Below, in pieces: positions 1-44,296 of a stretch of DNA of 44,296 bases. The translations under genes and the position numbers were made by a program. The stretch is from Stagnimonas sp. (GTDB taxonomy: Bacteria > Pseudomonadota > Gammaproteobacteria > Nevskiales > Nevskiaceae): the NCBI GenBank assembly GCA_030652575.1, contig JAUSQI010000104.1, positions 1 to 44,296 of the forward strand. The letters are read 5' to 3'. The notes below the pieces were generated by a model. That model was not told the origin of the DNA. It was given only the letters and a program-made list of their open reading frames with translations, and made no database searches. How positions within the stretch are numbered: the stretch's first letter is position 1; each line of letters starts with the position of its first letter.

Positions 1-16
1 TGCGAGCATTTGTATG

Positions 17-1276
17 TCAACACACCCTAGTTGCTGATGGAGTGCTGGCACGCTTTTGGGCGGTCTTGAAATCCGTGAGCGCGGCGACGCGACGCTGCTT
101 GAGTTCAGCGCTCACGGCCGCACCGGCAAAGCCATCGGCAATCACCTGCTGGACCGGCACCGCCGATGCGGTCTGATACGCCGCATGCAGATAGTCCACC
201 TGCGGATACGCACACTGCTCGAAGTGCAGCCGCCCGCGCGCATCGCAGAGGCTGGCTTCGCAGACGCGCGCGAGGCGGTCGGGTTTGCGGAAGGCATCGA
301 GGCGTTCCAGCAGCTCCAGCAAGGTCGCGGGTCTGAGCTCGCGCACGATGTGGACCAGCAGATGCTCGCGTGTGTGGTGCACCGCAATCTCGCGGCAGGC
401 GGTGGGTATTTTCAGGCGCGCACAAACGCGCTCCACCAGCGGCACGCCGCGCGCGTCGTGACCCTTGTGGCTCGGCCATTCCATCATCGGCGTGGCGGCC
501 TTGCCGAGATCGTGCAGCAGCGCCGCCGTGCGCACTTCAAGGCCGAAGCCCTCGCGGGCGCCGACGTCCACGCACATCAGCGTGTGCACGAAGCTGTCGA
601 CTTCGGGGTGGTAGTCGGCACGCTGCGGCACGCCATCGAGTGCGGCGAGTTCCGGCACGATGCGGGCCAGCGCGCCGCAGGCGTGCAGCACTTTGAAGAA
701 CACACTCGGCGTGTCGTGCATCAGCGCTCGCGCCATCTCCTGCCAGCAGCGCTCGGGCACCAGCGCATCGACTTCCCCAGCTTCGACCAGCTGGCGGCAA
801 AGCGCCATCGTCTCGGGCGCGACCGTGAAGCCCAGCGGTGCGAAGCGCGCGGCGAAGCGCGCCAGGCGCAGCACCCGCACCGGGTCTTCGGCAAAGCTGG
901 GCGAGACGTGGCGCAAGACCTTGTCGGCGAGATCACGCTGGCCGCCGTGCGGGTCGAACAGCCGGCCGTCTCCATCCTGCGCGATGGCGTTGATGGTGAG
1001 GTCGCGGCGCAGCAGATCGTCTTCGAGAGTCACCTCCGGGCCGGTGTGAAACGTGAAGCCGTGATACCCGCGTCCGCTCTTGCGCTCGGTGCGTGCCAGC
1101 GCGTGTTCGTCCTTGGTCTTGGGGTGCAGGAACACCGGGAAGTCCTTGCCCACGGGCAGATACCCTGCGGCGATCATGTCCTCGGGCGTGGCCTGTGTGA
1201 CCACCCAGTCGCGTTCGTGCACGGCGAGCCCGAGCAGGGCATCGCGCACCGCACCGCCGACGAGATGAATCTTCAT
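17..1276 (-). CDS. cca: Multifunctional CCA protein (tRNA nucleotidyltransferase with HD domain)
   Basis: Adds or repairs the 3'-CCA end of tRNAs from CTP and ATP in the cytoplasm. The 419-residue protein opens with the class II nucleotidyltransferase signature GGAVRD at about residues 7-12, followed by [10 protein letters not shown] near residue 90 and [16 protein letters not shown] near 130, which form the nucleotide-binding core. The second half has an HD-type metal phosphohydrolase motif, LLHDLGK, near residue 255, so this is the long multifunctional form typical of gammaproteobacteria. Length is normal for that form (about 410 residues). The ATG at 1276 is used; it abuts a 7-bp tandem repeat whose complement is G-rich and could act as the ribosome binding site. 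It is transcribed divergently from the thioinosine phosphorylase. Confidence 0.95.
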
Positions 1277-1309
1277 CCCCTATCCCCCATCCCCCATCCC
1301 CCATCCCCG
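1275..1309. repeat. Five tandem copies of a 7-bp unit (ATCCCCN)
   Basis: Units start at 1275, 1282, 1289, 1296 and 1303 and read ATCCCC followed by T, C, C, C and G. The tract lies between the divergent starts of cca and the thioinosine phosphorylase, and the first unit overlaps the cca start codon. Seven is not a multiple of three, so any change in copy number would shift the frame of a protein started upstream of the tract at the ATG at 1265. Related C-rich heptamers are, from memory, common between genes in Xanthomonadales-type genomes. Confidence 0.85.
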
Positions 1310-1312
1310 CCG

Positions 1313-2059
1313 TTGGTTGCCGTCATCGGCGGCACCGGCATGAACACCTGGCCGGGCCTTGAGATCATCAGACGGCTGGAGAGCTACACCACCTACGGCA
1401 AGCCCTCGGCACCACTGATCGTCGGCCGCATCGCCGGTGTCGAGGCGATCTTCCTCGCCCGTCACGGCGAGGGTCACAAGATTCCGCCGCATGGCATCAA
1501 CTACCGCGCCAACCTCAAGGCATTGGCCGATGCCGGGGTCACGCAGGTGATCGCCATCGCCGCCGTCGGTGCGATGGCACCGTGGTTCGCACCCGGCGAG
1601 ATTGCCGTGCCGATCGATCTGGTCGACTACACCCACGGCCGCGCCCACAGCTATTCGGATGGCGAGCCGGGCAGCAAGCTCGAACACGTCGAAATGACGC
1701 ACCCCTACACACCGGCCCTGCGCAGCGCGCTGTTCATCGCGGCGGGCCACGCGGAAGTCACTGTCAGCGGCCAGGGCGTGATGGCCGTGACGCAGGGGCC
1801 GCGACTCGAAACCCCGGCCGAAATCCAGCGCCTGCTGCGCGATGGCTGCGACATGGTGGGCATGACCGGCATGCCGGAGGCAGCGCTCGCCGCCGAGCTT
1901 GGCCTTGGCTATGCCTGCATCGCGGTATCCGTGAACTGGGCCGCCGGGTTATCGCCCGCCGGGCTGGGCATCCATGACGAAATCCACGCCTCCATCGAAG
2001 CCGGCATGAGCAAGGTGCAGCGCCTGCTGGCCGCCGCGTTGCCCGGTCTCGCAGGCTGA
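1313..2059 (+). CDS. S-methyl-5'-thioinosine phosphorylase (PNP/MTAP family)
   Basis: Phosphorolyses S-methyl-5'-thioinosine to hypoxanthine and 5-methylthioribose-1-phosphate in methionine salvage, as known for the Pseudomonas aeruginosa enzyme. Family marks are an N-terminal IGGTG phosphate-binding loop, LARHGEGHKIPPHGINYRAN for phosphate and substrate contacts, TQGPRLETPAEI, and VGMTGMPEAALA for the base and ribose site. The start is uncertain. TTG at 1313 gives the family-like opening (M)VAVIGGTG. An ATG at 1265 would add 16 residues, most of them proline-rich and encoded by the heptamer repeat, and would overlap the cca start. An ATG at 1340 would lose the phosphate loop. The 248-residue length from 1313 suits the family (about 245). 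Confidence 0.88.
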   Translation: MVAVIGGTGMNTWPGLEIIRRLESYTTYGKPSAPLIVGRIAGVEAIFLARHGEGHKIPPHGINYRANLKALADAGVTQVIAIAAVGAMAPWFAPGEIAVPIDLVDYTHGRAHSYSDGEPGSKLEHVEMTHPYTPALRSALFIAAGHAEVTVSGQGVMAVTQGPRLETPAEIQRLLRDGCDMVGMTGMPEAALAAELGLGYACIAVSVNWAAGLSPAGLGIHDEIHASIEAGMSKVQRLLAAALPGLAG

Positions 2060-2080
2060 GAGGCAACAGAAGCGCAGGAC

Positions 2081-2098
2081 ATTTGCAGGGGTGCAAAT
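2081..2098. promoter_or_regulatory. Perfect 7-bp dyad, possible operator
   Basis: ATTTGCA at 2081-2087 and TGCAAAT at 2092-2098 are exact inverted repeats separated by GGGG. The dyad is AT-rich compared with its surroundings and lies between the thioinosine phosphorylase and the cyclic-di-GMP gene. There is no T-run after it, so it fits a protein-binding site better than an intrinsic terminator. No regulator can be named from the sequence. Confidence 0.35.
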
Positions 2099-2240
2099 AA
2101 TCCATAGCGGCATCGCCGCGGATGCGAAGTTCGGACAGGGACGGCCGTTACTATCAGCATATGAATGAGATTGATTACCGAGCAGCGGGGCTGCAAGCGC
2201 GACGCAAGGCGTCGGTCGCTTTCCTCAGGGGTGCCCGCTG

Positions 2241-5186
2241 GTGATTGATACGCTGCGCGAACTGTCGTTCCGCGAAGGCGGGGTCAGTGCGCGCGCGACG
2301 ACCACGCTATCGCGCGGGCTGTTCAACCAGATCGCCAAGGCCCTGCGTGAAAACGTCGGTGTCGATCTGGGCAGCTGCCGGCATGACCTTGCGCTGCGTG
2401 CCCTGGGCCGCCGCCTGCGGGCGCGCCGTCAGGAGAGCCTGAAAACCTATGCCAAGCTGATCGCCGAAGACGCGGTGGAGCCGCGCCGCCTCGCGCGCTG
2501 CCTGCTGGCATCAGACGGCGATCTGTTTCTCGACGCCGATGGCGCCGCCGTGCTCAGCCTGCGGCTGGCGGCCACCCGCACCCAGAGCGAGAAGTTGCGT
2601 TTGTGGGTGGTGGAGTGCGGTGAGGGCGAGGAGGTCTACGCGCTGGCCTTGCGCATCCTCAGCCTGCTGGCCGCGCTCGAAGGCGCGCAGGATTTTGTCG
2701 TGCACGGCAGCGAGATCGATGGCGGCGCCTTGCAGCTGGCGCAGTCCGGCCTGCTGACGCCAGCGTTCGCGCAGCAGATCCCGCCGGTATTGAAGCTGCA
2801 TTTCATCCAGAGCCTGGCCCACGGCGCGCAGGTGCAGCCCGAGTTGCTGCGCTACTGCGCCTTCAACGAGCAAGTGCTGATGGCAGCGCCGCCGGCCCCG
2901 GCGATGGACGTCGTCAGCGGCCGCAACATGCTGCGGTTTCTGTCGGACGACGAACGTCGCCAGTTGCTGCTGCATTGGTACGGCGCGCTCAAGCCCGGTG
3001 GCCTGCTGCTGCTTGGCCCCGGTGAGACCGTGCAGGGTCATGGCGACCTGTTTGCCTTGCGGCCGCTCGCCCCCGGTATTTTTCTGCGCCAGGCCGACCG
3101 CAGCTCGCTGGTGGCATCGACGGTGATCTTGCCCGCCGCCAGCGAGGTGGACATCAGCGTCTATCGCCGGGCGTTTTCGTCGTCGCTGCGCGCCTCCGCA
3201 CTGCTGGATGAAAAGGGGTGCCTGCTCGACCTCAACATGGCATTTGCCAGTTTGTTGGAAGCCGACCGCCGCCAGCTGGCGGGCCAGCGCGTGCAGGATC
3301 TCTGTGCCGCCACCGACCGCGAGGCGATCATCGCCGCGCTGTTGCCGCTGGCGGGCGATGGCGTCAGCCAGAGCGTGGCGACGCTGGAAGTCACCCTGCG
3401 ACGCCCCAGCGGCCCGCTGCCGATGCGCCTGCATTTCAATCTGCATCAGGGCCAGAGCATCCGCGCGCACATCGAGCTGGAGCCCATCGAGGGCTTTGCC
3501 GTGGTCGCCGCCAGCGAATCGGTGGGCTTGCAGGCCGCACTCGAAGTGATGAGCGAGGGCTTGATCCTCTGCGACAGCGCTGGCCGCATCCAGACGCTCA
3601 ACACCGTCGCGCAAAGGCTCACCGGCTGGCGGCATATCGACGCTGCGGGGCGGCTCGCAAACGACGTGCTGCGGGTGATGTCGCCGATGGGTGAGCGGCT
3701 GCTCTCGCCACTGGACGACTGCCTGCGCAGCGGCGCGGCCAGCACCCTGTCCGGGCATCAGGCGCAGCTGGTCGCGCGTGATGGCCGTCGCCTGGCGATC
3801 GACCTGCGCGTCAACCCGGTGCCGATGGCCGATGGCTCGACCGGCGCGGTGCTGTTGTTCGAGGATGTCAGCCAGCGTCTGCTGCTGTCGGAGGAACTGG
3901 CCTGGCGCTCCACCCACGATGCGGTCACCGGGCTGCTCAACCGCGACGAGTTCGAGCTGCGGGTGCGCTCGGCGCTGTCGCGGGCGCGCCACAACGGCGA
4001 GACGGCAGTGGTGTGCATGATGGACATCGACCAGTTCCGTCTCATCAACGACGTGCTTGGCCACGCTGCGGGCGACGAGCTGCTGCACGAACTCGCCGGC
4101 GAGCTGCGCGTGCGGCTGCGCGAGGGCGATGTACTGGCGCGGCTCAGCGGCGACGAGTTCGGCGTGCTGCTGCCCGCCTGCCGTCTGCCTGAAGTCGAGG
4201 GCATCGTGCAGGGTCTGCTCGATGCGGTGCGCCGCTATCGCTTCGAGTGGCTCGACCGGCGGCATGCGGTGACCATTTCCATTGGTGTGGCACAGCTCGA
4301 CGCCAGCATCGAGAACGTTGGCCGGGTGCTGTCGCTGGCCGACGCCGCCTGCCACACCGCCAAGGAGGGCGGCCGCGACCGCGCGCGCTTCATGGGCCGC
4401 GACGACGAGGCCGCACTGCACCACATCGAGATGGGCGTGGTGGGGCAGGTGGGCCGCGCCATCGAAGACGGCCGCCTGTTCCTGCTGTGCGAAGACGTGG
4501 TGTCGGTGCAGCAGCCCGATACCGTCGTCTATCGCGAATTGCTGGTGCGCATGCGGGGCGAGGATGGCAGCCTCATCAAGCCCGCCCAATTCGTGCCGGC
4601 GGCCGAGCGTTATTTCATGATGAGCGCGCTCGACCGCTGGGTGGCGCACGAGGCGCTCAGCAAGCTCGCCACACTCGCACCCGAGGTCCATCAGGGCATC
4701 CTCTATGCCATCAACATCTCGGGCCAGTCGATCAGCGACCCCGATTTTCTGGACTTCATGATCGCCGAGATCGAGACCACCGGCGTCGACCCGGCGCGCC
4801 TGTGTTTCGAGCTGACCGAAACCGCCGCCATCTCGCGCCTCACCGATGCCTCGCGCTTTGTGGCGCGGCTGACCGAGCGCGGCTGCCGGTTTGCGCTGGA
4901 CGACTTTGGCGTCGGCATGAGTTCGTTCGGCTATCTCAAGAACTTCCCCGTGCATTTCCTTAAGATCGACGGTAGCTTTGTGCGGTCGATGCGGGATTCA
5001 CAAATCGACAGAGGCATGGTGGAAACCATCAACCGCATCGGCCACCAGCTGGGCCTGAAGACCATTGCCGAACATGTGGAGTCGCTCGATTTGCTGGAGC
5101 CACTGAAACTCATGGGCGTCGATTGGGCACAAGGGTACGGCATTGGTCCCGCCCGATCGTTTGATGACATCCTGAAACTGAAATGA
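2241..5186 (+). CDS. CheR-like / PAS / GGDEF / EAL protein (cyclic-di-GMP turnover)
   Basis: A 981-residue multidomain signalling protein. Residues of about 25-280 resemble a CheR methyltransferase: a helical N-domain, then a SAM-site-like segment ECGEGEEVYALA and a late SGRNMLRF...LKPGGLLLLGPGE segment as in CheR. Two PAS-like regions follow (near 310-345 and 434-540). The GGDEF domain has the variant SGDEF near residue 637, so cyclase activity is possible but not certain. The EAL domain has ELLVR in place of EALxR near 765 but keeps NISGQS, ELTET, DDFG, KIDG and AEHVE, so phosphodiesterase activity is plausible. No membrane segment or signal peptide is evident. GTG at 2241 is the first start in frame (stop at 2172), with an AGGGG ribosome-binding-like stretch just upstream. 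It overlaps the next gene by ATGA. Confidence 0.88.
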   Translation: MIDTLRELSFREGGVSARATTTLSRGLFNQIAKALRENVGVDLGSCRHDLALRALGRRLRARRQESLKTYAKLIAEDAVEPRRLARCLLASDGDLFLDADGAAVLSLRLAATRTQSEKLRLWVVECGEGEEVYALALRILSLLAALEGAQDFVVHGSEIDGGALQLAQSGLLTPAFAQQIPPVLKLHFIQSLAHGAQVQPELLRYCAFNEQVLMAAPPAPAMDVVSGRNMLRFLSDDERRQLLLHWYGALKPGGLLLLGPGETVQGHGDLFALRPLAPGIFLRQADRSSLVASTVILPAASEVDISVYRRAFSSSLRASALLDEKGCLLDLNMAFASLLEADRRQLAGQRVQDLCAATDREAIIAALLPLAGDGVSQSVATLEVTLRRPSGPLPMRLHFNLHQGQSIRAHIELEPIEGFAVVAASESVGLQAALEVMSEGLILCDSAGRIQTLNTVAQRLTGWRHIDAAGRLANDVLRVMSPMGERLLSPLDDCLRSGAASTLSGHQAQLVARDGRRLAIDLRVNPVPMADGSTGAVLLFEDVSQRLLLSEELAWRSTHDAVTGLLNRDEFELRVRSALSRARHNGETAVVCMMDIDQFRLINDVLGHAAGDELLHELAGELRVRLREGDVLARLSGDEFGVLLPACRLPEVEGIVQGLLDAVRRYRFEWLDRRHAVTISIGVAQLDASIENVGRVLSLADAACHTAKEGGRDRARFMGRDDEAALHHIEMGVVGQVGRAIEDGRLFLLCEDVVSVQQPDTVVYRELLVRMRGEDGSLIKPAQFVPAAERYFMMSALDRWVAHEALSKLATLAPEVHQGILYAINISGQSISDPDFLDFMIAEIETTGVDPARLCFELTETAAISRLTDASRFVARLTERGCRFALDDFGVGMSSFGYLKNFPVHFLKIDGSFVRSMRDSQIDRGMVETINRIGHQLGLKTIAEHVESLDLLEPLKLMGVDWAQGYGIGPARSFDDILKLK

Positions 5187-6397
5187 CTCCTCGCTTCATC
5201 AAAACCCTCGGCGGTGCCGTGTTGCTGTGCTTGCTGTCGTCACTGCCGCCGCTGGTGCAGGCGGCCCCTGATGAAGCCATCCTGTTCATCGAGCAAAGCT
5301 CGGGCGTGGCCGGTGTGCAGCGCGACGGCAAGCGCCTGGCCTTGCAGCCCGGTGATGCCTTGCAGGAGCAAGACCTGATCGTCACCGAGCGCTCTGGCCG
5401 CATGACGCTGCGCCTGGGCCGCCACGGCTTCGTGGAGGTGGGGCCGAATGCCGAAGTGGGTGTGGAGCGCCTGCCGTTTGCCGCCTATGCGCGCGACCTC
5501 AAGAGCATTTTCAGTGTCGGCAAGGGCTACTTCCGGGTGGTGTGGAAACACCCGCAGCTGTCCAGCAACTGGCCGCTGTATGTGTACATGTCGGGCCATC
5601 GCATCAGCCTGTCGAGCGGCGAGTATTTCTTCCAGAATCTGGGCGAGCAGCAGCGTGTTTGCGTCGCCGCCGGGCAGATCGCCCTGCAAGCGGCCGGCAG
5701 CGATAGTTTGGAAACCATCAAGCCGCCCGCCTGCGTGCAGCTCGCCCCCAACAGCGCCCCCAAAGTGACGCCCCGCAACCCCGATGACTGGATTGCCGTG
5801 CGCCGCGCCTTCAGCATCGAAGCGACAGCAGCCACCCTGCTGGCACGCGACACCCTGCCTGCCGAGCCGGCTACGCCGCCGGTTGCGAAGCCCATCATCA
5901 CCACTGCGCCCACGCCGATCACCAGCGTGTCGCCGCCGGTTGCCATTGCGCCCGCGCCAGCAACGGCAGTGCCGGTTATGCCCGCCCCCATCGTGGCCGC
6001 ACCCGCGCCGCCGCCGGTAGTGGCCGAGCCGCGCAAAGCCGCGCCGCCCGCAGCCACTGCCACCGCACCGATCATCATCGGACAGGTGCAGACGCTGCCC
6101 GCCGTAACGCCGGCAAAAGCCGGCGCCCCCGTCATCGCCAAGCCGCTGGTTGCAGGCAGCGGCACCTGGGCTTTAAACGTGGCGTCGTACCCCGAAGCTG
6201 CCATCGCCGAGCGCGAGGCACAGCGCCTGCGCGCCGCAGGCTATGCGGGCGTGAAGACTCAGGCGGCAACGGTCAACGGCAAGAGCTGGTATCGCGTGCA
6301 GATTGGTGGTTTTGCCAGCGATGCGCAGGCGCGCAGTACGGCCGTCGAGCTGAAAACCAAGTTGGGCCTGCAGAACGTCTGGGTGCTCAAACCCTGA
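5183..6397 (+). CDS. Secreted FecR-domain / SPOR-domain protein
   Basis: A 404-residue exported protein. Residues 1-27 form a signal peptide (positively charged start, hydrophobic core, VQA cleavage site). Residues of about 30-150 resemble a FecR-type periplasmic domain. A long Pro/Ala-rich linker spans about 225-320 and suggests reach across the periplasm. The C-terminal 78 residues from about 326 match a SPOR domain (GTWALNVASYP..., then YRVQIGGFASDAQA), a fold that binds peptidoglycan stripped of stem peptides, usually at the septum. Its ATG overlaps the stop of the cyclic-di-GMP gene (ATGA), so the two are probably translationally coupled. The exact role is unknown; the pairing suggests a link between cyclic-di-GMP signalling and the cell wall. 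Confidence 0.82.
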   Translation: MTPRFIKTLGGAVLLCLLSSLPPLVQAAPDEAILFIEQSSGVAGVQRDGKRLALQPGDALQEQDLIVTERSGRMTLRLGRHGFVEVGPNAEVGVERLPFAAYARDLKSIFSVGKGYFRVVWKHPQLSSNWPLYVYMSGHRISLSSGEYFFQNLGEQQRVCVAAGQIALQAAGSDSLETIKPPACVQLAPNSAPKVTPRNPDDWIAVRRAFSIEATAATLLARDTLPAEPATPPVAKPIITTAPTPITSVSPPVAIAPAPATAVPVMPAPIVAAPAPPPVVAEPRKAAPPAATATAPIIIGQVQTLPAVTPAKAGAPVIAKPLVAGSGTWALNVASYPEAAIAEREAQRLRAAGYAGVKTQAATVNGKSWYRVQIGGFASDAQARSTAVELKTKLGLQNVWVLKP

Positions 6398-6409
6398 GTT
6401 TCAGGCGCA

Positions 6410-6964
6410 TCAGCGGGCCGCGGTGACGCGCGCCAGCACGCCGATGCGGGGGCTATCGAGATAGTGCAGCGTGTCCAGCCCTAGCGTGCGGCGCTCTTGC
6501 AGGCGCAGGCCGAGCGGCTGGCGAGCCGACCCCGGCTGCACCGATTCGAGATCGGCCGAGAGCGAGATATTGCGGCCACCTTGCAGGCGCAACCAGCCGC
6601 TGAGGCTGCTCAGCCGATCGCCGCCCGGCAACTCAAGACGCAGCGCCGGGCCATTCGCGGACGACGGTGACTCCTGCACCCAGCTGAGCCGCAGCAGCGG
6701 TTTGTAACGCTTGCTGGCGCTGAGCGTGGCCCACTCGGCCGCCAGCGTGCTGGCGTTGTCGGGCAGCAGCGCGATGCCGGCATAGGCCAGGCCGGGCGCA
6801 TCGTCGAGGTCGATCGCGCGCTCGTCATCCGGGTGGCGCGGTGCGGTGCCTTGCTCGTCCGCCGAGAGCGGGTTGAGGAAAATCAGCACATCCACCCGTA
6901 GCCGCTCGGCCATTGCACTGAGCGGCAGCGCAATGGCCAGCAGTGCTACGGCGAGCCGTGTCAT
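6410..6964 (-). CDS. csiV: CsiV family protein
   Basis: An exported protein of 184 residues with a signal peptide at about 1-19 (LLAIALPLSAMAE). The mature part starts RLRVDVLIFLNP and contains a segment with PLLRLSWVQ, as in the CsiV family described in Vibrio cholerae as a peptidoglycan-binding partner of the cell-wall hydrolase ShyA. The family commonly lies directly after mfd, as here: its ATG overlaps the mfd stop codon (ATGA). No catalytic motif is visible. It converges on the FecR/SPOR gene with a 12-bp gap and no clear terminator. Confidence 0.75.
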   Translation of the reverse strand: MTRLAVALLAIALPLSAMAERLRVDVLIFLNPLSADEQGTAPRHPDDERAIDLDDAPGLAYAGIALLPDNASTLAAEWATLSASKRYKPLLRLSWVQESPSSANGPALRLELPGGDRLSSLSGWLRLQGGRNISLSADLESVQPGSARQPLGLRLQERRTLGLDTLHYLDSPRIGVLARVTAAR

Positions 6965-9900
6965 CCCGCGAGTGAGGTCAGCAACTTGCTCAGGCTCTCC
7001 ACCCGGCCTTCGACCGTGGGCATCTCGGCCGTGATGTGCAGTTTCTTCTGGCCTTCGAGCTTGTAGACCTTGGGCTGCGCCTGCATGAGCTTGATGAGCT
7101 TCATCGAGTCGATCTTGGGGTTGGGCCCGAACTCCAGCACTGCGCCCTTGGCGTGGGCGCGCAGTTTCTTCAGGCCCAGCGGCTCGGCCTTGGCCCGCAG
7201 GCTGGCCTGGTCGAACAGGCGCTCGACCTGCGTCGGCAGCAGGCCAAAGCGGTCGATGAACTCGACTTGCAGCTCACGCAGCGCGTCTTCGTCCTTGGCC
7301 TCGGAAACGCGCTTGTACAGCGTGAGCCGGGTGGCGATGTCGTCCACGTATTCGCCTGGGATCAGCGCCGACGCGCTCAGGTCCACTTCGCAGGCCGAGT
7401 GACCAAAAGGCTCGTCGTCGAGCTTGCCCTTCTGGATCGCCCGCACCGCGCGCGCCAGCAGCTCGCTGTAAAGCGTGAAGCCGACTTCTTCGATCTGCCC
7501 GGTCTGCTCGCTGCCGAGCAACTCACCCGCACCGCGAATCTCCAGATCGTGCGTGGCCAGTGCGAAACCGCTGCCCAACTCGCCCAGTTCTTCAATCGCA
7601 TCGAGCCGCTTCTGCGCATCCGGCGTGAGCGAGCGCTTTGACGGCACCAGCATGTAGGCATAGGCGCGGTGATGGCTGCGTCCGACGCGACCGCGCAGCT
7701 GGTGCAGCTGTGCGAGGCCAAGTTGATCCGCGCGGTCGATCAGGATCGTGTTCGCCGAAGGCACGTCGATGCCGCTCTCGATGATGGTGGTGCAGACCAG
7801 AATGTTGAAGCGGTTGTGATAGAAGTCGAGCATCACCTGCTCCAGCTCGCGCTCGCGCATCTGGCCGTGCGCGAAGCGCACCTTGCCCTCTGGGACAAGC
7901 TTCTGGATGTTGTCGGCGAACAGCTCGATGTCGCGCACTTCGTTGTGCAGGAAGTAGATCTGCCCACCGCGCTTCAGCTCGCGCAGGCAGGCCTCGTAGA
8001 CGAGGCCGTTGTCCCACTCGGCAACCGTGGTCTTGATCGCCTGACGCGATGGCGGCGGGGTGGCGATGATGCTCATGTCGCGCAGGCCCGCAAGGCTCAT
8101 GTTGAGCGTGCGCGGGATCGGTGTGGCGGTGAGCGTCAGTAGGTCCACCTCGGCGCGCAGGTTTTTCAGGCGCTCCTTGTGGCGCACGCCGAAGCGGTGT
8201 TCTTCATCCACCACCACGAGCCCTAAATCCTTGAAGGCGATGTCCGGCTGTAACAGCCGATGCGTGCCAATCACCACATCGAGCTTGCCCTCAGCCAGCT
8301 CTTGCAGGGCGGCGTTCTGTTCCTTGGTCGTTCTCAAACGCGAGAGTGCTGCGACACGAATCGGCCATTCGGCAAAGCGGTCGCTGAAGTTCTTGGCGTG
8401 CTGCTCGGCGAGCAGGGTCGTCGGTGCCAGCACGCAGACCTGCCGGCCCGCACGCGCCACCGCAAACGTCGCGCGCAAGGCCACCTCAGTCTTACCGAAA
8501 CCGACATCGCCGCAGATGACGCGATCCATCGGCTTTTCGAGTTGCAGATCAGCCAGCACCGCATCGATGGCGGTCTGCTGGTCGGGCGTGGTGGTGAAGG
8601 GAAAGGCCGCAACGAAGCGCTCGTAGTCGACGCTATCGAGATCGAGCTTGAGGCCCGGCTTGGCAGAGCGCCGCGCCTGAATCTTCAGCAGCTCGGCGGC
8701 GACGTCATGCGCCTTCTCGCGCGCCTTCTTCTGCGCTTTTTCCCAACGCTCGTTGCCGAGCGAATGCAGGGGTGCGGCCTCGGCCTCGCTGCCGGTGTAG
8801 CGATGAATCTGCGCCAGCGAGCCGACCGGCACATAGAGCTTGTCGCCGTCCGAATACTCCAGCACCAGGTACTCGTTGGTGACACCACCGGAATCGAGCG
8901 TGATGAGCCCGCGATAGCGCCCGACGCCATGCTCGACATGCACCACCGGCGAGCCGACCACGAGGCTCGACAGATCGCGCAGGATCGTCTCCGGGTCGCG
9001 CGCTTTCGCACGGCGCTTGAGCTGCTGCTGCGGCGCGGTGAGGCCGAACAACTGCGCTTCGGCGATGAGGGCGATGCCCAGCGTCGGCACCAGCAAGCTG
9101 TCTTGCACCGGCCCCAGCGCAACACCCACGCGCGCTGAGTCGGTCATGAAGTCCGCAAAGGACTCGTACGCGCGCGGGATCAAGCCCAACGGTTTCAGCC
9201 ACTGCACTACCGCCTCGCGGCGGCCGGCCGATTCGGCGAGAAACAGAAAGCGCGTCGTCGTGCGCTCGCGCAGCAGCGTCTTGATCTCTTCGCCGCCACC
9301 CGCGACCAACTGCATGGGCTGCGCGTCATCGTCCGCCGTGCCCACGCGCTGCAGCGGGAAGCGCGCCAGCTGCTCGGCGGCCTGCGCGGGTGACAGAAAC
9401 ACATCCGCCGCCTGCATCAAGGGCCGCTCAAGATTGCCGTCGTAACGATCGCGGCGCTCGTCGATCTGCTGCCAGTCGGCGGCGAGTCGCGCATCGAGAT
9501 CATCGAGTGCGAGCCAGAGGCTGTCCTTGGGCAGATAGTCCGCCAGCACTGCGGTTTCGCGCTGGGGGAAGAACAACGGCAGATAGGCCTCGATGCCGCC
9601 CGGCATCAGCGCCTTGCTCACCTCCGCGTAGATGCGCGAGCGCGTCAGATCACCGGGGAAGTACTCGCGGTAGTTGCGGCGAAAGGTCTCGATGCCCTCG
9701 CGGTCGGTCGGGAACTCGCGCGCCGGCAGCAGGCGCACTTCCTTCACCGCGCCCTGCGAGCGCTGTGTGTCCGGGTCGAAGCGCTTGATCGACTCGATCT
9801 CGTCATCGAATAAGTCGAAGCGGAAAGCCTCAGGCGAACCCATCGGGAAGAGATCGAGCAGCGAGCCGCGCAGCGCAAACTCGCCCTGGCTCTGCACCTG

Positions 9901-10380
9901 CGACACGCTCGCGTAGCCCGCCGCCACCAGCCGCTCGCGCAGGCTGATCGCATCGAGCTTCTGCCCCTGCTTCAAGAAGAAGGTGCGCCCCTGCAACCAG
10001 GCCACCGGCGGCAGGCGCTGCAGCAGCGCATCGGCGGTGACGATCAGCGCGCCACGGTGCGTGTCCGGCAGGCGGTGCAGGGCGGCAAGGCGCTCCGAGA
10101 GGATTTCCTGATGCGGCGAGAACGGGTCGAAGGGCAGGGTTTCGGTGTCCTGCAAATGCACCACCGGCCAATCGCCCGCATCGCCGCTGCTGCCGAGAAA
10201 GAAGCGCAGCTCCGCCTCCAGCCGATACGCCTGCTGCTCGTCGCCCGCCACTGCCACCACGAGGCCGACGTGGTGCTGCACTTTGCTGGCGACGGCCAGT
10301 GCTAGGGCGCTAGCGGGCAGTGGCCTGACGGCGTCATCGTCGGTAGAAACGTGGAAATCAGAAAGAGGCAGCAACGCCAT
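6961..10380 (-). CDS. mfd: Transcription-repair coupling factor Mfd
   Basis: Removes RNA polymerase stalled at DNA lesions and recruits UvrA for strand-specific repair. The 1139-residue length is typical. The N-terminal part is the UvrB-like module (for example DLFPMGSPEAFRFDLFDDEI). The RNA-polymerase-interacting region lies near residue 512 (EYSDGDKLYVPVGSL). The superfamily 2 motor has a Walker A motif, GDVGFGKTE, near 622 and a DEEH box, VVVDEEHRFGVRHKE, near 723, followed by TATPIPRTL and the TRG-like region LRGRVGR. The C-terminal TRCF domain is present. It forms a two-gene unit with csiV. Confidence 0.97.
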   Translation of the reverse strand: MALLPLSDFHVSTDDDAVRPLPASALALAVASKVQHHVGLVVAVAGDEQQAYRLEAELRFFLGSSGDAGDWPVVHLQDTETLPFDPFSPHQEILSERLAALHRLPDTHRGALIVTADALLQRLPPVAWLQGRTFFLKQGQKLDAISLRERLVAAGYASVSQVQSQGEFALRGSLLDLFPMGSPEAFRFDLFDDEIESIKRFDPDTQRSQGAVKEVRLLPAREFPTDREGIETFRRNYREYFPGDLTRSRIYAEVSKALMPGGIEAYLPLFFPQRETAVLADYLPKDSLWLALDDLDARLAADWQQIDERRDRYDGNLERPLMQAADVFLSPAQAAEQLARFPLQRVGTADDDAQPMQLVAGGGEEIKTLLRERTTTRFLFLAESAGRREAVVQWLKPLGLIPRAYESFADFMTDSARVGVALGPVQDSLLVPTLGIALIAEAQLFGLTAPQQQLKRRAKARDPETILRDLSSLVVGSPVVHVEHGVGRYRGLITLDSGGVTNEYLVLEYSDGDKLYVPVGSLAQIHRYTGSEAEAAPLHSLGNERWEKAQKKAREKAHDVAAELLKIQARRSAKPGLKLDLDSVDYERFVAAFPFTTTPDQQTAIDAVLADLQLEKPMDRVICGDVGFGKTEVALRATFAVARAGRQVCVLAPTTLLAEQHAKNFSDRFAEWPIRVAALSRLRTTKEQNAALQELAEGKLDVVIGTHRLLQPDIAFKDLGLVVVDEEHRFGVRHKERLKNLRAEVDLLTLTATPIPRTLNMSLAGLRDMSIIATPPPSRQAIKTTVAEWDNGLVYEACLRELKRGGQIYFLHNEVRDIELFADNIQKLVPEGKVRFAHGQMRERELEQVMLDFYHNRFNILVCTTIIESGIDVPSANTILIDRADQLGLAQLHQLRGRVGRSHHRAYAYMLVPSKRSLTPDAQKRLDAIEELGELGSGFALATHDLEIRGAGELLGSEQTGQIEEVGFTLYSELLARAVRAIQKGKLDDEPFGHSACEVDLSASALIPGEYVDDIATRLTLYKRVSEAKDEDALRELQVEFIDRFGLLPTQVERLFDQASLRAKAEPLGLKKLRAHAKGAVLEFGPNPKIDSMKLIKLMQAQPKVYKLEGQKKLHITAEMPTVEGRVESLSKLLTSLAG

Positions 10381-10474
10381 CGGAAGGCAACTCGGACATC
10401 AGAAATAGGTCGCGATTATCAGCTTTTGCGCGAGCCTAGTCGCTGTTTGCTGTCTTAAATGGACCGCCTAAATG

Positions 10475-11509
10475 TCATCCAGCTTCGTCGGAGGGTTTTA
10501 CTGGCACAAGAGCCTCGATTTGAAGCTTTTTGATTGGTTCCGCATTTGACTGCGGCGTGGGAACGTTGAGAGGCGAAGATGATTTGTAGGGCACTTTACC
10601 GGACGGTATGTGGCGTGCCGCAGGGTCGAGGTGCAAATCCTGATCGTCAAAAAAAATGTGGGCACGAAATGCTTTTAAGACCTTTGCTTTCTCCACCCCG
10701 CCGAGAAAGAAAATTTCATTTACGTAGACGCCCCAATGCCTGAGAGTCTTGATCACACGCAGTTCCGCTGGAGCATTTCGCGCCGTAACCAACGCAAGGT
10801 GAACCGGCGAGAACTCGACGCTGAAGGGTAAGCGACTCTGAAGTTTTGCAAGCTTCAAAAGAAATTGTGCATACGGCCCTTCGGCCATCGGAGTGTCTTT
10901 CTTTGCGTCTTCGCTTTTATGAAATCCCGCAAGTCCTTCTGCCTTGTAAACGATTTCACTGCTGTCATCGAAAAGCACGGCATCACCATCGAAAGCTATT
11001 CGAACCTGACCCTCCGGAATTGTTTCAAGGTCACTAGGAGGGGTTTTCACAACCGCTGCTGCACAGTTTCCTACGTCGATAATCTTCTGTGCATCACCGG
11101 CGTTTGTGGTCAGAAATAAGTCCACGTCGAACGCGTCGAGATAGGGCACAACCGATTCGCCACCAGTGAACGCATGCCGGCTGATAGCAAGGTTTCGCTC
11201 TCTAATGTTGTTGAAAACGCGCACGCCAGTCTCAGGGCTATTTCGTGACATCACTACGACTTCCACTAACGGCGTCTCGCCCTCTTTCTTGTATTTGTTC
11301 AACGCTAGTAAAGCGCGCACCAACGGCATTCCTGTTCCATCCAGAAGAGCTTCTGCTTCATGCGACAGTGCATAGGCTCGATACTCGGCAACAGCGGTTT
11401 CCCTGTCGCTTTTGAATTTTGTTTGAAACGCCGAATCTGACTCCGTCATGTCAAAGAGTGCAGTCGTCGCTATTCCCACGACGAGCGTGTTGGATAGATC
11501 TAGAGCCAT
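10475..11509 (-). CDS. 5'-nucleotidase, PF06189-type
   Basis: A 344-residue cytoplasmic protein that fits the prokaryotic cytosolic 5'-nucleotidase family, which dephosphorylates nucleoside monophosphates. Supporting segments are VVGIATTALFDM near the start, a substrate-loop-like TGMPLVRALLALN, VRIAFDGDAVLFDD around residue 170-183 (HAD-like Asp pair) and a late HIFFDDQDLHLDPA. There is a good ribosome binding site (AAGGAAGGG) before the ATG. Composition is unusual: three 60-base samples give 50-52% GC, against about 67% in mfd. It stands alone between mfd and a toxin-antitoxin patch and was probably acquired horizontally. Confidence 0.82.
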   Translation of the reverse strand: MALDLSNTLVVGIATTALFDMTESDSAFQTKFKSDRETAVAEYRAYALSHEAEALLDGTGMPLVRALLALNKYKKEGETPLVEVVVMSRNSPETGVRVFNNIRERNLAISRHAFTGGESVVPYLDAFDVDLFLTTNAGDAQKIIDVGNCAAAVVKTPPSDLETIPEGQVRIAFDGDAVLFDDSSEIVYKAEGLAGFHKSEDAKKDTPMAEGPYAQFLLKLAKLQSRLPFSVEFSPVHLALVTARNAPAELRVIKTLRHWGVYVNEIFFLGGVEKAKVLKAFRAHIFFDDQDLHLDPAARHIPSGKVPYKSSSPLNVPTPQSNAEPIKKLQIEALVPVKPSDEAG

Positions 11510-11631
11510 TTTCCCTTCCTTATTTAAGATTTACGAGGCGTTCCCTACGCCCCGCTTTCAGTATTGTGCCAACACAACGGCATGCATAGCGGAGCTACCA
11601 TGGCCACCACCTAATTGAGTTGCTGATAATC

Positions 11632-11928
11632 ATGCCGACCGCCGCTCAATTCCTCACCCACACCGTCGATAACCAAGCCCCGCCGCTGCGCGACTTGAAC
11701 CTCTACGCCAGCGACGTAGCACTTCGCGAAGCGGCCGCGTGCGAGGGCGGTGGCTGGGGTGAGGCGGACTTGCTGGCTTACGGCGCCATCGCCGGCGGCG
11801 AGTTGATGGAGCTGGGCACCACGGCCAACGAGAACAAGCCCAAGCTGAAACTCTTCGACCGCTAAGGGCACCGGCTGGACGAGGTGGAGTTTCACCCGGC
11901 CTATCACCGCATCATGGCGCTCGGCATC
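11632..11928 (+). pseudogene. Broken 5' fragment of aidB (second copy)
   Basis: This stretch aligns without gaps over 297 bases with the first 297 bases of the intact aidB at 13093-13389. I count about 29 mismatches (roughly 90% identity). Codon 78 is TAA where the intact gene has TAC, and similarity stops abruptly after the codons for ALGI. About 15 of the 25 changed codons are synonymous, so much of the divergence seems to have arisen while the copy was still functional. It is therefore probably the remnant of another allele or of an older resident gene, and not a fresh duplication. The orientation matches the intact copy, and the toxin-antitoxin genes lie between the two. Confidence 0.85.
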
Positions 11929-11960
11929 TGGCCCGGCGTTGCTCTGCTGCGGTCTTGGCG

Positions 11961-12278
11961 TTAGCCAATACGCATACTGTTCAGGCTGACTTTGCGCCGA
12001 TTTTTGGTCGTCTTCAGCAAGCCCTTAATTTCCTCTGCTGAACGTTTCTCGGTGCGTATCGCGGCTGACGAATCCCCGCGCTGAGCAAGTGCTACGCGGT
12101 TGCGGGCAGCTTCAAGAATCGTTTTCTCATTGCCACCCAGATCGGCAAGCGGACGAGCACTTTCCCGCTCGACCAGGGCCAGCAAGGCTTCGTGAACGAG
12201 CCGTGTTTTGTTCTGAATGCCGGTCAGTGATTGTGCTTTGGAAAGCAAGTCGTCATTGAGGGTCAGTGTGGTGCGCAT
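11961..12278 (-). CDS. VapB-type antitoxin, without an adjacent VapC downstream
   Basis: A 105-residue protein starting MRTTLTLNDDLLSKA followed by SLTGIQNKTRLVHEALLAL and a conserved ADLGG, the layout of the PF09957 VapB antitoxin family (DNA-binding ribbon-helix-helix-like start). The ATG at 12278 is chosen because it begins the family signature; an upstream in-frame start would add ten residues. The C-terminal tail after residue 50 is longer than usual and unlike other VapB tails. In typical loci vapC follows vapB directly. Here the aidB fragment follows, so the partner toxin seems to have been lost. It lies 45 bp after the VapC gene of the neighbouring pair and may be co-transcribed. Confidence 0.72.
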   Translation of the reverse strand: MRTTLTLNDDLLSKAQSLTGIQNKTRLVHEALLALVERESARPLADLGGNEKTILEAARNRVALAQRGDSSAAIRTEKRSAEEIKGLLKTTKNRRKVSLNSMRIG

Positions 12279-12323
12279 GGCGTGGTCAGTGGCTTGGCAA
12301 AGCATCACTTTGAGTTTTATTTC

Positions 12324-12725
12324 TCACGCCAATTTCACCTTGGCCTTCTTCGCTGCTTTGATGAGATCGCCATCCAGCGTGGCCAATGGCAAGCGGCGCC
12401 GCAGGGCGAGTTCCAGGTAGCTGGCGTCGTATGCAGTGAGCTGATGCTCCATCGCAATCTGATGCACAGCCGTGCTGCTACGAATCATCGAGGGCGCTTC
12501 GCAAACAAAGTCGAGCGCACCGGCAATTGCCAGGGCTTGCTGGGCCTCGTCGGCCGACATGCGTTTGCGCCGCTGGGCCGTGATGATGGCGTTGACCAGC
12601 TCGGTGGGCAGCATGCAGGGGGCGACGAGCGTGGCAGTGCTCAGTAACTCTCGCCATTCCGGCGGCGATTTTTCGTCCGGCGCCAGGCAGGACATGATCG
12701 CGCTGCAATCGAACACCACTTCCAT
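12324..12725 (-). CDS. VapC-type PIN-domain toxin
   Basis: Predicted Mg-dependent endoribonuclease of a type II toxin-antitoxin pair. The 133-residue protein has the PIN acidic residues in order: Asp in VVFDCSAIMSCL near residue 6, Glu in LPTELVNAI near 41, Asp in LTAYDASYLELA near 97, and the closing ATLDGDLIKAA near 115. The ATG at 12725 shares one base with the stop of the upstream Phd-type antitoxin (TGATG), so the two are coupled. A TTG one codon earlier is a less likely start. All key residues are present and the gene looks intact. Confidence 0.85.
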   Translation of the reverse strand: MEVVFDCSAIMSCLAPDEKSPPEWRELLSTATLVAPCMLPTELVNAIITAQRRKRMSADEAQQALAIAGALDFVCEAPSMIRSSTAVHQIAMEHQLTAYDASYLELALRRRLPLATLDGDLIKAAKKAKVKLA

Positions 12726-12976
12726 CAACGACGCCCTTCGTTTTTCCAGGCGACGATTTCTTCGCGCGTGATTCTCACGCCGCGAGCCCGCATTGTTTCA
12801 CCCAGCTGATGCAGGTCATCAATCAGCTTTCTGCGGGCATCGAGGTTCACGCCACCAGGGGGTACGAGTTCTGCAATCACCTTGCCGCGCTTGGTAATGG
12901 TGATGCGCTCGCCCTTGGCGACACGGGCCAAGAGCTTGGGAAGGTGCGTCTTTGCTTCGTAGCTGCCGATTTCCAT
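12725..12976 (-). CDS. Phd/YefM-type antitoxin
   Basis: An 83-residue antitoxin with the classic Phd/YefM opening: GSYEAKTHLPKLLARVAKGE followed by ITITKRGKVIAELVP. The N-terminal part binds DNA and the C-terminal part should wrap and inhibit the PIN toxin encoded next. The ATG at 12976 is chosen because a GGAG ribosome binding site lies seven bases upstream; a TTG at 12988 is possible but has no support. An imperfect dyad at 12987-13010 just upstream is a likely autoregulatory operator. Confidence 0.85.
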   Translation of the reverse strand: MEIGSYEAKTHLPKLLARVAKGERITITKRGKVIAELVPPGGVNLDARRKLIDDLHQLGETMRARGVRITREEIVAWKNEGRR

Positions 12977-12986
12977 GCTGCTCTCC

Positions 12987-13010
12987 AACTGGTCTGTTGT
13001 AAGACTAGTT
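12987..13010 (-). promoter_or_regulatory. Likely toxin-antitoxin operator (imperfect dyad)
   Basis: On the plus strand AACTGGTC at 12987-12994 and GACTAGTT at 13003-13010 are inverted repeats with one mismatch and an 8-base spacer. The dyad ends 11 bases before the Phd-type antitoxin start codon. Phd/YefM antitoxins and their toxin complexes normally bind palindromes in this position to repress their own promoter. Confidence 0.5.
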
Positions 13011-13092
13011 TAGGCCGGAGGTAGGGCAACGGCAATCCCGGTTGGCGCGGCAGGCACTACCATCGGTTCAGGTTTCCATCCTTCATCAAGCC

Positions 13093-13389
13093 ATGACCGT
13101 CGCCGCCCAATTCCTCACCCACACCGTCGACAACCAAGCCCCGCCGCTGCGCAACGTGAACCTCTACGCCAGCGACGTCGCGCTGCGCGAGGCGGTCACC
13201 CGCGAGGGCGGCGGTTGGGGTGAGGCGGACTTGCTGGCGTACGGCGCCATCGCCGGCGGCGAGCTGATGGAGCTGGGCGCATCAGCCAACGAGAACAAGC
13301 CCAAGCTGAAGCTCTTCGACCGCTACGGCCATCGGCTGGATGAGGTCGAGTTTCACCCGGCCTATCACCGCATCATGGCGCTCGGCATC
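13093..13389 (+). repeat. Direct repeat: intact copy of the aidB 5' segment
   Basis: This is the right-hand partner of the fragment at 11632-11928: same length, same orientation, about 90% identical. The 1164 bases between the two copies hold the three toxin-antitoxin genes. Upstream of the two ATGs only short patches such as CTACCAT remain alike, at nearly the same distance (37 and 36 bases) from the start codon. Confidence 0.85.
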
Positions 13390-14769
13390 GCGCATGGGGT
13401 GGCGGGCTATGCCTGGCGCCATGCGGGCAGGGCGGGCGCGCATGTGGCGCGGGCGGGGCTGGCGTTTTTGCACAACCAGGCGGATCAGGGCACGAGCTGC
13501 CCGCTGACCATGACCTATGCCTGCGTCGCCGCACTCCAGCACGAGCCGGCGCTGGCTCAAGCCTGGGTGCCGCGCGTGGCGGGGGCGGACTACGACCCGG
13601 TCGTGCGCCCCGCGCTTGCCAAGACCACGCTCACCGTCGGCATGGGCATGACCGAGAAGCAGGGCGGCTCGGACGTGCGTGCCAATACGACCAAGGCGTA
13701 TGTGCTGGCCGAGGGCTCCCGCATCGGCGATGCGGGCAATGAACAGTTCGAGATCGTCGGCCACAAGTGGTTCTTCTCCGCGCCCATGTGCGACGCCTGG
13801 CTGGTGCTGGCCTATACGGATGCCGGCATCACCTGCTTTCTCGCCCCCAAGATGAAGCCGGACGGCACGCGCAACGCCATCCGCATCCAGCGCCTCAAAG
13901 ACAAGCTGGGCGACTGGAGCAATGCCTCCAGCGAGGTTGAGTTTCAAGGCGCGTGGGCCGAGCGCGTGGGGCCGGAGGGTCGCGGCATCGCCACCATTCT
14001 GGAGATGGTCGCGCTCACGCGGCTGGACTGCATGATCGGCTCGGCCTCGCTGATGAGGCAGGCGCTGGTGCAGGCGCTGCACCACACGCAGCACCGCGCG
14101 GCCTTCGGCAAGAAGCTCATCGATCAACCCCTGATGCGCAACGTGCTGGCCGACTTGGCGCTGGAGTCGGAGGCGGCGACGGCGCTCACCTTCCGCGTTG
14201 CGCGTGCGGTGGATGCGAGTGCTACCGACCCGCACGAGGCGGCACTGGCGCGGCTCGCCACCGCCATCGGCAAGTACTGGGTGTGCAAGCGCGCGCCGGC
14301 CTTCGTCAACGAGGCGCAGGAATGCCTCGGCGGTGCCGGCTACGTAGAGGACGGCCCGCTGCCGCGCCTGTATCGGCAGGCGCCGCTCAATTCCATCTGG
14401 GAGGGCAGCGGCAACATCCAGTGTCTCGATGTGCTGCGCGCGCTGTCGCGCGAGCCGGAGACGCGCGAGGCGTATTTTCTGGAGCTGGGCAGCGCACGCG
14501 GCCTCAATGCCGAGTTCGACCGCGAGCTGGGCTGGCTCGCGGCCGCGTTTGAAGACACCGCGACGCTGGAAGTGCGCGCCCGCCGCATCGTGGAGCGCAT
14601 GGCGCTGGCCTTGCAGGCGGCCATTCTGCTCAAGGGTGGCAATGCCGTGGTGGCCGAGACCTTCTGCGCCACGCGCCTCGGCGGCGCGCAGGGCTTGGTC
14701 TACGGCACGCTCTTGGCAGAGACCGACTTCGCCACGCTCATCGGACGCGCGGTGCCACAGGCGGCTTGA
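13093..14769 (+). CDS. aidB: AidB-type acyl-CoA dehydrogenase family protein
   Basis: A 558-residue flavoprotein of the acyl-CoA dehydrogenase superfamily, very like Escherichia coli AidB of the alkylation-damage (Ada) response. Shared segments include VTREGGGWGEADLL, CPLTMTYA, GMGMTEKQGGSDVRANTT (flavin site), VGHKWFFSAPMCDAWLVLA, LTRLDCMIGSASLMR, LGGAGYVEDGPLPRLYRQAP and NSIWEGSGN. E. coli AidB binds FAD and DNA; its in vivo chemistry is unsettled. The ATG at 13093 is chosen because it matches the start of the broken copy and of AidB; an upstream in-frame start at 13042 is unlikely. Its 5' third is the right-hand direct repeat. No mutation is visible in the open frame. Confidence 0.93.
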   Translation: MTVAAQFLTHTVDNQAPPLRNVNLYASDVALREAVTREGGGWGEADLLAYGAIAGGELMELGASANENKPKLKLFDRYGHRLDEVEFHPAYHRIMALGIAHGVAGYAWRHAGRAGAHVARAGLAFLHNQADQGTSCPLTMTYACVAALQHEPALAQAWVPRVAGADYDPVVRPALAKTTLTVGMGMTEKQGGSDVRANTTKAYVLAEGSRIGDAGNEQFEIVGHKWFFSAPMCDAWLVLAYTDAGITCFLAPKMKPDGTRNAIRIQRLKDKLGDWSNASSEVEFQGAWAERVGPEGRGIATILEMVALTRLDCMIGSASLMRQALVQALHHTQHRAAFGKKLIDQPLMRNVLADLALESEAATALTFRVARAVDASATDPHEAALARLATAIGKYWVCKRAPAFVNEAQECLGGAGYVEDGPLPRLYRQAPLNSIWEGSGNIQCLDVLRALSREPETREAYFLELGSARGLNAEFDRELGWLAAAFEDTATLEVRARRIVERMALALQAAILLKGGNAVVAETFCATRLGGAQGLVYGTLLAETDFATLIGRAVPQAA

Positions 14770-14863
14770 AGCCGAAGGCCGTGCCGCTCTGGCATCATCG
14801 CGGGCTGAATCGAACACCTGCCGACATGAATCTCCAGCCTACCCGCCACTGCGCCGCCCGCGC

Positions 14864-15607
14864 ATGAAGGCGATCATCATCAGTGCCGGCCAGGGCACGC
14901 GGCTGCTGCCGCTGACGCTGGAAATCCCCAAGTGCCTGGTCGAGGTGCATGGGCGCACGATTCTCGATCACCAGATCGCCGCACTGCGCGCTGCGGGCAT
15001 CGAGCGGATCGTGGTGGTCGGTGGCTATCGCGTGAACCAGATCGCCGAGCATCTGGCGCAATCCGGCCGGCCTGATGATGTCGAGCTGATGGTCAATCCG
15101 TTCTGGTCGGTGTCGAGCAGCATCGGCAGCGTGTGGGCGGCACGCGAGGTTCTTGGCGGCCCGTTCTGCCTGTTGAATGGCGACACCATTTTTGATGCCT
15201 CCGTCATCCGGGACGCCCTGCGCGACATGCGCCCCGGCGTGAACCTGCTGGTGGAACGGCTGGTGCACGCCGAGCAAGACGACATGCGGGTGGAAGTCGC
15301 CGCCCACAAGGTGCACGCCGTCGGCAAGGACTTGCCTGCGTCCCGCAGCAGCCATCGCTCGCTGGGCGTGGTGCTGTGCCCCGATGCCGATGGCGGCGCT
15401 TATCGCGCGGCCTTGGCCGCCGTCATTGGCGAAGAGAACGGCCACAACGCCTATCACCATGCCGTCATCCACAAGCTGGCCGGCACGGCGGGCGTGACCG
15501 CGATCGAGAACCACAGCGGCCTCTGGTGCGAGATCGATCGCCCCGAAGACATCGAGCAGTGGGTGCAGAACCACGATGGGCAGTCGATGCGGAGACAGCG
15601 GCGATGA
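14864..15607 (+). CDS. LicC-like sugar/alcohol-phosphate nucleotidyltransferase
   Basis: A 247-residue protein with a nucleotidyltransferase opening: AIIISAGQGTRLLPLT with the nucleotide-binding GxGTR loop, then PKCLVEVHGRTILDHQIAAL. NPFWSVSSSIGSVWAA followed by LLNGDTIFD resembles LicC-type cytidylyltransferases, which make CDP-choline or related CDP-alcohols. GLWCEIDRPEDIEQW near the end is the usual metal-binding C-terminal motif. It probably activates a phospho-head-group as a CDP derivative, but substrate and nucleotide cannot be read from the sequence. Its stop overlaps the start of the next gene (ATGA). The upstream frame runs back into aidB, but this ATG is where family similarity starts. 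Confidence 0.82.
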   Translation: MKAIIISAGQGTRLLPLTLEIPKCLVEVHGRTILDHQIAALRAAGIERIVVVGGYRVNQIAEHLAQSGRPDDVELMVNPFWSVSSSIGSVWAAREVLGGPFCLLNGDTIFDASVIRDALRDMRPGVNLLVERLVHAEQDDMRVEVAAHKVHAVGKDLPASRSSHRSLGVVLCPDADGGAYRAALAAVIGEENGHNAYHHAVIHKLAGTAGVTAIENHSGLWCEIDRPEDIEQWVQNHDGQSMRRQRR

Positions 15608-16719
15608 AAGGCCCGGTCGCGTTTTTCTTTCTCGGCGAGACGCTGCTGATCCCGCATCTTTATCCGGTGGTCGAGGCACTGGCGGCGCATGCCGATGTGC
15701 GCATCGATCTCTGGGTCAGCACCTCGGTGCACGAAACGCTGTTGCGAAAGTGGACGGCCACGCTTGGCCCCGCACCCATCCGCATCCGCCGCGCGCCGGG
15801 TTATCGCGTGCTGCACGGCTATGAAGATGGTCGCAATCCGCCGCTGCCCAACAAGCTACTGATGCTGGCGCGGCTGGTGCCGCATCTGCTGCGCACGCCG
15901 GTGGTGGTCTCGGCTGAGCAGACGAGCTTGTGGATACCGACGCTGCTGCCGCTGCGCACGCGCTTTCTCAACATCCTGCATGGCGCGAGTTCAATGGGTG
16001 CGCGCGATGGCCGCCGCCGCCGTGCCGCCTGGCGCATGCCGGTGCCGAGCGAGAACGAGCAGCGCACTTATCTTGAACGCGGCTACGACGCGAGCTATGT
16101 GCCTGTGGTCGGCTACGTGAAGTCCGCCTTCGGCAAGTCGCATCAGCGGCCGCCGGTGTTCCCTGAAGCGCGGCCGACGGTGCTGTACTCGCCGCACTGG
16201 CAGCAGCACCGCTCCTCGTGGTGGGGTTGGGGCGCTGAGATCGTGCGGCAGTTGGTGGAGCAGACGCGCTACAACGTCATCCTGGCACCGCACCAGCGAC
16301 TCATCGAAGGTGCGCCGGAATTGCGCGCCGTTCTCGAAGCCGCCGCCCAGCACCCGCACGTGCATTGCGACATCGACAGCTTCGCGATGGTGGATGGCAG
16401 CTACACCACCGCTGCCGATATTTATCTGGGTGATACCTCCAGCCAGGCGGTCGAGTTCATGGCGCAGCCACGCCCCTGCGTGTTTCTCAACAGCCCGCGC
16501 GTGGAGTGGCAGAGCCGCGCCGACTACGCGCTGTGGAACTGCGGCGAGGTCATCGACTCACTCGACCAGTTGCTGCCCGCGCTGGATCGCGCGCCCGCGC
16601 AGCACCCCCAGTTTGCTGCCCTGCAAAAAGAGTTCGTGCTGGGCTGGCATGGCGACACCAGTGGCGCCGCCGTGGCGCGCGTGGTGGGTCACATTCTGGA
16701 AGCGCTCGAAACTCCTTAG
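15604..16719 (+). CDS. CDP-glycerol glycerophosphotransferase-like protein
   Basis: A 371-residue protein similar in its C-terminal half to TagB/TagF-type enzymes (PF04464), which transfer glycerol-phosphate or polyol-phosphate from a CDP donor. Visible marks are VLYSPHWQQHRSSWWGWG, NVILAPHQRL near residue 226, and the donor-site segment YTTAADIYLGDTSSQAVEFM near 263-282 followed by RPCVFLNSP. The N-terminal half is a Rossmann-like acceptor domain (PVAFFFLGETLLIPHLYPVV). Coupled by ATGA overlap to the LicC-like gene, it may add the phospho-alcohol that gene activates. Acceptor and donor are unknown. It converges on the GT4 gene with a 4-base overlap. Confidence 0.72.
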   Translation: MKGPVAFFFLGETLLIPHLYPVVEALAAHADVRIDLWVSTSVHETLLRKWTATLGPAPIRIRRAPGYRVLHGYEDGRNPPLPNKLLMLARLVPHLLRTPVVVSAEQTSLWIPTLLPLRTRFLNILHGASSMGARDGRRRRAAWRMPVPSENEQRTYLERGYDASYVPVVGYVKSAFGKSHQRPPVFPEARPTVLYSPHWQQHRSSWWGWGAEIVRQLVEQTRYNVILAPHQRLIEGAPELRAVLEAAAQHPHVHCDIDSFAMVDGSYTTAADIYLGDTSSQAVEFMAQPRPCVFLNSPRVEWQSRADYALWNCGEVIDSLDQLLPALDRAPAQHPQFAALQKEFVLGWHGDTSGAAVARVVGHILEALETP

Positions 16720-17846
16720 GGCCTCAGCACCAGGCGGCGCACGATGGCGAGGTGATCGTCCACGGCGGCATCCACCGAATAGCGCAGCGCGAAACGGTTC
16801 AACGCACTGGGGCAGGGTGGTGCATCCAGCGCCGATTCGATCGCCGCCGCCAGTGCGGCCGCATCGCCGACCGGCACCGGCGCGGGCAAGCCCGTCGCCG
16901 CCATCAGCTCGCTCAGGCCGGGCGAGCAAGCCGTGGTGACCACGCTGCATCCGCAGGCGAGCGCCTCGATGGGTGCGGCAGGCAGGCCCTCGTAGCGCGA
17001 GGAGAGAATCACCAGCTGTGATTGCGCATACCAAGGCAGCGGGTCGAGCACGAAGCCTTTGAACTCGATGCGGTCGGCAATGCCCAGGCGCAGGGCCTGC
17101 TCTTTCAGTGCCGGGGCCAACGGGCCATCGCCGAGCATGACCAGCGTCCACTGCCGTGCGCGCAGCAGGCCGAGCGCTTCGAGCTGGGTCGCGTGATCCT
17201 TCTGCGGCATCAGCCGGCCGACCGAAAGCAGTTGCGGCGTGGCGCTGGCGGCCTTTGTGCGTGCCAGCCCGGCGGCCAGCATGCCGGCGGTCGCATAAGG
17301 GTTGTGAATGCTTTGAAACCGCGAGCCGATGGCCGGAAACTCCGCCGCCAGTGCGCGCGCGTCGGCCTCGCTCAAGGTCATCGTCAGCGCACCGAGCCGG
17401 GCCGAAACCCCGAAGCGCACGCGCCGTATCGCGAGCCTTATGCCGCGCATGCCGGGGCGGCGCATCGGGTTGGTGATCTTGCTCACGGCCAGCGTGCCGC
17501 AGGCGGCCAGTTTGACGGCAAGCGTGATCGCGAAATTACTCTGGTTGCCTGCCGACATCAGCACATCCGGCCGACGCTGGTGGAGGGTGCGGATGAGCGC
17601 CGGCAGTTGCATAAGTAGTTGCAGGCTGCGGCTACCGATGGCGGGCACCGGGATGATGCGCACGGTGACCTTGGGCGACACCAGCGAGCGCATCGGGCCC
17701 TGGTCGCGGATCATCCACAGCTCGGTTTGCACACCGCGTTCGGCAAGCCCGTTTGCCATGAGAATGGCGACGCGATCCAGGCCGCCGTCGCCCGGCTCGT
17801 ACAAGAACATCGCGACCGACAAGGGCGGTGGGACGGGATCTTTCAT
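16716..17846 (-). CDS. Glycosyltransferase family 4 protein
   Basis: A 376-residue GT-B glycosyltransferase. The N-terminal acceptor domain begins VAMFLYEPGDGGLDRVAILMANGL with the GG-loop typical of GT4. The donor domain has LLSVGRLMPQKDHATQLEAL near residue 205, LGDGPLAPALKEQA, IEFKGFVLDPLPWYAQSQLVILSS, and the EX7E-type segment SRYEGLPAAPIEALACGCSVV near 280. It is the last gene of the leftward operon that starts with lptF, 48 bp after the CDP-alcohol transferase. Position suggests it glycosylates the sphingolipid head group; the sugar is unknown. No signal peptide or membrane segment is apparent, so it should act at the cytoplasmic face. Confidence 0.85.
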   Translation of the reverse strand: MKDPVPPPLSVAMFLYEPGDGGLDRVAILMANGLAERGVQTELWMIRDQGPMRSLVSPKVTVRIIPVPAIGSRSLQLLMQLPALIRTLHQRRPDVLMSAGNQSNFAITLAVKLAACGTLAVSKITNPMRRPGMRGIRLAIRRVRFGVSARLGALTMTLSEADARALAAEFPAIGSRFQSIHNPYATAGMLAAGLARTKAASATPQLLSVGRLMPQKDHATQLEALGLLRARQWTLVMLGDGPLAPALKEQALRLGIADRIEFKGFVLDPLPWYAQSQLVILSSRYEGLPAAPIEALACGCSVVTTACSPGLSELMAATGLPAPVPVGDAAALAAAIESALDAPPCPSALNRFALRYSVDAAVDDHLAIVRRLVLRP

Positions 17847-17894
17847 GCGCTCAGGTCGCGGATCGGAAGGCGGATGCCACGCAGCAACCGGGTG

Positions 17895-19001
17895 CTACTG
17901 CGCAGTGAGCCAGGACACCACGGGCCGCCCCTGGGCCTTGCAGACATAAGCCTGCCCGAGCCGCACCAGATGGAAGGCACAGGACAACACCGTCCACCAG
18001 GCGAGTGCCAGCAAGCCCCAGTCGGGCCTGCCCACGCACAGCGCCGCCAGCAGGATCACCCAGTTGGGATTGCGCCGCGCGGTGATGAGCCGGAACTGCG
18101 AGTCGAGCTTGCGCCAGACGTGGATGTGCATCTTGAAGCCGCTGATGAACGCGCCCTCGATCATTCGCTGCACCACGTAGCCGCCGACGATGCCGATGAG
18201 CGCGATCCACACCGTCGTGGCGGGCAGCGGCGTGCCGTAGCTCGCCAGCCCCGCAGCCCAGGCCCACCACCAGATCGGCGGATGGATGAGGTCGATGCCG
18301 TGATCGTAGATATTGCCCCAGGCCGAGGAGGTGATGGTGCAGCGGGCGAGTTTGCCGTCCACCGTGTCGAGCACCATGCTCACCAAGCCAGTGATGAGTC
18401 CGAGCCAGTAGTGCCCCTGATAGAAAGCGACGCCGGCGGTGATGCAGAAGGCGAGCCCGATGGTGGTGACCATGTTCGGCGAAATGCCCAGCTTGGCTGC
18501 GATGCGCGTGAGCACCAGCGCCCATTCGGGCCACAGGTATTTGGTCAGCACATCGGTGACGCCCTTGTAGGCGCCGAAGTAGCTGGCGCGCTCCAACGAC
18601 CTAAGCGTCTGCGGCGTGAGGAAATCCACGAAGGGCTGCTCGCGCTTGCGCAGCACCGGGTCTTCGATGGTGCCGGCGGTTTCGGCGGCAATGACTTGCA
18701 GGGTGCTCTCACCCAGTGGCTTGCCGTCGCGGATGGCACGGCCGACGGCCGCATGCTCCGCAGCCGAGCGCACATGCGCGAGCACGGGTATGCCCTGCCG
18801 CGTCAGCACGGTGCCCGGCAGACCGACGAGATGGGCGAACCAGGCCGGGTCGAACGCAAAGGTCGCGTTGGCGATCAGCTCGGTATGTGCATCGGCCGGC
18901 TCGATCGAAACCTTGCGCGCGGCGGCAATGCGGGCGATGCGCTCTGCGCCGGTAAGGCCCCAGAGCTGGGTCGGGTTATCACCCATGATTTTCAGACGCA
19001 T
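17895..19001 (-). CDS. CDP-alcohol phosphatidyltransferase with extra N-terminal domain
   Basis: A 368-residue membrane enzyme with the full CDP-OH-P signature D-x2-D-G-x2-A-R-x8-G-x3-D-x3-D: D212, D215, G216, A219, R220, G229, D233 and D237. Several hydrophobic segments from about 180 onward form the membrane core. The first 115 or so residues are extra compared with phosphatidylglycerophosphate- or inositol-phosphate-synthase-size members. The connecting stretch VLRKREQPFVDFLTP and GISPNMVTTIG resembles fused nucleotidyltransferase/CDP-alcohol proteins such as IPCT-DIPPS. The N-terminal domain here lacks a GxGTR loop, so any nucleotidyltransferase activity is probably lost. A separate nucleotidyltransferase lies just upstream. 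ATG 19001 is used; ATG 18986 is possible. It should join a CDP-activated lipid or alcohol to its partner in the inner membrane; substrates are unknown. Confidence 0.82.
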   Translation of the reverse strand: MRLKIMGDNPTQLWGLTGAERIARIAAARKVSIEPADAHTELIANATFAFDPAWFAHLVGLPGTVLTRQGIPVLAHVRSAAEHAAVGRAIRDGKPLGESTLQVIAAETAGTIEDPVLRKREQPFVDFLTPQTLRSLERASYFGAYKGVTDVLTKYLWPEWALVLTRIAAKLGISPNMVTTIGLAFCITAGVAFYQGHYWLGLITGLVSMVLDTVDGKLARCTITSSAWGNIYDHGIDLIHPPIWWWAWAAGLASYGTPLPATTVWIALIGIVGGYVVQRMIEGAFISGFKMHIHVWRKLDSQFRLITARRNPNWVILLAALCVGRPDWGLLALAWWTVLSCAFHLVRLGQAYVCKAQGRPVVSWLTAQ

Positions 19002-19031
19002 GCGTTTTCTCTGATGATTTTCAGGGTGCTT

Positions 19032-19820
19032 TCAACGTGTGGATGGATTGTTCAACAGCCGTTCCACCAACTCCAGATCCGCCATCTTGTCGACATCGAT
19101 TGCGGCCTGGCCAAAGGGCATCTCGACGACGGCAGCACGCACGCCGCCTGCCAGTGCGCCCAGCCGCGCGAGTGCCGCGCCGAGCGTGAGCTGGCCGAAC
19201 CGGTAGCGCAGGGCATAGCTGAAACCCAGCAGCCCGAGCATCTTCAGGGGCTGTTTGCGCAGCGCCTCCACTTGCACCCACAGCGCCGTCAATTGGGCAG
19301 CGCGCGGCGTGGCGAAATGGAACAGGTTGCAGCCGGAGTAATGGCCGTCGGCAAAGCGCAGGAAAGTGCGCTTGGTGTCGGGTGCTGCGGCCATCACCAC
19401 GTCGCTGCGGGCGAGGGCGACGGTTGCATCCGCATCGCGCGGCTGGTGCCGCAGGAAGTGGCTCACCCACTCTGATCTCAGCAGCGCATGGTCGGCGGTG
19501 GTGACGAGCATGGGCGTGCCGAAGTAGGCGAGTGCAGCACTCACACTGCGACTCGGGCTGCCCTGAGCCGCAAAGAGTTCGAGCGGCTTGCCGCCGCAGG
19601 CCGCATCGAGGCCGGGCAGGGCGCGCACCAGGTCGGGTGCTTCGATGCAGACGATCAGCCTCGCCACTTCCGGTGTGGCGGCAAGGGCGGCGATCACCCG
19701 CAGCAGCATCGGCGTGCCGTCGACCGGGATCAGCGCCTTGTGAAGGGCGCCGGTCGCGACCGCCATCGGGTCTCCGGGGCCGCGGGAACCGGCGAGGATG
19801 AGTACGGAAAGCCCGCTCAC
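19032..19820 (-). CDS. MobA-like NTP transferase family protein
   Basis: A 262-residue protein starting SGLSVLILAGSRGPGDP and continuing HKALIPVDGTPMLLRVIAAL, the opening of MobA/GlmU-fold nucleotidyltransferases, with LVTTADHALLRSEW near residue 105 providing the metal-binding Asp region. The GTG at 19820 is chosen because it forms a GTGA overlap with the upstream ceramide synthase gene and begins the fold; the open frame further upstream lies inside that gene. Directly followed by the CDP-alcohol transferase (30 bp gap), it probably makes the CDP- or NDP-activated head-group donor for that enzyme. Substrate not determined. Confidence 0.8.
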   Translation of the reverse strand: MSGLSVLILAGSRGPGDPMAVATGALHKALIPVDGTPMLLRVIAALAATPEVARLIVCIEAPDLVRALPGLDAACGGKPLELFAAQGSPSRSVSAALAYFGTPMLVTTADHALLRSEWVSHFLRHQPRDADATVALARSDVVMAAAPDTKRTFLRFADGHYSGCNLFHFATPRAAQLTALWVQVEALRKQPLKMLGLLGFSYALRYRFGQLTLGAALARLGALAGGVRAAVVEMPFGQAAIDVDKMADLELVERLLNNPSTR

Positions 19821-20953
19821 GACAAGGATTTCTCGTAAAGACGATAGGTCTTGTAGGGCGCCGCGCCAAAGTGTTCGCAAAAGTGGCGCATGGGCAGATT
19901 GTCTTCGAGCACCCAGCTCAGCTCGACTTTCTCGTAGCCGAGTTTCAGCGCCTCGCGACGCATGGCGTCGATGATGAGAAAGGGCATGGCGGCACCGACG
20001 AAGGTGTTGGCGAACTTGCGCTTCACGCCCATCAGCGGCACACGGCAGGTCTTCACACGCTTCACTTTCAGGCGATAGAGCAGCCTGGCCCAGCCGAGCG
20101 GCAGCAGCTTGCCGTCGAGGCCTACCAGCGCTTCGTTGAGATTGGGCAGGCAAACGCCGAACGCCGCCGGCTCGCCGTCGATATCGGCCAGCCATACCAG
20201 GCGCGGATCCAGGATGGGCTTGAGCGCCTTGGCGAGATGGTCTGTGTCGGCTGTAGTGAGCGGCGCGAAGCGCCAGTTGTCCATCCAGGCCTGGTTGAAG
20301 ATGTCGGTGATGTCGTCGATGTCCTTGCGGTACTGCTTGAAGCTCAGCGTGCGCAGGGTGAGGCCCTTGGGCAGCGTACGCTTGAGCAGCACTTGCGCAG
20401 CACGCGGCATCGGATCGGCGATGTGGCTCAGGTAGGCGTAGATGTCTTTCGCCTTCGTGTAGCCCGCGCCCTCGACGCGACGGCCCACGTAGGCTTGGTC
20501 GTGACCCATCAGCAGCATCGGCGGGGTATCGAAGCCGTCCACCAGCAGGCCTGCTTCTTCGTTGATGCCGAGATTGAAGGGGCCGATCACTTGCGTCATG
20601 CCGCGTGCTTTCAGCCAGGCTTCGGCGGTGGCGAAAAGTGCCGCGAAAATGGTGGCATCGTCTTCCGCGGCGATCAGCCCGAAGTAGCCGGTCATGTCGC
20701 CTTTTTGCACATTGCTGGCTTCGATCTGCGCGCTGATGCGGCCTACATCGCGGCCGTCTTTCACGGCAAGCCAGAACTGCACCTCGGTGTGGTCGAACAG
20801 CGGGTTGTGCTTGGGCGAGAACGACTCGGCGCGCTCCATGTCGAGCGGCGTGATCCAGTGCGGATCGTGCGCGCTCAAGGTGGCCGGCACGCGGATGAAG
20901 CGCTGCATCAGCGCCTTGCCTTCGACAGGGATGATTTGCAGTTCAGAGATCAT
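19817..20953 (-). CDS. bcerS: Bacterial ceramide synthase (bCerS-type GNAT-fold acyltransferase)
   Basis: A 378-residue protein of the GNAT-like family that includes the bacterial ceramide synthase of Caulobacter crescentus and that databases often misname dATP pyrophosphohydrolase or N-acetyltransferase. Features: opening with VPATLSAHDPHWITPLDMER, FWLAVKDGRDVGRISAQIEA, VIGPFNLGINEEAGLLVDGF, LMGHDQAYVGRRVEGAGYTK, and a C-terminal GNAT-type segment ALKLGYEKVELSWVLEDN. It should N-acylate the long-chain base to form dihydroceramide. The assignment rests on family resemblance plus co-location with spt, a dedicated ACP, cerR and an acyl-AMP ligase. The ATG at 20953 overlaps the lptG stop (ATGA); the stop overlaps the next GTG. 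Confidence 0.8.
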   Translation of the reverse strand: MISELQIIPVEGKALMQRFIRVPATLSAHDPHWITPLDMERAESFSPKHNPLFDHTEVQFWLAVKDGRDVGRISAQIEASNVQKGDMTGYFGLIAAEDDATIFAALFATAEAWLKARGMTQVIGPFNLGINEEAGLLVDGFDTPPMLLMGHDQAYVGRRVEGAGYTKAKDIYAYLSHIADPMPRAAQVLLKRTLPKGLTLRTLSFKQYRKDIDDITDIFNQAWMDNWRFAPLTTADTDHLAKALKPILDPRLVWLADIDGEPAAFGVCLPNLNEALVGLDGKLLPLGWARLLYRLKVKRVKTCRVPLMGVKRKFANTFVGAAMPFLIIDAMRREALKLGYEKVELSWVLEDNLPMRHFCEHFGAAPYKTYRLYEKSLS

Positions 20954-22035
20954 TGATGCCGGTCCAGTCGAAGCAGAAAAACGAGGCCCAAAAGGCCGAA
21001 AGCCAGCGGTGAAATCCAGGCGGCGGCGAGCGGTTCGATCAGCCCGGCTTCGCCCAGCGCGCTGCACAGGCCATGCGTGAGCAGAAACAGCAGGCCGGTG
21101 CCGAGCGAAACCAGCATGGGTGCGCCTTTGGCGCCACGCGTGAGCGCCACGGCCACCGGCGTGGCGAGTAGCAGCATCACCAGTGCCATCACCGGATCGG
21201 CGAGGGCCTTTTGCACGCGGGTGCGGTAGAAGGCTGGCGTCTTGCTGCCGGTGTTTTCACCCGTCAGCACCGCAGCCGCAAGGCCGCCGGACACGTAAGG
21301 CTCGGCAGCCGAAAGACGCTGCACGTCGCTGGGGCGCAGCGCGGTTTCCCAGGCCAGCTGTGCGACAGGTGCAGCGGTTTTGGCGGTGGCGAAATCGGTG
21401 ATGGCGGCGTCGGTGAGGGTCCAGTGCCGGTCGGCATAGCGGGCGGTGGTGGCGAGCGTGCGCGTCAACAGATGGCCGTTGTCGTCGCGGCGGAAAATAC
21501 GCACGCCTTCGAGCACGCGGCCATCGGGATGCACGCGTGCCACGCCGATGACGACGCCACTGCTCTTGAACCACAGCAGTTCGGTATCGGGCGTGTCGTC
21601 CTTGGGTGGTGGCAGCGAGGCCCACCAGTTGGTCAGCGCGCGCTGGGTGCTCGGCACCACCACTTCGGCCAGCAGCCATTGCGTGGCGGCGATCAGCAGC
21701 ACGGCGGGCAGCAGGATGAGCACGACGCGGCGAAACGGCAGGCCCGCAGCGCGCATGGCGATCACCTCGTGCTGTTTGGCGAGCGTGTTGAAGGCGAACA
21801 CCGCGCCGATGAGTGCGGCGAGCGGCAACGCCTGCAGCAGCAATGTGGGCGCGCGCAGGCTGATGTAGTGGCCGACGCCGCCGATGCCCTGGCCGCGCGC
21901 CATGATCTCGGTGGTGGCATCGAGCAGATCGAGGATTTGCAGCAGGCCGCCGAGTGCGATCAGCACCGAGAGCACGCGCAGTGCCAGCAATCGCAGCAGG
22001 TAGCGCGGCAGCGGGCCGAGCAGCAAGGCCCTCAT
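20950..22035 (-). CDS. lptG: LptG-family permease of an envelope lipid exporter
   Basis: A 361-residue inner-membrane protein of the YjgP/YjgQ (LptF/LptG) family: one set of membrane segments at the N-terminus (LLALRVLSVLIALGGLLQIL, PLAALIGAVFAFNTLAK), a periplasmic beta-jellyroll domain at about 130-270, and a second membrane set at the C-terminus. HEVIAMRAAGLPFRRV is the LptB-contact coupling helix. Length matches E. coli LptG (360). It pairs with LptF and would need LptB and LptC, which are not in the window. The gene is coupled by ATGA overlaps to lptF before it and to the ceramide synthase after it, which raises the possibility that the pair serves sphingolipid export. Confidence 0.9.
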   Translation of the reverse strand: MRALLLGPLPRYLLRLLALRVLSVLIALGGLLQILDLLDATTEIMARGQGIGGVGHYISLRAPTLLLQALPLAALIGAVFAFNTLAKQHEVIAMRAAGLPFRRVVLILLPAVLLIAATQWLLAEVVVPSTQRALTNWWASLPPPKDDTPDTELLWFKSSGVVIGVARVHPDGRVLEGVRIFRRDDNGHLLTRTLATTARYADRHWTLTDAAITDFATAKTAAPVAQLAWETALRPSDVQRLSAAEPYVSGGLAAAVLTGENTGSKTPAFYRTRVQKALADPVMALVMLLLATPVAVALTRGAKGAPMLVSLGTGLLFLLTHGLCSALGEAGLIEPLAAAWISPLAFGLLGLVFLLRLDRHQ

Positions 22036-23231
22036 GGGCGTGCCGCCTTGGGCTTGGGTCGCAGGGCGTCGCCGAGTCGGCTGGTGAAGCCATCGAGGGC
22101 GGCCAGCAGACGCGACACCGGGTTGTCGCCGGGGCGTTCGAGGCTCTGGCTGTAGATCCAGACGCTGAGGGCGGCGAACACCAGCGTGGGGGTCCAGACG
22201 CCGACCAGCGCGGGCACCTTGCCGGACTCCGACAGGCTCTCGCCGAGTTGCAGCGTGTGGTTGAACAGCAGCATCAGGACGGCGGCGACGATCATGCTGC
22301 CGGTGCGTTCGCCCCGCTTGGCCGCCATGCCCAGCGGCACCGCGAGCAGCGGCAGCAGCAGCAGCGAGACGATGCGCGCGAGCCGCCCCTGCAACTCGCC
22401 CGCGATCTTGTCGGTGTTGGGGGCGACCACGCCTTCGGTGCCGACACCACCGCGCCATAACTCGGGCAGTGTCAGCTCGCGCTCGTTGCGACCACGCGGG
22501 CCGAAGTCCGGGGCGCCGGAGGAAAACTCGGTGGACGTGCTCAGTCGATCGAATTGCGCGAACAGCCAGTTGCCGGTCTTCTCGTGGCGCAGGTGCTCGC
22601 CGTGGTCGAGGGTCAGCGTCAGCTGCGTGCCGTCGGCGCTGGGTTGCAGCACGCCGGTTTCGCTGGTGGTGACTTGGTCCTGGCCATTGACGAGCCGGTG
22701 CACGAATACGCGCTGCAACTGCCGGCCGCTCTCATCCACGCCATCGGCGGTGAGCGTGTAGCCGCGGCCGGGGCTGACGAAGGTGCCGGCTTGCAGACGG
22801 GCATCCCAGCCGGCGTTGAGCGCGGCATTGAGCACCGCGCGGTAGGTGTAGCGCGCATACGGTTGCAGGTAACCGAACAGGCCGATGCTGAGCACAGACA
22901 GCAGCAAGCCAGTGATCAGAAAAGGCTTGGTGAGGCGGCTGATGGAGAGCCCGCCGGCGAGATAGGCATCCAGCTCGTTGTCGTCCGAGAGCTTGGCGAT
23001 CACCAGAAAAAGCGCGACGAAGAACGCCGCGGGCAGCGCCAGGCCGAGGTAGTGCGGCACCAGACAGGCGATGAGCTTGGCCACGGCCGGTAGCGCCTGG
23101 TTGTTCTGCGCGAGGATGTCGAACAGCCTGAGCAGCCGCTCCAGCAGCAGCGCGATCAGCACGGTGCCCAGGCACACCAGCAGGCTGCCGCCGAGCTGGC
23201 GCAACAGATAGCGGTCGAGAATCGAAGGCAT
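22032..23231 (-). CDS. lptF: LptF-family permease of an envelope lipid exporter
   Basis: A 399-residue partner of LptG. It starts ILDRYLLRQLGGSLLVCLGT; membrane segments flank a large periplasmic domain at about 115-275. The coupling-helix region reads LSDDNELDAYLAGGLSISRL and the preceding membrane segment PHYLGLALPAAFFVALF. From memory these look closer to alphaproteobacterial LptF than to the E. coli protein (TESEITVMHACGLS at the same place). It is about 30 residues longer than E. coli LptF. The ATG at 23231 is chosen; the open frame continues upstream but has no family similarity. It heads the leftward lptF-lptG-bcerS operon. In many gammaproteobacteria lptFG stand next to pepA; here they do not. 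Confidence 0.9.
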   Translation of the reverse strand: MPSILDRYLLRQLGGSLLVCLGTVLIALLLERLLRLFDILAQNNQALPAVAKLIACLVPHYLGLALPAAFFVALFLVIAKLSDDNELDAYLAGGLSISRLTKPFLITGLLLSVLSIGLFGYLQPYARYTYRAVLNAALNAGWDARLQAGTFVSPGRGYTLTADGVDESGRQLQRVFVHRLVNGQDQVTTSETGVLQPSADGTQLTLTLDHGEHLRHEKTGNWLFAQFDRLSTSTEFSSGAPDFGPRGRNERELTLPELWRGGVGTEGVVAPNTDKIAGELQGRLARIVSLLLLPLLAVPLGMAAKRGERTGSMIVAAVLMLLFNHTLQLGESLSESGKVPALVGVWTPTLVFAALSVWIYSQSLERPGDNPVSRLLAALDGFTSRLGDALRPKPKAARP

Positions 23232-23437
23232 CAAGCAGTGATCCGATGGGCGTCGCTGCGCGTAGTGATGCGGTGTGCGGCACTCGGGCGCGCAAACGCG
23301 GTCACAGAGTGCTTGCGCATCGGCATCCGCCAACCCAAAGTGAGCGGCCGCATCGGCCGTCGCCTCGAGGGCGCCTCGGCAACGAGCTTGTGCGGGTGAC
23401 CACAGCGGAGAGCAATAGCGTTGGACATGGAGAGTGA

Positions 23438-23935
23438 ATGTTGATGGACGCAAGAGTAACGCGCGGCATCTGGCGGCGCAGCGTGCTGATGCTCGGCCTG
23501 CTGTCGGGCGCCATGCCAGTCGTGCATGCCGCAGAGCCGGCGCCTACCTGCGCGGTGACCAATGCGGAGCGGCATCTTTCGGTGCGCGTCACCGGCATGC
23601 GCTCCGACAAGGGCAACCTCACCGTCACGGTGTATCCGGACGACGCCGACCGCTTCCTGTCCAGAGGCGGCAAGCTGTTGCGCCTGCGGGTGTCGATTGT
23701 GCTGCCGATGACCGAGGCCTGTTTCGTGCTGCCGGCAGCCGGCAACTATGCGGTGGCGGTGTATCACGACGCCAACGACGATCACGACTTCAATCGCAAT
23801 TTCGTTGGCCTGCCGGCCGAGGGTTACGGGTTCTCCAACAACCCGGTGACGAAGCTCGGGTTGCCGACGTTCAAGGAAGTGCGTTTCGACACCCAGCCCG
23901 GCAACAACCCGATCTACATCAAGCTCACTTACTGA
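23438..23935 (+). CDS. Exported DUF2141-family protein
   Basis: A 165-residue secreted protein. Residues of about 1-31 form a signal peptide (two arginines, hydrophobic LMLGLLSGAMPVVHA). The mature part matches DUF2141: LSVRVTGMRSDKGNLTVTVY, then LPAAGNYAVAVYHDANDDHD, FNRNFVGLPAEGYGFSNNP and a final FKEVRFD. The Asp/Asn-rich loop could bind metal. Function of the family is unknown. It lies between the two halves of the lipid locus, divergent from lptF, and converges on the metallophosphoesterase with an 11-base overlap. The ATG at 23438 has a GGAGAG ribosome binding site six bases upstream; an ATG two codons later is also possible. Confidence 0.82.
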   Translation: MLMDARVTRGIWRRSVLMLGLLSGAMPVVHAAEPAPTCAVTNAERHLSVRVTGMRSDKGNLTVTVYPDDADRFLSRGGKLLRLRVSIVLPMTEACFVLPAAGNYAVAVYHDANDDHDFNRNFVGLPAEGYGFSNNPVTKLGLPTFKEVRFDTQPGNNPIYIKLTY

Positions 23936-24830
23936 TCTGCAACGTGTAGCGCGCCGCCGTGGCAAAGCCCTGCTGCGTGTCATCGAGCACGCGCACGGTC
24001 ACCGTCAGCCGCCAGCCGTTTTCTGCCTTGGCGATCTCCAGCAGATGCCAGCGCGCGCCCTCGTCCCTGGGGTTGGGTATGGCCGAGATCGACGGCAGGC
24101 CGAAGCTCGCGATCAAGCCCCGTGGGCCGGGCAGCGGGTCGAAGCGTGCGTCGCGGGAATGGCCGTGCAATACGAGTTCAGCGCCGTGCGCTGCAAGCAC
24201 AGCACGCAGGCCAGCGCGATCGGTCAGCACCTTGCGCGCGGGCACCACCCCGTCGGCGGGCGGGTGGTGCAGCATGACAATGCGGAACAGGTCCTGCGTG
24301 CCGAGTTGCTGGAGTTGCGCGGCCAGCCATTGCAATTGCGCGGGCCCCAGCGTGCCGCTGGCAAAGCCGGGGGCGGTGGGCACTGCGCTCGATAATCCCA
24401 GCAGTGCGACGCCGTTGCGCACTCTCACGTAGGGCAGCAGTGAGCCGCCCTCTGCATCGCCCTGCATTTGTGGCTGCCAGTGCGCCCAGCCGTCTATGTG
24501 CGAGACCGGCACCAAGGCATCGTGGTTGCCGGGGATGACCGAGACATCCGCAGGCGCGCCCAGCGTCGCGAACCAGGCAGCGGCAGCGCGAAACTCCACC
24601 GGCAGCGAGAAATTGGTGACGTCGCCGGTGATGGCCAGATGATCCGGCGCATGCGCGTGGATGTCGGCGATGGCGGCGGCCAGCACCTCGGGCTTTTGCA
24701 GATGTTTGCGGCCGCGCGCCCACGAGAGCCGGCTCATCGCGCGCTTGCCCAGCCATTCGCGCGGTTCGACGTCATCCAGCGCCACGGTCAGGTGCGGGTC
24801 CGAGAGATGGGCGAGGCGCAGCAAGGTCAT
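23925..24830 (-). CDS. Calcineurin-like metallophosphoesterase
   Basis: A 301-residue member of the metallophosphoesterase superfamily with all the dimetal motifs: HLSDPHL (residues 8-14), AITGDVTNF near 69, IPGNHDALV near 100, a later LHHPP and GHSRDARFD near 247. Related enzymes cleave cyclic nucleotides, nucleotide-linked lipids or sugar-nucleotide pyrophosphates. The setting suggests a phosphatase or pyrophosphatase step in lipid head-group formation, but this is inference. No signal peptide, so cytoplasmic. The ATG at 24830 starts the fold; an in-frame start at 24902 adds 24 residues with no family character. Confidence 0.82.
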   Translation of the reverse strand: MTLLRLAHLSDPHLTVALDDVEPREWLGKRAMSRLSWARGRKHLQKPEVLAAAIADIHAHAPDHLAITGDVTNFSLPVEFRAAAAWFATLGAPADVSVIPGNHDALVPVSHIDGWAHWQPQMQGDAEGGSLLPYVRVRNGVALLGLSSAVPTAPGFASGTLGPAQLQWLAAQLQQLGTQDLFRIVMLHHPPADGVVPARKVLTDRAGLRAVLAAHGAELVLHGHSRDARFDPLPGPRGLIASFGLPSISAIPNPRDEGARWHLLEIAKAENGWRLTVTVRVLDDTQQGFATAARYTLQISK

Positions 24831-24953
24831 GGATAATCGCGGACTGATTTTTCGATCTGGCGGCGATGATAAGCCGCTGGATCGCCCGCACGGATTCGTC
24901 ATGTCTCAAACAGTCATCACCCTTTGCGGCATCCACGCCCTGATGCGCGCGCC

Positions 24954-25922
24954 GTGACCGCCGTGATCCGCGCCGGGGTCATCCGCAACCCCAAAAGCCA
25001 GCGCAACAGGGCCGGGCCGCTGAAGGACCGCGACGTGCCGCCGGAGGTCACGATCGCGCTGCCTTTCACCACCGAGGCACTGGCCGAGACCGTGCGGGAG
25101 TTTGCCGCGCAGGGCATCCGCCATCTCATGGTGGATGGCGGCGACGGCACGCTGCGCGATGTGCTGGGCGCGCTGCCCGCAGCCTATGGCAGCGACTGGC
25201 CGACGATTGCGCTGTGCGCCTCCGGCAACACCAATCTGGCCGTCGCGGATGTGGGCGGTTTCAAGCGTGGTGAGCGTGCGGTGTTGCACTGGTATGAGTC
25301 CTTGAGCGGCGCGCATCCCACGCGAATCTCCGAGCGTCGGCCCATCGAAGTGTGCTGGCCCGATGGTTCGCACGCGCCGGTGTATGGCTTCTTTGTCGGC
25401 TGCGCCAACTACGCGCGCGCGGTGGCGATGGCGACCGGCGGGCTGCGCGAGAAGGGGTTTTTCCACGGCTGGGCGGTCTCGGCCACCATCGCCGGTGCCG
25501 CCTGGCAGGTGCTGGCCGGCGGCAAGGACAACGACTGGCAGCGCGGCAGCACGGTCACCGTCGCCATCGATGACGCCGCGCCAGTCAGCACGCCGCGCTT
25601 CGTGCTGCTGGCCACCAGTCTCGACAAGCTGCTCATGGGCCTGTGGCCGTTCTGGTCCGCCAGTGATGCCAAAGGCGCTTTGCACTGGCTCGATATCGAC
25701 GCCCCCGCGCCGCGTTTTGGCCGGGTGCTGCCGACACTGCTGCGGGGCAAGCCCAAGTCCTGGGCGCTGGCGAGCGGGGCTTACCGCAGTGGCCGTGCCG
25801 CGCAAATCACCCTGACGATGGCCGAGCCGCTCATCGTCGACGGCGAGCCTTTTGCCCCGGATGCGCAGGGCCAGTTGCTGCTGCAAGCCGGGCCGCTGGT
25901 GCGGTTCCATGCACCCGCCTGA
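24954..25922 (+). CDS. DAGK-type lipid kinase (candidate ceramide kinase)
   Basis: A 322-residue protein of the diacylglycerol/sphingosine-kinase fold. It opens with VIRNPKSQRN (nucleotide-binding start) and has VDGGDGTLRDVL at about 60-71, the GGDGT catalytic loop, then ALCASGNTNLAVADVGG, matching the conserved SGNTN-type loop. The middle reads FFVGCANYARAVAMATGG, and a C-terminal beta-rich region ends in MAEPLIVDGEPFAP, as in DAGK-fold lipid kinases. Gene order kinase, nucleotidyltransferase-like gene, then the spt group suggests ceramide as substrate, in parallel with the ceramide kinase encoded near spt in Caulobacter. GTG at 24954 is chosen; a TTG at 24924 is possible. Confidence 0.8.
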   Translation: MTAVIRAGVIRNPKSQRNRAGPLKDRDVPPEVTIALPFTTEALAETVREFAAQGIRHLMVDGGDGTLRDVLGALPAAYGSDWPTIALCASGNTNLAVADVGGFKRGERAVLHWYESLSGAHPTRISERRPIEVCWPDGSHAPVYGFFVGCANYARAVAMATGGLREKGFFHGWAVSATIAGAAWQVLAGGKDNDWQRGSTVTVAIDDAAPVSTPRFVLLATSLDKLLMGLWPFWSASDAKGALHWLDIDAPAPRFGRVLPTLLRGKPKSWALASGAYRSGRAAQITLTMAEPLIVDGEPFAPDAQGQLLLQAGPLVRFHAPA

Positions 25923-25932
25923 AGCGGCCGCA

Positions 25933-26865
25933 ATGGCCACGCCACTCGATGCGCTGATCGCCGCCGAGCTGCGCGAAGCGGTGCCACCGGCCGTCACGGC
26001 CTTTGCCGCGCACCTCGCCGCGCAAGGGCAGGGCGCGCTGGCGGTGCTGTTCTACGGCAGCAATCTGCGCACGGGCGATCTCGAAGGCGTGCTGGATTTC
26101 TACATCCTGTTGTCGAGTTTGCGCGACTGGCATCCCTCGGCGCTGGCCGCCTTCGGCAACCATCTGCTGCCGCCCAATGTCGGGTATCACGAATGGGTTT
26201 TCGAAGGCCGCACGCTGCGCGCGAAAGTGGCCGTGCTGCGTCTCGATCAGTTCCAGCAGGGCGTGGCCGGTGCAGGGCTCGATACCACGCTGTGGGCGCG
26301 CTTCGCACAACCCGCGCGGCTGATCTGGTCGCGTGATGGCGCGGCCGCTGCCGCAGCGGGTGCGGCGGTTGCCAAGGCGGTCGTCACGGCCAGTCGCTGG
26401 GCAGCCCTGCTCGGGCCAGAACAGGGGCAGGCCAAGGACTACTGGGACGCCGTGTTCGCACGCACCTACGCGGCGGAGCTGCGGGTGGAGAAATCCAGCC
26501 GCGCGGCAAGTCTCGCGGCACACGATCCGCAGCGATATGAGCAGGCGCTGTGCCTGGGCTGGCAGATGGCAGGTGCCGGCTTTGTGCAGGACGCTTCAGG
26601 CCAGCTCAAGCCGGATGCCAGTGCCGAGGAGCGCGCCAAGGCCGAACACGCCTGGGCGCGCCGTGCGCGCTGGGGCAAGCCGCTGAATCTGCTGCGGCTC
26701 ACCAAGAGCGTGTTCACGTTTGCGGGCGGTGCCGACTACGTGGCGTGGAAGGTCGAGCGTCACAGCGGCTATCGCATTCCGCTGACGGACTGGCAGCGGC
26801 GGCATCCGCTGCTGGCAGCGCCCAAGGTCTTGTGGACGCTCTGGCGTCGCGGCGTGCTGCGCTAA
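25933..26865 (+). CDS. Tam41-like phosphatidate cytidylyltransferase family protein
   Basis: A 310-residue protein that resembles mitochondrial Tam41, the CDP-diacylglycerol synthase with a nucleotidyltransferase fold that is unrelated to CdsA. Matching landmarks in order: FYGSNL (residues 40-45; YGSG in Tam41), LDFYILLSSLRDWH (54-67; LDFxFxVxxxxxWH in Tam41), LLPPNVGYHEWV (78-89), GRTLRAKVAVL (92-102, with a conserved Lys), then LWARFAQPARLIW. It should transfer CMP from CTP to a lipid phosphate. Next to a lipid kinase and opposite spt, its substrate may be ceramide-1-phosphate. ATG 25933 leaves a 10-base gap after the kinase; ATG 25909 would overlap it by 14 bases. No membrane helix is evident. 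Confidence 0.68.
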   Translation: MATPLDALIAAELREAVPPAVTAFAAHLAAQGQGALAVLFYGSNLRTGDLEGVLDFYILLSSLRDWHPSALAAFGNHLLPPNVGYHEWVFEGRTLRAKVAVLRLDQFQQGVAGAGLDTTLWARFAQPARLIWSRDGAAAAAAGAAVAKAVVTASRWAALLGPEQGQAKDYWDAVFARTYAAELRVEKSSRAASLAAHDPQRYEQALCLGWQMAGAGFVQDASGQLKPDASAEERAKAEHAWARRARWGKPLNLLRLTKSVFTFAGGADYVAWKVERHSGYRIPLTDWQRRHPLLAAPKVLWTLWRRGVLR

Positions 26866-26867
26866 CG

Positions 26868-26895
26868 AAAAAAGCCCGGTAAACCGGGCCTTTTT
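26868..26895. terminator. Bidirectional intrinsic terminator
   Basis: GCCCGG at 26874-26879 pairs with CCGGGC at 26884-26889 around a TAAA loop. There are six A residues before the stem and a TTTTT run after it, so it can end transcription from both directions. It lies between the stops of the Tam41-like gene and spt, which converge here. Confidence 0.88.
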
Positions 26896-26910
26896 CAATG
26901 CTGTGAAGCT

Positions 26911-28200
26911 TTACCGAGCGCCGACGGCGATGGCGCGATCCAGTTCGGCGTTGGCCGGGAACACGCCCGAACCCGTTGCCGGCTTGGCGCGGCGCATCGG
27001 CGGCAGTGCGGGCAGCACGCCCAGCTGACGGCCGACGGTCTCGAACAACTGCACCACGCGGTCGATCTGCTCGAAGGTGTGCGCAGCGCTGACGCTGGAA
27101 CGCAGCAGCGGTGCGTTGGTCGGCGTGGCGGGCGGCAAGGCGAGGTTGAGGTAGACGCCGCCTTCGAGCAGGCGGTTCCAGAAGGTCACCGCCAGCATCG
27201 GGTCTTCGAGCGACACCGAAACGATCGGATTGGGCTGCGGGCCGAGCTTGAAGCCAAGATCTTTCAAGCCGTTGTAGAGGCGGTTGCCGTTGGCGTGCAG
27301 CTTGGTCCGCAGCTCAGGCGACTCTTGCAGGCGGCGCAGTGCAGTGATGGTCGAAGTCATCACCGACGGCGGCAACGAAGCGGTGAACATGTAGGGGCGG
27401 CAACCGACGCGCAGTACATCGAAACCTTCGAGATCGGAGACGCAGAACCCACCGACGCTGCCGAGGCTCTTCGAGAAGGTGCCGATCACGAAATCGACAT
27501 CGGCTTCCACACCGGCGGATTCGGACAGGCCGCGGCCGTTATCACCGAGCACGCCGAGCGAATGCGCCTCGTCGACCATCAGCCAGGCGCCCATTTCGCG
27601 TTTGACGGCGGCAATCTCCTTGAGCGGCGCGGCGTCGCCCAGCATCGAGTAGATACCTTCGACCACCACCAGCTTCGCACCCGGTTCGCCGGAAAGGCGC
27701 TTGAGGCGCTTGGCGAGGTCATCCGGATCGTTGTGGCGGAAGCGCACCACTTCGGCATGGCCGAGGCGTGCGCCGTCGTAGATCGAGGCGTGGCTGTCGG
27801 AGTCGAGCAACAGATAGTCGCCTTTGCCGGCCAGCGTCGACAGCATGCCGAGATTGGCCTGGTAGCCGGTCGAAAACACCATGCAGTGCTTGCGATTGAA
27901 GTATTTGGCCAAATCGGTTTCGAGCTGGCGGTGGCCGCCGTAGCTGCCGTTGGCAATGCGCGAGCCGGTGGTGCCGGTGCCCTGCGCCTTGAGCACTTCG
28001 ACGGAGGCGTCGATGCAGTCCTGGTCGAAGGTGAGGCCCAGATAATTATTAGTGCCGAGCAGGATGGTGCGGCGGCCGTTGTGCAAGCCCTCGGTGGGCG
28101 AGAACATCTGCTCGAACACCATTTCAAAGGGGTTCTGGCCGACTGCACGCAGTTGGTCGTAGGTCTGCCGTAAAGGGGCAAACTTATTGAGGATGCTCAC
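26911..28200 (-). CDS. spt: Serine palmitoyltransferase (alpha-oxoamine synthase family)
   Basis: A 429-residue PLP enzyme that condenses serine with an acyl thioester to 3-oxosphinganine, the committed step of sphingolipid synthesis. PLP-site features are present: NNYLGL near 51, FSTGYQANLGML (109-120), DSDSHASIYDG (H137), VDEAHSLGVLG (D210, H213) and the PLP lysine K244 in TFSKSLGSVGG. Close relatives are Bacteroidetes/Sphingomonas-type Spt, KBL and BioF. The adjoining ACP, reductase and acyl-AMP ligase argue strongly for Spt over BioF or KBL. The GTG at 28200 forms a GTGA overlap with the ACP stop and begins the family similarity; the frame upstream lies within the ACP gene. It ends at a bidirectional terminator. 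Confidence 0.9.
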   Translation of the reverse strand: MSILNKFAPLRQTYDQLRAVGQNPFEMVFEQMFSPTEGLHNGRRTILLGTNNYLGLTFDQDCIDASVEVLKAQGTGTTGSRIANGSYGGHRQLETDLAKYFNRKHCMVFSTGYQANLGMLSTLAGKGDYLLLDSDSHASIYDGARLGHAEVVRFRHNDPDDLAKRLKRLSGEPGAKLVVVEGIYSMLGDAAPLKEIAAVKREMGAWLMVDEAHSLGVLGDNGRGLSESAGVEADVDFVIGTFSKSLGSVGGFCVSDLEGFDVLRVGCRPYMFTASLPPSVMTSTITALRRLQESPELRTKLHANGNRLYNGLKDLGFKLGPQPNPIVSVSLEDPMLAVTFWNRLLEGGVYLNLALPPATPTNAPLLRSSVSAAHTFEQIDRVVQLFETVGRQLGVLPALPPMRRAKPATGSGVFPANAELDRAIAVGAR

Positions 28201-28469
28201 GATTTCAATTTCCTTGCGCGCAATTGATCCACCACACTCACCAAATCGTCGAGGGTTTCGACCTCGGCTACTTTTTCCAGCGAAATGACGATGTCGAAAC
28301 GGTCTTCCAGCGTCAGCATGAAGTCCATCACGGCCAATGAGTCGAGGTTCAAGTCGCGCATGATGTGGGTGGTCCCGGACACCTGTGCGGATGCCGGCAC
28401 GATCTGCCGCAGTCCTTGAATAATCTGTTCTCGGGTATCGCTCAAACTCTCGTTCATCCCTGCACTCAT
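28197..28469 (-). CDS. Dedicated acyl carrier protein for Spt
   Basis: A 90-residue acyl carrier protein with the 4'-phosphopantetheine site Ser44 in LNLDSLAVMDFML and acidic helix II (LEDRFDIVISLEK). It differs from the general fatty-acid AcpP and is translationally coupled to spt (GTGA overlap), as in other proteobacterial sphingolipid loci where the ACP carries the acyl chain to Spt. The ATG at 28469 is used; ATG 28457 is an alternative. Confidence 0.9.
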   Translation of the reverse strand: MSAGMNESLSDTREQIIQGLRQIVPASAQVSGTTHIMRDLNLDSLAVMDFMLTLEDRFDIVISLEKVAEVETLDDLVSVVDQLRARKLKS

Positions 28470-28641
28470 ATTGCTGCAACAACAACCATTTACGCGCGTC
28501 CCTGAAACCGCGTGCGCGGAATTGTAAGCGGTTGGTCACAAAAAGTTCTTGGAAAAATCACTCAGCTGCCACAGCCGTAGGCAACGGTGCTGGGTCAACT
28601 GGGTGCTCTCGACCAATCAAAAATTGTGCCGCCCCGAGGTT
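28470..28641. other. Intergenic gap between cerR and the ACP-spt pair
   Basis: A 172-base AT-richer gap. On the minus strand TACAAT (complement of 28521-28526) lies about 50 bases before the ACP start and could be a -10 element, but I see no convincing -35 at the right distance. A small palindrome, CAAT-caaaa-ATTG, lies near 28614-28626. The gap suggests that ACP-spt may have its own promoter separate from the ligase-cerR unit. Confidence 0.3.
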
Positions 28642-29616
28642 TTACAACCAGCCCGCCTCAAAGTACCAGCTCGCCGTGCTGCTGAAGCCCGATTCGAGAC
28701 TGTAGCGTGGAATCGCCGGCGCGCGGAACAGCCCGGGTTCAGGCGCGCTCCAGTCTTCGTGCAGCAGTTCACGCAACTTGCCGGGGTTGAACATGGCGGC
28801 TTGCCCGGCCAGCTTGGCCAGCGTGCCGGCGGCGTAGCCCACCCCACTCAACAGAGGGCGAGGCACCTGGACGAAACGCGGTTTGCGGTTGCCGACCGCA
28901 TGGGCCGCCGCCGCCAGCACCTGCTGCCAGCTGTAGCCGGCGGGTTGCGCATCGGCGATGCCTTGCACCGTGCCGGAGGGGCCGGCATCCAGACGGGCGA
29001 TGAAGGCACTGACGGCGTCTTCGACATGAATCACCGCCAGCCGGGCGCTGGGTCGCCCCAGCAGCGGGATCAAGGGCTGGCGGGCGAGTTGGAAAAACGC
29101 CAGCGTCTCGCGGTCGCCCGGCCCATACACCGCAGGTGGCCGCAGGATGCTGAACTGTTGCGGACCCAATGCAGCGATCACCGCCTCTTCGCCGGCGCGC
29201 TTGCTGGCGCAGTAGCCCGAGAGCTGCGGCTCGCGCGCGGCGAGGCTGGAGATATGCAGGAAATGCGCGTCCGGTGCCGCATGCTGCACCGCTGCGGCGA
29301 TGGCGGCGGTGCCATCGCGATTGACGCGCATGAAGCCCTGCGCGTCACGCGCCTTGATCGCCCCGGCGAGATGCAGCACGGCATCGGCGCCGCGCACCAG
29401 CCGTTGCAATGCTGCGGGGTCTTCGAGGCTGCCCAGCACGACGTCGGGATGCGCATCCCGCCATAGCGCGTGTGCAGGATCGCTGCGGGCCAGCACCCGT
29501 ACCTGCCAGCCCAGGCTGGCAAGACGGGCTACGGCATGGCGGCCGACAAAGCCCGTCGCGCCGGTGACCGCGATGGTGCGCACTTCGCCAAGCGTGAGTT
29601 TTCCCGATGCACGCAC
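28642..29616 (-). CDS. cerR: CerR-type NAD-dependent epimerase/dehydratase family reductase
   Basis: A 324-residue extended short-chain dehydrogenase. The NAD(P)-binding loop GATGFVGRH lies at residues 19-27. The catalytic triad is present: Ser in HISSLAARE (123-124), Tyr135 and Lys139 in GYCASKRAGEE. The pattern ILRPPAVYGPGDRETL is typical of the epimerase branch. In Caulobacter the epimerase-like gene beside spt, cerR, reduces the 3-oxo group during ceramide synthesis, and the same role is inferred here from family and neighbourhood. It starts 6 bases after the acyl-AMP ligase stop, so the two are co-transcribed. Confidence 0.85.
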   Translation of the reverse strand: MRASGKLTLGEVRTIAVTGATGFVGRHAVARLASLGWQVRVLARSDPAHALWRDAHPDVVLGSLEDPAALQRLVRGADAVLHLAGAIKARDAQGFMRVNRDGTAAIAAAVQHAAPDAHFLHISSLAAREPQLSGYCASKRAGEEAVIAALGPQQFSILRPPAVYGPGDRETLAFFQLARQPLIPLLGRPSARLAVIHVEDAVSAFIARLDAGPSGTVQGIADAQPAGYSWQQVLAAAAHAVGNRKPRFVQVPRPLLSGVGYAAGTLAKLAGQAAMFNPGKLRELLHEDWSAPEPGLFRAPAIPRYSLESGFSSTASWYFEAGWL

Positions 29617-29622
29617 GAGGTT

Positions 29623-31353
29623 TCAGGCAGCAGGCACGGGCAGCGCGAAGGCACCCTTGAGAAACAGCTGCTTGGCCTTGGCGCGACTGAGCTTGCCGGA
29701 GGACGTGCGCGGCAAGGCCCGTGGCGGCACCGGCACCACATCGGTCTCCACGCCATGACGCAGGCGCAGCACGCCAGCGACTTCCTTGCGCAGTGCTTCG
29801 AGTGCTGCCGCGTCGGCGGGGCGGTGTTCCACCAGTACCACGATGCGCTCGCCATTGCCGTCATCGATGGCGACGGCGGCGACATCCCCGCTGCGCAGGG
29901 CAGCGATTTCGTGCTCCGCGGTCCATTCCAGATCCTGCGGCCAGATATTGCGGCCGTTGATGATGATGAGGTCCTTGGCGCGGCCGGTGACCACAATCTG
30001 GCTTTCGGTGAGATAGCCGAGATCGCCGGTGTCGAGCCAGCCGTCTTCAGACAGCACTGCGGCAGTGGCCTCCGGCTGGCCAAAGTAGCTGTGCATCATG
30101 CTCGGGCCGCGTGCGAAGAGCCGCCCGACTTGGCGTGAGCCGCGCAGCTCGCCGCTCTCGCCGCGCACTTCGACGGTGTGCAGCGGCAGGGCAGGGCCAC
30201 AGAGTACGAAGTCGCGCGCGCGGGGGGTGTCGGCGGCGGCGATAACCGCACGCTGGTCGCGTTCGAGCACATCCATATCCAGCTTTTCGACACGGATGCC
30301 TTGCTGCGGCGGTGAGAAGCTCAGCGCCAGCGCGGTTTCGGCCATGCCGTAGCTCGGTACGAAGGCGCTGGCCTTGAAACCCTGCGGTGCGAAGCGGCTG
30401 GCAAAGTTGGCCAATGGCTCGGGGCGCACCATGTCGCCACCGATGCCGGCGCCGCGCCAGCGCGAGAGATCCAGCGCCTCGATGGACGCCGTCTGCGCGC
30501 GCCGTGCGCACAGCTCGTAGCCGAAGGTGGGGCTGTAGCTGAGCGTGCCGCCGTTGCGGGTAATGAGTTCGAGCCACAGCAACGGGCGGCGGGCGAAGTC
30601 GCGGGTGGCGAACATGTCTACCGAGATCTGGCAGACCAGCGGGGTGAGCAAGAAGCCCACCAGACCCATGTCGTGATACAGCGGCAGCCAGGAGGTGCAG
30701 CGATCGGCAGGCCCGATCTGCAAGCCGTCGCGGGCGATGCCGCGCACATTGGCCATCAAGGCCTTTTGGGTGACCGCGACGCCGAGGGGAAAGCGCGTGC
30801 TGCCGGACGAGAACTGCAAATAGCTGAAGTCATCCTCGCCTGCGATCGGCAGCGTCACCGTACTGCTGGTCGGCGGCAATGCGGCCAGCGTACCGACGTA
30901 TTTCAACGCCAGCACATCGGCGGCCTGCGCCAGCCATTCGGTGAGCGCCGTGGGTGCAATGGCGGCCGAGACATCGGCGATTTCCAGCATGTGGCGGATG
31001 TGCGAGACGTAGGCCTCTCGGCCACCAAAGGCGGCGGGTAGAGGCAACGCGGTGGGCACCAATCCAGCGTACTGGCAGGCGAAGAAGGCGCGTGCAAAGT
31101 CGCCATCGGTATCGGCGATGAGCGCGACCCGGTCGCCGGGTTTCAGGCCCTGGGCGAGAAACTGTTGCGCCAATACCAGTGCCTGCTCGCGCAGCACCCG
31201 GTAACCCAGGCATTCGAGCAGTTCGCCCTTGCCGGAATAGAAGTTGATGCCGGTATCACCCTGTGCCGCATAGTCGAGTGCAAGCGGCAGCGTGGCGAAA
31301 TCGGCCAGTCGGTAGTGGGGTAGTCCGCTTGAAGTCGGAGTAGGCGCCTGCAT
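29623..31353 (-). CDS. Fatty acyl-AMP ligase (acyl-ACP synthetase of the sphingolipid locus)
   Basis: A 576-residue member of the ANL superfamily, FAAL branch. Motifs: YLQFSSGSTRFPLGVAVTQ (about 178-196, ATP loop), CTSWLPLYHDMGLVG, FVPSYGMAETALALSFSP, GWLDTGDLGYL, and GRAKDLIIINGRNIWPQDLE, the FAAL-type hinge. The C-terminal LPRTSSGKLSRAKAKQLF carries the adenylation Lys. FAALs activate fatty acids as acyl-AMP and load them on carrier proteins instead of CoA. The partner here is presumably the nearby ACP, which then feeds Spt. The ATG at 31353 begins the protein; cerR follows after 6 bases. Confidence 0.9.
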   Translation of the reverse strand: MQAPTPTSSGLPHYRLADFATLPLALDYAAQGDTGINFYSGKGELLECLGYRVLREQALVLAQQFLAQGLKPGDRVALIADTDGDFARAFFACQYAGLVPTALPLPAAFGGREAYVSHIRHMLEIADVSAAIAPTALTEWLAQAADVLALKYVGTLAALPPTSSTVTLPIAGEDDFSYLQFSSGSTRFPLGVAVTQKALMANVRGIARDGLQIGPADRCTSWLPLYHDMGLVGFLLTPLVCQISVDMFATRDFARRPLLWLELITRNGGTLSYSPTFGYELCARRAQTASIEALDLSRWRGAGIGGDMVRPEPLANFASRFAPQGFKASAFVPSYGMAETALALSFSPPQQGIRVEKLDMDVLERDQRAVIAAADTPRARDFVLCGPALPLHTVEVRGESGELRGSRQVGRLFARGPSMMHSYFGQPEATAAVLSEDGWLDTGDLGYLTESQIVVTGRAKDLIIINGRNIWPQDLEWTAEHEIAALRSGDVAAVAIDDGNGERIVVLVEHRPADAAALEALRKEVAGVLRLRHGVETDVVPVPPRALPRTSSGKLSRAKAKQLFLKGAFALPVPAA

Positions 31354-31427
31354 TGCTCGGGCTTATTTATAGGTATGGGGTGTTGGGTGGCGGCGCGATG
31401 AGGCGTCTTGCCGACAGCGCATGTTCA

Positions 31428-32783
31428 TCATACCGCACGGTGTTTCTGGCCAAACCAGCGTCGCACCAACCAGACCTGGCCGAGCAACATCAGTGCCGCG
31501 CCGATCACGGCGGCGACACCGGCGCCATGCAGCGCCTGAGTCACGATCATCCAGTAGAGCAGCGGAATGTAAAAAACGGTCACGACGAGTCGCAACCAGA
31601 ATGCTGCGGTGGCACTGCCGGTGGACATCAGCAGCGGCTCCAGTGGCACCGCCCAGATGCTGATGACCGCACCCGTCAGCAGCCAGAGCATCACCGGCTT
31701 GGCGGCAATGAACTCCGGCCCGATCAGCACCGACAGCAGCGCGCCGCCGAAAAGTGCGACGAGCACCAGCAAGCCCGTTGCCACCCCACCCGCAGCCAGC
31801 GCCAGTTGCCGGACGAGCTTGCGCAGCGCGGCGCGATCCGGGTTCATCGCCAGGCGTGCGAGTTCCGGGTAGAGCGCGGGCACGATCAGCTTGGCGGGCT
31901 TGGCCACGGCGTCGGCCAGCTGTTTGGCGATGCGATAGAGCGCTGCATCCGTGGCGCCCAACAGCGCGCCGACCATGAGCGTGCCCAGGTGGGTGAAGGC
32001 GAGACCCAGCGTGGTGTTGAGATTGGTCGACCACACGAAGGGCCAGATGCCGGGCATGCCCTCTGTCCAAGTGCCGGCGAAACGCCAGCGAAAGCCGCTC
32101 AGAGCGTGCTTTTTTTGCAGCATCCAGGCCGCTGCGCCGAACAGGAACAGGAAGGCAACGAACCGGGCCAAGAACCAGATCATCAAAAAAACATGCAGCC
32201 CCGCGCCAAGCCACCAAGCCAGCCCGGCACCGATCAACCGGATCAGGGATTCGAGGCTGCTTTCTGCGGCCATCAGGTCAAAGCGATTCACCAGACGCAG
32301 CGCACCGATTGGCGTGGCACTGACGTTGAAGAAGATCGAAAACGCATACAGCGCCACGGCGGCTTGCTCACTGGCGGGCCAGCCCAGCCCACCGCCGATG
32401 AGCAGCACGCCCGCGAGTGCAACCACGATGCCGGTCAGGCCGCTGATGCCATCCAGCAACAGACTGAATCGCAGTACACGATGAAACGGGGCAAAGCGTT
32501 TTTCAGTGAATGGAGCGGTGCCGTAGTTGAGCAGAGCTTGCCAAGACTGGAACTTGGCGATCTCGCCCACGGTTTGTATGTAGGCGTGGATCAGCACGAA
32601 CACACCGAAGACTTCAACCCCCAGCGCCCTCGCTGCCAGCGCGACGGTCGCCAGCCCCATCACGGCGTTCACGGCCTTGCCGCCCAGCAGAATGCCGGCG
32701 TTGCTGAGGATTTGATGGAAGGAGCTGCGCGGTTTGGCAGCAGCGGGCGGGACGAGCGGTGGTTGTGGCGTCACTGCACGCAT
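31428..32783 (-). CDS. Polytopic flippase of the polysaccharide/lipid flippase (MVF) superfamily
   Basis: A 451-residue membrane protein with about 12-14 hydrophobic segments. It starts after a 20-residue Pro/Ala-rich lead: ILSNAGILLGGKAVNAVMGL, then VALAARALGVEVFGVFVLIH, as in Wzx-like lipopolysaccharide biosynthesis flippases. YRIAKQLADAVAKPAKLIVPALYPELARLA near residue 285-315 is the conserved mid-protein loop of the family. It should move a lipid-linked sugar or a glycolipid across the inner membrane. It stands just upstream of the acyl-AMP ligase (74-base gap) in the same direction, so a role with the sphingolipid product is plausible but not shown. Confidence 0.8.
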   Translation of the reverse strand: MRAVTPQPPLVPPAAAKPRSSFHQILSNAGILLGGKAVNAVMGLATVALAARALGVEVFGVFVLIHAYIQTVGEIAKFQSWQALLNYGTAPFTEKRFAPFHRVLRFSLLLDGISGLTGIVVALAGVLLIGGGLGWPASEQAAVALYAFSIFFNVSATPIGALRLVNRFDLMAAESSLESLIRLIGAGLAWWLGAGLHVFLMIWFLARFVAFLFLFGAAAWMLQKKHALSGFRWRFAGTWTEGMPGIWPFVWSTNLNTTLGLAFTHLGTLMVGALLGATDAALYRIAKQLADAVAKPAKLIVPALYPELARLAMNPDRAALRKLVRQLALAAGGVATGLLVLVALFGGALLSVLIGPEFIAAKPVMLWLLTGAVISIWAVPLEPLLMSTGSATAAFWLRLVVTVFYIPLLYWMIVTQALHGAGVAAVIGAALMLLGQVWLVRRWFGQKHRAV

Positions 32784-32813
32784 CCCGTATTCCAGACCAA
32801 TCTATTTAAGGAT

Positions 32814-32890
32814 TGGTCGGGGCGACAGGATTCGAACCTGCGACCTCTTGCTCCCGAAGCAAGCGCTCTACCAAGCTGAGCTACGCCCCG
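32814..32890 (-). tRNA. tRNA-Pro (anticodon CGG)
   Basis: The minus strand folds as a complete tRNA: acceptor CGGGGCG pairs with CGCCCCG, D-arm AGCTCAGCTTGGTAGAGC, anticodon stem CTTGC/GCAAG with loop TTCGGGA giving CGG, T-arm with GGTTCGAATCC. Discriminator A and a genomically encoded CCA follow (CCA complement at 32814-32816). The lipid locus begins immediately on its 3' side. Confidence 0.96.
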
Positions 32891-32903
32891 ATGTGTTGAT
32901 TGT

Positions 32904-33884
32904 TCAAAACTGGCGGGAGACGGTGAAGTCAGCGAGTGCCAGCAGCGCCGTCTTGTAATGCGAGTCGGGAAGATCGCCAAGGGACGCTTTCGCCTGGGCA
33001 GAGTGCCGTTCAGCGAGCGCGAGAGTGTAGGGGATGGCCCCCGTCGAATCAATCGCGGCACGCACTTTATTGAGAGTGGTGTCGAAGTCGCCCAGTTCGC
33101 CCGTCTTGATGGCAGTGCGAATGGCCTCGGCTGTCGCCGCATCACAGCGCTTGAGGGCGTGGATCAGCGGCAGCGTCGGCTTACCTTCGACCAGATCATT
33201 GCCCACCGCCTTGCCGCTTTCAGCCGGGTCGCCGGTGAAGTCGATGATGTCGTCGGCCAATTGATAGGCCATGCCCAGCTCAAGGCCGTAGGTCGCCAGC
33301 GCGGCGACCTGGGAATCGCTGGCTTGTGCGGCAAGCGCGCCCAGCGACGCTGCCGCGCGGAACAAGACGGCAGTCTTCAGCTCGATGACCTTGAAGTAAC
33401 GGGCTTCATCCACCGCCGGGTCGCGCGCATTCAGCAGTTGCAGCACTTCGCCTTCAGCAATGGCATTGGTGGTGTCGGCCATCACCTGCATGACGCGCAT
33501 GTCGCCGACCTCCACCATCATCTGGAAGGCGCGCGAGTAGAGAAAGTCACCCGAAAGCACGGCGGCGGAATCACTCCACTGCGCATTGGCGGTGATGCGG
33601 CCGCGGCGCAGGTTGGTGTGGTCGACCACGTCATCGTGCAGCAGCGTTGCGGTGTGGATGAACTCGATCACTGCCGCCAGAATGTGGCCATTGGCGTCGA
33701 GCTTGCCGGCAGCACCCGCTGCGAGCAGTGCAGTTGCTGGGCGCAAGCGCTTGCCGCCGGCGTGGATGATGTGGCCTGAAATATCGTTGATAAGTGGCAC
33801 CCGCGAGGCAAGGCGGTCGCGAATGACTTGGTTCACCGACGAGAGGTCGTCCGCAATCGGAGCCAACAAGGTTTTCAGGTTCAT
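32904..33884 (-). CDS. ispB: Polyprenyl (octaprenyl-type) diphosphate synthase
   Basis: A 326-residue all-helical trans-prenyltransferase that makes the ubiquinone side chain from IPP and FPP. The first Asp-rich motif is LLHDDVVD near residue 85-92 and the second LADDIIDFTGDP near 212-220. GGKRLRPA near 45 binds IPP. Length fits IspB (323 in E. coli). The ATG at 33884 is preferred over a GTG four codons upstream. It is divergent from rplU, the usual gammaproteobacterial arrangement. Chain length of the product cannot be fixed by eye. Confidence 0.93.
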   Translation of the reverse strand: MNLKTLLAPIADDLSSVNQVIRDRLASRVPLINDISGHIIHAGGKRLRPATALLAAGAAGKLDANGHILAAVIEFIHTATLLHDDVVDHTNLRRGRITANAQWSDSAAVLSGDFLYSRAFQMMVEVGDMRVMQVMADTTNAIAEGEVLQLLNARDPAVDEARYFKVIELKTAVLFRAAASLGALAAQASDSQVAALATYGLELGMAYQLADDIIDFTGDPAESGKAVGNDLVEGKPTLPLIHALKRCDAATAEAIRTAIKTGELGDFDTTLNKVRAAIDSTGAIPYTLALAERHSAQAKASLGDLPDSHYKTALLALADFTVSRQF

Positions 33885-33962
33885 GCGATGCGGCACTCGT
33901 AAACAGGCGCGGATGCTATTGGGCGCTTGCCAAGCCCGTCAATGCGGCCTTTTGGGTATGCG

Positions 33963-33991
33963 TTGACTTAGATCAAGCGGGTCACTAAAAT
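33963..33991 (+). promoter_or_regulatory. Sigma-70-type promoter for rplU-rpmA
   Basis: TTGACT at 33963-33968, a 17-base spacer and TAAAAT at 33986-33991 form a near-consensus promoter 60 bases before rplU. The leader then has a stem AAGCCC (34008-34013) with GGGCTT (34028-34033) just ahead of the GGAG ribosome binding site, which might tune translation. Confidence 0.75.
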
Positions 33992-34050
33992 CCGCGTCCT
34001 TTCGCCCAAGCCCGTTCGTTCGTGTTGGGGCTTCGTCACGGAGAAACACG

Positions 34051-34365
34051 ATGTACGCCGTCATCAAAACCGGGGGCAAGCAGTACCGCGTCGCCTCGGG
34101 CGCAGAAATCAAAGTCGAAAGCCTCGTGGGCGAAGTCGGCACCACCATCTCCTTTGATGAAGTGCTGATGGTCGGCGAAGGTGAGGCCATTCAGATTGGC
34201 GCGCCGTTCGTCGCTGGCGCTTCGGTCAAGGCAGAGGTCATCAAGCACGGCCGCGGCGACAAGATCCGCATCATCAAGCACCGCCGCCGCAAGCACTACC
34301 ACAAAGAACAAGGTCATCGCCAGAACTTCACGGCGGTGAGAATTATGGAGATCGTGTCCGCCTAG
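34051..34365 (+). CDS. rplU: 50S ribosomal protein L21
   Basis: A 104-residue ribosomal protein beginning [17 protein letters not shown] and ending with the basic 23S rRNA-binding segment [20 protein letters not shown], both hallmarks of bL21. Full length. GGAG lies seven bases before the ATG. It leads the rplU-rpmA-obgE-proB group. Confidence 0.98.
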
Positions 34366-34391
34366 GCGGACACGTGGCACGGAGATAAGTC

Positions 34392-36898
<2,507 letters not shown>

Positions 36899-36941
36899 AT
36901 TGTTCTAGAGTTGGGCATATCTCCACTGTCCATAACCTGCC

Positions 36942-37598
36942 ATGCGCTCCGCCCTTGCAGTCGCCAATGCTCTGTTGAACCACGCCGCGGTAAATGGCAC
37001 CGCCCTGAGCAGTGATGCCTTGCATAGCCTCACCTACTTCGCGCATGGCCTGCGTCTGGCGCTGGTCAACGACGTGCTGCTGGATGAAGTCGTCATGGCC
37101 CGGCGCGATGGCATTTTCATCGAGGGCCTGGCCAGTGCAGGCGCAGTGGGCACGCGCAACATCAAGGGCCAGTTGACGCAGGTGGAGCGATTGCCCAACG
37201 GTCTATTGAGCGAGAAAACCCCCGTCCTGGATGCTGCCGATCCCGCTTGCGCCACCCTTGAGCTGGTCTGGTCACGCTTTGGCCGGTTCAGCGACTACGA
37301 CCTGGGCCTGTTCGCGCGCAGTGCCGGAAGCCCCTGGGATGAGATATGGAACAACCCTGAGCGGCTTGCCAGCAAGCTCTCCACGGTCGCCAAACAGGCT
37401 TGGCAGGAAGACGACGCCATCGAGGGCGCATTGGTGATCCCCAACTCACTCATACGCCGCTGGTTTCGTTCGCTCGTTATCCAGGAGAAAAAAGAGCAGG
37501 CCAGCGCCGAGGGGCTGGAAGAAACCATCCATGCCATGAGCGATCGTCTGGAAAAAACCGTGCGCATCAGCGTGGAGAAAAAGCTGCGTTCCGCTTGA
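36942..37598 (+). CDS. Panacea/DUF4065-like protein of unknown function
   Basis: A 218-residue protein. The first 60 residues (VANALLNHAAVNGTALSSDA, then HSLTYFAHGLRLALVNDVLL) resemble the Panacea domain (DUF4065, SocA-like), which occurs in phage-linked proteins and as a neutraliser domain in toxin-antitoxin pairs. The rest is not recognised and ends in a charged, possibly coiled segment (ETIHAMSDRLEKTVRISVEK). No toxin gene is next to it: proB lies 43 bases upstream and rpsT converges from downstream. Assignment to Panacea is by eye and moderate. Confidence 0.6.
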   Translation: MRSALAVANALLNHAAVNGTALSSDALHSLTYFAHGLRLALVNDVLLDEVVMARRDGIFIEGLASAGAVGTRNIKGQLTQVERLPNGLLSEKTPVLDAADPACATLELVWSRFGRFSDYDLGLFARSAGSPWDEIWNNPERLASKLSTVAKQAWQEDDAIEGALVIPNSLIRRWFRSLVIQEKKEQASAEGLEETIHAMSDRLEKTVRISVEKKLRSA

Positions 37599-37613
37599 AG
37601 CCCACGGCTGCCC

Positions 37614-37643
37614 AAACAAAAACGCCGCTCGGAGAGCGGCGTT
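37614..37643 (-). terminator. Intrinsic terminator after rpsT
   Basis: AACGCCGCTC at 37621-37630 and GAGCGGCGTT at 37634-37643 form a perfect 10-bp stem with a 3-base loop. On the minus strand the stem is followed by TTTTTGTTTG, so it ends rpsT transcription. Confidence 0.88.
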
Positions 37644-37662
37644 CGATACCCAGCTGGCCGGC

Positions 37663-37926
37663 TTAGGCCATCGCTGCGATATGGGCCGTCAAGCGGCTCT
37701 TGTGACGTGCAGCCTTGTTCTTGTGGATCAGGCCGCGGTCGGCGTAGCGGTCGATCACCGGCACCATTGCAGCGTAGGCAGCGATGGCTTCTGGTTTGTT
37801 CTTGGCTTCAACGGCCTTCACTACTTTCTTGATCGTGGTGCGAACCATCGAACGCTGGGCGGTGTTCTGCTCGCGGGCTTTGACAGCCTGACGGGCGCGT
37901 TTTTTGGCAGAGGCAATGTTGGCCAA
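37663..37926 (-). CDS. rpsT: 30S ribosomal protein S20 (TTG start)
   Basis: An 87-residue ribosomal protein: (M)[20 protein letters not shown], then [17 protein letters not shown] and a C-terminal [18 protein letters not shown], the bS20 pattern that binds 16S rRNA. No ATG or GTG lies at the family start; TTG at 37926 gives the exact S20 N-terminus, with GGAG eleven bases upstream. E. coli rpsT also starts with UUG, which is linked to its autoregulation, so the unusual start is probably conserved. Confidence 0.96.
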
Positions 37927-38024
37927 GAGGTAACTCCGGTAAGTCTGGTGAGCCGCAAATGCGACGCACACGGTAAGATGGCAAAAAAGGGCGCGAAGTA
38001 TGGTCGTCGTCCATTGACCTGTCA

Positions 38025-39617
38025 ATGACTGATTCCGCCCCAAGCCCCGCATCGCCGCCCGCCAGCAAGGGCCCGTCCCTGAATCGCTCCACCAGCATCG
38101 TCGGCGGCATGACGCTGCTCTCGCGCGTGCTCGGCTTCGTGCGCGAGATCATGCTCGCCACCGCCTTCGGGGCGGGTGCGGCAATGGATACCTTCCTCGT
38201 CGCGCTGCAGATCCCCAATTTCGGCCGTCGCATGTTTGCCGAAGGCGCCTTCAGCCAAGCCTTCGTGCCGGTGTTCACCGAAACCAAGACCCAGCAAGGG
38301 CACGAGGCCAGCCGCGAGATGGTGGCGGTGGTGATGGGCACGTTGGGCGGCGTGCTCTCGCTCATCACGTTGCTGGGCTGCCTCGCCGCACCCGTATTGG
38401 TCTGGATGTTCGCTTCCGGTTTCGCCAGCGATGCCGGCAAGGCCGAGCTGGCGGCCGAGCTGCTGCGCTGGACCTTTCCTTACCTGATGTTCATCTCGCT
38501 CACCTCAATGGCGGGCGGCATCCTCAATGCCTACGGGCGCTTTGCACTCCCGGCATTCACGCCAGTGATCCTGAATCTCTGCCTGATCGCCTCCGCCTTC
38601 ATCGGCGACGGCGGTGTGCACGTGCTCGCCTATGCGGTGTTCGTGGCAGGCGTGCTGCAATTTGCCGTGCAGCTGCCGGCACTCGCCAAGCTCAGGCTGC
38701 TGCCGTGGCCACGCTGGGGCTGGGGCGATGGCCGCGTGCGGCGCATCCTGAAGCTCATGGTGCCGGTGCTGATCGGCTCGTCCATCGCGCAGATCAGCCT
38801 GCTGCTCAACAGCAATCTCTCCACGCACTTCGGCGATGGCTCGGTGAGCTGGCTGTATTACGCCAACCGCCTGATGGAGTTCCCGCTCGGCATCTTCAGC
38901 ATCGCGGTGGGCACGGCGATATTGCCCGCGCTGGCGGCGCAGCACGCGCTCGCCGATACCCAGAAGTTCTCGGCCACGCTGGATTGGGCACTGCGCGCCA
39001 TCCTCATCATCGGCCTGCCTGCGGCCTTCGGCATGGTGCTCGCTGCAGGGCCGCTGGTGGCGGCTGTCTATGGCCACGGTCGTTTCGACGCGCACGATGT
39101 CGAGATGACCACCTGGGCGCTGTGGGCCTACGGCGCGGGCTTCATGGGGTTTTCGCTGGTGAAGGTGCTGGTGCCGGGCTTCTATGCGCGGCAGGAGACC
39201 AGGCTGCCTGTGCGCTACGCGATCATCGGCCTCGTCATCGGCATGGCGTTCAGCCTCGGCCTGTTCGTCGTGCATCGCGCCTCGGGCATCGAGGGCGCGC
39301 ATGTGGGATTGGCGATTTCCACATCGCTCACCGCCTGGGTCAACGCGGGCCTGCTGTTCCGGCGGCTCAAGCGTGATCGCATCTATGTGCCGGGCGCGGG
39401 CTGGGGGCGGTTCGCGCTCAAGGTCACGCTGGCGACGCTCGCCATGTCGGTGGTGATCGCGCTGTTCCATGTGCCGATTGCGGACTGGCTGGCGCTGGGC
39501 CCGCTGGCGCGCGGCGGGCGCTTGGCGGTACTGATTGCCGCCGCCATCGCCGCCTACTTCGGGGTGCTGCTCGCCCTCGGCGTACGGCCGCGCGATCTCA
39601 AGCCGCGGCGGGGCTAG
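38025..39617 (+). CDS. murJ: Lipid II flippase MurJ
   Basis: A 530-residue membrane protein with about 14 hydrophobic segments that flips lipid II for peptidoglycan synthesis. Family segments: [20 protein letters not shown] near residue 30-50, [17 protein letters not shown] near 68-84, [20 protein letters not shown] and [19 protein letters not shown] 20-residue Ser/Pro-rich tail precedes the first helix. It is divergent from rpsT and followed by ribF, the standard gammaproteobacterial order. Confidence 0.96.
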
Positions 39618-39673
39618 CGGCCCGCCAGCCTCTATACTCTGCGGCCCTTTTATTCCGTGATGTCATCGCCTCC

Positions 39674-40618
39674 ATGCAGCTGATCCGTGGCCTGCACAAT
39701 CTGCGTGATGCCTCACGCGGCTGTGTGCTGTCCATCGGCAACTACGATGGCGTGCATCTGGGGCATCAGGCGCTGCTGGCCCAGCTGCGCCAGCACAGCG
39801 CCGACACCGGCCTGCCGGCGACGGTGCTCACCTTCGAGCCCACGCCGCGCGAATACTTCGCGCCAGCCCAGGCCCCGCGTCGGGTGCTGACGCTGCGCGA
39901 CAAGCTCGCCGCATTGGCCGCCCAGGGCGTGCAGCGTGTGGTCATCGCGCGCTTCGATGCGCGGCTCGCCGCTTGCTCGGCAGAGAACTTCATCACCGAT
40001 GTGATCGCGCGCGATCTCGGCGCCAAGGTGCTGGTCATCGGCGATGATTTTCGCTTTGGCGCGGGCCGCCGTGGCGACTTCGCGCTGCTGCAACAGCAGG
40101 CGGCCAGCGCAGGCTATCGCCTGGTGCAAGCGCCGACGCTCATCACCGACGCGGTGCGCTGCTCCTCCACCGCGCTGCGCGCCGCACTGGCCAAAGCCGA
40201 GCTGGAAGTTGCGCGCCGCCTGCTCGGTCGCCGCTTCCGCATCAGCGGCCGCGTGTGCCACGGCAAGAAGCTCGCGCGCGAACTCGGCATGCCCACCGCC
40301 AACCTGCCGATGCGTCGCCTGCCGCCGCTGCCGTTCGGCGTCTACGCCGTGCATGCCTCGGTGCCAGGGATGTTCGACGGCTGCGCAGGGGTCGCCAGTC
40401 TCGGCGTGCGGCCCGCCGTCGGCACCACGCCCTGTCTGCTCGAAGTGCACCTGTTTGCCGACAACCCCGATCTCTACGGCCGCGAGATGTGTGTCGACTT
40501 CCTGCGCTTCGAGCGCGAGGAGCAAAACTTTGCTTCTCTCGACGCGCTCAAGTCGCAGATGCGACTCGATGCTGACCGTGTAAAAACCTATTTTGCGAAC
40601 ACCAACCGTGGCATCTAA
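39674..40618 (+). CDS. ribF: Bifunctional riboflavin kinase / FAD synthetase
   Basis: A 314-residue enzyme that makes FMN and then FAD. The N-terminal adenylyltransferase has SIGNYDGVHLGHQALL near 20-35 and VLVIGDDFRFGAGRRGDF near 117. The C-terminal kinase domain has ISGRVCHGKKLARELGMPTAN near 190-210 and a closing FLRFEREEQNF. Length is normal. ileS begins two bases after its stop. Confidence 0.96.
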   Translation: MQLIRGLHNLRDASRGCVLSIGNYDGVHLGHQALLAQLRQHSADTGLPATVLTFEPTPREYFAPAQAPRRVLTLRDKLAALAAQGVQRVVIARFDARLAACSAENFITDVIARDLGAKVLVIGDDFRFGAGRRGDFALLQQQAASAGYRLVQAPTLITDAVRCSSTALRAALAKAELEVARRLLGRRFRISGRVCHGKKLARELGMPTANLPMRRLPPLPFGVYAVHASVPGMFDGCAGVASLGVRPAVGTTPCLLEVHLFADNPDLYGREMCVDFLRFEREEQNFASLDALKSQMRLDADRVKTYFANTNRGI

Positions 40619-40620
40619 AA

Positions 40621-43392
40621 GTGGCTGAAGACTCCAAATACAAAGACACCATCCACCTGCCGCAAACCGAGTTTGCGATGCAGGCCCATCTCGCCAAGCG
40701 CGAGCCGGACATGCTTGCGCGCTGGGAGCACGATGGCGTCTACGCCGGGCTGATGGCGGCGCGTGAAGGGGCGTCGCGTGACGACAGCTTTTACTTTCTC
40801 GACGGCCCGCCCTACGCCAACGGCGACATCCACATTGGACACGCCGTCAACAAAGTGTTGAAAGACATGGTGGTGAAGGCCGAGCGCCTGGGCGGCAAGC
40901 GCGCGCCCTTCGTGCCGGGCTGGGACTGCCACGGCCTGCCCATCGAGCTGATGGTGGAAAAGAAGTTCGGCAAGGTCGGCGAGAAGCTGACCGCCGCCGA
41001 GTTTCGCGCCCATTGCCGCGAGTATGCGGGCGAGCAGGTGAAGCGGCAGAAGGCCGACTTCAAGCGCCTCGGCATCTTGGCCGACTGGGACAAACCCTAT
41101 CTCACCATGCAGCCCGCTTATGAGGCCGAGCAGCTGCGCGTGCTGAGTCGCATCTGCGAGCGCGGCCATGTGGTGCGCGGGTTCAAGCCGGTGCATTGGT
41201 GCCTGGATTGCGGCAGCTCGCTGGCTGAGGCCGAGGTGGAGTATCAAGACAAGCAATCAACAGCAGTCTACGTTGCGTTTCCTGCGGTTCTTCCGTCCGT
41301 CGTTCACGATGTATTTCATCTACCGAAATCCGATGAAGCAGTGGGTTTCGTAGTTTGGACAACTACACCTTGGACTTTGCCGGCGAACCAAGCCGTGTGC
41401 GTGGGACCTTTTGATTACGCACTCATTCGCATCAGTGATCGGTTGCTGGTTGTGGCTGCTGATTTGGTGGGCGGATTTGCCGCTAAGTTGGGTGCTGAAG
41501 CAGAAGTTGTTGGCGTGGTTCCTGGCGAAAAACTGACGCGAATAAAGCTGACGCATCCATTCGCTTTGCGAAATGTGCCGATCATCGAAGCCAGCCATGT
41601 CACGCTTGAGGCTGGAACTGGGTTAGTGCATACCGCGCCAGATCATGGTGTTGAAGACTACGTAGCTGGGCGAGCACATGGGATTGCTCCAGACGGCTAT
41701 GTCTCTTCCAACGGCACTTACGTTGCCAGCGTCCCACACGTTGCTGGCTTGCATGTGAGGAAAGCAGAAGAGCACATTTTTGATGCCTTGCGTCCTTACG
41801 GATTGATCCTGCATAAGGAAATCATCACCCACAGCTATCCGCATTGCTGGCGCCACAAGACGCCACTGATCTTCCGCGCCACGCCGCAGTGGTTCATCAG
41901 CATGGACAAGGTCGGCCTGCGCCGCGATGCGCTCGCCGCGATCAAGGCCACGCGCTGGATTCCCGCTTGGGGCGAAGAGCGCATCAGCAAGATGATTGAA
42001 GGCCGGCCGGACTGGTGCATCTCGCGCCAACGCTTCTGGGGCGTGCCACTTGCGCTGTTCGTGCATCGGGAGACGCAGGAACCGCATCCCGATACCGCCG
42101 CCTTGCTGCTGCGCGTCGCCGATGCCGTCGAAGCCAAGGGCCTCGAAGCCTGGTTTGGCTCGACGCCTGCGGACTGGGGTGTGGACGAAACCTGCTTTGA
42201 AAAATGCACCGACACGCTCGATGTCTGGTTCGACTCCGGCGTGGCACAGCCGGCCAGCTTCATCGCCAACGGTCAGGCCGTGCCGGAGCAGACCGACATC
42301 TATCTCGAAGGCAGCGACCAGCATCGCGGCTGGTTCCATTCCAGCCTGCTCACGCGCGTCGCCACGCACGGCGTAGCACCCTACAAGAGCGTGCTCACCC
42401 ACGGCTTCACGGTGGACGAGCAGGGCCGCAAGATGAGCAAGTCGCTCGGCAATGTGGTCGCGCCGCAAAAGGTGATCTCGACACTCGGTGCCGACGTGTT
42501 GCGGCTATGGGTGGCCTCGTCGGACTACTCCGGCGAGATCGCCATCAGCGACAACTTGCTGAAGCGCACTGCCGACGCCTACCGCCGCATTCGCAACACC
42601 GCGCGCTATCTGCTGGGCAGCCTGCATGGCTTCGATCCGGCGACTGATTCGGTGGCTGTTGAAGACATGGTTGCCGTGGATCGCTGGGCCATCAGCGAAG
42701 CGGCGCGCGTGCAGGCAGAAATCCAGTCGGCCTATGCCGACCGCGAGTTCCATCGCGTCTACCACACGCTGCACAACTACTGCGTCAACGACCTCGGCGG
42801 CCTGTATCTCGATCTGCTCAAAGACCGGCTCTATACGCTGCCGGAAAAATCCATCGCCCGTCGCAGCGCGCAAACCGCACTGCTGCACATCGCCGAAGGG
42901 CTGGTGCGCTGGATTGCGCCGGTGCTGTCGTTCACGGCAGATGAAATCTGGCGGTTGCTGCCGGGAGATCGTTCGGCCAGCGTGTTTGTGCAGGGGTGGT
43001 GGAGCTTCCCCGCTACACGCACTGTGGATGTGAACTGGTCGAAGCTGGTCATGGTGCGCGATGGAGTGCGCAAGGTCTTGGAAGACGAGCGAAGCAAGGG
43101 CTTGATTGGTTCGTCCTTGCAAGCCGAAGTCGAGATTTGCGCCGATGGCGATACCATTGCGGCACTGCGGACTTCCGAAGACGAACTGCGTTTCTGGTTG
43201 CAGACTTCGGCAGTCGTCGTGAGCGAAGGTTCGGCAGGCATTGCGGTGAAGGCGCAACCTTCGCCGCACGCCAAATGCGACCGCTGCTGGCACTACCGCG
43301 AAGACGTGGGCCAGATTCAGGGCCATGAAACCATCTGCGGCCGCTGCGTTTCCAACATCGAAGGCCCCGGCGAAACCCGGCGCTGGTTCTAG
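40621..43392 (+). CDS. ileS: Isoleucyl-tRNA synthetase
   Basis: A 923-residue class I synthetase. The HIGH motif is at residues 71-74 (PYANGDIHIGH), KMSKS near 604, and a C-terminal zinc site uses CDRC near 886 and CGRC near 907. The CP1 editing domain, with TTPWTLPAN and GTGLVHTAPDHG, is intact. GTG at 40621 is the start. The stretch from about 41245 to 41820 (residues about 209-400) has about 50-53% GC and different codon choice, against 62-70% on either side, and matches the editing domain. This looks like an intragenic exchange. It sits in the murJ-ribF-ileS-lspA-ispH group. Confidence 0.97.
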   Translation: MAEDSKYKDTIHLPQTEFAMQAHLAKREPDMLARWEHDGVYAGLMAAREGASRDDSFYFLDGPPYANGDIHIGHAVNKVLKDMVVKAERLGGKRAPFVPGWDCHGLPIELMVEKKFGKVGEKLTAAEFRAHCREYAGEQVKRQKADFKRLGILADWDKPYLTMQPAYEAEQLRVLSRICERGHVVRGFKPVHWCLDCGSSLAEAEVEYQDKQSTAVYVAFPAVLPSVVHDVFHLPKSDEAVGFVVWTTTPWTLPANQAVCVGPFDYALIRISDRLLVVAADLVGGFAAKLGAEAEVVGVVPGEKLTRIKLTHPFALRNVPIIEASHVTLEAGTGLVHTAPDHGVEDYVAGRAHGIAPDGYVSSNGTYVASVPHVAGLHVRKAEEHIFDALRPYGLILHKEIITHSYPHCWRHKTPLIFRATPQWFISMDKVGLRRDALAAIKATRWIPAWGEERISKMIEGRPDWCISRQRFWGVPLALFVHRETQEPHPDTAALLLRVADAVEAKGLEAWFGSTPADWGVDETCFEKCTDTLDVWFDSGVAQPASFIANGQAVPEQTDIYLEGSDQHRGWFHSSLLTRVATHGVAPYKSVLTHGFTVDEQGRKMSKSLGNVVAPQKVISTLGADVLRLWVASSDYSGEIAISDNLLKRTADAYRRIRNTARYLLGSLHGFDPATDSVAVEDMVAVDRWAISEAARVQAEIQSAYADREFHRVYHTLHNYCVNDLGGLYLDLLKDRLYTLPEKSIARRSAQTALLHIAEGLVRWIAPVLSFTADEIWRLLPGDRSASVFVQGWWSFPATRTVDVNWSKLVMVRDGVRKVLEDERSKGLIGSSLQAEVEICADGDTIAALRTSEDELRFWLQTSAVVVSEGSAGIAVKAQPSPHAKCDRCWHYREDVGQIQGHETICGRCVSNIEGPGETRRWF

Positions 43393-43396
43393 TCCT

Positions 43397-43478
43397 GTCG
43401 TTCCCGCGCAGGCGGGAATCCAGGTGTTTTTGAGGGCGCGTCAACACAGACCTAGATTCCCGCCTGCGCGGGAATGAC
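43397..43478. repeat. REP-type inverted repeat pair
   Basis: Two 28-base arms, 43397-43424 and 43451-43478, are inverted copies with two mismatches and a 26-base spacer. Each arm holds its own smaller palindrome (TTCCCGC and GCGGGAA). The sequence type (CGTCATTCCCGCG...) is, from memory, a dispersed intergenic repeat in many proteobacteria. It follows the ileS stop by four bases and could stabilise or weaken read-through into lspA. Confidence 0.85.
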
Positions 43479-43506
43479 AAGCAACAAAGTGACTTACTTG
43501 AAACCA

Positions 43507-43989
43507 ATGCATACCAACTTCCGCTGGCTCCTCCTCTCCGTCGTCACCATCGTGCTCGACCAGCTCACCAAGCTCTGGGTCGAGGCGCGGCTGCCGCACT
43601 ACGGCAGCGAGCCGATCATTCCGTATTTCAATCTGGTGCATTTGCAGAACACGGGTGCGGCGTTCTCGATGTTCCGCGAGGCGCCCAAGCTCATGTTCAT
43701 TGGTCTCGCCACAATCGTCTCGCTCGGCATCCTGTCGTGGCTCAACAAGCATCGGCAGGGCGAGACGTTCACGGCGGTGGGCCTGTGCCTGATCCTCGGC
43801 GGTGCGGTGGGCAACGTGATCGACCGTGTGCGGCTGGGCCACGTCACCGACTTCGTGGATTTCTACGTCGGCAACTGGCACTTCGCCGCCTTCAATGTCG
43901 CCGATGCCGCCATCTCGGTGGGTGCTGCGCTGCTCATCCTCGACATGCTGCTGGAATGGAAGCGCGGCGGGGCAAAGGCGATATCCTGA
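43507..43989 (+). CDS. lspA: Lipoprotein signal peptidase
   Basis: A 160-residue inner-membrane aspartyl protease that removes signal peptides from prolipoproteins. Four hydrophobic segments are visible, with the family motifs [12 protein letters not shown] near 45, [19 protein letters not shown] near 97-115 (first catalytic Asp) and [12 protein letters not shown] near 126-137 (second Asp). The ATG at 43507 is preferred; an in-frame ATG at 43474 falls inside the REP arm and adds 11 residues without family similarity. Confidence 0.95.
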
Positions 43990-43994
43990 AACCC

Positions 43995-44296
43995 ATGGAA
44001 ATCCTGCTCGCCAATCCCCGTGGGTTCTGCGCCGGTGTCGACCGCGCCATCGAGATCGTCGAGCGCGCGCTCGATGCGCTGGGCGCGCCGATCTACGTGC
44101 GGCACGAAGTGGTGCACAACCGCTTCGTGGTCGAAAACCTCAAGGCCAAGGGCGCGGTGTTCGTCGAGGAGATCGATGAGATCCCCGAGGGTGCGACCTG
44201 CATCTTCTCGGCCCACGGTGTGGCGCAGTCGGTGGTGCAGGCGGCCAAGGCGCGGGGGCTCACGGTATTCGACGCGACCTGCCCGCTGGTCACCAA
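43995..44296 (+). CDS. ispH: 4-hydroxy-3-methylbut-2-enyl diphosphate reductase (partial, runs off the window)
   Basis: The first 100 residues of the last enzyme of the MEP isoprenoid pathway. [20 protein letters not shown] holds the first iron-sulfur cysteine (Cys12), [10 protein letters not shown] and [10 protein letters not shown] are conserved substrate-binding segments, and the second cysteine appears in FDATCPLVT near the window end. The start is an ATG five bases after lspA. The 3' part lies outside the window. Confidence 0.95.

Follow-up and report, generated by a model that had tools for sequence, protein, structure and literature searches.

CpgC of the bacterial ceramide phosphoglycerate pathway has a predicted Tam41 fold and is a putative CDP-ceramide-forming enzyme

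The closest described system is the ceramide phosphoglycerate (CPG) pathway of Caulobacter crescentus, in which cpgB and cpgC are reported to be needed for CPG, and cpgA and cpgD for CPG2 only (PMC12275187, PMC11324152). CPG2 is reported to support Caulobacter viability in the absence of lipopolysaccharide (PMC12275187). CpgB has been described as phosphorylating ceramide in vitro, and diacylglycerol to a comparable extent, and deletion of cpgB is reported to leave phosphatidate levels unchanged; the bacterial kinase carries a DAGK domain with GGDG and lacks the CxxxCxxC of eukaryotic CERK (PMC10331486). CpgC is reported to be needed for the conversion of ceramide-1-phosphate to CPG, which is lost in a cpgC mutant (PMC11324152), and CpgD to make CDP-glycerate (PMC12275187, PMC13228409).

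In the schemes of PMC12275187 (2025) and of the preprint PMC13228409 (2026), the step from ceramide-1-phosphate to CPG by CpgC is drawn as an unidentified mechanism. Olea-Ozuna et al. (2024; PMC11324152) pointed to a CDP-DAG synthase domain that InterPro assigns to CC_1161 and proposed that this protein makes an NDP-activated ceramide from ceramide-1-phosphate, leaving the nucleotide open; a second, unknown enzyme was suggested to add glycerate or phosphoglycerate, and direct attachment was called energetically not very favourable. The reading that we develop for CpgC shares with theirs both the protein and the activation of ceramide-1-phosphate. The InterPro entry cited may be the Tam41 one; the words Tam41 and Mmp37 are absent from the main text of that paper, and none of the four Caulobacter pathway papers mentions Tam41 in its main text. 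The term CDP-ceramide was not found in the literature searched, and neither was a paper combining Tam41, ceramide and Caulobacter. What is new here is the Tam41 fold of CpgC, as modelled, together with its co-occurrence across genomes.

The window is the whole stretch of DNA that was analysed, 44,296 nucleotides from Stagnimonas sp., and its organism is likened to Caulobacter through genes alone. Several of the gene names below rest on Caulobacter gene order (PMC11324152).

14864-15607, + strand: CpgD-like phosphoglycerate cytidylyltransferase (nucleotidyltransferase); NCBIfam nucleotidyltransferase matches, all shown below cut-offs
15604-16719, + strand: GT-B fold protein, TagF-like, from an AlphaFold2 model; start overlaps the cpgD stop by 4 nt
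17895-19001, - strand: CpgA-like CDP-alcohol phosphotransferase; Pfam CDP-OH_P_transf (PF01066), E 6.3e-11
19032-19830 (start approximate), - strand: CC_1153-like NTP transferase; Pfam NTP_transf_3
19817-20956, - strand: GNAT-type ceramide synthase, CerS-like; Pfam Acetyltransf_1, CC_1154 by gene order
20950-23225, - strand: two overlapping genes, presumed LptG2-/LptF2-type export permeases; Lpt names from Caulobacter gene order
23925-24902, - strand: metallophosphoesterase, CC_1158-like by gene order, divergent from cpgB; Pfam Metallophos
24954-25922, + strand: cpgB, CpgB-like lipid kinase, 322 aa, GTG start; Pfam DAGK_cat
25933-26865, + strand: cpgC, 310 aa, ATG start; AlphaFold2 model and Tam41 matches in the PDB
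26911-28200, - strand: spt, serine palmitoyltransferase, convergent with cpgC; Pfam Aminotran_1_2
28190-28470 (limits approximate), - strand: ACP-like ORF between spt and cerR, its translation judged by eye, at the acpR position in Caulobacter
28642-29616, - strand: CerR-like NAD-dependent reductase; Pfam Epimerase
29623-31353, - strand: AasR-like acyl-CoA/ACP synthetase; Pfam AMP-binding
31428-32783, - strand: MOP-type flippase, CC_1166-like from its place in the gene order; weak match to an NCBIfam MOP flippase family, under its cut-off

The genes at 24954-26865 are cpgB and cpgC, with which the headgroup part of the bacterial CPG pathway begins. The same pair is found in C. crescentus (CC_1160-CC_1161, ccna_01218-01219) in the same order and with a convergent spt. 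In C. vibrioides (L082), too, the two genes are adjacent and face a convergent spt, and the window Spt has a 64% identical match there. The two window genes are co-directional and separated by 10 nt; the start of cpgC is not certain because further in-frame starts exist upstream. Whereas cpgA lies beside cpgB in Caulobacter, the window cpgA is on the opposite strand, about 6 kb from cpgB, and the window also differs in having a TagF-like gene that overlaps cpgD. By VIA, the model of the TagF-like protein gave Z 24.3 to TagF, tied with UDP-GlcNAc 2-epimerases at 24.8. A preliminary description of this DNA had put the kinase and its partner opposite spt, with a CDP-alcohol phosphotransferase in the same locus, and these genes are indeed present in that arrangement. 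Its author knew of no such bacterial pathway, but the CPG pathway with its two genes is already in the literature, and the suggestion that CC_1161 makes an NDP-activated ceramide dates from 2024 (PMC11324152).

The window kinase matched Pfam DAGK_cat at E 5.5e-6 (26.4 bits against a cut-off of 23.6). It carries GGDGT, no CxxxCxxC was seen by eye, and it is 36% identical to the C. vibrioides gene at the equivalent position. Its DAGK fold and its orthology to a ceramide kinase of proven activity bear out the kinase identity first proposed for it, and we regard it as a CpgB ortholog and, from sequence, as a predicted ceramide kinase.

Tam41 converts phosphatidate to CDP-diacylglycerol, and its second domain closes the CTP site. 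On its own, the window CpgC had no match in Pfam, NCBIfam, PADLOC or the PDB sequences; it aligned with C. vibrioides CpgC (L082) at 47% identity over 302 columns, nearly its full length. An AlphaFold2 model built on an alignment of eight sequences had a pLDDT of 88.5 and a pTM of 0.87. The top five Foldseek matches of this model in the PDB were all Tam41 (E 3.5e-9 to 8.3e-8, probability 1.00), and VIA comparison with Tam41 gave Z 18.5, 15.8 and 15.2 over 217-230 residues, at 10-12% identity over the match. The best of these was a Firmicutes Tam41 with CTP-Mg (7ecd; Z 18.5, 230 of 272 residues, rmsd 3.3), the other two were mitochondrial Tam41, and two of the three entries have bound CTP. The match spanned CpgC residues 15-263, taking in the nucleotidyltransferase domain and then the second domain, and the next fold by VIA, that of the aminoglycoside nucleotidyltransferases, reached Z 9.3 over 112 residues and covered CpgC residues 16-152 only. 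The mitochondrial Tam41 structures are reported to come from S. pombe (PMC7018664). Comparison of the predicted structure thus agrees with the resemblance to Tam41 that had been noticed in the sequence, and the model indicates that CpgC has the Tam41 fold.

The likeness is fainter in sequence. The Pfam family Tam41_Mmp37 (PF09139) matched two of 57 CpgC family members, with a best E of 3.6e-11, and did not match the remaining 55, the window protein included. In a search for matching members, 26 of sequence set A2 were scanned singly, in part, and one of the two, L004, was identified, with 43.4 bits against a cut-off of 24. L004 comes from G134, a genome of the window's class in which a cpgA-cpgB-cpgC run lies near spt, and it found S. 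pombe Tam41 chains among the PDB sequences at E 2e-4. A profile of the 57 members gave four weak matches in the PDB sequences, none of them Tam41, the best being a nucleotidyltransferase domain at E 0.081. A scan of 94 genomes of the class with PF09139 gave no match and is uninformative because 14 controls also gave none.

In 81 aligned sequences (the window protein and 80 others), Y41, G42, S43, R46, D55, Y57, R96, K98, W121, R123, Q126 and P127 never varied, and P81, Y85 and E87 were 99-100% conserved. S43, Y57 and P127 were only nearly invariant in the wider set of 57 that includes distant relatives, and R46 had one exception, in sequence set A3. Some of the Tam41 landmarks named in the preliminary description therefore stood, namely YGS, the D and Y of LDFY and Lys98, which were invariant in the 81 sequences; "DWH" fell below 95%, and the His of NVGYH varied. 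Like Tam41/TAMM41, CpgC has a nucleotidyltransferase domain with a domain following it and, by eye, the GS and D core. By sequence alignment through L004 only, the columns of K98, R123 and P127 fall on the KYG, GR and KP of Tam41, which adds the Lys of the KYG stretch and the Arg of the GR stretch to the likeness.

A scan of GTDB genomes found at least 583 CpgC relatives, and the best 80 of these were kept as loci of 4 to 21 kb, to which the locus counts in this paragraph refer. A CpgB match, weak in some cases, was present in 73 of the 80 loci, a CC_1153 match in 61, CpgA in 52, Spt in 45 and CpgD in 32; the presumed permeases were matched in 50 and 52, the metallophosphoesterase in 46 and the flippase in 35, and ACP-related ORFs lay at a comparable place in 37. 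Spacing was measured in the 67 loci with a same-strand CpgB match above 60 bits. There, cpgB lay -60 to +150 nt upstream of cpgC in 61 loci and -80 to +181 nt upstream in the other six, and a 4-nt overlap of the two genes was found in 33 of the 67. Where Spt was matched, spt was convergent with cpgC and no more than 400 nt away in 33 of 45 loci. With regard to a further conserved neighbour as candidate transferase, the matches listed held ACP and mostly apparent shadow ORFs.

In all 11 loci of the Burkholderiales and Panacagrimonas type among these best 80 of at least 583, cpgA lies directly upstream of cpgC, and in seven of the 11 a second CpgA paralog adjoins the CerS gene. All 11 genomes encode an Spt 48-51% identical to that of the window, and ten gave a weak lipid kinase match, 25-31% identical to the window kinase, whereas the remaining one (G194) gave none. 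That loci of the Burkholderiales type might be without Spt and serve a different lipid was considered and rejected, as Spt was matched in all 16 genomes checked, 11 of which are of this type. In the eight regions fetched, Spt adjoins two AasR-like genes.

Co-occurrence was assessed in two draws of genomes, one from the class and one from the phylum. Strong Spt was defined by a threshold of E 1e-75, which was set once scores had been seen: 3.3e-77 for the weakest Spt among the CpgC genomes, and 3.3e-69 for the best of the second homologues. In the class draw (369 genomes), CpgC was present in 20 genomes and strong Spt in 24, and all 20 fell within the 24. In the phylum draw (398 genomes), 27 genomes had CpgC and 36 had strong Spt, with 26 in common; in the 27th CpgC genome, G716, cpgC is convergent with a diverged Spt-like gene that scored 187 bits. 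For the draws combined, which overlap and contain related genomes that are not independent, strong Spt was found in 43 of 44 CpgC genomes, and 14 of 57 strong-Spt genomes (ten from the phylum draw, four from the class draw) lacked CpgC. Co-occurrence with Spt, for which the preliminary description had asked, was thus seen throughout the draws together with linkage: an Spt-like gene was present in 44 of 44 CpgC genomes, none being without one, and the two genes lay within 25 kb of each other in 31 of the 42 genomes for which both places were tabulated, and farther apart or on different contigs in 11.

Scoring every hit of the window kinase at E 0.001 as a CpgB match, which is not proof of a ceramide kinase, we found one in 37 of 40 CpgC genomes, in three of the four remaining CpgC genomes of the draws, and in none of the 14 Spt genomes without CpgC; two of 20 CpgC genomes checked separately lacked it. 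CpgB and CpgC therefore tend to be jointly present or absent within Spt genomes. Two 20-kb Spt regions from genomes without CpgC (G156, G408) held ceramide and permease genes and gave no match to CpgA, CpgB, CpgC, the phosphoesterase or CC_1153. A CdsA-type CTP transferase (PF01148) was present in all 16 CpgC genomes examined, so CDP-diacylglycerol should not depend on CpgC.

The fold alone does not give the substrate of CpgC. Taken with the identity of the kinase and the linkage and co-occurrence with Spt, it makes CDP-ceramide the likely product, and the CdsA homologues together with the Caulobacter mutants favour ceramide-1-phosphate as the substrate. CPG formation requires the kinase but can do without CpgD and its CDP-glycerate, from which we expect that ceramide-1-phosphate supplies the phosphate of CPG and that ceramide is the partner that becomes activated. 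We therefore consider it likely that CpgC is a Tam41-type CTP:ceramide-1-phosphate cytidylyltransferase. From CTP and ceramide-1-phosphate it would form CDP-ceramide, with release of pyrophosphate. Phosphoceramide would then be transferred to glycerate or phosphoglycerate, yielding CPG, by a CDP-alcohol phosphotransferase that either differs from CpgA or acts besides it, and CpgD and CpgA would add the second phosphoglycerate through CDP-glycerate, the activity of CpgD being taken from the literature and the role of CpgA being genetic.

CpgC might instead use phosphatidate and be a second CDP-diacylglycerol synthase, of the Tam41 type, its linkage to sphingolipid genes reflecting a supply of CDP-diacylglycerol or a promiscuous branch. 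Tam41, the match of the CpgC fold, is itself a phosphatidate enzyme, and a phosphatidate branch is conceivable because CpgB can phosphorylate diacylglycerol in vitro (PMC10331486). Unlike Tam41, however, CpgC sits beside a ceramide kinase in Spt genomes, where the CdsA homologue of all 16 genomes examined is already at hand; within the draws it occurs only where there is an Spt-like gene, and the 14 Spt genomes that lack it also lack a CpgB match. Moreover, the cpgC mutant is reported to lose CPG (PMC11324152), and deletion of cpgB to leave phosphatidate unchanged (PMC10331486), which leaves this explanation very unlikely. It is also unlikely, if somewhat less so, that the Tam41 fold serves another reaction in CpgC, such as use of a different nucleotide, activation of glycerate or direct condensation of ceramide-1-phosphate with glycerate. 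Such a reaction would fit the published schemes, which take ceramide-1-phosphate to CPG by CpgC through an unidentified mechanism (PMC12275187, PMC13228409), as well as the persistence of CpgB-CpgC in genomes without CpgA and the fact that no separate CPG transferase is known. Against it are the judgement of Olea-Ozuna et al. on the energetics of direct attachment (PMC11324152), the dispensability of the CDP-glycerate enzyme CpgD for CPG (PMC12275187) and the best matches of the model, which are to Tam41, CTP being present in two of the three entries.

If CpgC makes CDP-ceramide, an enzyme is needed to consume it. In the preliminary description this was the CDP-alcohol phosphotransferase of the same locus, i.e., CpgA. 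Its Pfam family, its match in 52 of the best 80 of at least 583 cpgC loci and the position of cpgA directly upstream of cpgC in all 11 Burkholderiales- and Panacagrimonas-type loci are consistent with that role. However, CC_1160 alone is reported to restore CPG in a Caulobacter cpgA/cpgB double mutant (PMC11324152), so that CPG is made without CpgA, and three genomes, Acetobacter G202, Gluconobacter G203 and Qipengyuania G205, carry CpgB-CpgC and lack CpgA. CpgA as the consumer of CDP-ceramide is thus probably wrong, and the earlier proposal in full, with CpgC making CDP-ceramide and CpgA of the same locus consuming it, is improbable.

Other members of the PF01066 family were therefore considered in five CpgB-CpgC genomes. 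G202, G203 and G205 each encode two PF01066 proteins, a PgsA above the cut-off and a PssA-like protein at 93-98 bits, below the cut-off of 107; C. vibrioides (G197) encodes PgsA and CpgA only, and the window genome (G000) PgsA, PssA and CpgA. PgsA was the only PF01066 enzyme common to all five genomes classified, some of which are assemblies in pieces in which a missing contig could hide a gene. The presence of PgsA in all five leaves one shared candidate for the consumer, or else an enzyme of another family. It is possible, though rather doubtful, that bacteria truly have CDP-ceramide as an intermediate, which the Tam41-type enzyme makes and the housekeeping PgsA consumes, with glycerate or phosphoglycerate replacing glycerol-3-phosphate.

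The CDP-ceramide reading of CpgC would fill the open step in the recently described CPG pathway. If it is true, sphingolipids have a CDP-lipid branch of their own, parallel to that of CDP-diacylglycerol, and a relative of Tam41 acts on something other than phosphatidate. Should PgsA prove to be the consumer, the ordinary phospholipid headgroup machinery would also build sphingolipids.

The start of a gene encoding a GT-B fold protein overlaps by 4 nt the stop codon of cpgD, the CDP-glycerate enzyme gene, in the window.

15604-16719 (+), window: GT-B fold protein gene
16480-17607 (-), L082, the C. vibrioides locus: homologue

Pfam gave no match for the window protein, and structural comparison of its AlphaFold2 model ended in a tie, with Z 24.8 to UDP-GlcNAc 2-epimerases and Z 24.3 to TagF, the teichoic acid polymerase. 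Judged from the order of the genes, CC_1167 is the expected homologue in Caulobacter; its mutant has a cofitness of 0.57 with spt, although the published verdict on CC_1167 is "probably unrelated". We consider the GT-B fold protein a candidate for the user of CDP-glycerate.

A small ORF also lies in the window, and its homologues, presumably of the DUF2141 type, were matched in 36 of the 80 cpgC loci (the best 80 relatives).

23438-23935 (+), window: small ORF

In 7 of 11 Burkholderiales- and Panacagrimonas-type loci (L018, L020, L029, L047, L049, L076 and L081), two or three CpgA-like genes are present per locus, one immediately 5' of cpgC and another adjoining the ceramide synthase gene CerS.

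3789-6230 (-), L018: multi-CpgA observation
8860-9990 (+), L018: multi-CpgA observation
16219-17520 (+), L018: multi-CpgA observation

Two AasR-like genes adjoin Spt in all eight Spt regions fetched from genomes of these types.

L151, the entire 5.4-kb contig from a 62% complete genome (G005), carries a diverged CpgC relative (~31% identity) 1.1 kb away from a diverged Spt (40% identity), perhaps a further branch of the pair. Spt-bearing G110, G249, G156 and G289, and likewise ten strong-Spt genomes of the phylum draw, yielded no CpgC and no match to CpgB; regions L211 and L212 come from Spt genomes without CpgC (G156 and G408). In Spt genomes without CpgC or a CpgB match, ceramide is presumably decorated by some other route.
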